From Hemileia vastatrix (lineage: Eukaryota > Basidiomycota > Pucciniomycetes > Pucciniales > Zaghouaniaceae), in contig JASXTE010000008.1 of NCBI GenBank assembly GCA_030280995.1, positions 22,371,693 to 22,435,692 on the forward strand: a stretch of DNA of 64,000 nucleotides, given 5' to 3'. The position numbers and the translations under genes are program-made. Each line of letters starts with the position of its first letter. Position 1 is the first letter of the stretch. This document shows positions 1 through 64,000 of this stretch, one piece after another. The notes beneath the pieces are model-generated. The model was not told the origin of the DNA and did no database searches. It was given only the letters and a program-made list of their open reading frames with translations.

Positions 1-128
1 CTTCCGTAGATGGATTGAGATCGATTGTTGGGAAAAGATGAAATTTCAAGTCTTTGGTAAATTCTAGATATCTCAGCAAATGATTAAGTGCATCCCATTC
101 AGCTTTACCTGGTCTTAATGCATAACGT
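1..128 (-). pseudogene. pol: Ty1/Copia pol fragment, RNase H start (continues left of window)
   Basis: Read on the minus strand, these bases encode RYALRPGKAEWDALNHLLRY, the conserved start of the Copia RNase H region after 'NFLAR'. The matching upstream half ends at 12,057, where the minus-strand frame reads NFLAR. The two halves join exactly in frame if 129-12,056 plus one 4-bp duplication (ACGT) are removed. The sequence is therefore the downstream part of the Copia element whose integrase and RT lie at 12,057-14,782, and its 3' LTR must lie left of the window. Confidence 0.88.
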
Positions 129-1469
129 TGTGGTACGCGCCTTGCAGGAAGCGTGATTTTAGACTAATCAGCGCGCGTAGTCCAGGAAGAACAAAGGGGA
201 GTTAGCACAGCAGGAAATGTTAAAATATAATATTTATTTGTGTGTTTCAAGGAACAAAGGAAATGGAAGCTCGGAAAAAGATTAAGGGTCTGTGCGCTTG
301 GATTTTGCAGCAAGATGTGCCACACAATAGGAAATTGTGTAGTATTAACTTAGAACTATTACGCGCTAAACAATATGAATTTGGGCTTTCCAAAAAGTAT
401 GTGTTACACATTAATAAGAAAGTCATGGATTAAGGACGACTCAAGTGCATGGTATGCTGTACCACGGCCAGTTGGGAAACATACTGAGACAAGTAATGAA
501 GAAGGCTAACTAGTTAAGCGAGCTGTCAGAACTATGAACCTAGTATTAAAGCAAAGAGAGTGGGGACTCAATTGTAAAACTACCCAAGAGTTAAGGCAAC
601 TAGACGCAGCATTAGGATAAGTCAAACCTGGAACTAGTGCTGAAACAAAACAAGGTATAGTTAAAAGCGCATATGTGGAGAATCAGTGAAACAAGTTAAT
701 ACTAGTGTTAGTAATTATAGGGTCTGATTTAGGCGCTGTAGTTGTTGCAAGCAGTGTAAGTAGCATACTAAAAAATTAGTCATTGTTTTACTAATGTGGT
801 GCTAGAGTCAGCGCTGGAGATCCATTAGGGAACTGTGTCTTGAGCGCTGGAAGAATATAAAAGGAGGACTATTAGGTAGGAGCAAAGAGAGAGGACTGGT
901 CAATCTATCTATTTAGTTAATAAAATAAGAAAAATCACATTAGTTGTCATTTTAAAAAGCAGATCATAGAAAAATCAATATAGAGATATACGTGTAGCTA
1001 TAGTCATAGTACCCAGTATAAGATATTAGATTTTTTTTGTGATTAATTGTTTGAGAGAATATTAAAAGGTATTTTCTGAGTCTTTTAGAGTTTGTGCGTC
1101 TGTGTGTGTATTTCATATAGTATAGTGAAAGAGCACAACATAGAGAGAATATATAGATTCAGTGGGATTAACTATTATTAGAGATATTTTATTACTATAA
1201 TAAGTCATATTCAAAGAGAGCGCTTCAAGAGGGAGTAGCTGTGGATAATAGCGCTTGTTAAGAATAGAAATATCCAGATAGTAATACTTGTTTTTTTCCT
1301 TATCTTTAACTCATCTCAACTTATAAAATTTCTAGTCAAATATTAGTGTTACACATTATTACACTGTCTTTAAAAATAAGAGTGGCAGGCGCTTCTTTTT
1401 ATAAATTAAAACGGAGAACCAAACCATCTTGAATTATGTCTACTGCTTAGTACTTTAGAACAGTCTACA
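129..1469 (+). repeat. Gypsy-I 5' LTR
   Basis: Begins TGTGGTACGC and ends AGTCTACA, so it has TG...CA ends. It matches 10,718-12,056 over its whole length. A diverged third copy is the split solo LTR at 14,783-24,000. A short 63-codon open frame inside it (242-433) is repeated in the other LTR but broken in the third copy, so it is not called a gene. The motif AATATAAAAGGAGGACTA near 853 is the most likely TATA element. Confidence 0.93.
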
Positions 1470-1490
1470 ATTGGTGTCCCAACAGTGGCA
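1470..1490 (+). other. Candidate primer binding site of Gypsy-I
   Basis: Directly after the LTR the sequence reads TTGGTGTCCCAACAGTGG. Gypsy-II has a related string (TGTCTCCCAACATGGGG) at the same place after its 5' LTR on the minus strand. The TGG start and the conservation suggest a tRNA primer binding site. The tRNA was not identified. Confidence 0.5.
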
Positions 1491-1716
1491 TAATTGTAAC
1501 TAGTGTTTTTGATTAGATTGTTTGGTTTTTTAAGGTTTCGTCAAGAGGATGTAATCAAGCCGGTGCTTCAGTGGAAGAGTCGTAGGGTCTACAACAAGTG
1601 GATCAAAAGCCGTTATCAGAGGATAGAGTAGGGCTGTATCGTGAAAACAGTCAGGTTCAATTACCAAGTGTGTGTTTTTTTCTTTGTGATCTTTGCTTTG
1701 ATTTGATATTTCGGGA

Positions 1717-3627
1717 ATGGATCCTACTGTGACTACATCTAGGGGATTCCAGGAGAGGGTTAAATCGCCCAATTCTTCGACATCGTTTCCAAAAACGGTA
1801 ACCACGATTATTAGGTGTAAAGATGAAAGCTTGCGCTTTGCGGGAATTAATACCAAAAAGTTTTTACGCAGGTTTGAACAAGCAGTGGAAGTTCATGGAG
1901 CAACTGAATATGATATGGTACGACAAGTACTATTCTTTGTATCTGATGAATGCAAAGACAATTTAGAGGATCTAAAAGGGCATGAGGAGCGAAATTGGTC
2001 AGCGCTAAAAGAACAAATGCTCAAGAGATGGCCAAAAGTTACTGAGGAAACTAGGTATATGATGAAGGACCTGGATATTTTGGTAAATAGGGTCAAGGCT
2101 AGAGGAGGTGTTCAAGACCCCAAGGAATTTAAAATTTTTAGGGAAGACTTTGATCGGATAGTAGAATATTTAGTTAGTAACAAAGATTTTAGTGATGTTA
2201 ATGCGTTGTTACCCTGGTTTTGTGAAGCGTTAGTGCCAGAAGTTGAAGACTGGGCAAAATGGCGCTTGGATAACGAAGGAAAGTTGGTTAAAAAGAGGGA
2301 CGGAAATTATAAGTACCCCGGATTAGAAGAAGTAGAAATGGCAGTGGAAGCTGAAATGAAGTTGCGTCGAGTTGAGCGATGTGCAGCAAGGGTGGCTCTG
2401 GATAATGAGGATATGGGGGAAGATGTGCCAGGCATACAATCGCCTTCTCAGATCTTGTCTCCTAAAGATAAACTTCTCTCTAAGGATCCAGATTCAGTCA
2501 TGGCAAGAATTGATGAGTTGGAGAAGAAAATAGTTGAAGCGGCAAAAGCGAAAGAATCATTTAGGCCCAAGAGTTCTCATCAAACTTTGCGTTTTTCTGC
2601 TATGGTGTGCTATTATTGTAATAAAGAGGGGCATACAAGGATGAGGTGTAATGCGCTTCAAAAGGATAAAGAGGAAAAGGTAGTTTACGAGGATGGGACT
2701 ACGCTTATGTTGGAAGATGGTACCAAGTTGATTAAAGACAAAGATCGAGGGATGCGAGCCATGGTCATTGATCATATAAATAAAAAGTCTATGGAAAGCA
2801 GGTCAAGCAAGGGCAAAGAGCCTGAAAATAAGGAGAAAAGCAAGGATGCGAAGTCGGTTAATTTTGCAGTTACTTGTGCGGTGTTAGATTTTAAAGTAAA
2901 AGAAGGAGCGGTTGCAGCACCACTTACCGCAGCACAATTGGAGATGTTTGTGGCAAAGCATAAGAAAATGGCCCCACCTACAATTACTAGGCCAAGAAGG
3001 GCTGGCGCTAGGTATGTGAATCCAGAGGATATGGAGGAAGTAGGGTATACTACTAGAGAAAATACACCTGCGCCTATCGAGGATGTTGAAATGGATGGTA
3101 TGGACTCTGGAGGTTATGGTGTGGATTGCCAGGAAGTAGAACAGACGGCAATGTTGGAGGAGCCAGTGGTAGTACAGCAAAGAGCGGTACCTGCTGAAGG
3201 AATGCCAGGAGCAAAGCATAATACTCCAAAGAACCCACCTGGAAGAGCAAAAGCTGGTGCCAAGGAAACTCAGCCTAAATGGAGAATGCAGCGCCCGGTT
3301 CATTCTGATTTTCCTAAAGCTGCCGAGGATTTAGTTGCGGAATGTTTGAAGACTACAGTTTCTGTTCCATTGGGGATGCTGACTGCAGTAGCACCAGATG
3401 TAGCAAATGGAATCGTGGAAAAGTGCAGAAAGAAAAGGATTGCTAATTGTGCTGAGTTTGATATGGCAGAACAGTCATTTCAGCCAGTTGTTGGATTACC
3501 TAGGGTGCCACATTACGCAGGACCCTTAGGGTATTTAACTATTTTGGTAAATGGTAAGAAAATTAAAGTGTTAGTGGGTACGGGTTCACAAATCAATGTG
3601 GTATCAGTGGATGACACAAGGAATTAG
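1717..3627 (+). CDS. gag: Gypsy-I Gag with start of protease
   Basis: 636 codons from ATG at 1,717. The N-terminal half is a retrotransposon capsid region (helical, rich in Lys/Glu, W and F residues around residues 25-220). A CCHC zinc knuckle CYYCNKEGHTRMRC (C-X2-C-X4-H-X4-C) lies near residue 297. A Pro/Ala-rich linker follows, and the start of an aspartic protease is at the C-terminus. The protease motif reads VLVGTGSQINVVS where Gypsy-II has LVDSGSQINLIS, so the catalytic Asp is Gly here (GGT for GAT). The frame ends at a TAG only because one base is missing near 3,620; the protease continues in another frame. Confidence 0.88.
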   Translation: MDPTVTTSRGFQERVKSPNSSTSFPKTVTTIIRCKDESLRFAGINTKKFLRRFEQAVEVHGATEYDMVRQVLFFVSDECKDNLEDLKGHEERNWSALKEQMLKRWPKVTEETRYMMKDLDILVNRVKARGGVQDPKEFKIFREDFDRIVEYLVSNKDFSDVNALLPWFCEALVPEVEDWAKWRLDNEGKLVKKRDGNYKYPGLEEVEMAVEAEMKLRRVERCAARVALDNEDMGEDVPGIQSPSQILSPKDKLLSKDPDSVMARIDELEKKIVEAAKAKESFRPKSSHQTLRFSAMVCYYCNKEGHTRMRCNALQKDKEEKVVYEDGTTLMLEDGTKLIKDKDRGMRAMVIDHINKKSMESRSSKGKEPENKEKSKDAKSVNFAVTCAVLDFKVKEGAVAAPLTAAQLEMFVAKHKKMAPPTITRPRRAGARYVNPEDMEEVGYTTRENTPAPIEDVEMDGMDSGGYGVDCQEVEQTAMLEEPVVVQQRAVPAEGMPGAKHNTPKNPPGRAKAGAKETQPKWRMQRPVHSDFPKAAEDLVAECLKTTVSVPLGMLTAVAPDVANGIVEKCRKKRIANCAEFDMAEQSFQPVVGLPRVPHYAGPLGYLTILVNGKKIKVLVGTGSQINVVSVDDTRN

Positions 3628-4025
3628 GCCTTCCTGTAAAAGACGGCGAAGGCACTGTTGCAGGAATTGGGGGAGGTAGGTTACCTGTTATAGGTGTAGC
3701 AGAGTATGTACGCACTAGAGTTGCGGGAGCAACAAGAGATATACATTTTTATGTTCCAATGGGTGTAGTTAAACCAGTTTTAGGCACGCCATTTTTAATG
3801 GATTATTCGGCGACTATAGATTATTGTTCAAATAAGACTATAGGAATAAGGATTATGGGTGATGACAGTGTTCCAGTAACAGCAGTCTTAGTAGCGCCCA
3901 AGGATGGTGGCTGGGAAACTAAGTACTCTGGAGCTGCACGGTTAGAGAAAGAAAGAGAGTTTTATGAGGAAGTCTCAGATAAGGAGATAGGGCGACCGCC
4001 AGGAAGGCGCCAACATTTTCATTAG
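3621..4025 (+). pseudogene. Gypsy-I protease, remainder (frameshifted)
   Basis: In the +1 frame the sequence continues ELGLPVKDGEGTVAGIGGGR, then VVKPVLGTPFLMDY, the second half of a retropepsin fold (the LGxPFL strand). It is separated from gag by a one-base loss near 3,620. It ends in a TAG at 4,023-4,025, beyond which the RT frame is already open from about 4,020, indicating a second frameshift. Together with the Asp-to-Gly change in the active-site motif the protease is inactive. Confidence 0.8.
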
Positions 4026-6352
4026 GGACTGGCATTTTAGGTGTTACTATCTCCCAGGATGAGAGGAACCTGAATAGTGACCAGGCAGTCCAACAAGGAG
4101 GGATACGTAAAGCGGTACTTCATAGGTGTCTTGGGAATACTACTGTAGAATGTATTATACCTAAGCTTTTTAATTTCTTTAATTTTGGATATTGTTATAC
4201 TTATATTAAAAAGAAAAGACAAAAACAGGATTCAGGTGTAACCCGTAGTTATATTAAAAAGGGGTTTATTTTAATTAATGAAGAAAACAGTAAGGACTGT
4301 TTTGCATCTAAGTATAAACCAGTAGCTGTTAAGGTTAAACCAGTGAATATAGCGATGCCTGATTTGAATCCTCCTTTGCAGAGGCCGGAGCTATCTAGAA
4401 ATCCTTATGATACACCTTTAACAAAGTTTCGGCCTGATTTTGCGTTCACCAGTAAGATTACGATGGAAAGGCTTCAGATGGTAGATTTTGGACCAGAGGG
4501 GTGGTTATTGCAGGAAGAAAAGAAGTTATTATTACATGTTATGGTTCTTAGGGAAAACGCTATTGCGTTTTCAGAAAAGGAAAGAGGTTTGTTAAAAAAC
4601 TCTTATGGTAAACCTTATATTGTTCCAGTTATACCTCATGCGCCGTGGCAAAAGAAGGCTTTTCCAATACCGGCGGCTATAAGAGAAGAGTATACGGAAT
4701 TAATTAGGGGAAGGTTAAAGTCCGGCTTGTATGAAAAGTCTATGTCTAGTTATTCAAGTCCAGTGTTTTGTGTGGTCAAACATAATGGTAAATTAAGGGT
4801 TGTTCATGATCTTAGGGAGATGAACAAGGTTACAGTAAAGGATGCAGGGATGCTACCAACGCCAGAAGAATTTGTGGAATCTTTTGCGGGGCGTGCATGT
4901 TACGGATTAGGTGATATTATGGGAGGATACGATGAGCGCAAGCTGGAAAAATCGTCCAGACCCATGACGACGTTTGAAACACCACTGGGGCGCTTTAGGT
5001 TGACAAGGTTACCGCAAGGCGAAACAAATTCTGTGGCGGTATATCAAGCACAGATGATGTGGATATTGCAGGATGAAATTCCAGAACATGTGGGAATTTT
5101 CATTGATGATGGCGGTATAAAAGGACCAGCCAGTGATTATGAAGGGGAAGTGTTAAAAGAAAATCCGTATATTAGAAAGTTTATTTGGGAATATGCGATT
5201 ACCCTGGAAAGAGTGCTATTTAGGATAGAGGAGGCAGGATTAAAGATTTCTGGGTCTAAATTTGCCTGTTGTGTTCCAGGGCTAGATATAGTGGGACATG
5301 TGGTATGTAAGGAAGGGAGAATCGTTGCTGAAAAACAGAGGAATAAGGTACTTACATGGCCAAGACCAAGAAATACTAAGGAAGTTAGAGGGTTTTTAGG
5401 CATTTGTACATATGTAAGAATGTTTATTCGAGATTTTTCTTTGTTGTCTTTGCCTTTACGGCGCTTAACAAGAAAGGATGTTGTATGGGATTGGACGGAT
5501 GAATGTGAGGAGTCATTTGAGTTATTAAAGAGGATTGTAGGAAAAGATATTCTTTTGAAGAAATTGGAGTATGGACCAGGCGCTGGAAAAATTACTCTAG
5601 TGGTGGATTCTAGTGTGTCCGCGGTGGGCGCAGTTTTGATGCAGGAGGAAGAAGAAGGTAATGATAGACCTGTCCTTTACGAGTCCAAGACTTTTACCAA
5701 AGTGGAGTCTAGGTACTCCCAGTCTAAGCTGGAGTTATGTGGAGTAGAGAAGATTCTTAAAAAGCTACAATGGATGCTTTGGGGGCAGCATTTTGAGCTG
5801 CAGGTTGATGTGCTATCGTTGGTGCAAATGATTAGCAGCCCGAGTTTACCAGATGCGCCCATGACGAGGTGGGTAGCGCAGATTAATTTGTTTTCTTTTG
5901 ATTTAGTCCATAAGCCAGGGAAATCTTTCAATATGCCAGATGCGCTGTCGAGAAGACCGTTGTGTGAAGAAGACTCAGAAGCGGAAGAATTTGAAGAAGG
6001 TAAGAGATGGGTAAACGGGATAGATTATTGTTATACAAAATTTGGCAAGAACGTCCGCAACGACGATAAACTATCAGGCAAGAATGTCTGCAAAGACCAT
6101 AAACTAGTAGGTAGTATTGTCCGTGATGACAATAAACTAGTAACGTGGAATTTCCGAAAAGGCATAAAATTGATTTCTGACAATGTAAAGGATGTTTGTA
6201 ACAAGGCTGAACTGCAACTGGATTTAGGGAACACTGAAGCTAAGGTAGCGACAAGGAGTGCGCAAGGCAAGGAAGTGGAGGAGCAGATGATGAAGATACT
6301 TCAAAGGGAAGTCAGGATAGTAGTACTCAACTCGAAGAGGGGGAGTATTTAG
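4020..6352 (+). CDS. pol: Gypsy-I Pol: reverse transcriptase and RNase H
   Basis: Open without a stop from about 4,020. The first conventional start-like codon is at 4,343, but retroelement Pol is normally made by fusion or frameshift. RT shows YSSPVFCVVKHNGKLRVVHD, FETPLGRFRLTRLPQG and the catalytic FIDDGGIKGP (the YxDD box). A tether EVRGFLGICTYVRMFIRDFS follows, then RNase H with VVDSSVSAVGAVLMQ and PDALSRRP. The frame ends at 6,352 within the acidic linker before integrase. The same FIDD-GGIKxP architecture is found in Gypsy-II, so the two families are related. Confidence 0.9.
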
Positions 6353-7660
6353 AAGACAACGCATCTATAGATGAGGGAGTAGAGTTGTTAAAGTTATATT
6401 TGGAAGGTAATAGTTGACTGGATTTTTGCAATAAAAAGGTTTGGCACAATATTAAAAAGCGCACTAAAGGCTATTTTATTAGAAATGGGAAGTTATGGAA
6501 GAATAAAGCTTTGTCTCCTCAGTTAGTTATTCAAACTAGGGAAGTGAAGGAGAAGATACTCAGGGAGTTACACAAGAATTTAGGACATAGGGGTCAAGAT
6601 GAGACTCATTGCAGAGTTAGGGAAAGATTCTGGTGGCCCAACATGAAAAATGAAGTAAGAGATTGGGTTAAATCTTGTCCTGAATGCCAGCCCAGAAGTT
6701 ACAGAAAGCCAAAAGAAAAAGGGAGAGCGACAGGCGAGGATACTGTTTTTGGTAGGGTCAGTTTAGATGCAGTCCATATAAAAGAAGGATGCTTTAAATA
6801 CTTGGTAGTAGCCAGGAATGATCTATCAGGATGGGTTGAAGCAGCGCCGTTAATAAACCTCAAGGCAAGTAATGTGGCCGAGCTTTTGAAGAAAGAATGG
6901 ATTTATAGGTATGCGGTAATGAATATGGTAACTGTAGATGGTGGTGCTGAATTTGCGGGAGAATTCCAAGAAGTAGTAAAAGGTATTGGCACAAAGTTAC
7001 AAGTTGCAACACCATATTATCCTGAAGAAGAGGGAATGGTAGAAAGAGGGCATCAAATTATAAAAGATGCGCTAGTTAAGTTATGTGGAAATAATGGGGC
7101 GAAGTGGAAGAACTACTTGCCATTAGTTTTGTTTGTGGACAGGATTTCAGTTAAAAGGACAACAGGGTTTTTGCGGTTCGAGCTTATGTTTGGTCAAAGG
7201 GCGGTATTACCTATTGATCTGGAGGCTGGATCTTTCCTAGGATGTGATTGGGATCAAGTGTGCTCAACTGAAGATCTAATTCTAGCAAGGGTAGCTCAAC
7301 TTGAAAGAAAAGACAAGTTTGTGGAGCGAGCGTATGAAAGAATGATGCAGATCCGGGACAAGTCAGTTAAATATTGGGATGAGCGCTTAGCGCATAGGTT
7401 AAGAAAGCCATTGAAACCTGGAGATTTGGTTTTGGTTTATAATAGAAGTTTAGAAAGCCAATAGGGGAAGATGTTTTCTGACAGATGGAATGGTCCTTAT
7501 AGGATAAGAAAGCAGATAACTGGAGGAATTAGATGGTACTGAGTGGAAGCGGCGTGTGGCCGCAGACCAGATCAAAAGATTCTACCCAAGGGGTGTTCCA
7601 GTGATACAAGATAACCTCCGGAATGAGGAAAAACTACCAGAATAATACCTCCGGGAAGAG
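6353..7660 (+). pseudogene. Gypsy-I integrase with internal stops
   Basis: The longest open part is 6,511-7,464. It has an N-terminal HHCC zinc site (H of LHKNLGHRG, then CPECQ), a DDE core with SLDAVHI, TVDGGAEF and the Glu in GMVERGHQ, and a C-terminal region with KPGDLVLVYNRSLES. A TGA at about 6,417 and a frameshift just before it separate integrase from RNase H. A TGG-to-TAG change at 7,462-7,464 (W in the Gypsy-II counterpart SLESQWGKMF) cuts the C-terminus. The homologous tail WKRRVAADQIKRFYPRG is still readable to about 7,645. All three catalytic acids are present. Confidence 0.85.
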
Positions 7661-8255
7661 GTTAAACTAACAAGTTATGTTAAGTTTTGTTTTTCTAAGA
7701 GGACTCACAGGAGGCTTTGACACAGTTGTGACGGATAGAGGGCGCTAACTGGAAGTTAGGCGGACTATGGCTGAACAGGCAACTGGCATAAGCGCTTAGA
7801 TGAGGGCGTAGAGGAAAATGAAATCTTATATATTTTCATTGTTAGAGGAGACATTACCAAATAGGTAATTGGATTAAAGGAGATGTGTACCATGTAAATG
7901 CAAAAGACGCTGGGAATTTAGCCAATGGGTTAACTAAACAGGAGTGGAATAGCAATTTATAAATGGGGCACTCTATAGTTCAATTCATATTTTACATGGT
8001 ATATTGCTGTATTGCAGTAAAGGTAGTAAAGTTTTATGATATAAAGTTTATTTGGGATTTTATTTTTTAGGGGTTAATAGTTTTTTAAAGAAAGTAGAGG
8101 GAGCAAAGTTAGGCGCTCTAAAAGTATGGAAGACAGGTGTAATAAAATAGCGCCATGTCTAAAAAGATTATTTGAAGGCATAGCATGAAAAATATATGAA
8201 GACTATGTACAGGGAGAATGGACAGAGGAGGCTCATAAGGAGAAGCGCTAGTGGT
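7661..8255. other. Gypsy-I spacer between integrase and antisense genes
   Basis: No open frame of note on either strand. The stretch contains several AGCGCT/GCGCT words like those in the LTR, and a short inverted pair of ACCATGTAAA near 7,891 and TTTACATGGT near 7,991. It probably includes the 3' untranslated end of the antisense gene at 8,256-9,055. Confidence 0.5.
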
Positions 8256-9055
8256 CTATTCAGTATCAGGATGAAAGCTAATAGGATATCCTTTCCAGTC
8301 TTCAGGCATGACAAAGTGACAGGGATTGGCGGGGAATCCAAGAATAGTCGTTGAGCTGATTTTGTTCATTAGTTGACCTATCATTTCTATATGAGTATAG
8401 CGAGCTTCAAGTTCAGCGTCAGAAAAAGCTGGTGCGTTATTGTAGGATAGGGACATAGCGCCATATATAAGACAAAGTCTGGAAAACATTCGCATGGAAT
8501 GGACAAAAGGTAAAGAAATGGGAACCCATCCCAAGGAGATGGATTCATTGAAGCCTGACAGGAAGTTAGTAAGCAAGAAGAGCATAAGTATTGTGAAGGA
8601 TACTTACTTGCTAATAAGTTTTGTGGGCGCGCTGACGGTGAAGTAACGGTAACCGCGTCAGGAGCAGCTGTAGGGGAGCCTGAGCGCATGGAAGCACTGG
8701 AACTTGGAGGGGGAGAAATTGTAGCGCTAGGCTGTATGGATATTTTGCGCCTGGGAAAACTAGGAAGTGATGGCGATTCATAAGGAACATTATTATTATT
8801 AGTGGAAATAGTGGGACTAGTGGTGGTAGTTATGGGAGCGCTACTAGTAGAGCTAGGTGGAAAGCAAATATAACCAGTAGGCTGAAGAGTATTCTGGTTA
8901 AGGGAGGTATTGCAAGTTTTGTGGTATCTAAAGCAATTATCACAGGCAGGTCTAAAAGTGGCATACCCCCGAGGTCTAGAAAATGTACAGTTAAAGTTAC
9001 GGCGTTTGCAAAATGAGCAAGCTTGATCTCTGGGAACTGTGTGATATTGAGTCAT
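8256..9055 (-). CDS. Antisense accessory gene of Gypsy-I (distal), Zn2Cys6-like protein, two exons
   Basis: Exon 1 runs 9,055 to 8,608 and exon 2 runs 8,554 to 8,256. The 53-nt intron has a GTAAGT donor, a TTACTAAC branch site and a CTGTCAG acceptor. Spliced length is 747 nt, 248 residues, with no stop. The N-terminus has C13-X2-C16-X6-C23-X14-C38-X2-C41-X6-C48 with basic residues (CKRRNFNC, CFRYHKTC), the spacing of fungal GAL4-type binuclear zinc clusters apart from a slightly long loop. A Ser/Thr/Pro-rich middle (about 55-150) and a helical C-terminal region follow. It is antisense to gag-pol inside the element. A DNA-binding regulator is inferred from the cysteine pattern; no function is known. 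Confidence 0.8.
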
Positions 9056-9550
9056 GATGTTAGGATAGAGGAAATTCAGGTTATTAGAAGGGCTATTTAT
9101 AGGTTAACAATAGCATTATAAAGAAGTCATCAGTTGCGCCACGTCTGACTTGAGCCCTGGATGGTTTCTAAGAAGCTAGTAAGAAGCGTTTCTCATAATG
9201 AAGAACCCCAGGAAAGATGAATTGTTACAATTAGGGGAAAGGCATGTATTGCGAAGGTTTAAAGATTGAAAGAAAGCGCATACATAAATGATGCAGGAGA
9301 AGTAATTGCTGTAGCAAGAATCTCAAGTTGTTATTTTTTATTATTTGTGGTTTCATCTTTCATAGGCACTTAGTAGAAGGATGCACTGCTTAGAGAAAGG
9401 ATGATATTTTTTGGGGCAACTCATCTCACGGTTGTAGAGTTCTCACAGGAAAGTTAAGTGAAAATAATAATAAAAAAAATAAATATATATTACATTTTTT
9501 TACAAGGCTATATACATTACAAGGAATAAATACAAAAGAAAATAGTTTTT
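9056..9550. other. Gypsy-I spacer between the two antisense genes
   Basis: No convincing coding frame. The right part (about 9,460-9,545) is very A/T-rich and would be the 3' untranslated and polyadenylation region of the antisense gene ending at 9,551. The left part would hold the promoter of the gene starting at 9,055. Confidence 0.45.
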
Positions 9551-10595
9551 TTAGTATTCTGCTTCATCAAAGATTGGGACGCAGAAAGCCCAATCGCTAA
9601 CAGCTTCTTGCATGTTATGTTTCAAGGCAGCTATTAGTTGTTTTCCCTTATTATACTCGGCGCAAGTATAAACTGGAAACTCCTCGAGGAATGTTTTGAC
9701 GGCCCCAATCATGTTATTCATACGACACATGGTCGCATCGTAAGGAGCGCAGGCAATTTGTTCTGCAAATTTCCAGTTTTGAGCCATGGCAGGCTCATTG
9801 TCATCTACTACTGGAAAGTTCTTGGTTGGCCATTCGACCGGAGTGACGGTATTGAAGACCGGCTGCATATCAGTCCAGTCAGGAGTGGGCAAACGAGGAG
9901 TAGGATTGGGAGTAGGCATTGTATCCCAGGCGGGATCTTCTTCCAAGGTAGGAAGGAATAGCGGAGTGATAGGAGGCGGAGGTGTTTCAGCATAAGGAGT
10001 ACCTGGCACATTCTACATATAAAAAAAAAGGGGGAAATAGAGAATGTTAGCGTTGGAAAGGGAAAAAGTAAGAAAAAGAAACTTACTGTACTTTCCTCCG
10101 AGAAAAGAGATTTAGGGACAGAAGCGACGCTACTGGGAGTAGGCTCGCGGTAACCAACCTTTGCTCGTTTGTTGCAAGGAGGGGTAGCAGGAGCAGGCGC
10201 CGGGCGCTTTATGGTCATTTGACTCATCATATTTGTTGTAGAAGCATTTGGGTCCAGGCGAGCGACAGTGGGCGGCCCATCGTAACTGCATTTCTTCTTG
10301 CCTAGCTTGCAGTAATCTCATGACTAGGAATAAAAGAAAAATGAAAGGTTAGTAACAAATGGGAAGGAGAATGAAGAGAACTTACAGTGAAGAAAGTATT
10401 GCCATGGCGGGCTTTTGAAAAATGACATGGAGTTATGCCATTTTCAATGCAACAAGTGCATCTTGTCCCACCCATCAGTGTGGTTATGGGCGTTGTTGGG
10501 GAAGCAGTAGGGGGCTGAGTGCGCACGAACTGTCAAATAGCGTGCATGATGTTGGCAGTATTTTCAGCGTTAGGAGGGGTTCTTCTAGTATTCAT
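9551..10595 (-). pseudogene. Antisense accessory gene of Gypsy-I (proximal), Zn2Cys6-like, three exons, two stops
   Basis: Start ATG at 10,595-10,593 (MNTRRTPPNAEN). Exon 1 runs to 10,386, intron 1 is 10,385-10,324 (GTAAGT, TACTAACC, CCTAG). Exon 2 is 10,323-10,087, intron 2 is 10,086-10,013 (GTAAGT, GCTAAC, TGTAG), and exon 3 is 10,012-9,551. Frames match across intron 2. The zinc region reads C-X2-C-X7-C-X14-(stop)-X2-C-X6-C: a TGA stands where the fourth Cys is expected (S-stop-DYCKLGKKKC). A second in-frame TGA lies before the cluster (MHAI-stop-QF). Exon 3 gives a Pro-rich stretch and a helical C-terminus ending IFDEAEY. The start is only 123 bp from the right LTR. Confidence 0.72.
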
Positions 10596-10705
10596 AGTGA
10601 AAGATAAAAATAATAAAGTAAATAAGAAAAGAGAAGAAGATGATGATGAAGGAAGAAAAAGCTGCGAGACGCAGGGTATTTATGGGCTCCTGGGGACAGT
10701 CGCGA

Positions 10706-10717
10706 GTAGAGGGAGGA
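10706..10717 (+). other. Polypurine tract of Gypsy-I
   Basis: AGTAGAGGGAGGA lies immediately before the TGTGG start of the right LTR, the position where plus-strand DNA priming occurs in LTR retrotransposons. Confidence 0.8.
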
Positions 10718-12056
10718 TGTGGTACGCACCTCAAAGGAAGCGTGATTTTAGACCAATCAGCGCGCGTAGTCCAGGAAGAACAAAGGGGAGTTAGCGCAGC
10801 AGGAAATGTTAAAATATAATATGTATTTGTGTGTTTCAAGGAACAAAGGAAATGGAAGCGCGGAAAAAGATTAAGGGTCTGTGCGCTTGGATTTTGCAGC
10901 AAGATGTGCCGCACAATAGGGAATTGTGTATTATTAACTTAGGACTATTATGCGCTAAACAATATGGATTTGGGCTTTCCAAAAAGTATGTGTTACGCAT
11001 TAAGAAGAAATTCATGGATTAAGGACGACTCAAGTGCATGGTTTGCTGTACCCCGGCCAGTTGGGAAACTTACTGAGACAAGTAATGAAGAAGGCTAACT
11101 AGTTAAGCGAGCTGTCAGAACTATGAACCTAGTATTAAAGCAAAGAGAGTGGGGACTCAATTGTAAAACTACCCAAGAGTTAAGGCAACTAGATGCAGTG
11201 TTAGGATAAGTCAAACCTGGAACTAGCGCTGAAACAAAACAAGGTATAGTTAAAAGTGCATATGTGGAGAATCAGTGAAACAAGTTAATACCAGTGTTAG
11301 TAATTATAGGGTCTGATTTAGGCGCTGTAGTTGTTGCAAGCAGTGTAAGTAGAATACTAAAAAATTAGTCATTGTTTTACTAATGTGGCGCTAGAGTCAG
11401 CGCTGGAGATCCATTAGGGAACTGTGTCTTGAGCGCTGGAAGAATATAAAAGGAGGACTATTAGGTAGGAACAAAGAGAGAGGACTGGTCAATCTATCTA
11501 TTTAGTTAATAAAATAAGAAAAATCACATTAGTTGTCATTTTAAAAAGCAGATCATAGAAAAATCAATATAGAGATATACGTGTAGCTATAGTCATAGTA
11601 CCCAGTATAAGATATTAGATTTTTTTTGTGATTAATTGTTTGAGAGAATATTAAAAGGTATTTTCTGAGTCTTTTAGAGTTTGTGCGTCTGTGTGTGTAT
11701 TTCATATAGTATAGTGAAAGAGCACAACATAGAGAGAATATATAGATTCAGTGGGATTAACTATTATTAGAGATATTTTATTACTATAATAAGTCATATT
11801 CAAAGAGAGCGCTTCAAGAGGGAGTAGCTGTGGATAATAGCGCTTGTTAAGAATAGAAATATCCAGATAGTAATACTTGTTTTTTTCCTTATCTTTAACT
11901 CATCTCAACTTATAAACTTTCTAGTCAAATATTAGTGTTACACATTATTACACTGTCTTTAAAAATAAGAGTGGCAGGCGCTTCTTTTTATAAATTAAAA
12001 CGGAGAACCAACCCATCTCGCATTGTTTCTTTTTTAGTACTTTAGAACAGTCTACA
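10718..12056 (+). repeat. Gypsy-I 3' LTR
   Basis: Same ends (TGTGGTACGC...CTACA) and near-identical sequence to 129-1,469. The right flank ACGTGCCAGG returns directly to the Copia RT/RNase H frame. Differences from the 5' LTR are scattered substitutions. Confidence 0.93.
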
Positions 12057-14782
12057 ACGTGCCAGGAAGTTGACAGGATATGCCAAATCAGGCCTTGATC
12101 CAGCTACAAGATATGATAAAGAACCAATAATTGACAGAAATTTGAGAGGTTCCAGCAGAGGATGAGTTTTTTCCTTTAAAGACACTAAACAAAGACCCAT
12201 TGGTAAAGGTGAGTAAGAGTTAAGACCAGCTGGATTGTGTTCAATAAGAATTTTGTTGATAAGAGCTGGTTGATAGATAGTGAAACCTTTGGAACAACGT
12301 GAAACTGCTAGACCAAAAATAGAAGAGATAGCATCAGACCATTTTACCTTCAAACTACTCCCCATATCCATTTCCAACTCCCTGAAAACCGTATCATTAC
12401 TCCCTACCACCACAACATCATCTACATGAATCCACAATATTCCCTTAAAACCCTCTTTCGCTAGCACATATACACTTGCATCCTGATTGCTTGGTCTGTA
12501 ACCTAAATTTGCCAGAATTTTACTGAGATGTTTCCACCAACACCTGGCTGCTTTCTTAGTACCATAGAGAGCTTTTCTAAGTTTGCAGACATGAGTTGGA
12601 TTAACAGACTCAAAACCTTCCGGTTGATTGACATAAATTTCTTCTTCAAGATTGCTGTGGAGATAAGCTGCAGTGACGTCAAAAGTTTTGATTGGCCAGT
12701 TATAGGTAGCAGCTAGGGTGAGGATCAGATGCAGAGATGCAAAAGTGGCTGTGGGAGCAAAAGTGTCATTAAAATCAATAAATTCAATCTGTTTGAAACC
12801 CTGAGCTACATATTGTGCCTTGTGTTTGATGATCTTCCCAAATTCATCCCTTTTTAGAGCAAAAACCCATTGGGCACCTGTGACAGTTTTTCCAGGAGGA
12901 AGAGGAACAATATCCCAAACTTTCATGTTAGACATGTTGTCTAATTCTTGAAGACAAGCTGACTTCCATTTCACTGCGTCTGGACGCTTCATCGCTTGTT
13001 TGAAGGTTCGAGGTAATCGGTCAGAAAGTTCACAAGCATTATTGTTTATGAAATCAACCATGACATCTTGGGTAGCAATAGTTTCTTCTTCTGTAAAATT
13101 GCCAAATTTCAGTTGATTCAAAATAAATGCTAGGTCACCATTAGAAGGAGATGAGGCTGGATGTGAAACCGTAAGCGTTTTGGTATTGTCCTTGTCCCCT
13201 TCAGGGATGAAATTTGCCATTGCTGATTGAACAAAAGAATTAGACTCTGGGTGCCAAAAAATCCAACCTTTGCCACCATCATTAAAGCCAACAACACAGC
13301 AACGCATAGCTCGGACATCCATTCTTGTTCTTTTTTCAGTTGGAATGTGCACATATGCCCACTGACCAAAAATTTTGATAGTAGATAAATCCGCTTTTTT
13401 TTTGAAAATGATTTGGTATGGGGTACTATCAGTAACTCTCATATTTGGTAATTTATTGTGAATGAAAGAGGCCCAACAATAAGCAAAAGTCCAGAAGGTG
13501 GGGGGAAGATTTGATGCAAGAAGGATTGTTCTGGCTATTTCACCAATAGTTTCATTGAATCTTTCAGCCATTCCATTCTGTTCATGGTGATAAGGCATAG
13601 AGTGTCCATGAAGGATACCGTGTTGGGAAAGGTATTCAGAGAATTTTTTGTTCATGTATTCTTTGCCCTTATCAGTTCTTAGGATTTTTAGACGTTGTTT
13701 AGTGATGTTTTCTAAGCGAGATTTGAAATTAATAAAAGCATCAAAAACATCCGACTTCTTTTTTAGGACAAAAACTTCCCCATAAGTTGAGAAAGATTCT
13801 CTGAAAGTAGCTACATAAATTTTACTTCTATCAGTTACATCAACCATGGGCCCTACTAGATCAGAAACCACCAAATCCATGAGCTCATGGGTGCGCTTGG
13901 ATGTCTTGCACGTGTTTTTCCTTTTGCTTTTTGACATAGCACAAACATCAAAGTGTAATCTGCATGAAGGGACATAAGATGGTGCATTTTCACAAAGACC
14001 TTTTTTGGCAAGTCTTCTCAAAACCCTGGTACTTGTGTGTCCAAGACGGCGATGCCAATCCATGATTGAGTCAGGAACCGCAGTTGGATAAGGGATTTTT
14101 GAAGGGGGTGGAGGAACAAAAGGAGCAGGAAGGGTAGCAGAGGATAAAGTGTTAAAATAATTCATTTCAAAAACATTGGTCTCTAGTGAACAAGGATATA
14201 CTAGATCAACTATCCATTTATGACCAGCAGAAGATTTAAGAGCTAGAAATAATATTTTTTTGTTTTTTGAAATAACATAATCATGATTTTGTTTAAAAGA
14301 AAGAGAAATGCCATTATCTAGAAGATCAAAAAGAGAAATAAGAGTGGATTTTGCCCTATCAAAATAGAAAACACCTTTGATAGTAACTCATTCTCCATCA
14401 CTTCCTTTAATGTACATGTTTCCGTGACCAGTAATGAAAGAAGCACCAGAGCCAGTTGCAGTTTTGACTGGAATAGGAGTATCCAAAGTTCTGAAGTCAG
14501 AGAGAAGACGTACATCACCAGTGACATGATGTGTGGCACCAGAGTCAAAACACCTTGATAATCTTTACTGTCTTGCTCCTCAGTCCAGCTATCAGTACCA
14601 AAATCCATTTCTTTCAAAGAAGTAGTGAGAACATCTAGTGCTTTGCAGCTGATTTCGTTTAAGCGGGGTTTTGATGAAGTTTGAGCTGGTTGTTTTCCTT
14701 TCCTATCGTTCAGTGCCTTCCGGAAAAGGTTCATAGAGTCCTTGTTGTCACGAGCAAAAGCTTCACGTTGTCCCCAAACCGC
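12057..14782 (-). pseudogene. pol: Ty1/Copia Pol: protease, integrase, reverse transcriptase
   Basis: Reading leftwards from 14,782. The end of gag (WGQREAFARDNKDS) leads into protease motif DSGATHHVTGD near 14,560, in a frame shifted by one base (a T lost in a T-run). There is an in-frame TGA near 14,387 where Trp is expected. The main open frame (14,165-12,042) has a pre-integrase segment HRRLGHTSTRVLRR and a DDE core (DLVGPMVDV, LRTDKGKEYMN, EQNGMAERFNET). RT carries VTAAYLHSNLEEEIYVNQPEG and catalytic IHVDDVVVVGS. The frame runs to NFLAR, where Gypsy-I is inserted; the rest is at 1-128. RT and integrase catalytic residues look intact, but the element is broken. Confidence 0.9.
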
Positions 14783-15939
14783 TGTGGTACGCCCCTCGCA
14801 GGTAGCATAATTCTAGACCAATCAGCGCGCCTAGTCCAGGAAGAAGAAAGGAAGTTAGTGCAGTAGGAAGTGCTAAAATATAATATGTATTTATGTGTTT
14901 CAAAGAACAAAAAAAATGGAAGCACGGAAAAGGATTAAGGGTCTGTGCGCTTGGATTTTGTAGCAAGATGTGCCGCACAATGGGGAATTGTGTGTTATTG
15001 ATTTAGGACCGTAAAGCGCTAAACAATATGGATTTGGACTTTCCAATAATTATGTGTTACGCATTAAGAAAAGAGTTATGGCTTAAGGATGACTCAAGTG
15101 CATAGTATACTGTACCGCGGCTAGTTGGGTAACTTACTGAAACAGTTAATAAGGGAGGCTAACTAGTTAAGCGAATTGTCAGGACTATGAACTTAGTATT
15201 AAAGAAAGGAGAGTGGGGACTCAATCACAAAACTACCCAAGAGTCAATGTGGCTAGGATCAGCGTTAGAATGGGTCAAAACTGAAAATAGCGCTGAAACA
15301 AAAAAACGAAGGTATAGTCAAAAACGCATATGTGGAGTATGAGTGAAACAAGTTAATACACCACGGGAAATCTAGGGGTGAATTTCTAGCAATCCCCTCT
15401 CTTGAAATTTAGAGTGTCCCTTAATTATTCTAGGTTTTTGAATACTTTATAAACATAAGTAAATTAGAGTTAGATTTACATTTATTCTCAGATTGATTAT
15501 AGACAGAATATCAACTGATTCCAAATTATGCACAAGTTGATCCTCCAGAACTTGATTTTGGTCCTCTGTTGAGCACAAATTGAGCACAAATTGATCTAAC
15601 CTAAGCTTATGCATATATAATAATAAGGATACTTGCTCTATTAAATTTGATAATAAAATAAAATATTGGTGAATTTATATAAAAAAATTATTATGTAAGA
15701 TATTAAATTATAAATTTAGGCATCATAGAGGGCACTTAATATAACTTAACTATACTATGTGACACCTTAATACTGTATCACGCAGTTTGAAACATTTAAA
15801 ACAAAATGTGTCATGATGGGCAATGAAATTGCTTGGACAGACACTTTCAAAATTAATACTGACCATAATACACATGTATGAAACCTTGGCATCTATCCAA
15901 TAAAAGATTTTCCTTCTGATAAATGGATTTTTCTCAATT

Positions 15940-18900
15940 ACTCTCTGCTAAAAAGTGTCCTTGTGAGGTTTGTCTGACCTTCAGGGGGGTAATTTGGCCA
16001 CATCAAACTACTTCTATTTCCATGATTGACCAAAACATCATCCTCATTTCCATCTAAAGAGATGATCTCATCTGACTGTGGCTGATCAAAGGGGTCCACC
16101 ACAAGTTTAGCCAAAATTTTGGTGAACACTTTTTTGATGGATAGTGACTAACTGGTGCTTTCCGAAATTGTCCACCTGAAGTTAGGCTAAACTTCAGGAG
16201 GATAAATTTATTATGAATACCAAATTAACTGAAGAATACTTTTGCACTAGCTACTCTGCATCATAAAAGTGTCCAACTGAGGTTTAGCCATAATTCAGGT
16301 AGACAAATTTGGAAAGGCACAGTCTGATGGGTTCAATATTTATATATGGCAATAAGTATCAGTTTTTTATCAACATGGAACTAGAATTAATTTAATATGG
16401 CCAAAGTGTCCACCTGAAGTTTGGCCAAAATACAGGTGGAAATTTTTATGAGGATTACTTGATGTAATGAAGAAGACTTGCAATTACTTTCCATCATAAA
16501 ATTTTCAAACTTAAGTTTATCAAAAATTGTGGTGACACTTTTGCCAGATCAGGTCATATGGGATCAACTCTCTATATGGAAATGAGAATCAATTTTTAGT
16601 CAATCATGGCATCAGAAGTAATTTGATATAGACAAACTTTCCACCTGATTTTTGGCCAAATATAAGTTGGAAATGTTTATGAGGAATACTAGATTAACTA
16701 AAAAAGACTTGCACCCTACTACTTTCCATCATAAAAGTGTCCACCAGAAGAATTATCAAACTTGTGGTTGACACCTTTGGCCTGGTCCAGCCATATGGGA
16801 TCAATTCTGCATATGGAAATGAGGATTTAATCTGGTCAATCATGGTACTAGAAGTAATTTGATATAGACAAAGTGTCCAACTAAATATTGGAAAACAATC
16901 AGATGAATACTTCATTTAGTTTTTCAAAAAATCAAATTAAGTACAATTTTATTCCTGATGATGCCCATTTTATCCAACACCTCTTCTGAGCCTTGAAAGT
17001 AGGCATTTAGCTTGAATTTTTAATTTCATATAAAATCCCTTTTATTCAATCTATTTCTTCTTATCCCTTTCTTTCTTTTAGATATCAATTAATTTTATGT
17101 AAAACAAATCATTTTCATAATTTTTTACCTGTATTTAATAAAATTATTAAAGGTTTAACATCACCCTGTAAGAATTTGGCACATGTTTTTTTGCTATACT
17201 AATAAAAATAATAATATACTGGTGACAAAAAATTGATCAAATGATAAAATATTAATAAAACAGAAAGATCAAATACCAGTGGATATGTTTTAAAAAAATA
17301 CCAGTTGCACTGAAGAAGAGCTGCACCCTAGATACTCACCATCAAAAAAGTGACCAGCACAAGTTCGCCCAAACTTGTGCTGGACACTTTTGGTCAGGTG
17401 CAGTCATATGAGATCAATTCTCTCTATGACAATGAAAAAAATTATTTGATAAAAAACTTCACTAGAAGTAGTTTTACATAGCCAAATTTTCTACCTAGAG
17501 TTCATCCAAACCACAGGTGCACAATTTTTTATCTTTAAAAAAAAGTCAATTAATTACAATTTATCCCTGATGGCTCTCATTTGCTTCAACACCTCTACTG
17601 GCCTTTGATAGTAGGAATATTACTTGGATTTCTTTTTTCATATTTGATCCCTTTAACTTAATTTTTTATTCCTAATATTGCTTTTGGATATCAATTAATA
17701 ATTTTTAAAATAAACTATTTTCATATTTTTATACATTTATTTAATAATATTATAAATGGCATAACATCACCTGGTATGCATTTGGCACATGAGTTTTTTC
17801 TATACTTATAAAATTAATAATATAATGGTGACCAAAAATTAATCAAATGATATTAATGAGTGAGGAAAAAATATAAAGTACCAGTAGACATTTTTGTAAG
17901 AAATACTAGATGAACTGAAGAAAAATTCTACCCTAGCTACTCTCCATTATAAAAGTGTCCAGCACAAGTTCGGCCGAACCTTTGCTGGACACTTATGGTC
18001 AGGTGCAGTCAGATGGGAGCAATTCTCTCTATGGAAATGAAGATAAATTTTTGATATAAAATTACACTGGTGTATTTTGATATGGCAAACTTTTCATGCT
18101 GAAGTTTTGGTAAAGCTCAAGTGGATTTTTTTTTTATTTTTACAAAAAAGAAGATTTAGTGCAAGTTTAGCCCTGATTGTTCTAATTTAATTCAACATCT
18201 CTTTTTTCTGTTTATGGAAGGAATTTAACTTGGATTTTAATTTTCATCTTTGATTTCTTTTATTTTACTTTATTCCTCTCATATTGCTTTTAGATAGAAG
18301 TTTATTTTTTGTAAAATAAATTATTTTCATATTTTTTTACCTTTATTTAATAATATTATAAAAGGTGTAACATCACCCAGTATTCATTTGGCACACAAGT
18401 TTTTGCTATACTGATATTATTAATAATATAATGGTGACAAAAAATTAATCAATTGATAAATATGAGTGAGGCACAAAGATTTAATAGCAGTGGACATGTT
18501 TATAAGAAATTCCAGATGAATAAAAAGGACTTGCATCCTGGCTACTCTCCATGATAAAAGTGTCCAGCACAAGTTTGGCTAAACTTGTGCTGGACACTTT
18601 TTTTCAGGTGCAGTCAGATGGGATCAATTCTCTCTGTGGAAATTAAATTAAAAAAAATGCTAAATAATTACATTAGAAGTAGTTTGGTATGGCTGAATTA
18701 TCCACCTTGAGTTTTTCAAAACCTCAGGTGAAAAATTTTTTATTTTTAAAAAAAATTAAATTTTATCAAATTTAGCCCTGATGGCACCCATTTGTTTCAA
18801 CAACTCTACTGGCTCTTGAAGGCAGTAATTTTCCTTGAATTTTTCTTTTTAATATTTGATCTCTTTTACTTTACTTTTTTATCACTCATGTTACATTTGG

Positions 18901-21900
18901 ATATTAATTTATAATTTTGGAAAAAAAATTATTTTCATATTTTTTTAACATTTTTTAATAATATTATAAAAGGTGTAATATAACATGGCATGCATTTGGC
19001 GCACAAGTTTTTTCTATACTAATAAAATTAATAATATTCTAATGACAAAAAATTAATCAGATAATAAAATATGAATAACACAGAAAGATCAAATACAAGT
19101 TGAAATGTTTTAAAAAAATAACAGTTGCACTGAAGAAGACCTGCACCCTAGCTACTCTCCATCATAAAAGTGTCCAGAACAAGTTCGGCCAAACTTGTGC
19201 TGGAAACTTTTGATCAGGTGCAGTCAGATGGGATCAATTCTCTCTATGGCAATGAAAAAATTATTTGATAAGAAAATTCACTAGATGTAGTTTGATATAG
19301 CTGAATTATCCACCTAGAGTTCATCCAAACCACAGGTACACAATTTTTTATCTTTAAAAAACAGTCAATTTAGTACAAATTATCCCTGATGGCTCTAATT
19401 TGCTTCAACATCTCTACTGGCCTTTGATATTATGAATAATACTTGGATTTCTTTTTTCATATTTGATTCCTTTAACTTAATTTTTTATTCCTCATATTGC
19501 TTTTGGATATCAATTAATAATTTTGAAAATAAATTATTTTAATATTTTTATACATTTATTTAATAATATTATAAAAGGTGTAACATCACTCAGTATGCAT
19601 TTGGCACACAATTTTTTGCTATACTTATATAATTAATAATATAATTAAGACAAAAAATTAATCAAACAATATGTATGAGTGAGGAACAAAGATAAAATAC
19701 CAGTAGACATGTTTGTAAGAAATATCAGATGAACTGAAGAAAAATTCTAACTCAGCCACTCTCCATCATAGAAGTCTCCAGCAAAAGTTTGGCCGAACTT
19801 GTGCTGGACACTTTTGGTCATGTGCAGTCAGATGGGATCAATTCTCTGTATGGCAACAAAAAATTTTTTTTATCAAATTTCACTAGAAGTAGTTTGGTTT
19901 AGCTGAATCATCCACCTGCTGTTCTGCCCAATATCAGGTGTATAATTTTTTATCTTTAAAGAAAAGGTCACTTATTACAATTAAGCCCTGATGGCTCCCA
20001 TTTTCTTTAACACCTCTACTGGCTCTTGATAGCAGGAATTTTACTAGTATTTTTTTCATATTTGAACTCTTTGACTTTTATTTTACTCTTTTATTCCTCT
20101 TTTTACTTTTAAGTTTCTATTTAATTTTTGTAAAACTAATCCTTTCCATATTTATTTACGTCTATTTTAAAAAATTATTGAAGGTATAACTTCACATGGT
20201 ATGCATTTGGAACACAAGTTTTTGCTATACTAATTACATTAATAACATAATTGTGATAAATATGAAAGATACAGACTGATCAAATACCAGTAGAAATGTT
20301 TATGAGAAATACAAGATGAAGGAACTGAAGAAAATTTCCACCCAAGCTACTCTCCATCATAAAAGTGTCCAGCACAAGTTCGGCCAAACTTGTACTGGAC
20401 ACTTTTGGTCACGTGCAGTCAGATGGGATCAATTCTCTCTATTGCAACAAAAAACGTTTTTTATTAAACTTCACTATAAGTAGTTTTGTTTAGCTGAATC
20501 ATCCATCTGTCGTTCTTCCCAACCTCAGGTGTATAATTTTTTATCTTTATAAAAAAAGGTCACTTATTAAAATTTAGCCCTGATGGCTCCCATTTGTTTC
20601 AACACTTCTACTGGCTCTTAAGAGCAAGAATTTTACTAGTATTTTGTTTTTCATAATTGATCTCTTTGAGATTAATTTTACTTTTTTATTTCTCTTTTTT
20701 TTAATATCTATTTAAATTATTGTAAAGCTAATTATTTTCAGATTTTTTTACTTTTATTTCATAATACTATAAAAGGTGTAACATCACCTGGTATGCATTT
20801 GGCACATGAGTTTTTTCTATACTTATAATATTAATAATATAATGGTGAAAATAAATTAATCAAATGATATATATGAGTGAGGCACAAAGATCAAGTACCA
20901 ATGGACATGTTTATAAGAAATACCAGATTAACTGAAGAAAAATTCTACCCTAGCTACTCTTCATCATAAATGTGTCCAGCACAAGTCCAGCCGAACTTGT
21001 GCTGGACACTTTTCGTCACATGCAGTCTGGTGTGATTGATTCTCTCTCAATCATTGCACTAGAAGTTGTTTGATATGGCTAAATGGTTCTGCTGAAGTTT
21101 TGTCAAACCTCAGATTGGCACTTTTTTGTTTTTCAAAAAAGCAATTATAGTCCAAGTTTAGTGCCACAGGTGAGCGTTCACCCCAACATGTCTACTTGCT
21201 CTTGATAGCAGTAATTTTATTTTAATTTTTTATTTCATATTTGCTTCCTTTAATTTTACCTTTTTATCCCTCATATTGCTTTTGTATATCAATTTATTTT
21301 TTGTAAAACAAATCATTTTCATATTTTTTTACCTTTATTTGATAATATTATAAAAGGTGTAACATCACCCGGTAGGCATTGGGCACACGAGTTTTTGCTA
21401 TACTTATAATATTAATAACATAATGGTGCCAAAAAATCAATCAAATGATAAATATGAGTGAGGCACAAAGATCAAATACCAGTGGACATGTTTATAAGAA
21501 ATACCAGATGAACTGAAGAAAAATTCCACCCTAGCTACTCTCCATCATAAAAGTGTCCAGCACAAGTTTGGCCGAACTTGTGCTGGACACTTTTTGTCAC
21601 ATGCAGTCTGATGTGATCAATTCTCTCTATTGCAATGAAAATGAATTTTTCTTCAATAATTGCACTAGAAGTTGTTTGATATGGCTAAATTTTCATCCTG
21701 AAGTTTTGGTAAAGCTCAAGTTGATTTTTTTTTATTTTTACAAAAAAGAAATTATAGTCCAAGTTTAGTACCACTGGTGGGCGTTCACCCCATCATGTCT
21801 ACTAGCTCTTGATGGCAGGAATGTTATTTTAATTTTTTATTTCATATTTGCTTCCTTTAATTTTACCTTTTTATCCCTCATATTGCCTTTGTATATCAAT

Positions 21901-22090
21901 TTATTTTTTGTAAAACAAATCATTTTCATATTTTTTTACCTTTATTTGATAATATTATAAAAGGTGTAACATCACCCGGAATGCATTGGGCACACGAGTT
22001 TTTGCTATACTTATAATATTAATAACATAATGGTGACAAAAAATCAATCAAATGATAAATATGAGTGACGCACAAAGGTCAAATACCAAT
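15940..22090. repeat. Tandem array of about 600-bp units with 38-bp palindromes
   Basis: Eight clear units have a palindrome of arms GTGTCCAGCACAAGTT and AACTTGTGCTGGACAC around a CGGCCG-like centre, at 17,350, 17,955, 18,560, 19,170, 19,774, 20,365, 20,972 and 21,553 (spacings 581-610 bp). Each is preceded by TAGCTACTCTCCATCATAAAA and followed by GGTCAGGTGCAGTCAGATGG or a variant, and each unit has a shared AT-rich segment ending AGGTGTAACATCACCCGGTA. More degenerate units extend left to about 15,940. No coding potential. Confidence 0.93.
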
Positions 22091-23348
22091 TAATCAATAG
22101 TTCTTTTTAATATTATAAATTTTTTGATTAAATAAAATGGTAATAATGAATTATATTTTTCATCCACAATTCCACTCTAGTGATTCCCACTGCACAAAAA
22201 GGGTTCACTCAGTCCTTTCTTTACTGCTTGTGCATATATTTTATTGCCCACAGTACTACAATTATTTGTAGTGATTATCCCACATCTGATTCAGGAATAT
22301 TTTTGAACAATATAAGTTTTTTTTACAAAAGACCTTATCATATCCAATATCCCACCAAAAATACAACCTGTTTTTGTATTAAAACCCATTAATTATTAAG
22401 AAATTGTTAAAATAATTAGATTAGACCCTGGCACAGCTAGATCCATACCAACCGACCTAAAGTCTTTTTAAGATTGAAAACAATTAAATAAAATTATGAT
22501 ATCATACTAAATTATGGGCACCAACCATAATTCAGCACTTCTCATTTGCTCTGCTACAAAATGAGTGCATGTAGCATTTTTTTAACATTGGACTGTTTTT
22601 CTTCCTTCCCTCACACCTTTAGTCCAGAATGAAAATTTAGTATGAGTTTTGGTCAAGTTGGTTTGCCAGTGTTATCTGTATGCAATATGAATTCATATTG
22701 CATATTTCTATTTTTTGCATAAAATATACTTGTTAAGCATCATTTTTTTGCATTTTTCAATCATTATGCATATTTATGGATATGCATATGCATATTCATT
22801 ATACAGATTTATATGCATATTAATATATTTTATTCATATACATATATGCACCTTTTTTTTGCATATTCAATATGCATATTTTTAATGCATATTCAATATG
22901 CATATTTTTATGCATAATCACAATGCATATTTTTTATGCATATTTATTCTTCATAGTCATTATGCATACACTTTAGATAGGCATTTAACATCAATTTTTA
23001 ACATGCAATAAGTATCCACCATGCAAATTCAAATGCATATGCATCTATATCATACACACAACATATATTCAAGTTTAATATTTGAATATTAAGGTATGCT
23101 AAGTGATGTTGTTCAACCTTTTTCCAAACCTGAGATTAACTGATGTTCAATGTGGTTCCTAAGCTCTGCTCAAGGAGGGATTGTTCGGGATTCAATCTGT
23201 GACAGTTTATTTTTTCAATGTTTTTTCATCAGATTTAAAAACATATTTCTGACAGTTTCAGGATGGTTTCCCAACAGTTTCCTGACAAATTCCTGATAGT
23301 TTCAAATAGAGGGAACTGCTAGCAGTTCACCCCCAGATTTCCCGTGGT
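22091..23348. repeat. Right part of the DNA transposon, ATGCATAT-rich segment
   Basis: After the tandem array no gene is visible. From about 22,680 to 23,060 the sequence is built from repeated TATGCATATT / ATGCATATTCAAT words, a degenerate self-complementary microsatellite. From 23,160 there are repeated TTTC(C/A)TGACAGTTTC phrases running into the right terminal inverted repeat. Confidence 0.75.
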
Positions 23349-23995
23349 GATACTAGTGTTAGTAATCATAGGGTATGTTTTAGGCGGCGTAGTTGTTACA
23401 AGCAGTGTATTTAGTTTACTAATAGATTAGCTATTGTTTTACTAATATGGCACTAGAGCCAGCGCTGAAGATCCACTAGGGAACTGTGTCTTGAGTACTG
23501 GAAAAATATAAAAAGGAGGACTATTTGATAAAGATAGGGAGTCTTTTTCGAAGAGAAGAGATATATATATATAAGATAAATAGAATAGTGAATTAGAGAT
23601 ATTTTCTAAGTCTTTTATAATTTGTGCATCTGTGTGTGTATTTCATATAGCATAGTGAAAGAGCACAATATAGAGAGAATATATAGATTTAGTAGGATTG
23701 ACTATTATTAGAGTTATTTTATTGCTATAATAAGGCATATTCAAAGAGAGCGCTTCAAGAGGGAGTAGCTGTGGATATTAGCGCTTATTAAGAATAGAAA
23801 TATCCAGATAGTAATACTTGTTTTCCTGATCTCTAAAACTCATCTCTCATCTTATAAACTTTCTAATCAAACATTAGCATTACACATTATTGCACTGTCT
23901 TTAAAAATAAGAGTGGCAGGCACTTCTTTTTAGAAATTGAAGAGGAGAACCAACCCATCTCACATTGTGTCTACTGCTTAGTACTTTAGAACAGT

Positions 23996-24934
23996 CTACA
24001 CCACTACATTAAAACTTTTACTGTTGGGATCATATGGACAAGTGTTCTGGAAGTGTTCGGAGGATTTGCAGTATAAGCAGGAGTATTCAGGTTTTCTATT
24101 TCCAGGGCGGTAACTGTCCATGCGGCCTTTTTTGAAAGCCAAAGATGAAACAGACTTGGGTTCAGTTTTCAGTTCAAAAGCAAGTGAAAAGGTAGGGGCA
24201 TTTGAGGAAGATTGAGATGAATTGATAAAAGAATTTTGAAGAACATTCATCTTTTCATCGAAGGAAGGTTGAGAGATGTCTTTTTGCAATTCAAAATGAT
24301 GATCTGCTTCAGTTGAAAGATGATTAACTGATGACGGTAATAAGAGTTGGGTAAAAACTGCTGTCATTTAATTGAAATCAAAAATAAAACCTGATTGCTG
24401 AACCGCCTCCAAAATCGACTTAACTTTTTCTCCATGTTCTATGACATTTGTAAAAGGGGAGGTTTTAATAGTTAACAGATCATTAAAGAGAGCCATGCAA
24501 GCTGTGTGGGAAGCTTTGTCGAATTTGGAGCTGAGAATTGAGAAAGCTTTGTAGCTGGTAATCCCAAAATCTATAAAAGCCTGAAGTTTTTCATCAATCC
24601 TGTTGTAGATTGCATGCCAGCTCATCTCATCCTCAAATTTTGAGATATCATCATTGATTGCAGCTGCTTCAGATATATATTTAGTTGAACATACACGGCA
24701 CATTAAAATTTTTTTGATATTCTTTATCCAAGTTTTCCAGTTAGAACCATCAGGTCTCAGTTTAGACATCTTATTCGTCCTTTGTATGATCTCATCAATA
24801 ACGTTGGCGCAATCTCTAACTTTATAAGTCACAAAAGTATCTTTGTCATTGTCAGATAGGAAGTTGTCACTGCTTAGGGAAGAAGAAGAACTAGGGTGTG
24901 GAACAAGACTGGTTCCCGCATGTTGCAAAGACAA
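23996..24934 (-). pseudogene. gag: Ty1/Copia Gag (split by solo LTR)
   Basis: Two abutting frames, 24,934-24,368 and 24,367-23,996, separated by one TAA. The first has a Copia Gag core (MSKLRPDGSNWKTWIKNI, DEKLQAFIDFGI). The second has a Ser-rich linker and a CCHC knuckle CLYCKSSEHFQNTC (C-X2-C-X4-H-X4-C). The frame continues into the Copia protease at 14,782 once the solo LTR is removed. No ATG was found for the N-terminus: the frame opens at a TTG after an in-frame TGA, so the true start may lie in an upstream exon or be lost. Confidence 0.85.
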
Positions 24935-25969
24935 GACACGTCTGTGTCTTGGTCGTCACAAATCCTTACCCATGTCATGTCGCAAAGGTATCATAGCAGG
25001 AAGAGGGGTGGTAGGATTTAAATGCGGAAGATGATCAAGAGCCAAAGCTTTGTATTGGGTGTGCAATAAAGATGTGGGGGGGATGAGAGGGATGAGGGGA
25101 AGGAGAGTTTACCCGGTTTACCGGTGATATATGAGAAGGGGGGGAATGAGTAGGGTGTAGCAATTGCAATTTGGGCACTGTCGCTGAATCAATTCAGCGA
25201 GCAGTAGCTCCGCTGCCGCTGTCGCTAGACGATGTAGGTGAGGAGGGTGTCCCTGAGAATGAGCGAGACTGTTGCCTCATATGGGTATTCAACGTGGGGG
25301 GAGGGTCAAGGTTCCGCAGTTCCCTGGTAAGTGTAGGTTGGCTCTTGCGAGCTAAGCAAGGACGGGATTGGAAAGGATTTGAGGAGAAATCAGCATGGAT
25401 TAAATGCCAGATTTGCGGAAAAAAAAGGTAAATTGGTGGATAAAATATTTGACACCACAAACAGACACTTTTAACATGGGGCAAGAACGGGGTAAGTATA
25501 AACTCTCGGGAAACGTTTAAATTAAATTGCTAATAAATTTTAGGGACGGCCAATAACCTATGGTAGCAGTGTCAGCACTTTGTCCGTAGTTAACCAGAGT
25601 TAGACGCGTCAGCTGCACCACAGACTATATACACTTTATGTACTTAACAATCACTAAGCTATTATACTAGAAATAACACTTATGCCTCACTTAAGACCTA
25701 TATGTGCTGAGAAAAACTTTTACATAACTGTTGCGTTATCGTTGCGCGATTTTTGCGCCCCAAGACAATATGAACATTTATTGTAGTGTCATTTCCTTCT
25801 CTTATTTGGTAGCACATTGTACTCCCTCACCCTCATGTCTCTCATATTCACCGTCTATGTTCCCCATCATCCAGTGGATGATATCTTGTACATAAATTAA
25901 AAATAACTATTACTTTAACATAAGTGTCCTGCATGTAAATCAATCAATATCAATTACAAACTTTCGCTT
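24935..25969. other. Region upstream of Copia gag, no gene supported
   Basis: Should include the Copia leader and 5' LTR (on the minus strand), but the partner LTR is outside the window, so the borders cannot be set. Short frames at 25,171-25,484 on both strands overlap each other and show no recognised motif. The part from 25,500 to 25,960 may hold the end of the MULE. Confidence 0.4.
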
Positions 25970-28842
25970 TCATTGTTCTTCAGCTGCCTCAGCTGGAAAC
26001 CAAAGTCTCAAATTTCTTTCTAAAGCCTCACACCAAGCAACAAATTCTGCAGACTCTTCTTTGTAAGAATAAAAACCATGATTTAATGGAGGAAGGGGAA
26101 AGTTCTTAAATAAAACCCCCCTTTGAAAGTGGAAAGCTAAAGGATCAAAAACTAATACTAATGGCTCTACACAGCTGGTAAACATGTTTGGCAAATATGT
26201 AAGAGAAGTGGTTTTTACAGAGTGTCCTGCCTGGAGCACAGTGATTGGTTGCTAGAAAGTGTCAGCTGCAATCAAGCTATGAAATGGTGTTGTGAACCAT
26301 TTTGCTTGAGATGCTAGAGAGCTAAAGGAATCAATCTGATAAAGTATTTTGTCTGTCTCACCTTTCCCAAGTAGCGCTATGAAATAATCTATGTTGGAGA
26401 CTATTTTCTGTACCATTGATTTGCGAGCTGAAATCCATGACCACGTAGAGCCCAGTGCAGTTGCAAGAGCTGAAAACCCACAATTTCTATCTGGAGAAAC
26501 ATCTTGAAAATATTGCAGACAAAACTGAAGTTCTGGATAGTTTTTCATTGATGAGCTGACTATATTTACTGGTGTAGGATTTGGTAGCTGATGGAACTGC
26601 TGTAATTTGTTGTTTTGTGAGAGCTTGTTCTTAGAGCAGGTCCTAATGTTGTGGCCTGTTTTTCCACAAGCATGGCATTTTTGTGAACAAGTTTCCGTGT
26701 GAGTCAGAGGGTTGAGATGGTACTCAAAACCAGATGGATCTCGCTTTTCTCGTTTTTGCTTTTGGGGCCAACCTCAAGAGCTTTGAACTAAAGCTGGTTC
26801 TTGGATTTCTTGAAAAATCTCAGTTTCAACAACTTTATTGAGTACATCTCCTATGTCTCGCTGTTGTCAAAGAGGTAAATTTAAAAAATAATCAATGAAT
26901 CAGATGAGTTTACTGTTTGTTGAAACTGGTTCAGGGTCATTGTGTTGAGTTGACACAGTAGAGTTGTTTAGCACCAATGCTTATGAAAATTTTCCATGAT
27001 AAGTTGACCTTTATCATTTTGCCTTAATTGCTTGATTTGATGAGAGCATGGTAAGCCCATAGTAGTGCGGAAAGTTCCTGTGCATGGTGGAGATGCAGAA
27101 TTAAGATGTAGTGATTTGGTGTATTTTTCTTGCACTTTTCTTAGCGCGTTATGAGAAATTTTATGGCAAACCTGAGAGAAAGAGTAATTTTGATCAATTA
27201 AAACATAAAAATGATACCTGACTCCAAAAGTTACTTTGATGTTGAATTGATGGATCAGTTGAGGCATTGTATAGAAGTTCTGCCTGTATTTCTTTTTGTT
27301 GGCTTGTGGTTGCAAGCATAAGCCGTGAAACTACAACTTGTAAATCACCTGTTGACCCTTGGATCCAAATTTTAATGACCCCATGCTGCCCCTCTATCCG
27401 TGATGTTACAAGGTGACCAAAAAGAGGAACCTGACTAATGTATGCCTTCACAAAATGATCTTTGAACACAAGCCACTGTTTTTCAAAATAATTAGTGATA
27501 TCATGAAAGTACAGCATGTACATTTTGCACCAAAGTTCTTCATACTAAACTTCATCAACTGATGCAACAATATTCTTCCAATGCTGAAGGAATTGCTCTC
27601 ATTCAGTTTCATTCTGAAATTTTTTTTAAGTTAGCAATGATGTTAGTGTTGATATGCCATTGGCACAGCAAATGCTTTGACAAAGGAAAAATTGTTGCCA
27701 CAGCATTCATGAGTGCTTTATCACAATCAGTTACAATAACATTGAACATTCAGCCTTGAGGAATAAGCATCTTTACTTGTTCCAGTGCCCAAGAATAATC
27801 TTCTTCCTTTTCATGTTTCAAAAAGCTGAAACATAAAGAAAATTTCCTCCCAGTGCAGGTGCTTCCAGCAACATGAAGCAGAGGCATTTTATATCTGAAA
27901 TTAAAAGAATACCATTAGGTGGGACAAAGATATGAGTGAATCAAAATTATTATTCACTTATTAGTTTTATAAGTACAGTCTATTAGCATCACATATGGGA
28001 ATTTTTGAAACAAACTAATTCCAGCTTCAGGAGCAAAAAATAGATGAGTGATTTGATGGTTTTCATCAAGTTGATACTCGTGACTGATATCCTTCTATTG
28101 AAGCCAATCTAATAAAAACTCAACAGGAGTCCAACCATCCAGTTTCTTATTACGAAAATTTTTCACTACATTGTAGATATCTTGGGCAGTGACTTTGACA
28201 TTAGTATTCTGTGATGGTAATACCGCAAGTATCCCTTTAGGCTTTATTCCAGCTTGATACAAAGCTTCAACAGTATTTTGTTGCTCTTTTGTGAGGGTTC
28301 TCTCCCGGGAATAAGCAACAAGAGTTGTATCCAAAGAATGATTATGAGAAACACAACCATAAATCAACTTCCACATAAATTCATGAGCTTCAGGGTGAAT
28401 TTTGTCCTTGTGACAAAAGGAAGAGTGAAAATAAAACTTCTTTATAAAGGAAATAAGTTTATGTGCCAAATAGTATTTAAAAACAAAAACACACATTTAG
28501 GGCTAGTGAATCACTTTCAAATTCTTCATCAACAGATTTTTCAGAGTCTTGTATATTTAATTTTTCTACTCTGTAATGTATCAGATTGGCCTTCCAAGGA
28601 CAATCACATTGCTTAATTGTTCGTTTCTAAATACAAGTCTCCTCAGTTATGTATGACTGACTAGCTCTATATCTTCCAGAATGAATACATGTAATACACA
28701 ATCAGTCAAACTCCCCATGACTATTCTTGGTTGAATAAGAGCATACAAGGCTGGCACCTTGACCAGCAGCAAATTCTCTATATGCGTTCTCAGCTTCACT
28801 TAAAGTCTCATAAATTTTAGTTTCAGGAATTGTAAATGACAT
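25970..28842 (-). pseudogene. MULE transposase with zinc knuckle and OTU protease domain, decayed
   Basis: Reading leftwards from ATG at 28,842: an N-terminal FAR1/WRKY-GCM1-like segment (YETLSEAENAYREFAAGQ, CVSHNHSLDT) and a MULE core (PYVMLIDCTYKTNK, VIVTDCDKALMNA, LLCQWHINTNI). Next come a SWIM-like site (CTGTFRTTMGLPCSH) and a CCHC knuckle (CHACGKTGHNIRTC near 26,670). An OTU cysteine protease follows with DVSPDRNCGFSALA near 26,500 (Asp and Cys) and PLPPLNHGF near 26,090 (His). Stops and frameshifts interrupt it at many places. MULEs fused to OTU domains are known in fungi and plants. The element ends were not identified. Confidence 0.82.
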
Positions 28843-29691
28843 GGCCAGATTTTCTGAAAGATAAATGAAAGGCACAAGTGAAAGCTATCATATAAGAGAA
28901 GGAAAGGAGGAAAGGGAGGAATGCCGATGTGGCTTTGCCATTCAAATTTGGAGGTTCAAAGCTCGGCTGCAAAGTTGACTGCCTAGTTACAAGAATATGA
29001 TGGAAACTCGGGACGTAGTAAAGAGGTTTCAGTTCAAAAAAAAATTGAATTGATTGTGGCGCTCAAGTCTGTGCCTGAACCAAAATATTAATTGTTACCC
29101 TGTGTCCTTACTGCTCACCTAAATAAAGTAGGTAAAAAAACAGAAAAAAAATACAGCTAAGTTGGAAAAGCTTGTGGATTTTTTGCAAAAAAAAAATTAG
29201 TTCATAAAAAAAAGATTCGCTGCTAATTTTGACATGAGACGACATGTCACGCAATTGCTTTTCCCACGGAAGCTATCCATTTCAGCCTACCTCCTTTCTT
29301 CTCACTCCCAACCCCCATTCTTGCCATTCTAGCCATTCCCCTCCATCCTTGTCTCCATCCCTGTTCTGGTGAGTGTTTCCCCTTTTTATTTTTTATTTTT
29401 TAATTTTTTAATTTTTTAATTTTTATTATTTTTTCTTCTATATTGCAGGTGAGTTTTACTTATTTTTTATTTCAATTTCTCTTTTTTTTATTTGAAAACA
29501 AACTTTCTTTCTTTATTCTTTTTTTTATTTGTTCTTTTTTTTAGATTATCTTTTTCTCTTCTATATTGCAGGTGAGTTTTTCTTATTTTTATTTTTTAAT
29601 TTCTCATTCAATTTTTTTTCAATATCTCATTTTTTCTCTTGACTAACTATACTTTTATAAATATTTTATTTTCTGTGTATTATTACAGATC
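28843..29691. other. No gene; T-rich stretch with a duplicated motif
   Basis: 28,843-29,330 shows no coding frame. 29,380-29,690 is a pyrimidine-rich tract in which CTTCTATATTGCAGGTGAGT occurs twice (near 29,433 and 29,556) with similar T-rich surroundings, a duplication of about 120 bp that carries overlapping splice-acceptor and splice-donor look-alikes. It leads into the Tc1-like fragment. Confidence 0.5.
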
Positions 29692-29808
29692 ATGGGCTTC
29701 ATTAAATACAAACCATCCTTTAAACTACAGGCTGTGGCAACAGCACTCAAAGGTAGAAGTCTGGAAGAAATCAACATTTTCAGCCTGGATATCCCCAGGA
29801 CTGAGTAA
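29692..29808 (+). pseudogene. N-terminal fragment of a Tc1/mariner-type transposase
   Basis: ATG after a TATTACAG acceptor-like site. The product starts MGFIKYKPSFKLQAVATALK and continues GRSLEEIN, the helix-turn-helix start seen in Tc1-like DDE transposases of basidiomycetes. Homology ends where an LTR-like sequence (ATATCCCCAGGACTGAGTA) begins near 29,785. Confidence 0.55.
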
Positions 29809-30511
29809 AAAGTAGTTATAAATTATTTTAAACACATGGACTATACATGGGAGCAATAAATTAGAGTACACAAATAGTATACATAAGTAAATTTATGATA
29901 AAATACAAAATAGGCCATTATAACACCTTATATACATGCATATATCCACCTTTTATAAGTCTTATGTATTTAATATTAATTTGGAATATGTTAGGGTAAT
30001 CTTAAGAACCTTAAATATAAGTCTACATAGTTTTTAAGGTTGTTTTCATTATTTTATGTGAAAAACAAGAAATGTGCTTTAAATCACCTAAAAGTTGACT
30101 ATATGCACTATAAATTTAATAATATTAAAAATGTGCTTTGACAGATCAACGTTTCTTAATTAGGGCTATTGATTTGGCTACTCATATGCATAAAAAAACA
30201 CTTTTCAAATTTGGTGTTTTTTATGCCAGAAATGGCTTCTGTGTACTGGCCACATACTGCCTGCATTTTTCCCATGTGAATAGCTTCATTTTTAGCAAAG
30301 TTAGATTTTTCAAACTATAACTACCCCACATTCTATGCCCACTGTGGGGAAGCACACTTAAATAGGCGACAGCCATTTATTTAGTGTCCTAGTTTATCTA
30401 CAAATGCATTGACCCTTATTATATGCACTAATTTCATTGATAACCTCAAGCTTGGCACTTTAATTCACTACCATGCTTAAATTTGCCTAAATTAGTCAAG
30501 GATTTACCCAT
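29780..30511 (+). repeat. Possible truncated LTR related to Gypsy-IV
   Basis: CAGCCTGGATATCCCCAGGA followed by CTGAGTA closely matches the first 27 bases of the Gypsy-IV LTR (TGTCAGCCTAGGTATCCCCA...) at 49,431. Beyond that only the general AT-rich character is shared. No far end was found. The stretch runs to the edge of the Gypsy-II LTR and holds no gene. Confidence 0.4.
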
Positions 30512-30639
30512 TGTAGACAATCCTATAGTACTAGCTATAGGCCTTGACCAAGGTAGTTGGAGTAAAACTGAAGAAAAAAACCACTGTCCCTTTGAGAAAT
30601 ACCAAGTGGGATTTATTTGCTACAGTAAATTTGAGACTG
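30512..30639 (-). repeat. Gypsy-II 3' LTR, distal part
   Basis: Matches 52,383-52,510 almost base for base (both start TGTAGACAATCCTATAGTAC on the plus strand). It breaks off in GAGACTG, where Gypsy-III is inserted; the last eight bases TTACTATA are at 39,001-39,008. Confidence 0.88.
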
Positions 30640-31410
30640 TGTCACGCGCCACGTGACACTTGAGGCAAAAGCAGCTCATAAAATCAATAACATCGAGTTC
30701 TAAATCTATACTCGAAGCGCAGAAAGCAATTCTCTATAGCAACTGCGATTCCCCTTTGTGTACTTACTATTCAACTGCGCTAGCCTAAACTCTAAATCTA
30801 AATTAGTCAATCTCTCAATAGGGTGCCTTAGTCTCATTTTCAATAAGCGACGCACAGCGCTAGGATCAACGTAATGGTACAGTAGTAGTTTTCATTGAAA
30901 GTTTGTTAATTAATTAAAAAGGGGTAAATTGAGCATGGACGGATATTAGCGAAGAGGGACTAAGTGTATGTTAGTAATGGTCTGTGGTATGGGAATGGTG
31001 CGATGAGAGGGAGGTCAATGCAAGGAGGAATAAAGGATATAAAAGGGTTGGGTATTTGGTTCGATATTCCTTAGAATTAAATTATAAAACGTATTTACAT
31101 TTAATAGTGGTAAAATCTTTAAGTTAAATCATTGTTATTGTATCTTTCTTTTATTTTCTCAATAATCATTTCTAAATCCTAAATCTTTGATTATTGAGTT
31201 TCCAACCCTTCGTGAGATCTTAAGAATTCCTATTACCCTTGAAAATATCTTATAATTCTTCTCGAACATACCTCAAACCTGTAGCTCTTACTTTGAGTGA
31301 CCTTCAAATCACTTCCTCGAATCATTCCTCTGTGCTTCAAAGAAGTTTCTAAATTCCTGATCTCACTTTCAGGAACATCCTCGACCTTGTGCGTAGGTCG
31401 TCCGGTGACA
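30640..31410 (+). repeat. Gypsy-III 5' LTR
   Basis: Starts TGTCACGCGCCACGTGACAC, itself a palindrome-like end, and finishes GTCCGGTGACA. It contains a TATA box at 31,038 and the inferred transcript start at 31,073. The other LTR differs at about 23 positions, mostly transitions. Confidence 0.94.
31038..31086 (+). promoter_or_regulatory. Gypsy-III core promoter and transcript start
   Basis: TATAAAAG at 31,038-31,045 is followed 35 bp downstream by AGAATTAAATTATA (31,073-31,086). That this is the 5' end of the RNA is inferred from its spacing to TATA and from its exact complementarity to the 14 bases after the LTR. Confidence 0.72.
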
Positions 31411-31411
31411 G

Positions 31412-31425
31412 TATAATTTAATTCT
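31412..31425 (+). other. Self-priming site of Gypsy-III
   Basis: TATAATTTAATTCT, one base after the 5' LTR, is the perfect reverse complement of 31,073-31,086. In Tf1/sushi-type elements the 5' end of the mRNA pairs with this site and is cleaved to prime reverse transcription. There is no TGG tRNA primer site here, which fits self-priming. Confidence 0.75.
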
Positions 31426-31482
31426 CCGTAGTTCTCATTCTTTGAACTACTACGTCCTTTTAGGTGTTTTTAAAATTTAAAA

Positions 31483-32670
31483 ATGGCACCTGTTCAACGC
31501 ACTCCTCCTATGGGCGCTACTACTAGAGCTCGCGCTAAGGGCAGTCCAACAGCCACAAGGTCTGTTTCCCGCACTCACTCTTTGGAACCACTCGACCTTA
31601 GGGAACGGAAACATTCAGTTCAATCTGTAGAAGACATCCCACAAGATTTTGAGGATTCTAGTGATGAAGAAGAAGGAGAGGATACGATGCACAAGGCACC
31701 ATCCGCCCCAGCCAATCACCCTTCTGGTCAATCCTCAGAACCTGGACCATCTAACTCTCTGGAAGATTTCATGAGACTTTTCATGAAAACCCTTTCAAAT
31801 CCAACGTCTTCAGAGGGATCTAAGTTCAAAAATCCTTCTATGAAATCTCCTGACAAATTCGACGGAGATCACCCCGACAGATTGCGACCCTTCTTGCAAA
31901 CCTGCAAGCTACTGTTCCATAATGACCCTCGAACCTTTAATAGCAACCGATCAAAGGTTGTTTACGCTTCTTCATTCCTAGCTGGGAAAGCAGAAAGATG
32001 GTTTGAACCTTATCTGCTCATGCTTTCTTCGACAGATACCCACTTACTTATCAATAATTGGGAAAAGTTCGAAGACCAACATTTTACGTTGTTTGGGGAC
32101 CCTAATGAAACTGAAAACGCAGAAATTGAACTTGATTTTCTTCGCATGAGTGATAATGGTAAAGCCTCTGAATATATCTCGAACTTCAGAGCACTTCAAA
32201 CTCGAGTAGGTTGGAATGATGCTGCCCTTAAGTATCATTTCAAGAAAGGACTTCCTTCGAGGATTCTAGATCAATTAAATCTTCACGGTCAGAAGATGAC
32301 TACTTTAACGGATTTAATAGATTGAACCCTCGAACTTGATGGCGTTTATCAAGGACAACTTCAACATCGTCGATATGCCAACAAATCTCAAGGCCTAAAT
32401 TTTAAATCGGGATCTTCTTCACACCCACGACCAAATCAATCCCCCTCGACTCAATCCAAACCCAATAAGGGAAAGGATAAACCTCGACCAAAAGGCTCGA
32501 CTCCAGGCAATATCAGCAAAGTACTGGATCCTAAAGTGAAACTTAAAGAAGCTGAGAGGAAGAGACAAGCAGATAATGGGTTATGTATGTATCGTGGGGG
32601 TAAGCACAAGTTGGAAGACTGTGTAAATTTGAAGGAAAGAGAAGGTACTAGTTCGAAGTCAAAAAACTAG
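31483..32670 (+). pseudogene. gag: Gypsy-III Gag
   Basis: ATG at 31,483 (MAPVQRTPPMGATTRARAKG). An acidic linker (EDSSDEEEGEDT) precedes a capsid region with MKSPDKFDGDHPDRLRPFLQ, KAERWFEPYL and YHFKKGLPSRILDQL. A TGA at 32,323-32,325 interrupts 'DLID-TLELDGVYQ', after which the same frame runs to 32,670. The zinc knuckle there reads CMYRGGKHKLEDC, where the second Cys of C-X2-C is Arg (TGT to CGT), so the knuckle is damaged. The type resembles Gag proteins common in rust fungi. Confidence 0.87.
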
Positions 32671-34814
32671 TAGATAGTTTACTTGTGTGCAAAGCAAACT
32701 ATCTTATCTCTCCCAGTGCACAGAACTTCCATGTCTTAAGGACTGGAGTTGCCTTAAACCACTTGAGATTCATTCTTTTTAAGGAGGATATCCCCTTCAG
32801 TTGTCTTATAGACTCTGGAGCTTCAATTTCTTTTGTTAGTTTATCTTTTGCCGAGAAGCTTCAACTAACATTTACAGATGTCGATCGAACTCCAATCTAT
32901 TTGGTCGAATCAGAGGAACCCAAATATTGGGTAAGTAAGAAAGTTTTATGGGTTTTCAACTTTCCGAACTTTCCCCCCTTCGAGTGGGAACTATCAGTCT
33001 TGGACGCCCCAAGGATGGACGATACCATTCTTGACCATGACTTTTTAACGCATTGGAATCCCAAAATTGATTGGACTAAGGGATTGATCACCCCACGCTC
33101 TAAGTATATTTCTGATTCTTCAATGCAGGTCAATAGGGAGTTAAACAACCCGCATGACAACGTCCTGCTAGAGGATGAATCTCTGCCAGATGACTTGCAA
33201 GCATCTGATTTTTCTCTAAATGAGCAATTGGCTAACCCTTCTAGCTCAATGACTTCACTCAAAGAGGATTTAAATTGCCTCGAAGTAATCGAATTCTGCT
33301 CTCTCAATACAGGTATCCCCTCGACAGATTCTCTCGAAGATGAAGAGGACAACCAAATCAACGTTGAAGCCATTAAATAAACTCTACCAGAAATCTACCA
33401 CAATTTCCTCAATGTTTTCTCAATCCGCAAGGCCAATAAGTTACCACCTCATCGACCCTACGACCATCAAATAGAGTTAATAGGCCCAGTACCTCCGGCA
33501 GGTCCTGTCTATTCCTTGTTGAAGGACAAATCTCAAGTTCTTCGAGACTACATTGCAGAGAATGTAGCCAAAGGTTTCATCAGAGCCAGTAAATCTCCAA
33601 CCGGCTCCCCTGTCCTCTTTGTAAAAAAGAAGGACGGTAGTCTTAGGTTGTGTGTTGACTATAGAAAGCTCAACACAGTTACTAAGAAGAATGTATATCC
33701 TGTTCCTCCTATGTCATTACTTCTTACCCTTTTCAATGGTGCTAATTTCTTTTCTAAAATTGATCTTAGAGGCGCTTACAATCTGATTCGCATTGCAGAA
33801 GGTCATGAACCACTGACTGCAATGCGCACTAGATTTGGTAGCTCTGAATATTTAGTTATGCCTTTTGGATTGTGTAACGCACCTTCAACTTTTCAAACTT
33901 TTGTTAATGACATCTTTCAAGATGTTGTTGAACAATTTGTAGTCGTCTATTTAGATGATATTTTAATATTCTCGAAAACACTAGATGAACATATTCATCA
34001 TGTTCGACAGGTCCTAAATCGTCTTCGAGATCATGGTCTCTACGCCAAGCATAATAAATGCGAATTCCACCTCAAATCAATTGATTTTTTGGGTTTTACA
34101 TTGTCCACTGACGGTTTAGTCATGGATGACAAAAAAGTCCAGAAAATCCTGCAATGGCCTGAGCCCAAAACCATTAAATCGCTCCAAGGATTTTTGGGTT
34201 TTGCAAACTTCTATAGAAGATTTATTAAAGATTACTCTAAAACTATTTCCAATCTTACTTCCCTGCTTAGAAAAGACATTCCTTTTGTTTTTACTTCTAC
34301 AGCACAAAAGGAATTCGAAGCACTAAAAACGGCGTTCACCACAGCCCCAATTCTTCGACATTTTGATCCTTCTGCTTCAACAATAGTTGAGACAGATGCG
34401 AGAAATTATGCTATTGCAGGAGTCATCTCCCAATTAAATCATGAAACAAATTTGTTTCTTCCTGTTGCTTTTGAGTCACACAAACTCATAGCTGCAGAAT
34501 TAAATTATGAAATTCATGACAAAGAACTTTTAGCTATTATCCATTGTCTTGAAAAATGGTGTTCTTTTCTTCTCAGCCTGGATAGTCCTTTTCAAATTTT
34601 AACAGATCATAATGCTTTAAATTTCTTCATGTCTTCCAAAGTGTTAACCAGGCGTCAAGCCAGGTGGGCTGAATTTTTGTCTGAATTTTCCTTCTCTATT
34701 TCCTATCTCCCAGGTAAAAACTGCATTGTCCCAGATATCTTGTCACGTCGGGACAACATTTACCCACAGCGGGGGGAGGCATTTGCTTACAAGAACCCAG
34801 AAAATGTGAAATAA
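32671..34814 (+). pseudogene. pol: Gypsy-III Pol: protease, RT and RNase H
   Basis: One frame broken by stops at 33,378 and 34,812. Protease shows CLIDSGASISFVSLSFAEKL. RT shows SPTGSPVLFVKKKDGSLRLC, NFFSKIDLRGAYNLIRI and the catalytic VVVYLDDILIFSK. The connection domain has GFLGFANFYRRFIKDYS. RNase H shows ETDARNYAIAGVISQ and HDKELLAI. Catalytic residues of protease, RT and the readable RNase H are intact; only point stops prevent a full product. Confidence 0.92.
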
Positions 34815-35841
34815 ATTTTCAACAAATCAATGTTAACGACTCATCAACTTAATTCGATGACAATTCAATCTTTTCGAAATCCACTATCCAACATCCTCGA
34901 AGCTCAGTCGAAGGACGATTATTGTTTAGGGTTAAAAGAAAAAATACTCTCGAAGCAAGGGGCCAAAAGATTTAGTATTGAATCAGGTCTATTAGTCTTT
35001 GAAGGTAGAGTAGTCATACCCGACAACAATGAGATAATATTATGGATTTTCAACAGTCGACATGATTCTCCATTAGCTGGTCATTTTGGGGTTGATAAAA
35101 CCTACCAGTTAATAGCGAGGGATTTCTTCTGGCCAGGTATGACCAGAGAAATCAAGGCCTATATAAAAGCTTGTTACGAATGTAATAGGAATAAGGCTCC
35201 CCGTCACCGGAAGCATGGGTTGCTTCAACCACTTCCTATTCCCTCTAAACCTTGGAAATCTTTATTGATGGATTTCATTTCTCAACTTCCTTTTTCTAAT
35301 GATTTTGATGCTATATTAGTAATAGTAGATAGATTTTCAAAAATGTCTATTTTCATTAAAACCACTACTACTGCTACAGCTCGACAACTCAATATCACGA
35401 GGAACCTCTCCACGGCCTATCACCCTGAAACCGACGGTCAAACAGAAAGAGTTAACCAAATCCTCAAACAATATCTTCAAATGTATGTCAGTTACCAACA
35501 AGACAATTGGACCACATGGTTACCACTGGCCAAATTTGCTTATAATAACTCGACTCATTCTTTGACACAACAATCTCCCTTCGAAACCATTTACGGACGA
35601 CATCCTCGATTCAACTCAATCCATGTAGGAACTAATCATCCTGCGGAACATTATCTTCGAACTATATCACGACTCCAAGAAGAACTTAAAACAAATTTGG
35701 AATCAGCGATTTGAAGATACAAGGAACAGGCCAACAAACATCGACAATCTGCTCCTTCCTTTAAAACCAGGCGACAAAGTATGGCTCGACACAGGAAACA
35801 TTCAAACAACACAACCATCAAAGAAACTGGCTGAAAAGCGC
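34815..35841 (+). pseudogene. Gypsy-III integrase with loss of the second catalytic Asp
   Basis: Same frame as RT. Zinc domain: HDSPLAGHFGVDKTYQLI then CYECNRNK. The catalytic core starts with LLMDFISQLPFS (Asp 1) and VDRFSKMSIFIKT, then jumps from TATARQL straight to NITRNLSTAYHPETDGQTE (with the Glu). The roughly 35-40 residues that normally lie between, containing the SDRGSxF motif with Asp 2, are absent. The join lies in CGACAACTC, so a deletion between short CAACT repeats is likely. A TGA at 35,712 and a frameshift separate it from the chromodomain. Confidence 0.87.
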
Positions 35842-36204
35842 TTGGGACCATTCGAAATCAACTCTGAAGTCTCTAAAGCTGCATTTCGACTCAAGTTACC
35901 TCCTAAATGGCAGGCGATTCACCCTGTTTTCCATGTATCTCTCCTGGAACTGGCTCGAGAAATATACCCGGGCAAGAACCAACCCCCTCCGGAACCGGTC
36001 GAAGTAGAAGATCATCTAGAGTGGGAAGTAAGTCGTATCCTTGATTCAAGAATGCGCAAGGGGAAACTTCAATACCTCGTGGAATGGGAAGGCTTCCTCA
36101 ATGACTCAGATAAAACATCCTGGGAACCAGCCATCAATGTTTCTAACGCCCCTGAACTCCTAAAATCTTTTCATTTGAAATATCCTTTAAAACCAAAACC
36201 TTAA
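35842..36204 (+). CDS. Gypsy-III integrase tail with chromodomain
   Basis: 120 codons. The first part is the SH3-like integrase tail (GPFEINSEVSKAAFRLKLPP, IHPVFHVSLLE). The second is a chromodomain: WEVSRILDSRMRKGKLQYLV, then EWEGFLNDSDKTSWEPAINV, with the aromatic cage residues (W, W/Y, W) in place. Chromodomains in this position steer integration to modified histones in chromoviruses. It is out of frame with the rest of pol in this copy. Confidence 0.9.
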   Translation: MGPFEINSEVSKAAFRLKLPPKWQAIHPVFHVSLLELAREIYPGKNQPPPEPVEVEDHLEWEVSRILDSRMRKGKLQYLVEWEGFLNDSDKTSWEPAINVSNAPELLKSFHLKYPLKPKP

Positions 36205-37155
36205 AATTTCTTTTATTTTAAATTTTGTTTTTCTTTTTCTTTTTTCTCTTTCTCTTAAAAATCTAAAACACCTCTTAAATTTCTTAGCCTTGTTTTCTTT
36301 TTTTTTCTCTCTTCTTTTTCTTTCTTATCCTTCTATAAAATTTTCTCCAAAACCAACTAAAAGTAAAATCAAAATTAAAATTAAAAAAAAAAATTAAAAA
36401 AAAATTAAAAATTAAAATTAAAAAATTAAAATTTAAAATTAAAAATAAAATAAAATCTAAAATAAAATAAAATAAGATAAATAGAATAAACATAAATAAT
36501 AAAATAAAATAAAAAAACTTTTAAATCTCTCTAAATGTTTTCTTTCTCTCTTCTTTTTCAATTCTCTAAATACATTCTTTTCTTAAATTTAAAATTCTCT
36601 TTTAAAAAAAAAAATTTCTTTTCTAAAATTTATTCTCTTTTTTAAAAAAAAAACTTTCTTTCCTTCAAATCATCAAAATCTTGTACGACACGACCATTTC
36701 CTTGAACTTAACTTCAACCTCTAAATCTCCCTATCAAAATTCTTCGAACAAATGATTCTTCTTTTTCAAATTCTGTTTTTTTTTCTTCCTCTCTTTTCAA
36801 CTAAAAATTCCTAAAAAAATCAATAAACAACTTTTCGCAAATAACAAATTCTTCTTTCATTAAATTCTCATTTCAACAAACTCATCTCAATCACCAACCA
36901 TTTTTTCTCTCTTCTCTTACATAAATTTTTCTTTTAAAAACTTAAAACTTCCTTCAATTAAATAACTTCTTTCTTTCTTATTTAAATTTCTTCTTTCAAA
37001 TTCTAAAGCAAAATTTTATTAATACTTTTTTTTTCTCTCTCTCCCAAATCTTATAAAAAATAATAATATTCACCTACAATAATAAAAAAATAAAATAAAA
37101 TAAAATAAAACTAAAATACAATTCTACTTTTCTACTTCTTTACATCTCTCCTTTT
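36205..37155. repeat. Low-complexity A- and T-rich stretch in Gypsy-III
   Basis: Strand-biased sequence, mostly TTTCTCTTC-like pyrimidine words and runs of AAAATTAAAATAAAAT (36,360-36,520). No coding frame. It probably contains the converging 3' untranslated regions of pol and the antisense gene. Confidence 0.7.
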
Positions 37156-38114
37156 TCATTTCAAATTTTTCTCTTTTAATTTTTCTTGAACCAATCTTTT
37201 CATCTTCTCCAAAATTACCCTTATCTCCTTCCTGCATTTCTCAAATTTCTCCTCCTCTCCTACCAGAACCACCTCTCCAATCTCCAAGAGTTCCTCTGCC
37301 ACGTCGAAGGAAGCAGCTTCAATAATTGTATCGACCTCCCCACACAACACTTCTGAGAACCTAACTCGTCGATCCTGACGAGGTTTCTTCAACCACACCT
37401 GTTCCAGCGTTTCCTCAGGTTCTTCGATTCCACCCGTGACTGGAGGGTTTGTCTCAGTTGGCAAAAGCGACGCAGGTTCCCCAATTGGGTCTTCAATGGT
37501 ATTGGATGTCTAAACAAAAAACTCATTAGTAGCCTCATCCCTAAAAAACAACAACTAAAACTTACTTCGAAGATGGGGTCAGGTTCTAAGAACAACCTTG
37601 GAGCCACCTCTACCTCTGCTTCTCTTTCCTCCTCGTCATCTTCAATGACCACCCGTCGTTTCTTGGGTGTCCGCCCTGGAACAGGGACTTCATCCTCATC
37701 TTCCTCCACCAATTCGTCAACCTCTTCTTCGACACCCTGTTTCAAACTCGTGGCCTGGGTTACCCAGATTGTGATCTCGTTGTTAAGCTCCTTATCATTC
37801 TCCCCCACCAATTGATCGTCTCCAACCGAGATATCCCAAATGTCTTCCACCACCTCTTTTGTGTTAGAAATCACCCAAAACTTGGTCTTGGTGAATCGTT
37901 GTTCGATCTCTGCATTCTTGGTCAACGCATCGCACGCCACTCGTCGCCAACGGCAAAACTTGCATTTCTGGCGAGGGCCTTGAGTCGCCGTACTTTCAAC
38001 ACAGAAGTATTCCATAGCTTCACAAGCCGTGCAAGCCTGGGAAAACTGCCGCGTAACCATTCCCCCATCCGCTTTAGGGTGTGGAGGCGTAGGTGTTGGA
38101 GTAGGACAATTCAT
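37156..38114 (-). CDS. Antisense accessory gene of Gypsy-III, Zn2Cys6-like protein, two exons, intact
   Basis: Exon 1 is 38,114-37,566 and exon 2 is 37,509-37,156. The 56-nt intron has GTAAGT, GCTACTAATG and TTTGTTTAG. Both exons are multiples of three, giving 300 residues without a stop. Cysteines are C28-X2-C31-X6-C38-X12-C51-X2-C54-X6-C61, with basic residues in the second loop (CKFCRWRRVAC): a complete GAL4-type zinc cluster pattern. Acidic stretches (EEEVDELVEEDEDE), a basic patch (PKKRRV, nuclear-signal-like) and a Lys/Glu-rich helical C-terminus follow. The start is 111 bp from the 3' LTR. Its openness contrasts with the broken gag and pol on the other strand. Confidence 0.85.
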
Positions 38115-38224
38115 TATAATGGGGAAATTAATAAATAAGAAAAAATATATAGAGAGGAAAGGGAAACTAGTGCGAGAAGATGGCTCAAGCTCAACGGAGC
38201 TCGCAATTCTTATACCCTGGCATC

Positions 38225-38995
38225 TGTCATGCGCCACATGACACTCGAGGCAAAAGCAGCTCATAAAATCAATAACATCGAGCTCTAAATCTATACTCGA
38301 AGCGCAGAAAGCAATTCTCCATAGCAACTGCGATTCCCCTTTGTGTACTTACTATTCAACTGCGCTAGCCTAAACTCTAAATCTAAATTAGTCAATCTCT
38401 CAATAGGGTGCCTTAGTCTCATTTTCAATAAGCGACGCACAGCGCTAGGATCAACGTAATAGTACAGTAGTAGTTTTCATTGAAAGTTTGTTAATTAATT
38501 AAAAAGTGGTAAATTGAGCATGGACGGATATTAGCAAAGAGGGACTAAGTGTATGTTAGTAATGGTCTGTGGTATGGGAATGGTGCAATGAGAGGGAGGT
38601 CAATGCGAGGAGGAATAAAGGATATAAAAGGGTTGGGTATTTGGTTCAATATTCCTTAGAATTAAATTATAAAACGTATTTACATTTAATAGTGGTAAAA
38701 TCTTTAAGTTAAATCATTGTTATTGTATCTTTCTTTTATTTTCTCAATAATCATTTCTAAATCCTAAATCTTTGATTATTGAGTTTCCAACCCTTCGTGA
38801 GATCTTAAGAATTCCTATTACCCTTGAAACTATCTTATAATTCTTCTCGAACATACCTTGAACCTGTAGCTCTTACTTCGAGTGACCTTCAAAGCACTTC
38901 CTCGAGTCATTCCTCTGTGCTTTGAAGAAGTTTCTAAATTCCTCATCTCACTTTCAGTAACATCCTCGACCTTGTGCGTAGGTCGTCCGGTGAGA
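38225..38995 (+). repeat. Gypsy-III 3' LTR
   Basis: 771 bp, TGTCATGCGCCACATGACAC start. The end GTGAGA differs by one base from the 5' LTR end GTGACA. It is followed by the duplicated GACTG and then by the rest of the Gypsy-II LTR. The purine-rich AGAGAGGAAAGGG at 38,150 is the nearest purine tract but is about 60 bp away. Confidence 0.93.
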
Positions 38996-39000
38996 GACTG

Positions 39001-39984
39001 TTACTATACCCCTTCCAAAACACTTCTTGACTGCTTTACAAGTCAAGACAGTAGCCAATAGAAGACCACTGAGAAACAAAGAACCAGAAACCTGAAATTC
39101 AGAAAGATCCACAACAGAAAAACAAAACACTGTGCACTTGTTGCACAGAAAACAGCAATAATACTTGATGCAGGTTGCAAAGCTACACCAGAGAAACCAG
39201 TTGCCAAAGTTGAGTTAAATAAAGAACTAAACTTGCAACAAACACAGCCAATTGTGGCCAAAAAACAGTGAAAACTGAGTGAGAAACAATGATATAATTA
39301 CCAGATGGTTGTATGATAATCAAAGTTGCCCCAAACTGTCTTATTCAGTATGTACACACAGACCACCACCTAAAAAATCCATGCACAGTAAAAAATTTGG
39401 CACTTTTGACAACCATATTGAATAAGAATCCTCTAGAAATGCTCCCCAGCCTTCTATAACTGAGGCAGCCGGACCTCCCTGAAGCCAAAAAACCACTAAA
39501 AACCTCCAATAAAGCCCAAAATACTAAGAAAAATCCACAATGACTACTAAAACCCTTAAAACACAAAATTAAGCTATGAAAAAATTGTGATACAAAATAT
39601 AGAGCCAAATTAGCTCTACTTGAAGGTACTAATCACTTAAATCTAAGACTTAAGTTTAGCCCATAAAACACAAAAAACAAAATTAAATAGCTATCTTTTA
39701 GAAATGAAAAGTGAGTAAATGACCCCTTAAAACTTGGAATATGAAAAATATTATCAGGACATAAAATATAGAGAAAACCTGGGGCTATCCAATGATAGTA
39801 TCCAAATACCCATAGTCCCAATATTCACTGAATAAAAACCAAAATACAACAAATTCTTCCACCAATGTCAATTAAGACATACAAAAACAGTGCCAAACAG
39901 ACCAACAAAGGCCTCTGCCAATGTTGAAAGACCACATCATCCCTCCAATTGAGAATTTCCACATTCTCCTTCATCAAATCCACC
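39001..39984. other. Gypsy-II 3' LTR end, purine tract and spacer
   Basis: TTACTATA (39,001-39,008) is the start of the minus-strand 3' LTR, and CCCCTTCC next to it is the complement of the element's polypurine tract. The following kilobase has short frames on the minus strand only and no recognised motif. It would hold the promoter of the antisense gene beginning at 39,985. Confidence 0.6.
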
Positions 39985-40625
39985 ATGTTCATCTTTCTTT
40001 CAAAATCTGCCTCTGACATGGGTCCTTGCCAATACTGCATTGACAACAATCTAATCTGCACCATCACACCACCAGCTCATCCATACAGAACCTCCTGTAA
40101 TTTCTGCCAATCCAGAAAGAAGACTTGCTTCAGACCTGGTCCATTACCATCTTCAACAGCTTCACCTCCTTCTCAACCTGGTCCATCTTCTACCAGCACC
40201 AGAAGATCCAGGACATCCATCCTGATACCAAGATTAGTCAACAAACTACACCCTTCAAAGAAGAGTTCCAACACCACTACAGCAACCAATTCCACCATGC
40301 TTGGTCCATCTGATGGTAAAAAAAACTTTTATTCCTTCCTTCTACTTTTAAAACTGATGATTTCTCAGTTCCTCCATCTTCTGACAGTGATGATGACAAT
40401 GTAGGATCCATTGAACCACCAACACCTAACCACTTGACCACCATTAAGACCAAGTTCCAACAACACTCCTCTGAAAAAAAACACCTTCTACTAAGATACT
40501 TCCATTCAACTCCTTCTAGAAATCCACAGGACCTTGAGAAAAGGAAACACCTCATCAACCAGTTCAAGACTAATGCTGAACACTTTGTTTCATCTCTTGA
40601 TTCTCTTCTTCCGCTTGACTCTTGA
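39985..40625 (+). CDS. Antisense accessory gene of Gypsy-II (proximal), Zn2Cys6-like protein, two exons
   Basis: Exon 1 is 39,985-40,315 and exon 2 is 40,369-40,625. The 53-nt intron begins GTAAAA, has a CTGATGAT-type branch and ends TTTCTCAG. Spliced length is 588 nt, 195 residues, no stop. Start choice is ATG at 39,985 (another at 40,018). Cysteines are C15-X2-C18-X6-C25-X12-C38-X2-C41-X6-C48, with basic CQSRKKTC. A Ser/Pro-rich region, an acidic run (SDSDDDN) and a helical C-terminus follow. The C-terminus resembles that of the proximal antisense gene of Gypsy-I in layout. It is antisense to gag-pol. Confidence 0.8.
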
Positions 40626-40707
40626 TTGAACTTTTGACTTAGAAATGAAATTCTTGACCACTCTCCAGACTTCCTGAATGTAGCCAATCATAAGAAATTC
40701 CTCAGCT

Positions 40708-41135
40708 TACAGTCTTGGGGGACTCATCCTCAGGTTTAAGTCTTGGGGGACTAACAGCCCTCATTTTATAGTCTTGGGGGACTCAAAACCCTCAGTTTAT
40801 AGTCTTGGGGGACTCAAAACCTAAATCATAAAGACAGAACCAGAGATCAAACCATTAAAGACTAAAGAATTAAACTAACATTCTGGGGTAACTGTTCTAC
40901 AGAGCAGCCAGCTCATCAGTTACCCCCACACTCTCCTTAACTAAATTCAGAGACTCCCCCTTTGGATGCCCTCTTCCAAAATCACACCAACATCACATTA
41001 TCAGTTTATAGTCATGAAGGAATCAACCATCAAACCATCCACAGTTTATTGTCTTGGGAGACTATACCATTCTTCAGCTTAAAGTCTTGATGGACTGACC
41101 ACAGTGTTCAGTTTAAAGTCTTGACAGACTTGCCA
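40708..41135 (+). repeat. AGTCTTGGGGGACT repeats in Gypsy-II
   Basis: Four close copies of CAGTTTATAGTCTTGGGGGA-CT between 40,710 and 40,830, then weaker ones near 41,010, 41,048, 41,080 and 41,110 (variants such as AGTCTTGACAGACT). Further variants appear at 43,730, 43,990 and 44,232. Each has AGTC...GACT ends and can form a small hairpin. The first copy of the GGGGTAACTG hairpin repeat is at 40,885-40,926. Confidence 0.8.
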
Positions 41136-41283
41136 CACTTTGCATGAAAAGACAGATCCAATTCCATGCACAATACTCCACAACTGCCCTACTGAAATTC
41201 CACTTTCTCTTCATCATCTACCCATCACTGATAAAAAATTTTCTTTTATCTCTTTTCTCTTCATTGTTTTCCCATCACACATC

Positions 41284-42570
41284 ATGGCTGGATCCCCAGA
41301 TTTTGAACCATCAGACCTTTATTGTTTCACTGCTCCCAAGGAATATGCTTTCAAACATTGTATCCACATGTGCAGACCTTGCACTTTCACTCTTCCAACA
41401 CCTGAGGCCAAACTCTACAACAGGGCCTGTGATTCTTGTAACTCCAAAATAAAAAAATGTGACAGAGACCCCAATTATCCTATACCACCACCTTCACCTT
41501 CACATTCACACAAATACATCTCTAGATCTCCTACCAGATCCCCAGAGCTTGGTCCTGCTTCCTCTTCTTTATCTTCAGCTCCATCCAGAAGATCATGCCG
41601 CTCCGTCACCAGAACACTCTCCAAAAGACCTGCTTTATCACAGTGAATTCAGCTAAAACAGCTTCAAAAGCAGCTCCCAGGCTGCTAGACCATGTCCAGG
41701 TGGCCCGTCAGCCATTCTAGGAAACAAAAATCAGGCTCAAAACCTTCAAAATCAGCTGGAAAACAACCAAATTCTTCTAGAAAAACACCAATAACACCAC
41801 ACAACAACCTCCTAGTGCTCCCAGAGCAATGTGCTCAACAATTTCTTCATCCAAAAATGCTGAAAATTCCAAAACTTCTAGAAGACCTGCCAGAGGACCT
41901 CAAGAAGACACCAGAGCAACAAACACTGCTCCCAGACAGAAATCTCCCTCTCAAACAAGAAGAATTAACTACACATCTCCTATTCCAGCCAATTACTCAT
42001 CTGACAGTTCAATTTCTTCCAGATGATCCCAATCAGCTTCTAGGTCACCTTCTCCTGGTCCATCCTACAACCAACCTGGTACTCCACCACCGGTATCCAA
42101 CCAAACTGAGCCAAGCAACAATATCAACAACAACAACAACAACAACAGCCCTTCCTCTCCAACCAGACCACAGGAACGTCCTCATTCTAGTTCATATTCT
42201 CAACACCATTTAGTGGATGACCATGAAAATCCATAGCTCAATCTGGTTGATCCTCCTACTTCATCTATTCAAAATCTATCAACAGTCCAGATTCAGGCCA
42301 CTTACAAATTTGATGAGCTTCCAATCTGTAAGTACGAAATTAATAAATCCAATTTTTTCAACAGAAAACAATTACTGATCCAATTCTTCTGTTTAGTTAA
42401 CACTCCACCTCCTGAAACTGCTATTGAGATTAGCCATCCTCTAGAAACCACATTGACACTGGATTATGCCGATATGAAGCAAAACCTAAGTATGATGTGT
42501 TCAAACATGCTTAAGGCCTTTTCTCTTCATGGGCCATTGAATGAATTTGAGGAAACAACTTCTTGGTGAC
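41284..42570 (+). pseudogene. Antisense accessory gene of Gypsy-II (distal), Zn2Cys6-like, degenerate
   Basis: ATG at 41,284 opens a frame to 41,646 with MAGSPDFEPSDLYC and the cysteine run HCIHMCRPC then CDSCNSKIKKC. The second half C-X2-C-X6-C is complete, while in the first half one Cys is Phe. Beyond 41,646 the Ser/Pro/Asn-rich continuation switches frame (41,692-42,213 and 41,829-42,236) and has stops. A more conserved-looking C-terminal part (KFDELPICKYEINKSNF, YADMKQNLSMM) reads to about 42,567. It occupies the same relative position as the distal antisense gene of Gypsy-I. Confidence 0.6.
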
Positions 42571-42784
42571 CACTGGAAGATGTCTAGAATAATTAAGCAC
42601 ACCTTCAAACACTTTATCCCAGCCTCTTCTACTTCTATCCAAAAATTACCTTCCAATCCATACACTCTCTCCAGCTGCCTACACCACAAGGAACACAGTT
42701 CTTCCTACAATCCCAAAAAAAAACAAAAATACCAACATAATCCGGACCAACCGCCGGAGGCTTCTTCTTCCCGACATTTATTAT

Positions 42785-44262
42785 AGAAACAAAAATAAAT
42801 TAACAAATTACTAAATTAAGGAAAAAAAGATAATTAGCCATTATAAAAAAATTTATTTTATTTTTATTTTTATTTTATTTTATTTTAATTTAATTTAATT
42901 TAATTTATTTTTTAATTTATTTTATTTTATTTTTTAATTTAATTTAATTTTATTTTTATTTTTATTTTTATTTTTATTTATATTTAAATTTTTTTATTTA
43001 TATTTATATTTTTACTTTTATTTTATTTTTACTGATTTTACTTAAACTACTAACATACCAAAAAAAAACTTGAAAATAATTAAACAAAATTGCCCAACAA
43101 AATATGAGAGCTGAAAAATTAAAATGAAATCAATAATAATAAGATGAAATAAATAATAATTACAAATCGTATCCCCCAGCCGATTAATGAGCTGATCCCC
43201 TGATACTTACCCACATCCAAGTGCACCTTAAAGTGGATACACCATTATAAATTTTTAAATGAATTGAGATAAAAATAAATTAAGAAAAATAATATCAATA
43301 AAGATAAGATGAAATGAATAGAAATTAAATTAAATAATAAAAATGAGATAAGGATAAAAAAGAAAAGAAAATTTCCTGGCCAATTGATGAGCCTTTCCCT
43401 ACCAATGCTTGCCCACATCCAGGTGACCCTGATGTGGTGACACAATATAATTTTGATTTTATGATTTTTCCACCTTTTTATATCCTAATCACCCCATAAG
43501 AAAATTAAAAGAAAAAAGAGAAAAAAGACAATAATCCAAAACTTCTATCTAACATAACCATAGACACAAAAATCAAAGAAAGAAAAAGAAAAAAATCTGG
43601 GTCCATAGAAAGTCCAGTCCAAGGAAATGATCACTGGGTGGGCTCCCTCCAATAAGTAAAAATGATGGGAGACCACCAGTGATCCACTACCAATCCAAAA
43701 AGACCATAGAAGCCAGTCCCCAGCCAGTTTAAAGTCATAGTGGACTTGAAACCTGAATAACAAAAACCAGATATAGGATTCAACTAGTAAAAACAAAATA
43801 TTTGAAATAGAAATTATGGGGTAACTGTTCTACAGAGCAGCCAGCTCATCAGTTACCCCCACACTTGCCAAAATAAAATCTAGAAGCCCCCCATAGGTAC
43901 CTTCTTAAAAAAAATGCAACATCCAAATCAATAAACCAAAACCCATAAGCATGAAGAGTCCAGCACTTGAAGACCAAAATAATTTCCTGTTTATAGTCAT
44001 AGAGGACTAAAACCTGTGAAGAGTAACCAATACTAGGGTTCAACCAAATTAAGAGAAGGGGTTGGAAACAGACAGTCTGGGGTAACTTTTCTACAGAGCA
44101 GCCAGCTCATCAGTTACCCCCACACTTGCCAAGATCAAATCTAGAAGTCCCACCCATGGGTACCTTCTAACAAAAAAAAAACAGTTTCCAACAAAACAGG
44201 TGCACAGCATCACTAAAATCCAAAATGTAAAGAATGGTCCATAGTTTATCCTCATTGTGGAG
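42785..44262. repeat. Gypsy-II spacer with low-complexity tract and conserved hairpin repeats
   Basis: 42,840-43,030 is (T)TTTA/TTTTATTT low-complexity. A pair of direct repeats with GATGAGC and CTTACCCACATCCAAGTG-like text lies at about 43,170-43,240 and 43,375-43,445. A roughly 90-bp direct repeat occurs at 43,818 and 44,079 (and in shorter form at 40,885). It contains GGGGTAACTG and CAGTTACCCC flanking a constant AGAGCAGCCAGCTCAT loop. No gene. Confidence 0.78.
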
Positions 44263-45584
44263 TCAAAATTTTTCACTTCTAGTTCCTCTTGGGTAAAATA
44301 TCTTCACCTGATCAGCAGCCACTCTCTTCTTTAAGACTGCACCACATAACTCCTCCAAAACATAAGAACCTCCATACACCTGAGATCTGGCTCTGTAAGG
44401 TCCATTCCATCTGTTGGAAAACATTTTTCCCCACTGACTCTCCAAACTTCTATTATACACCAAAACTAAACACCCAGGTTTCAAGGGATTCCTGAGTCTA
44501 TGAGCCAACTTCTTGTCCCAGTATCTGACTGATTGATTTCTTATCTTCATCATTCTAGAGTATGCCTTCTCTTGAAATCCCTCTCTACATTCCAATTGTT
44601 TCATCATGGCACAGAGCAAATCTTCTGTTGAGAATACATCATCCCAATAAATTCCAAGATAAGAGACAGCTTCAAAATCCACTGGTAGAACAGCTTTCTG
44701 CACAAAAATTAACTCATAAGGAGAATAGCCAGTTGTCCTTTTCACAGTGACCCTATCAGCAAATAATACCAAGGCTAAATAATGCCTCCACTTTTCAGCA
44801 CTATCTCCACACATCTTCACCAAAGAGTTATTGATAACTTGATGGCCTCCTTCAACCATTACTTCAGCTTAAGGATAATAAGGTGTAGCCACTCTAGCTT
44901 TAGAACCAATACTTGCTACAGCTTCTTTAAATTCCTCTCCAAACTCTGGCCCACCATCAACAGTCACCAACTTCATTAACCCATATCTAAACACCCATTT
45001 CTTCTTCAAAAATTCTGCCACATTTTTGGCAGTCAAATTAACCAGAGGCACTGCCTCAACCCAACCAGACAAATAATCTCTGGCAACAATGAAGTATTTA
45101 TACCTGCCCTCTTTAATATGGAAAGCATCCAAACTGACTCTTCCAAACACAGTTGATTCACCAGTAGCACAACCAACCTCTTTAGGTTTCAAGTGACTTC
45201 TTCTTTGTAATTCCTCACAAGATTTAACCCAACCCTGCACAGCCAACTTCATACCTGGCCACCAAAATCTGTCTTCTACTCTTTTATAAGTCTCCCCAAA
45301 ACCTCTATGACCAAGGTCTTCATGAAAAGACTTCAACACCAACTCTTGACCCTTCTTCTGAGTCACCATTACTTGAGGATTTGTATGTCTCCTCCTCATT
45401 AACCTCCTTACTGAAATAGAGAAGCTAGGACTCTTCTTCTTTATTGCCACCCAAGTATCATAATCAAAACTATCTGGCCTCTCCAAGGTTAACAGATATT
45501 CAACCATAGTAAAATAAAATCCAGTCTGACCCCAGATCTCATCTTCAAAATCAAACAAAACAACATCCAAGCACCACACAATAT
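44263..45584 (-). pseudogene. Gypsy-II integrase
   Basis: Frames 45,579-44,869 and 44,859-44,263, one TAA between them. The zinc domain has FHEDLGHRGFGET but the last pair reads SCEELQRRS where Gypsy-I has CPECQ, so a zinc Cys is lost. The DDE core has RVSLDAFHIK, LVTVDGGPEF and VMVEGGHQV. The C-terminus has NPLKPGCLVLVYNRSLES, QWGKMFSNRWNGPY and ends YPRGTRSEKF, giving the complete version of the tail that is truncated in Gypsy-I. Confidence 0.85.
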
Positions 45585-45808
45585 GGGGGGCAGACTTGCT
45601 AGCGAGTCCGCAACTTTGGACCCAAACTCACCCCAGATTGAACACACATTGAGCTATTGATAAAGGAAACATACAATCAGGGATGAAAACCACTGAGCAG
45701 AACAGTTTTAGGGTGGGTGTTCAAGTAGAGCTCAGTATGGGTTTAATATGAGTTCAGTCTGAGTTCCATCTGAGTTCAGGTTGGGGGCTTGCTAGCAAGT
45801 CCACCCCC
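45585..45808. mobile_element. 224-bp MITE in Gypsy-II pol
   Basis: Terminal inverted repeats of about 27 bp: GGGGGGCAGACTTGCTAGCG at left and, reverse-complemented, GGGGGTGGACTTGCTAGCAA at right. TAT is duplicated at 45,582-45,584 and 45,809-45,811. Removing the element plus one TAT restores the pol frame (FNMQY / IVWCLDVV). G-rich ends with a 3-bp duplication suggest a PIF/Harbinger- or CACTA-related MITE; family uncertain. The interior has repeated GAGTTCAG(T/G)CTGAG words. Confidence 0.88.
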
Positions 45809-45811
45809 TAT

Positions 45812-46700
45812 ATTGCATATTGAAGGGTATAACCCTGTAATTAAAATCACCAGTGTACACATGAGCCACTTGAACAGCCCAACCAGGACACCAATCCCTA
45901 AATTTTGGTACATCCTTTTTATTCCACTGAATCTTAAGAGAATCCAGTTCACTAACAAAAATGCCATTTTCTAAAATTGAGCCATCCCAAACAACAGCCC
46001 CATTATCATCAACAAAAACATCCTGATCACAAGAATCATGATCAGAGCCAGCCAGTTTAACCTCCTGGGGGAGGAGAGAACAATCTTCCAGTTTAGCCTC
46101 ATGGAAGAGGAGATATAAATCTTCAGCACCTTTTGTGCTGGCCCTAACCACTGGGACATCTTCATAAAATTCTTCAGAATAAGAATCTTCATCTGTGGGT
46201 GGTCTCCTTGATAATCCATCAGGAATCATAAAGGTTTTTCCAGGTTTGTGTACCAGGTCAAAAGAAAAATGCTAAATAAATGCCACCCACCTAGTCATTG
46301 GAGCACTTGGAAGACTAGGTGTGTTGATCATTTGAACCAGAGATTTTGCATCCACCTGCAGCTCAAAATGCTGCCCCCACAAAACAGTTTTCAGCTTCTT
46401 CAGAATTTTTGCTACACCACACAATTCCAAATTAGGTTGAAAATATCTAGATTCCACCTCATTAAATACCATGGACTCATACCTTACTGGCCTGAACCTC
46501 CCAGTTTTATCTTCCTGAGACAAAACAGCACCAGCAGAAATATAACTTGAGTCCACTTCCAGATAAATTTTTCAGCTTCCACACCATAATCCAACTTTTG
46601 AAGAATAATATCTTCACCTAACACATTTTTCAACCTCTGAAAAGCCTCTTCACACTCTTCAGTCCATAAACACTCTGCATCTTTCCTGGTCAGCCTCCTT
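45812..46700 (-). pseudogene. Gypsy-II RNase H and linker
   Basis: 46,556-46,272 reads MDSSYISAGAVLSQED, RYESMVFNEVESRY and LWGQHFELQVDAKSLVQM, followed after a TAA by FSFDLVHKPGKTFMIPDGLS. The acidic linker continues 46,229-45,812 up to the MITE. A frameshift near 46,560 separates it from the RT. The colinear Gypsy-I segment is 5,590-6,350. Confidence 0.82.
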
Positions 46701-47839
46701 CAAGGTGAAGCCAACAAAGAAAAATCTTTAATAAAAATTCTGAAATACAAACAAACCCCCAAAAATCTCCTGACTTCAGTAGTATTTTTAGGCCCTGGCC
46801 ATGACTGAATTTTATTAACCTTTTTCTTTGCCGTAATCCTTCCCTCTTTAAATACCACATGACCCAAAATTTCCAAAGCAGGAACGCAACAACAAAACTT
46901 TGACCCAGAAATGGTCAAACCAGCCTCTTCAATCCTAAACAATACTCTCTCTATATTAATTTCAGATTCCCAAACAAACCTCCTTATAACTGGGTTCTCC
47001 TTCAGCACCTCATTCCCATAATCAGTGAAGGGTCTTTTGATTCCACCTTTATCAATAAAAATACCAGCATGAGTAGGAGCCTCATCCTGTAAAATCCAAG
47101 CCATATGTGCTTGATAAACTGCTACTGAATTAGTTGCTCCTTGAGGAAACCTAGTGAGCTGAAATCTTCCCAGAGGAGTCTCAAATGTTGTGAGTTGCCG
47201 TGAATCAGTGTGAAGTTCCCTTTCATCATAACCACTCATATTATCACCCAAACCATAACACACCCTTCCAGCAAAAGCTTCCACAAAGTCCTCTGCACTT
47301 GGAAGCATCCCAGCATCCTTAATAGTGACTCTATTCAAGGCTCTAAGATCATGCACCACCCTCAGCTTCCCATTCTGCTTCTTTAAACAGAAAAATGGAC
47401 TTGAGTAACTAGATGTTGATTCTTTGTATGAAACAGTCCTGACTCTTTCCCTAAAAATCTCTACAAAATCATCCCTGATAGAAGCTGGAATTTGAATAGG
47501 TTTGATTTTCCAAGGTTCATGAAAAACCACAGGAATAAATTAAGCTTTCCCATAAGAGTGTTACAACACACCCCTTTCTTCTTCAACAAATGCCACTGCT
47601 TTCTCCCTCAGCATAATAACATACAAAAACAACTTTTTTTCCTCATCAGACAACCACCTATCAGGACCATAATTAAAAACTTTCAACCTTTCCACACTAA
47701 CTCTAGAAGTCTCCACAAAATAAGGAGGATTCTTCACCAGAGGAGTACAGTACGGATCTCTTGACAAAAGAGTTCTCTTAAAAGGAGGATTCAAACCTAC
47801 AGGGATAGGCTCATTAACAAGCCTAATCTTCTGTGCCAC
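46700..47839 (-). pseudogene. pol: Gypsy-II reverse transcriptase, catalytic Asp changed
   Basis: Frames 47,839-47,561 and 47,530-46,700, same phase with two TAA codons between. Motifs: YSSPFFCLKKQNGKLRVVHD, YGLGDNMSGYDEREL, FETPLGRFQLTRFPQGATNS. The YxDD box reads GIFIDKGGIKRP, with Lys replacing the second Asp seen in Gypsy-I (FIDDGGIKGP), so polymerase activity is lost. Confidence 0.86.
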
Positions 47840-48707
47840 CTTCCACTTGAGGGATCTTCAGGACATCTTCACCACCAGACCTGAAACAAAAAACAAGGGT
47901 TTACACATTGCTCACATGTGTGGCCAAGGTAATGTTTTTGAAAGGTGTAGAAGAAACCTTAGTGGTGCACAATTGGGAGGACTTACTTTTATTCCCCAAT
48001 CTTACCACCCCAAAACTTTTCCGCAATTCCACATCTTAATCCTCACTTCCATCTTCTAAATCTTCAAATCTTGATTCATCTTCTGAATCACATCTTCTAA
48101 AATTGTGCAGTATATCCTCATGCTGGAGGCCCAAAATTTGATCTTGCTGATCTTCTTCAAAATTTTGTGCAGTTTAACCACATGCTGAAGGCCCAAAAAT
48201 TGATCTTGATGATCTTCACAAAAATATTTCTTTTCTTTTTTCTTAATTATCTTCAGATTTTTTTCTTGATTTTCTTCAGTAATCTTGAAATTTTTATTTT
48301 CCTTTCTTGAGTTTTCTTCTATCCTACAAAAATAACCAGGGGTTTTCCCAATGCTCACAGATGTGGCCAAGGTAATGTTTTTGAAAGGTGTAGAAGAAAA
48401 ACTAACAGTGCACAATTGGGAGGACTTACTTTTGGACCCCAATCTCACCAATCCACCGCTTTTCCGCATATCTTTCAATGAATATATATAACCAATTTTC
48501 TTATTTGAACTTGAATTAAAAATAATTGAGAATTTTGAGAGAAAACAGATGCTTGATAAAAAACTTGAAGAATACTTGCAGAGAAGAGAAACATTAAAAA
48601 GAGAAAGTTGAAAATCCACTTGGTATATCTCCAAGGAAGCTGACCTACTTCAACCTGGGATTTCTTCATCTTGGGGAGAGGTTGTAGCACTTGGGTGATC
48701 AGCCTCA
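47840..48707 (-). repeat. Gypsy-II spacer between protease and RT with internal duplications
   Basis: About 145 bp around 47,894-48,040 is repeated at 48,340-48,480 (both contain TGGCCAAGGTAATGTTTTTG and GCACAATTGGGAGGACTTAC). A shorter duplication lies at 48,118-48,165 and 48,166-48,220 (AGGCCCAAAATTTGATCTTG-like). Short minus frames across it have no recognised motif. Confidence 0.7.
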
Positions 48708-49427
48708 TTACTCTAAAAAAGACAGACTCCCACTAGAGCCTAAGCCACACTCCAAAAAACCAGAGTCTGCACCCACTTCTCTTCTTCTCCTAAAACATTC
48801 CATGCACTGGCACATTGAAGACAAACCAGGCCTGGTCTCCCAACCATCCTCTCCAGGGGATGATAACCTCATGTGAAGTCTCCTTTCATCTTCACCAGTA
48901 AACTCCAAACTGGTTCCCAAATCAAATTGATAGCCAATTCTTGATTGAAAATCCATCAAGAATGGCCCACCCAAAAAAGCTTTTACTGTTCCTTTGGCAA
49001 TATAAAAACAAACCTTCCCTGAGGCTCCACCAACATCCAACTTCACAAACTCAGATGTTTCAACCAATTCAGTGTCATGGCCACCAATCACTCTAAAATT
49101 TACACCAATATCTGTCTTGATTGGGAGGCCCAGATGAGTAGCCTCAAACAAAGAAATCAGGTTAATCTGAGAACCTGAATCCACCAATTCCCTAGCCTCC
49201 CTTCCATTCAGAGTGACATTGACATATCCCAGAGGTGCAGAAAAATGAGTTTCCAAACTCTCTCCAAATTTTTCAGCAGAATCACAAATGTATTCTACCT
49301 CCCCAGAAGAAACCCTTCTCCTGGTCAACAACTTTTTCTGCCTATCAGCCAACCCAGGACTGGTAGCATACAACTCCCCATAAGTAAGGGAAACCTGACC
49401 CTGATTCATCCTTTCCAGGACAGAGTC
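48708..49427 (-). pseudogene. Gypsy-II protease region
   Basis: Open 49,409-48,708. Contains ARELVDSGSQINLISLFEAT with the catalytic Asp present, IGVNFRVIGGHDTE, and the second strand VKAFLGGPFLMDFQ. It begins in frame with the end of gag once the solo LTR at 49,428-50,605 is removed (VMDSVLERMNQGQVSLTYGE reads across the join). Confidence 0.85.
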
Positions 49428-50605
49428 TGTCAGCCTAGGTATCCCCAGGACTGAGTATTTCTTATGCTTAAAATTAGATAAACTTAATTACATTAAGCTT
49501 ATATCTTAAAGATAAGGTTAAAACACTTATATATATGGTTATAATACATATATATATAATTATTACACTATTATATGATTTATAGTAGTTTAAATAGCTT
49601 ATCCATAGCCTAAAAATACTTATTAAGGTGTTAATTTAGTCATAATATACTTATCTTAAATGATATTAAGTAATTATAGACATACATAAGCTTATATGTA
49701 TACATAAACCTCATATTCAGTGAAATATGTAGTTATATTATGTATATTTAGGTCTATAAGTGGGTTTTAGCCTCTTAATAGCCTATAACCTTTGTTTTTC
49801 TGCTTATTTTAGATCATATGGATGTATTCAGTGGACTCACAACGCCTACAAAAGCATGTACACCTATTTCAGGTGCATATACTCAGTTTGGACAACTTAA
49901 TCTGCTTCCTTGGATGGATTTTCACGGATTTATGGGTTGGGAGATTATTACTGGGTTAATATGGATGCTTGGGGATGTTATTGGGGTCTTGGACAGTTAA
50001 TTTGGTTCCTTTATATGCTTTTGTTTTCATTATATTCTCTTTGGATGAGTAATTTTACCTGTTTCTTTATGGTATCCGCTTTTATCTGTTTATTCTATTT
50101 ATAGTATGGGTCTGTGGTATCATTAATTGTGATGGAGGGTCCTTACTGGAGGTCTGGGTGTTGAATCTGCTTGAAGTGGACGCCATGGGGAGGTGATGGG
50201 CCCTCACAGTGCTGTAATTTCTGGGGATAGCAGTGACATCATCTGGATTGAAGGTCTGTGCACTCCAGTGGATTTTGGTATAAGTAAGGGGGGTTTTGAT
50301 GGGTTATAAGACATTACTTACTTACTACACATCAATCAAAAACTACAACACAATTATTATCATAAATAAATATATTATAAAGCATTTATAAATTGATATT
50401 ATCTTTATATAAGCTATAACTATATTTTATTGATCTATTTTCCACCACTAGCATGCATATAAATCAAAATATTGTGAGTTTCTATTGAGAATAACTATTC
50501 TATTAGTCTTCCCCTGAGGTTTAATCACTAAATAATTTATCAATAAGTAGTAGGACCATTAATATTTACTATTAAATCATATTTATACACTAGCATACAC
50601 TGACA
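49428..50605 (+). repeat. Solo LTR of the Gypsy-IV family inside Gypsy-II gag
   Basis: 1,178 bp, TGTCAGCCTAGG...CACTGACA, flanked by GAGTC at 49,423-49,427 and 50,606-50,610. Matches, in inverted orientation, the LTR at 56,446-57,620. No internal region is attached, so it is a solo LTR. Excision restores the Gypsy-II frame. Short frames inside it (for example 49,818-50,000) recur in the other LTR. Confidence 0.92.
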
Positions 50606-52292
50606 GAGTCCATAACATTAACTGGGCCAGAAACCACTGGCCTCTCAAAGTGAGCTCTTTGCTTCACTACCTTGGTCCTAGAAGATTCTTGAGGACCAGA
50701 ACCACCAACAGATTTTACATCAACAGGAGTCAAACCAGATCCCTCACCAGAACCTCTAACTCAAGCAGGCTTTGGCAATGAAGCCAAAGGGACATCCTCC
50801 TCAGAGTCAGAATCAACATCCATAGGCATTGGATCACCATTAATGTCCAATGCTGCAAAACTAGGGGGGGCCATATCTGCCATACCCTTCTGCATTTTTT
50901 ACAGCTCTTCTTTTCTGTACTTCTTCCTAGCTGCACTCAGCTTAGGATCTACCTTTGAAGCCTTAGGCTTTGGTTGGGCCTGGGAACTTCTCTTAGGCCT
51001 TCCCACCTTTCCTGCTTCCACATCATAAACACCAGCCAAGCATTCCACACTTGACTATCCACCACAAGAATACAACTCCAAACCACCAAAGGAAGATGTA
51101 AATGAGACTCTATTAGCCTCCTTTCCCTTGCCCTTGCTATCATCTCCACCTTTACCAGAAGAAGAATCCTCATTAGGCAACTCTTCAAACCTTGGCCTCC
51201 TTGAGTTGACAATATGTCTCCTCCTCACCAAGTCCACTAGAGCCTGACCATCATTAGGCTTCACAAAAGAACCATCTGGGAACTTGAACACTTTCCCATC
51301 AAATTCTACCTTCTCTTCAGACACATCCCTATTCAGTGCCCAACAATCATTGGACTTGTGGCTCTTCCTGCTGCAATAAGAGCAGACCCAAGGATCACTC
51401 CTACCAACCCTCCTATCAAAATCTCTAGGCTGAGAAGGAGCCTTATTGGCTTTCTGAGCCTCCTGAACAAAAATATGTAGCTGTTTTTTCAGATAAGCCA
51501 ACTGATCCACTACTGTACCAACCTCTTTAGGCTTCTCAGGAGCCTTTCCCTTGTTCACACTTTCCTTCTTCCTAGATTTCTCCACGTCTTTAGCAAAAGC
51601 TTCACTGACCTTGCTAACATATTTGGTGCTAGCTTCCTGGAAAGAATCCACTGCCAAAAGTTTCAGATGACCCTCTACAAACTCCATCACCACAAAAAGA
51701 GCAGGCAACTTCTGATTCCCATTAGGAAGAATCTTCATATTATCCTTCCTTGCCAACTCCTGAAGCACATAAATTCTGACATTCCTGGCCAGAGCAGACC
51801 AGAAAATACCCCTTGCAGAGTCAGTACTCTCCAACTCCTGCATATCCACCAAATAATTTACCACTGGCTCTAACTGAGCCAAAAACTTCCTATAAGTATG
51901 GAGATTGTGCACACCTCCATAAGATTGCCATTCATTTGCAATCATATTGAGATTCACCATAGAGTACCTGGATCCCCACCTGTCTGCATCTGCAGACACA
52001 ACTTTTTCCAATCCTTTCTCCTATAACCCTCCATAGCAGCCACTTCCTTCACCAGAGCCCTGTCACCAATATAGAGGATGAATTTTTTCACCATGTCCAA
52101 GTGAGAATCACCATCCACATTCCCAGCAGCCTCAAACAGCTCCAGAAACAACTTCACATCCTCCCCCATAAACATAGGCCCCTTCCAGGATTTGATCCTG
52201 ACAGAAGGCCTAAAAGAAACAATAGGATTACCATCCTCAGAAGCACCGACAGTGCCACTACCACCACTGGAGAAAGAGGGTCCAGAAGCCAT
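50606..52292 (-). pseudogene. gag: Gypsy-II Gag
   Basis: ATG at 52,292 (MASGPSFSSGGSG). The first frame ends at 51,954 after a frameshift; the main frame 52,011-51,055 holds the capsid C-terminal part and a CCHC knuckle CSYCSRKSHKSNDC, with Lys-rich linkers. After a TAG the remainder (KRSSQAQPKASKVDPKLSAA, DINGDPMPMDVDSDSEED) runs with stops to 50,606 and continues after the solo LTR. It parallels Gypsy-I Gag in length and knuckle position. Confidence 0.83.
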
Positions 52293-52382
52293 GGTCCAAT
52301 AGATTCCAGAAAACCAATCTCCAACCACAGAAGAGAGTCCAAAAAGCTAACAAATCCTCTACCCCATGTTGGGAGACAGGAA

Positions 52383-52518
52383 TGTAGACAATCCTATAGT
52401 ACTAGCTATAGGCCTTGACCAAGGGAGTTGGAGTAAAACTGGAGAGAAAAACCCCTGTCCCTTTGAGAAATACCAGGTGGGATTTATTTGCTACAGCAAA
52501 TTAGAGACTTTTACTATA
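52383..52518 (-). repeat. Gypsy-II 5' LTR
   Basis: 136 bp, on the minus strand TATAGTAAAAG...GATTGTCTACA, followed by the leader TTCCTGTCTCCCAACATGGG. It is the direct counterpart of 30,512-30,639 plus 39,001-39,008. The TA...CA ends are unusual, but the purine tract at the other copy fixes the boundary. Confidence 0.83.
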
Positions 52519-53173
52519 CCCACCATCCTTCAGTAATTTAATTATGGAATTTTATATCCATTAACTTCTGAAATACTGACAGAGCATTTTTTTCTCCAAA
52601 TGGCATCCTGACATATTTATATATTCCCATATGTGTTGTTATCAGCAAAAAGTTCTGTGAATTCCTTTCAACAGAAATTTGATGGTACCCTTTATTTCCA
52701 TCTATGCAACTTATGTATTTAGCACCTTTAAGGGTAGTATGTATAGAGGCAATCCTTGGCAAGAGATAAATATAATCTACTTTAAATTTATTTAATGCTC
52801 TATAATCACCGCACAGTCTTGCTTTATCTTGTTCATAAGAAATTAGCACTGGTGATATTACAAAATATTTTGGTTTAGTTTCAACCTTTTCAAGAATTTT
52901 CATTTCTAATAACATCTTAATATTATCCTCTATGTCTTTCCTCTTCATTGGTGAAGCAGGGTATGGTTTCTTATTAATACTAGCAGGAATATTATCCATA
53001 TCACAGATTAAACTAATCTTCATTTCATGATCTTTTACAAGGCCAAGTTCATTTGTACCATGTGCAAAAGCCATTGGAAATGCTTTAATTAAGTCCAAAA
53101 TATTGTTTTTCTCAGCTTCACTTATCTTAGTGCCAAATGATGCTTTTGAAATTTCTGTTTCCAGAAGTTCCAT
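52519..53173 (-). pseudogene. pol: Gypsy-IV reverse transcriptase, N-terminal half
   Basis: 53,173-52,538 reads KDHEMKISLICDMDNIPASI, PYPASPMKRKDIEDNIKMLL, YEQDKARLCGDYRALNKFKV, CIDGNKGYHQISVERNSQNF and MPFGEKNALSVFQKLMDIKF. A TAA follows FHN, then ITEGWWV leads to the junction, one residue before the expected YIDD. The frame with this order is a typical Ty3/Gypsy RT. Confidence 0.87.
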
Positions 53174-53194
53174 CTCATTGGATTCTCTTCCTTT

Positions 53195-53998
53195 TCACGG
53201 AATATTTGTAACTGACTCAATGTGTAAGACTGTGTTAAAAGAATTTATTTTAAATTTCCTTTTACCAATCATGCCAATTGTAAAATTGATATTAGCAGGG
53301 TCTAATTTTACACCAAATTTAGTCAGAATATCATTTCCAATGATAAAACAGTTACTACAGTTAGTATTATCCATTACTACAAAGTCACAAGTTACTCTTA
53401 CATAACCATGTTGATGTTTAAAGAAAACAGCAGCTTTGTATCTACCAATGGGGTTTAGTACTAATCCAAAACCTCTCCAATTTTTACTTTGAAGGGGTTC
53501 AATCTTAGACTTATATTCACTATCAATTTTTTGTAATGTATTAGTAGAAACAACAGAACCAGAAGCTCCTGTGTCCAATACTATATTAACATTTTCACCA
53601 GAAATGATATCTGGAACCATGATAGGTGTCATTCTTAAGTTATCAGCTTGTATATCTTTAATGATTTCAGCATCCTCAAAATTCAATAAAGATTCATTTG
53701 AGTCAATATTTAATATTGGATTTTCAAAGATGGACAAATCATCTTCCAACATAAAGATTTCATTTTCATCACTATATGAGATATTGCTGTTATAATCACT
53801 TGAATCTTTACATTTTTCAGTTTCATTTTCAGATTCACGTTGATTTTCAACAATATTTATATTCTTCTCACATTTTTGACCTTTAACCCAAGGTTTTTTA
53901 CACTTATAACAAGTATTTGTCTCATACTTTTTTGGTACTACAGGTGCAGTAGGTTTTTTCTGTTTTTCCTGAAGTGTTTTTGAATTCTGATTTTTCAC
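53195..53998 (-). pseudogene. Gypsy-IV zinc knuckle and protease
   Basis: 267 codons. CYKCKKPWVKGQKCEKN is a knuckle-like motif (C-X2-C-X9-C, His replaced). An acidic linker (IFMLEDDLSIFE) follows. The aspartic protease has INVVLDTGASGSV-type text (NIVLDTGASGSVVS) with intact DTG and a later FIIGNDILTKFGVKL. One stop and a small gap separate it from RT. It looks able to encode an active protease fold. Confidence 0.85.
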
Positions 53999-54052
53999 AG
54001 GTTCAACATTTTTTTTATTAGTGGAACACCTTGATTCATACTTATGGTCTAA

Positions 54053-55936
54053 TTATATTTCATTGCAAATATTAATAAAGTCATAATATTCAGTAACATT
54101 AATTGTTCTAGCTACAACAATGTCTCTGACAGAGATAGGTAATTTATATATTATCTTATCTTTCCATAAGTTAAATTCCATGTTAGGCTCAATGGCTTTT
54201 AATATTTTATTTAAATTTATTAAAAATATCATAGGTTTGTCACCATTCAACGGATTGTACCTAGTTTTCTCATAAAGTCTCAGCTGAGTGAGTCTGAATT
54301 TAGAACCTCCAAATTGTTTTTCGATTAGTTGTTTCCATTCAGCCCAAGAGTAATCTTTACCCTCATTCAAAACAGCTTCAAACCATAATAAAGCAACATC
54401 GTTAAATAAAGAGATCAATTTTGATGTTATTTCTTTATCTGGTAACCTATATGAGAATTTCAAATTGTCAATACTTTGAATAAAATGTTGCCAATCAGAG
54501 CTGGCTTCCCCATCATAAGTTGGGTACTGATCTATATTAGGCCAGTTCTTCTGATTGGATTTTATTTCACTAATCTTAGGTAAATTCAACAACTAATTTA
54601 CTCTTGATAAATGGTCTTTTATTTCCACCTGTATGTATTTGTGACTTAAATTTTCAGATTTGACACTACCACCAGATGGCTTTAGTTGTGGTGGTATAGG
54701 GAAGGAGTGAGATTCACTTTTTCCAATGAAAGGATTACTATTATACTGAGTATACTTATGATTATCCTGGTTCATTAGTAGATTGGTAGTTTCAATCTCA
54801 ACTTTATTCAATCTTTGTAGAAGATCAGAGACACTTTGATTTGCTTGGGAAAAAGATAACTTAGTTCTAGATTCAGTTTTTAATAAGTGTTCTTCATTTA
54901 GCTTTTCTAACTCACAGAATTTGTTTGAAAGTTCACTATATTTATTACTCAATGAATGATACTTAAGAGTTAGAGAAAAATGTTCATTCTCTAATTCTTT
55001 ATTACATTTTTCCAGTTGAGAAATGTTCAATGTTAATGATGAAATTGTATCACTTGTGAGCTTTACTGTCTGTTCCTCACAATCAGTCATTCTATTCCAC
55101 AATGCTGAAACAATTCTATGGAAAGTTAAATTATTTTTAAAATACTCCATGTCTTCCTTCTCAATTCTCTCACTTTCTTGTGGACATCTCATCTCACTAG
55201 TAAGTGGTGGAAACTGAGGATTAACTGTATTATATAAAGTACTGTTATTATTGACAAAAGACAAGTCAGGTGTATCTACATAAAAACCTAATTCTCTTAA
55301 GTCCTCCTCTATTTTCTGCACAGATTTGACATTAATAATATTACCTACATTGTAATTATTAGTATTGTGTTCAATCTGAGAGGGTAATCTACTTACCACG
55401 GGATTTTTGTGAGCCCTGATTTTTGGCACCTTTGTTTTCACTTGTAGGGGTGAACTGAGGAAGTCTGATGAGGAGGAGGATCCTTGTTGCAGTTGTGACT
55501 GGACCATTGTTGATGGAACCAATCCCACTTCCATTTTTCTACCAGTATTTTCTCCTGGGAGTGATGTGACCCTCCTGGGGTAGGGGGTTGCTGACTTGGC
55601 TGGCCTCCCTTTAGCTCTGCCAGTGACTGGTTCATCTGCTGGAATCCTGCCTTGCAATTGTTCTGCAATTGCTCTACCTCCTTGAGCATGAGAGACTTTG
55701 ATTCCTCCAACTTCAGGACCTGTTTTGCAAGATGGGACAGTTGATCCTGCAGAGGAGGATATTTCTTTTTTATTGTAATCTTTTTTAAGAGGGGGTCTTT
55801 TTCCTCTATACTCATTTGCTCTGGCTGGGGGTATGATTGGCCCTCCATGGTTATGTCCTGGGGAAATGTTTTTATTAGCTTTAGACTTGGTATTATAAGC
55901 AGGCTTTTCACTTACATTGTCCTGGGGAGCACTCAT
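54053..55936 (-). pseudogene. gag: Gypsy-IV Gag, one internal stop
   Basis: ATG at 55,936 opens 447 codons (MSAPQDNVSEKPAYN...), with a coiled-coil-like heptad region near residues 290-370 (LEKCNKELENEHFSLTLKYH). It ends at TAG 54,593 and continues in the same frame for 179 codons. The continuation contains the capsid region YPTYDGEASSDWQHFIQSID, LISLFNDVALLWFEA and WKQLIEKQFGGSKFRL. A second, overlapping frame is open over 55,911-55,438. Confidence 0.83.
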
Positions 55937-56445
55937 ATTGATAAGAATAACAATATATCATGTCTACAGAAAGGAAAACCTATTGGAATTAGTAGATTAA
56001 AAGTATTAGCAATGTTATTACTAATAAAAAAGCACTGGAGCTTACCCTGAATTTTAATCTTTATTTATTTAAATAAAATGTAATAAAAATTTGAAAAAAT
56101 CTGTTAAGAATAAAATAATAAGTTTAACTAGACCTTTATAAGGGTTAATTGATAGCTTGCCAAGCTTTAACTAAATACCAATTTAATTGGGTGTTATATT
56201 AGTGACCAAATACCAAGTGAAATTGGGTTTATATTGGGTACAGTTACTACTGTAAATACCTAATTTTTATTATAAAAAATTAGTAAAATTATTATATGGG
56301 TTCTTTTCCGCAGTCACTGAGTTATGGTGACCCACTAAGGTGCAGAAGACCCAAATATTTGGTTTGTTTGAGCTATACTAAAGTAAAAATCATGTCCTAA
56401 GGCTTATACTAAAAAATCAATAATAATCAAGGAAAGACCCCCAAT
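55937..56445 (-). other. Gypsy-IV leader and candidate primer binding site
   Basis: On the minus strand the LTR end CACTGACA is followed by ATTGGGGGTCTTTCCTTG; TGGGGGTC is a possible tRNA primer site. The rest is AT-rich without a gene. Confidence 0.5.
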
Positions 56446-57620
56446 TGTCAGTGTATCTAGTATATAAGTATGATTTAATAGTATTTATTAATGGTCCTAC
56501 TACTTATTTATAAATGATATAGTGATTAAACCTCAGGGGAAGACTAATAAAATAGTTATACTCAAATAAAACTCACAATAATTGGATTTAAATGTGTGCT
56601 AGTGGTGGAAAATAGATAAATAGAATATAGTTATAGCTTATATAATGATAATATCAATTAATAAAGGCTTTATAATATATTTATAAATGATAATAATTGT
56701 GTTTAAATGTTTAAATGAATTGTAGTAAGTAAGTGATGTCTAATAACCATCAAAATCCTCCCTTACTTATACCAAAATCCACTGGAGTGCACAGACCTTC
56801 AATCCAGATGATGTTACTGCTATCCCCAGCAATTACAGCACTGTGAGGGCCCATCACCTCCCCATTGCATCCACTTCAAGCAGATTCAACACCCAGACCT
56901 CCAGTAAGGACCCTCCATCACAATTAATGATAACACAGACCCATACCATAAATAGAAAATCCAGATAAAAGCGGATACCATAAAGAAACAGGTAAAATAA
57001 CTAATCCAAAAGGGATAAAATGAAACCAAAAGCATATAAAGGAAACAAATGAAATGTCCAAGCCCCCAATAACATCCCAAAGCATCCATATTAACCCAGC
57101 AATGACCTCCCAACCCATAAATCCATGAATATCCATCCAAGGAAGCAGATTAAGTTGTCCAAACTGAGTGTATGCACCTGAAATAGCTGTCTATGCTTCT
57201 GTAGGCATTGTGAGTCCACTGAATACGTCCATGTGACCTAAAATAAGCAGAAAAACAAATGTTATAGGCTATTAAGAGGCTAAAACCCACTTATAGACCT
57301 AAATATACATAATATACTGCATATTTCACTGAATATGAGATTTATGTATACATATAAGCTTATGTATGCCAATAATTACTTAATATCACTTAAGATAAAT
57401 ATATTATGACTCCATTAACACCTTAATAAGTATTATTAGCCTATGGATAAGCTATTTAAACTACTATAATTTATATAATAGTGTAATAATTATATATATA
57501 TGTATTATAACATATATATAAGTGTTTTAACCTTATTTTTAAGATATAAGCTTAATGTATTTAAGGTTATCTTATTTTGAACATAAGAATTACTCAGTCC
57601 TGGAGATACCTAGGCTGACA
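56446..57620 (-). repeat. Gypsy-IV 5' LTR
   Basis: 1,175 bp; on the minus strand TGTCAGCCTAGG...CACTGACA. Over 90% similar by eye to the solo LTR at 49,428-50,605 across its full length, including a TATATATA-rich middle and a segment with open frames of aromatic-rich sequence. The right flank is CAAGT. Confidence 0.9.
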
Positions 57621-58312
57621 CAAGTCCACCTCCCATTTTTGTGAAGCTACTTTTACACCTCCACCATCTCACCAATACTCTTGAAATAGATATTTTTGTC
57701 CACTCTAATTTTCCCTTTCCTTCATTTGGTAAGATCCATTTGTTTCCCCTTCTAATATGACTGAGTTACAAGAAAATGAACAAAAACTCTTCCTTCTTTC
57801 CCTAATTTGCTCATCCATTACTCCTTATCACTGCTCAATGCAGGACCCTATCTCAAAATCAAGCATATGGACCAATATAAGAGGATCTTATCAATCATTC
57901 CACATCATCCCAACTCTGTTTAACTTATAACTAAGGATGTTGAGTGTTGATTTTGTTGGAAATGACATACTTCTTAGGAATTAATGATTATATGTTTGCT
58001 ATCTGTTCACACACGTCTCAAGTCTCTACATGAACATGACCCCACAACTATATGTATGACGTCCTCTAACAATCCCTGTTGGGCAATAAGTTAATATGGG
58101 TATCTCCATTTCTTTAAACAGTATTTTTTTCACTCAAAAAAAAAATAAGTAAAAAAGAGTCCCTTCACTAACCAGGTAGCTACAATGATAAACACCCATA
58201 TATATCTTTTCATCTATAATAAGTGAAAAATCAACGATAGGAATTTAAAATAAAAGAGAAAAGTATTTCATGAGATGGCTCACTATTTCTAATTGAGAAA
58301 ATTTTATATGTG
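57621..58312. other. Intergenic region downstream of MPC1, nothing recognised
   Basis: No open frame with support. Lies between the Gypsy-IV LTR and the 3' end of MPC1, and would contain its 3' untranslated region near 58,150-58,312 (A-rich, TATATATC). Confidence 0.5.
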
Positions 58313-59049
58313 TTATGAAGGTACTTTGCTATTGGCTTTTGTCGACCTGCAATGAATATGTTAGTGAGTCGAAGTTTAAGGAAAAATTGTATGAGGATGG
58401 GAAGGATGACAGACCTGTTATGGCGAATAAGTCTAGCCCCTTGGATGGATTGCATGGAAAGGTTGACAGCGTGCTTAGGAAATTTCAAATAAATAAACAA
58501 AAACCACCCATCAAATTTTAGAACAAGTGAAGATAGGGTGAAAAATGGAAGTAATGAATACTTACACAAGCAAACAAAAGGTAATTCCGAGGTTGAACAC
58601 GCCATGCGAAACGCATGAAAGCTATGGAGTAGGCACTCAAGGCAGTAGTCCTAGTATAGTAAGTGATGATGATAAGTTTTTATGGCCAAACAGAAAATGA
58701 AAAAAACGAGATCGTACATGGGGCCGCTAATGATTTCAGGATCTTTTGAAAGATCTGAAAGGGCAGCAAGAGGCACACCCCAATTAGCGACGGGACCCCA
58801 GCTGGAAGTTCGAAACAAGAAAATGAATAACTTTTGAGTAAATACAGTTCAAATATAATATAACCAGAATGAAAAAATGCTTACAAATGGGTACCTGGAA
58901 GGACAAGAGAAAAATTGAAGACCACATAAGAATGTAGGCGTGGGATGGGAAAAGCGAGGTGAAAAGGGAAAGAAATGAAAAAGCAACTAACTAAAGAAGT
59001 ACTGGCGCCCAGCAGGACTCCTGAGCCAATTTACAAAAGTGCTTGCCAT
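58313..59049 (-). CDS. MPC1: Mitochondrial pyruvate carrier subunit 1, six exons
   Basis: Exons (minus): 59,049-58,992; 58,894-58,885 (10-nt microexon); 58,801-58,718; 58,650-58,566; 58,473-58,415; 58,346-58,313. All introns are GT-AG with short lengths and phases match; spliced 330 nt, 109 residues. The product begins [18 protein letters not shown] and has [48 protein letters not shown] and [14 protein letters not shown]. These are the hallmark MPC1 segments: an amphipathic N-terminus and two to three membrane helices. The family works in the inner mitochondrial membrane with an MPC2-type partner to import pyruvate. Length is typical of the family. It is an intact ordinary host gene. Confidence 0.95.
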
Positions 59050-59272
59050 GATTGCCTTGCCACTCGTTCCCCCACTCCTTTGGACCGCCCGGCAATACTC
59101 TCAATTCATATGTCACACTTCACCATGCATAATTCATGTCCACCACCAAAAATCTGCGCGTAAAGAATAGTCACTGCGATTCTCAAACCTCGAATCTTCT
59201 TGTAACGAGATCGTAAAAAACTGCGTTATGACACCGTCGTAACTCTGTTGTCAATGTGTAATAGGATGAATG

Positions 59273-60109
59273 ATTTCTCCAACAAAAAATGACTAACACC
59301 GTTTTTGGTGTCGATTGGTGCCCTGGCCATTCTGGCATTCTGGGTAACGAGGTGGCTGACTTTGGGGCTAAGCAGATGGCCACTAGTTACCAGGAAGCTA
59401 TGATCTTTAGTCCTTTTTACATCCCCTCCTCTAGATCAGCATCGAAACAGAATTTCACAAAGGTTAACGTAGAACTAGTCAGCACCTTCAGTATCAATCT
59501 TTAAACGTCTTAAAGGCCATTATGACACTCTCAATCATTACGCCGCCAGGTAAACTCTTTCTCGCAGCGAAAATTCACCGTTAACGCTGTTAACATCAGG
59601 TCACATAGGTTTCAACTCTTATCTCTTCAAAATATATCGTGCTCCGGTGGCTTACTTATTGCCCAGTTTGTGACTCTGATTTTAAAGATACTGTTGACCA
59701 TTTTCTTACCTCCTGTTCAGCTTTTATAGAACCTCGCTCTCACCTCCGGGAACAACTCAGGAAAATTAATCTCCCTTTCTCATCTACCTCCCTTCCCACC
59801 AACCCCTAAATTTTTTCTCATCTCCTTACCTTTTCCAGAACCACTAATCGTCTCTCCTGCTTACAATAATAACTTATCGATATCACTATTTTACCTCTCC
59901 TTTTCTTTATGCGTGCACGTTATTTGTCTAAGGTCTTTACTATTCTGGCTTGCCATCTCTCTGTTCCTTCCCTCGTTTTTTCTCTCTTTCTTTCTATCTT
60001 ATTAGCGCCACTGTTTCTCCATCTCATGTAAATGGATTATTGTGCCATACCACATGTTATTAGTTTCATGCCCTTAAGCGAGAGATCCTATGAAAAAAGT
60101 AAAAAAAAA
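59273..60109 (+). mobile_element. 5'-truncated LINE copy (RNase H and C-terminal zinc region)
   Basis: The frame from 59,289 encodes GVDWCPGHSGILGNEVADFG, the end of a non-LTR retrotransposon RNase H (W-x-P-G-H-x-G, G-N-E-x-A-D). After frameshifts, CPVCDSDFKDTVDHFLTSC (C-X2-C...H-X4-C) appears near 59,660, the usual LINE C-terminal zinc motif. An A-rich tail (GTAAAAAAAAAA) ends it. AATAGGATGAATG at 59,260-59,272 and AATAGGATAAATG at 60,110-60,122 form a 13-bp target duplication with one mismatch. It is a dead copy inserted upstream of MPC1. Confidence 0.85.
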
Positions 60110-60122
60110 AATAGGATAAATG

Positions 60123-60656
60123 TCACTGAACCACGTTTAACAATTTCTTGCTGTCTACAAGTTTTGTTCAAACGTGTGAGAACCGCGTAGTTTCAAGTTG
60201 GAGACTGGTTAGCTAGAGACTCTCCCTCACATTTTTGACTGTTATCTCTAATTAATAGTGTAAACTTATCTTCCTCCCTGGACATGGCAGAAAACTCAAA
60301 CAAAACAACCAATCATTTTTCATGCTCTACTGACATTTCAGCTTGAAAATAAATACAAATAAGACAGATAATAGAGAGGAGATAATAAACTATTAAAGGC
60401 GGTCATGTATCCTATTTTGCTATTGAAATACCCGATCTCATATTACGCTAACTTTCTGTCAGTCGATGACATAAAACCAAAGCCTTTTCAAACTTACCCT
60501 ACTTGTAACGGGAAAAAAGAGAATCATGGTCTTCTCGTGACTCTCACGAGTTTCAAGTTAGATTGTTCATAAGCACGGAATTTGCATGATTGGGATAGTT
60601 GTGTCCGATTTCCTTTCAGTCGTCTGTTCCAGTGTTTTTGTATTACTCAGTGTAAT
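60123..60656. other. Upstream region of the secreted-protein gene
   Basis: No gene. Contains the direct 5' flank of the gene at 60,657. TCGTGACTCTCACGAGTTTC near 60,534 includes a CTCGTGA/TCACGAG inverted repeat that could be a regulatory site; no clear TATA box was seen within 60 bp of the start. Confidence 0.4.
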
Positions 60657-63008
60657 ATGGCTAAATGCGCATCAACAGTTCCATTCCATTATTTCTTGAA
60701 GAAACTAAGTTTGGTTATAGTATTTAATTTACCGTGCATTTTTATATTCATTGGAAAGATACTCGCTTTGGAAACTGCTTCTATGATGTTAAAGCAACAA
60801 GCTATGAATGATTTGGAAAAAGAACATCTCACAACTACTTCATGTGAAAATATAACTTCAACTAGTTCTAACATGGAGCCTTCGTCCATAATGACGAAAA
60901 ATCCTGATTCATTTCATTTAACCGATCCTGTAATGAGTGTAGATTCTCAAATAATTCTTGATAATTCAGTCGATTGGGGAAACAAGATTATCCATCGAGT
61001 GGATGCTAAGATTAAATTACCAATAATTCTTCAAGCTTATCATCGATGCCTCCCAAAAATTCTCGAACAGCGAGTTAGAAACAAGGAACCCCTTACACAT
61101 TTTTTTTATGCACAACAAATGTTTTATCTCTTATGGAAGAATCTTTTTGAAAAAATATATTCTATTGTACATTCTTCTTATCAAGGAACTTCAGAACAAA
61201 GTATTATTGAGCACCTATGTATATATGCCAGTACTTTACTAGAAGAAGGTATCTCAGGGGTCAAAACTGAAAAGGTCATCCGATTCTGCATCGCTATGAT
61301 CCTCAGAAATCATCAAGATACCAAAAGCAAATACCAACGTATGCTTAATGTATTTAAACATATCAATACGAGATATGTGACAAAAATGTCGCGAAATTTT
61401 TATAAAGAAGGGTGGAATTCAGTATGGAAAGAATATAAAGTAGAATTGAATCCTATCTCAAAGTCAGAGATTTTATCATATTTAGAAGAAGAGCCGAATG
61501 TTCCATATAATAACGAACCATCCCGAAATCATGAAGTCTTTGAAGCTTGGCTCAAAGAATTCTCTGAAATTGAAGAAATGGAACGAAAACTTAACAATCA
61601 TAAATCATTTTTTATAGTCAAGAAAATGGAAGATGAAAAGATTGATGAAACAGAAATTTTTGAGAACTTATTTGGGTGTTACATAAGATGGCTAGAGAAT
61701 TTTATGATTCAGAATTTTGAAAAAGAGTGTAAAACGTTTGAGTTGGGATTTTTTTCACCTGATAGAGATATTTCTTTAAAAAAAATGGAAAAACTTATTT
61801 TTTCTTGCACTTTGCGAACATTACCGATATCACACATACAAAAAAAACCATCACGTAAACTTCCATTTCACCTTCAATATATGAAAAGAAGAAGTGCATT
61901 TTTCGGCGAGTTTGCCTCACAACTCAATACCTTCATGTGCCAGTCACTAAAGGCTGAATACACAGAACTGGAATATCAAAACTACATAGCATCACTCGAT
62001 CAAAAATTTCCATTTTCTGAATCAATCAATTTTTTCTCGAAAAAATTGCAACCCTCTGGCGAAGCTCCGGCAGTCATTCAAATATTATACTTGGGAATTT
62101 CTGAGTTTATTACAAAAAACCAATTGGAAGATGATGTAAAACGCCGGATAATTGAGACGGGAAGCTATTGGAAGGGTGTATGGGAAAAATTTATCGATGA
62201 AATACTATATCTCATGTCGTTTAACCTTCAGTTGAATTACGATTCATATCTTGGTTATGTTCTAGAACATAGCAGCGTTTTTTTCAACTTTCTCATTGAG
62301 AATGGAATTAGTATTGTTATTGCAAAAAGAATTTTGAAACTTGGAGTTCTTTTTACACAAAATGATTTAGTGAATAAGTTTTTAAAAAAATTCCAGAACT
62401 TCATTCAATGGTTTAATCCATCACTCATCGCGGAGCTTGGACAGTTGCCATCGAGCGAGAACATGGAAAGTAGGATTTCCGATATTGAAAAAAATGAAAC
62501 AGTTCCCTATATGATGATTAACTATCTGAATACTGAAGTTCATGATCTGGATAAGAAAGAAATTCGAATCGACAAGATACTTGAAAGCGAGCTGTTCCAA
62601 AAATTACTAAACCAACTGGAAACTGCAAAGCCAATTAAAAATCGTAGCGAATGGAGAAATTTAATCACTTACATAAAGCCAGGAAAAAATATAGGGGAGA
62701 CAATAGAAAAATCATTTATTCTTTTAAATTATGAAAAGTTTACTGAACACGAAAAAAATATTTTTTTTGAGACTCTGCGAAAAAAATATTTTCCCGAATA
62801 TCAAATTGAAGAAACATCTCAAGAACAGGTTAAATTAGGATTAGAAAATAAATCAGTAGTAAACATTAATCTAATTATGAAATATTTGAAACCTGAAATC
62901 ATTAAGGGAAATGTTAATCAAAGCACAAAAGCATACAATAAAATTTTGAAAAAGGAAATTCATGATGAAGAAATATCACCAAGTAAATATTTTATATTTT
63001 TTTTCTAA
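60657..63008 (+). CDS. Large predicted secreted protein, unknown function
   Basis: 783 codons from ATG at 60,657; an in-frame ATG 25 codons upstream is possible, but the later one places a signal peptide at the N-terminus. That peptide has MAKCASTVPFHYFLKK, then a hydrophobic run LSLVIVFNLPCIFIFIGKIL with a possible cleavage site after ILA. The rest is Lys/Glu- and aromatic-rich, helical in character, with recurring W-x3-W-x2-Y/F segments (GWNSVWKEYK, SYWKGVWEKF). No known domain recognised. No transposon motif. In rusts such proteins are often effector candidates; that is inference. A possible 34-nt intron (62,983-63,016, GTAAAT...TTTTCAG) would change the end to ...GKRKRD with stop at 63,087. 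Confidence 0.75.
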   Translation: MAKCASTVPFHYFLKKLSLVIVFNLPCIFIFIGKILALETASMMLKQQAMNDLEKEHLTTTSCENITSTSSNMEPSSIMTKNPDSFHLTDPVMSVDSQIILDNSVDWGNKIIHRVDAKIKLPIILQAYHRCLPKILEQRVRNKEPLTHFFYAQQMFYLLWKNLFEKIYSIVHSSYQGTSEQSIIEHLCIYASTLLEEGISGVKTEKVIRFCIAMILRNHQDTKSKYQRMLNVFKHINTRYVTKMSRNFYKEGWNSVWKEYKVELNPISKSEILSYLEEEPNVPYNNEPSRNHEVFEAWLKEFSEIEEMERKLNNHKSFFIVKKMEDEKIDETEIFENLFGCYIRWLENFMIQNFEKECKTFELGFFSPDRDISLKKMEKLIFSCTLRTLPISHIQKKPSRKLPFHLQYMKRRSAFFGEFASQLNTFMCQSLKAEYTELEYQNYIASLDQKFPFSESINFFSKKLQPSGEAPAVIQILYLGISEFITKNQLEDDVKRRIIETGSYWKGVWEKFIDEILYLMSFNLQLNYDSYLGYVLEHSSVFFNFLIENGISIVIAKRILKLGVLFTQNDLVNKFLKKFQNFIQWFNPSLIAELGQLPSSENMESRISDIEKNETVPYMMINYLNTEVHDLDKKEIRIDKILESELFQKLLNQLETAKPIKNRSEWRNLITYIKPGKNIGETIEKSFILLNYEKFTEHEKNIFFETLRKKYFPEYQIEETSQEQVKLGLENKSVVNINLIMKYLKPEIIKGNVNQSTKAYNKILKKEIHDEEISPSKYFIFFF

Positions 63009-63818
63009 ATTTTCAGTTATCAACATCCTGAATTTTTCTAACCCTTATATTTTAGAGCTTTTTAAAGGGAAAAGAAAAAGAGATTAAAGTCGGAGTTCCA
63101 GTGGAGAATAAAAATTATGTAAACTTCCTATTAGCAATTTGATAGTTGGGTAAAGATTAAGAATGATGTAGTTTTAAGTTGCAAGGTGGAAACTCTTGCA
63201 TATTAGATATTGCAAATCCATCAACTTAATAATTTTTTTAATTTGACCAAAATGTCTAATGTAAATTTGGATGTGATATTACTTCATAGCGGGAAAAAAG
63301 TGTGAACTAGATGTCGAACTCAGTTTTGAGACCCTATTCCATTCATGGGTGCATTTCTGAGACAAAACATGGAATGACCTTGTTTGAGCTCATTAATTTT
63401 TTTTTTGAAACAGACGTCAGCATCTCCCTTTCAGACCCCATTTCCCCCTTGCTCACCCCATCTCCCCCACCTCTCACCCCACATTCCTGTGGCGCACTCA
63501 TCCACTGGTTGTACAGTGCCCAGCCAAATGAAAGTGTTAGTCTTCAAATTCAAATTACTCTCCCAATAATAATCAGATACGTCTCAAACTTAATATTCAG
63601 ACTCTCCAGCTTCTTAATTTTGTTTTGGTAACAATAAATCAATTATTTTAACACATACTATTTTTAATAATTTAAAGAAAAAAGTAAATTTTTGATGTCC
63701 CCCAACCAATGAGATGAAAAATACACCACTTTTACCAGTTATTTACCTCCTCTTCATGAGTGGGTTTCACAAAAAAAATTAAAAAAAAATTTTTTTTTAA
63801 CATATTTTTTTCCATTTT
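63009..63818. other. Downstream region, no supported gene
   Basis: Holds the 3' end of the gene at 60,657. A 106-codon frame at 63,311-63,631 has a Pro/Ser/Leu-rich, low-complexity product with no motif. From about 63,640 the AT-rich sequence probably belongs to the end of the Tc1-like element that follows. Confidence 0.4.
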
Positions 63819-64000
63819 TCACCAAGCGCAGGATCCACCATCATTTTTGATGAATTCCTCCATTCTTTCAGGCATTGAAGCCACCAAAAATTCTAAAAAA
63901 ATCTTGAGGGATGTCATCCCAAGCTTGCAGAATGGCTTCCTGAAGTTCTGCAACTGTTCTGGGCTGATAATTTTGAGATATGTTGTGCTTTACTTGAGAC
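63819..64000 (-). pseudogene. C-terminal end of a Tc1/mariner transposase (runs off the window)
   Basis: Minus strand from the window edge reads NYQPRTVAELQEAILQAWDD, then IPQDF. After one extra T in a T-run near 63,895 it continues in the next frame with FLVASMPERMEEFIKNDGGS and ends CAW-stop at 63,819. The R-T-V-x-E-L-x-x-A-I...W and S-M-P-x-R-x-x-x-x-I segments are the usual C-terminus of Tc1-like DDE transposases. The frameshift makes it a pseudogene unless it is a sequencing error in the homopolymer. Confidence 0.85.

What the first reader, a model, noticed from the sequence alone, without database searches (positions are those of the whole stretch)
8256..10595. Gypsy elements carry antisense genes with GAL4-type zinc clusters
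Seen: three Gypsy families here (I, II and III; III a chromodomain element) each carry one or two genes on the strand opposite gag-pol, all between integrase and 3' LTR. The products share C-X2-C-X6/7-C-X12-15-C-X2-C-X6-C. Known: this is the spacing of fungal Zn(II)2Cys6 DNA-binding domains, with a somewhat long middle loop. Inference: the elements have acquired and kept their own transcription regulator, which might act on LTR promoters or host genes. I do not know of a description of this arrangement.
Basis: partly seen in the sequence, partly recalled or inferred. Interest (0 to 1): 0.93.

Follow-up and report, generated by a model that had tools for sequence, protein, structure and literature searches.

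The report
Antisense zinc-cluster genes in rust retrotransposons
Jumping genes in what looks like a rust fungus carry extra, back-to-front genes for small GAL4-like zinc proteins that evolution has kept intact, which suggests that these parasites may carry their own gene switch.

Summary
Three Gypsy families (I and II related, III a distant chromodomain lineage) carry spliced genes opposite gag-pol, between integrase and 3' LTR. Genes A, IIa and III have C-X2-C-X6-C-X12-14-C-X2-C-X6-C; IIb has another six-Cys spacing, and window gene B has two in-frame stops. No such pattern arose in 180 simulated windows. A model of the domain resembles only Zn2Cys6 proteins (5 of 5 reported rows, low Z), but Pfam Zn_clus stays below its cut-off. 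With 220 kb of neighbouring genome, 2 of 2 family I and 4 of 4 III loci recognised by RT, and three II loci, carry the genes; other Gypsy loci there show none. dN/dS is about 0.1-0.5 (0.04 in IIb's zinc region). Of the 150 best genome copies of A exon 1, 112 are stop-free. I read them as element-encoded antisense regulators, laid out like HTLV HBZ and plant aORF-3R genes. Antisense genes are known in a fungal element (Boty brtn); I found no description of a GAL4-type one. Transcription, DNA binding and target are untested. Families I and III also carry private CpG tetramers (GCGC, TCGA).

The parts
129..1469 (+). family I 5' LTR (target duplication ACGT at 125-128)
   Evidence: 97.1% identical to 10718-12056
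1717..3627 (+). family I gag ORF (zinc knuckle; protease-like end)
4343..7464 (+). family I pol: RT/RNaseH 4343-6352, integrase 6427-7464
   Evidence: Pfam RVT_1, RT_RNaseH, Integrase_H2C2
8256..9055 (-). antisense gene A: exons 9055-8608 and 8554-8256, intron 8607-8555, 248 aa
   Evidence: GTAAGT...TACTAAC...CAG intron; second copy with an intron at the same site, dN/dS 0.24; TATAAAT 46 bp upstream of ATG
8912..9019 (-). six-Cys cluster of A: C-X2-C-X6-C-X14-C-X2-C-X6-C
   Evidence: Pfam Zn_clus 18.7 bits, cut-off 21; AF2 model
9551..10595 (-). antisense gene B: exons 10595-10386, 10323-10087, 10012-9551; this copy has in-frame TGA codons in exons 1 and 2
   Evidence: part of exon 1 found in a second copy, dN/dS 0.17
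10679..10684 (-). CATAAA, possible TATA box of B, 89 bp upstream of its ATG, just inside the 3' LTR
10718..12056 (+). family I 3' LTR (duplication ACGT at 12057-12060)
30640..31413 (+). family III 5' LTR
   Evidence: 97.2% identical to 38225-38998; duplication GACTG
31483..36204 (+). family III gag-pol with chromodomain at 35842-36204
37156..38114 (-). family III antisense gene: exons 38114-37566 and 37509-37156, 300 aa; acidic middle, C-terminal stretch conserved among copies
   Evidence: found in 3 of 3 further copies
37932..38033 (-). six-Cys cluster of III: C-X2-C-X6-C-X12-C-X2-C-X6-C
38225..38998 (+). family III 3' LTR; TATAAG at 38214-38209 on the - strand lies just inside it
39193..39941 (-). 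family II 3' LTR (approximate borders)
   Evidence: a second copy of this stretch bounds a shorter relative in the neighbouring DNA
40018..40625 (+). family II antisense gene IIa: exons 40018-40315 and 40369-40625, 184 aa; cluster 40027-40128 (X12 loop)
   Evidence: both exons found in a second copy
41284..41646 (+). family II antisense gene IIb, first exon; C-X3-C-X2-C-X15-C-X2-C-X6-C
   Evidence: zinc region dN/dS 0.04 against second copy
44263..52011 (-). family II gag-pol remains (RT 46700-47530, protease 48708-49409, gag 51055-52011)

Best explanation
These are antisense accessory genes of Ty3/Gypsy elements. SHOWN: they sit between integrase and 3' LTR, opposite to gag-pol, have intron sites that recur in second copies, and encode small proteins (184-300 aa in A, IIa, III) with a six-Cys cluster near the N-terminus, followed in A and IIa by a Ser/Thr/Pro-rich and in III by an acidic middle. 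They have been kept by purifying selection. INFERRED: RNA polymerase II starts antisense at a TATA-like box just inside the 3' LTR (A has its own TATA box; none was seen in II), the message is spliced, the protein enters the nucleus and its GAL4-like binuclear zinc cluster binds DNA. The likeliest target is the element's own LTR and internal DNA, where it tunes or protects sense transcription, as HBZ does for HTLV (recalled). Any copy with an open antisense gene, even one with a dead pol, could supply the protein in trans.
Confidence: 0.6

Rival explanations
1. Anti-silencing variant: each family's protein coats its own element through a private short motif and keeps it from being methylated and silenced, as VANC proteins do for Arabidopsis VANDAL elements.
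For: Family I is packed with GCGC (69 sites; 14.5 expected; 25% of its CpGs, 37% in the second copy) and III with TCGA (67; 31 expected; 19-30% of CpGs in its copies), while neighbouring DNA outside the three families has 0.35 and 0.26 per kb. GCGC exceeds synonymous shuffles in gag-pol (22 against 12.7, z 3.3) and in A (7 against 2.3, z 3.8); CTTCGA in III 16 against 6.0 (z 4.7). Window I and III keep CpG (o/e 0.64 and 0.75) where most of the DNA looked at is depleted.
Against: Family II has no such motif and is CpG-depleted (o/e 0.07); its TCTAGA signal did not replicate. TCGA alone is z 2.6 in III coding DNA, and a CpG-rich ORF at 60.6-63 kb also has 19% TCGA. One Gypsy segment without antisense gene has 7 of 23 CpGs in GCGC; older copies d1 and c2 are CpG-poor (o/e 0.24, 0.34). 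The motif runs through coding DNA, unlike VANDAL. Young age alone keeps CpG high. No methylome.
Confidence: 0.12
2. The protein regulates host genes rather than the element, for the element's benefit or as a captured host factor.
For: Zn2Cys6 proteins are typical fungal transcription factors (general knowledge); the genes diverge fast enough to have changed target.
Against: No host donor or relative identified; no target known.
Confidence: 0.1
3. A structural or replication helper (nuclear import, integration targeting, RNA binding) that uses a zinc fold but does not regulate transcription.
For: Pfam match is weak and window IIb resembles a RING-type profile slightly (14.6 bits, cut-off 27); a short element keeps gag with IIa.
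Against: Predicted fold resembles DNA-binding clusters; these elements have their own integrase and III a chromodomain; other Gypsy loci nearby do without.
Confidence: 0.13
4. Antisense RNA matters, not the protein; or the frames are fossils.
For: Several copies have stops; antisense RNA can silence (discussed in PMC7264820, passages seen).
Against: dN/dS well below 1 with near-saturated synonymous sites in III, codon-position bias, kept introns, 112 of 150 stop-free copies.
Confidence: 0.05

Closest known systems
brtn of Boty-like Gypsy elements (Botrytis, Sclerotinia)
   Same: Fungal chromodomain Gypsy element with an extra gene antisense to gag-pol between pol and 3' LTR (passages or sections of PMC4227169, PMC7264820, PMC8365987).
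   Different: The original paper (Zhao 2011) is not held and its sequence was not compared; none of the passages seen says BRTN has a zinc cluster. Here three families, five genes, introns, a six-Cys domain.
Plant aORF-3R genes (Grande gene23, RIRE2, Retand ORF with TRP28 domain)
   Same: [quoted passage not shown] PMC11963269 abstract and passages).
   Different: Unrelated domains; the 2020 review reports no clear similarity of any aORF-3R protein to database proteins, though it names an SMC and a TRP28 domain.
HBZ of HTLV-1
   Same: Antisense gene of a provirus with promoter in the 3' LTR and a nuclear product (passages in PMC7264820 and PMC11963269; that it represses sense transcription is recalled).
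   Different: bZIP (recalled), not a zinc cluster; a retrovirus of people, named only for layout.
GAL4 / PPR1 / Pho7 / AlcR zinc clusters
   Different: Below Pfam cut-off; in 6 of 6 Zn_clus matches the best stretch puts a half on the opposite half of the profile; no downstream regulatory domain recognised.
VANC proteins of VANDAL transposons
   Same: Element-encoded protein and element-private dense motif (PMC5735166 passages; PMC10398659 abstract).
   Different: DNA transposon (recalled); motif in tandem repeats of non-coding DNA; here the motif-protein link is conjecture.

Membership tests
Ty3/Gypsy LTR retrotransposon | LTR pair with target duplication; RT-RNaseH before integrase | tested here: met
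   Families I and III; family II has no second LTR found in the window
Antisense aORF between pol and 3' LTR (aORF-3R) | Position and orientation | tested here: met
Antisense aORF between pol and 3' LTR (aORF-3R) | Present in most copies and conserved like other element proteins | tested here: met
   2 of 2 I and 4 of 4 III loci found by RT, three II loci (two found through the gene) in window + 220 kb; dN/dS below 1. Small sample; no whole-genome census of copies lacking it
Antisense aORF between pol and 3' LTR (aORF-3R) | Antisense transcript | not testable with these tools
   no RNA data
Zn(II)2Cys6 (Pfam Zn_clus PF00172) | C-X2-C-X6-C-loop-C-X2-C-X6-C | tested here: met
   A, IIa, III; IIb and window B do not meet it
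Zn(II)2Cys6 (Pfam Zn_clus PF00172) | Pfam gathering score 21 bits | tested here: not met
   18.7, 18.5, 10.7 bits for A, IIa, III and no match for IIb and B pieces in the window; 20.5, 13.6, 17.9 and no match in four further copies
Zn(II)2Cys6 (Pfam Zn_clus PF00172) | Fold | tested here: inconclusive
   [not shown]
Zn(II)2Cys6 (Pfam Zn_clus PF00172) | Sequence-specific DNA binding, transcription factor function | not testable with these tools
   no binding or expression data
VANC-type anti-silencing | Dense family-private motif | tested here: inconclusive
   GCGC in I strong, TCGA in III moderate, none in II
brtn (Boty) | Sequence homology | not tested

The most novel reading that the evidence does not exclude
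Retrotransposon families in one genome each encode an antisense zinc-cluster protein that recognises a private palindromic CpG tetramer (GCGC in I, TCGA in III) sown through that family's LTRs and coding DNA, and so escape CpG methylation: a VANC-like self-recognition and anti-silencing system evolved independently in a fungal retroelement. In family III the antisense gene is moreover exchanged or kept as divergent alleles (synonymous sites near or at saturation between lineages while RT dS is only 0.24-0.38), as expected of a specificity-determining module.
Probability: 0.12. Interest if true: 0.95.

Novelty: new variant of a known kind. Interest (0 to 1): 0.74.

Why it matters
Antisense genes of LTR retrotransposons are known, but the 2020 review seen here gives them no known function and no clear protein relatives. 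A GAL4-like domain, under selection, in the same position in distant Gypsy lineages would be a strong hint at what such a gene does in a fungus, and a directly testable one (which DNA does it bind?). It would also mean that a repeat-rich genome such as this 748-Mb one can harbour large numbers of transposon-encoded DNA-binding factors that might rewire host regulation and inflate counts of host transcription factors.

Tried and rejected
Chance pattern: rejected (0 in 180 simulated windows; shuffled controls of a home-made profile gave no hit).

Relatives elsewhere: profile of four exon-1 products, 5110 candidates, none at E<=10; family III residues 18-128, 3 candidates, none. Control: the same database holds rust proteins; among the 120 best of 7953 RT matches many are from Austropuccinia psidii at up to 64% identity, so the antisense genes are missing there or too diverged; a domain this short could hardly reach E<=10. 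Viral contigs: three scans, nothing confirmed.

'IIb lost its first Cys by mutation': my first reading, dropped after a second copy lacked it too.

Family II private motif TCTAGA/CTTCTA: seen in the window, TCTAGA not replicated, dropped.

Permuted halves: in 6 of 6 Zn_clus matches the best stretch aligns the first Cys half to the second half of the profile (A, IIa, two further IIa copies) or the second half to the first (III, a second IIb); the fold aligns in normal order; unresolved, not claimed.

Other CxxC runs downstream of other Gypsy RTs: one pair belongs to the nested family III copy c3, the rest do not match the cluster profile.

Genome-wide census by DNA linking integrase to A and B: the search machine was busy; likewise searches with III and IIa.

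Full report
WHERE IT IS. The window lies in a 36-Mb contig of a 747.6-Mb assembly without a name. Among the 120 best of 7953 matches of the family III reverse transcriptase, most of the named ones are from the rust Austropuccinia psidii (up to 64% identity); the top hit and a few others are frog records. I therefore take the host to be a rust or a close basidiomycete; the species is unknown.

THE ELEMENTS. Family I: LTRs 129-1469 and 10718-12056 (97.1% identical, ACGT duplication), gag, RT/RNaseH, integrase. Family III: LTRs 30640-31413 and 38225-38998 (97.2%, GACTG duplication), gag-pol with chromodomain. Family II lies on the other strand (pol 44263-49409, gag 51055-52011), 3' LTR about 39193-39941; its 5' LTR was not found. 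RTs of I and II are 67% identical; III is 26-28% identical to both. Gag-pol of all three is split over several frames in the window.

THE ANTISENSE GENES. On the strand opposite gag-pol, after integrase: I has B (near the LTR) and A; II has IIa (near the LTR) and IIb; III has one. Exon limits come from GT...AG sites and, in A, a TACTAAC branch site. The LTR-proximal ATG lies 122 bp (I), about 77 bp (II) and 110 bp (III) from the 3' LTR. TATA-like boxes stand at -89 (B), -100 (III) and -46 (A) from the ATG; none was found in II. The longest open frames of the three regions exceed chance (I and III p 0.003, II p 0.02) and the genes show three-base periodicity.

COPIES NEXT DOOR. While the genome search was down I took 220 kb downstream of the window. 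It holds three family III elements with RT and LTRs on both sides, 3 of 3 with the antisense gene at the same place; a second family I element, d1 (LTRs 90.6% identical), with A and part of B exon 1, the rest of B not found; a family II copy, d2, with IIa (both exons) and IIb, its pol beyond the fetched end; and a short II-like element with only gag and IIa between LTR-like ends. With the window copies: I 2 of 2 and III 4 of 4, found by RT; II three loci, of which d2 and the short element were found through the gene, so that count is not free of choice. Not counted: a family-III-like gag split by d1, whose 3' part was not seen, and LTR-only pieces. Against this, the other Gypsy loci there (7 of other lineages, II-like integrase loci at 96-104 kb in both orientations, a diverged locus at 193-195 kb and one at 198-201 kb) gave no hit of their own with these queries; the profile of five clusters, run on the window, 10 kb upstream and the first 200 kb, and on 195-210 kb, found only genes already known.

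SELECTION. NG86, stop and gap codons left out. A: dN 0.184, dS 0.753, ratio 0.24, P 1.6e-15 (2 stop codons set aside). B exon 1 (33 codons): 0.17, P 2.6e-4. IIa against d2: 0.44, P 3.3e-4 (3 stops set aside), zinc region 0.28, P 0.009; against the short element, exon 1, 0.36, P 7e-4. IIb exon 1: 0.21 (2 stops set aside), zinc region 0.04, P 1.1e-7. III against c2: dN 0.215, dS 1.86, 0.12, P 9e-38; against c3: dN 0.237, dS saturated, P 2e-42; against the near copy c1 0.38, P 2e-4. RT dS among these four elements is 0.08-0.38. Substitutions favour third codon positions in the distant pairs (A exon 1 33/25/66; III c3 70/51/153; III c2 exon 1 39/22/97); in the III c1, IIa and B pairs this alone is not significant. 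All three III copies carry stops (1, 5 and 3 aligned stop codons), so part of the divergence is neutral decay, which raises the ratio rather than lowering it.

A MODULE OF ITS OWN. Along family III, identity to c2 and c3 is 82-95% in gag-pol and drops to 64-79% right after pol; LTR bins are 72-88%. With synonymous sites near saturation in the antisense gene but not in RT, the antisense block has an older or separately exchanged history. I infer recombination between elements; no tree test was run. Family I shows no such gap (A dS 0.75; RT 0.50, integrase 0.59, gag pieces 0.48-0.97).

GENOME-WIDE. Gene A exon 1 gave 150 scored matches, the cap, out of 5704 first-look candidates, the window copy among them; identities 87-100%; I counted stops in 38 rows, none in 112. 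That is a lower bound on number and a sample of the best copies, not a census.

PRIVATE CpG MOTIFS. In family I, GCGC is the most enriched tetramer (69 sites; 14.5 expected from dinucleotides), also above synonymous shuffles in gag-pol (z 3.3) and A (z 3.8). In III it is TCGA (67; 31 expected; z 2.6 in coding DNA; CTTCGA z 4.7). In 210 kb of neighbouring DNA, GCGC makes 26 of 59 CpGs in stretches similar to family I only, against 59 of 614 outside the three families (P 1.7e-10), and TCGA 128 of 491 in III-like stretches against 43 of 614 (P 3e-18). These copies share ancestry, so this is replication of a family trait, not independent evolution. Family II has none and is CpG-poor. The link to the antisense protein is conjecture.

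HOW IT MAY WORK. Shown: position, gene structure, conservation, fold-likeness. Inferred: antisense transcription from the 3' LTR border, nuclear protein, DNA binding, action on the element. I put 0.6 on an element-directed regulator and 0.12 on the anti-silencing form.

KNOWN OR NEW. [quoted passage not shown] a 2020 review states that no clear similarity to other proteins had been described for aORF-3R proteins (while naming SMC and TRP28 domains), and a 2025 paper predicts DNA binding for plant TRP28 (passages and sections seen; Zhao 2011 itself not held). My searches for zinc-cluster or Zn2Cys6 with Gypsy or LTR elements, antisense and rusts or fungi (listings seen) showed no paper that by title or abstract start describes this arrangement; the library holds open papers only. 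So: a new variant of a known kind.

Noticed in passing
16232-22152: Diverged tandem satellite of about 606 bp, between two pieces of a family I LTR (14782-15360 and 23350-24000), as if it grew or landed inside a solo LTR.
   Followed up: no
12042-14165 (-): A 707-aa frame next to the family I element that reads like a Copia-type integrase/RT (by eye).
   Followed up: no
L028:5502-9206 (neighbouring DNA): A short II-like element with gag joined directly to antisense gene IIa between LTR-like ends, pol and IIb missing: a possible non-autonomous element that kept the antisense gene.
   Followed up: partly
L030-L031: The second family I element is inserted inside the gag of a family-III-like element, which it splits in two.
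   Followed up: partly
window and L010-L031: Most segments looked at are strongly CpG-depleted (o/e about 0.05-0.3) while window families I and III and an 808-aa frame at 60582-63008 are not, as expected if methylated CpG decays.
   Followed up: partly
one search hit list: Relatives (50-57% identity over part of the query) of the fungal-type family III RT are annotated in frog genomes (Mixophyes, Bombina, Eleutherodactylus and others): contamination or horizontal transfer.
   Followed up: no
49428-50605 and 56446-57620: Inverted 1.2-kb repeat, 92% identical, with four further long copies in the neighbouring 200 kb.
   Followed up: no
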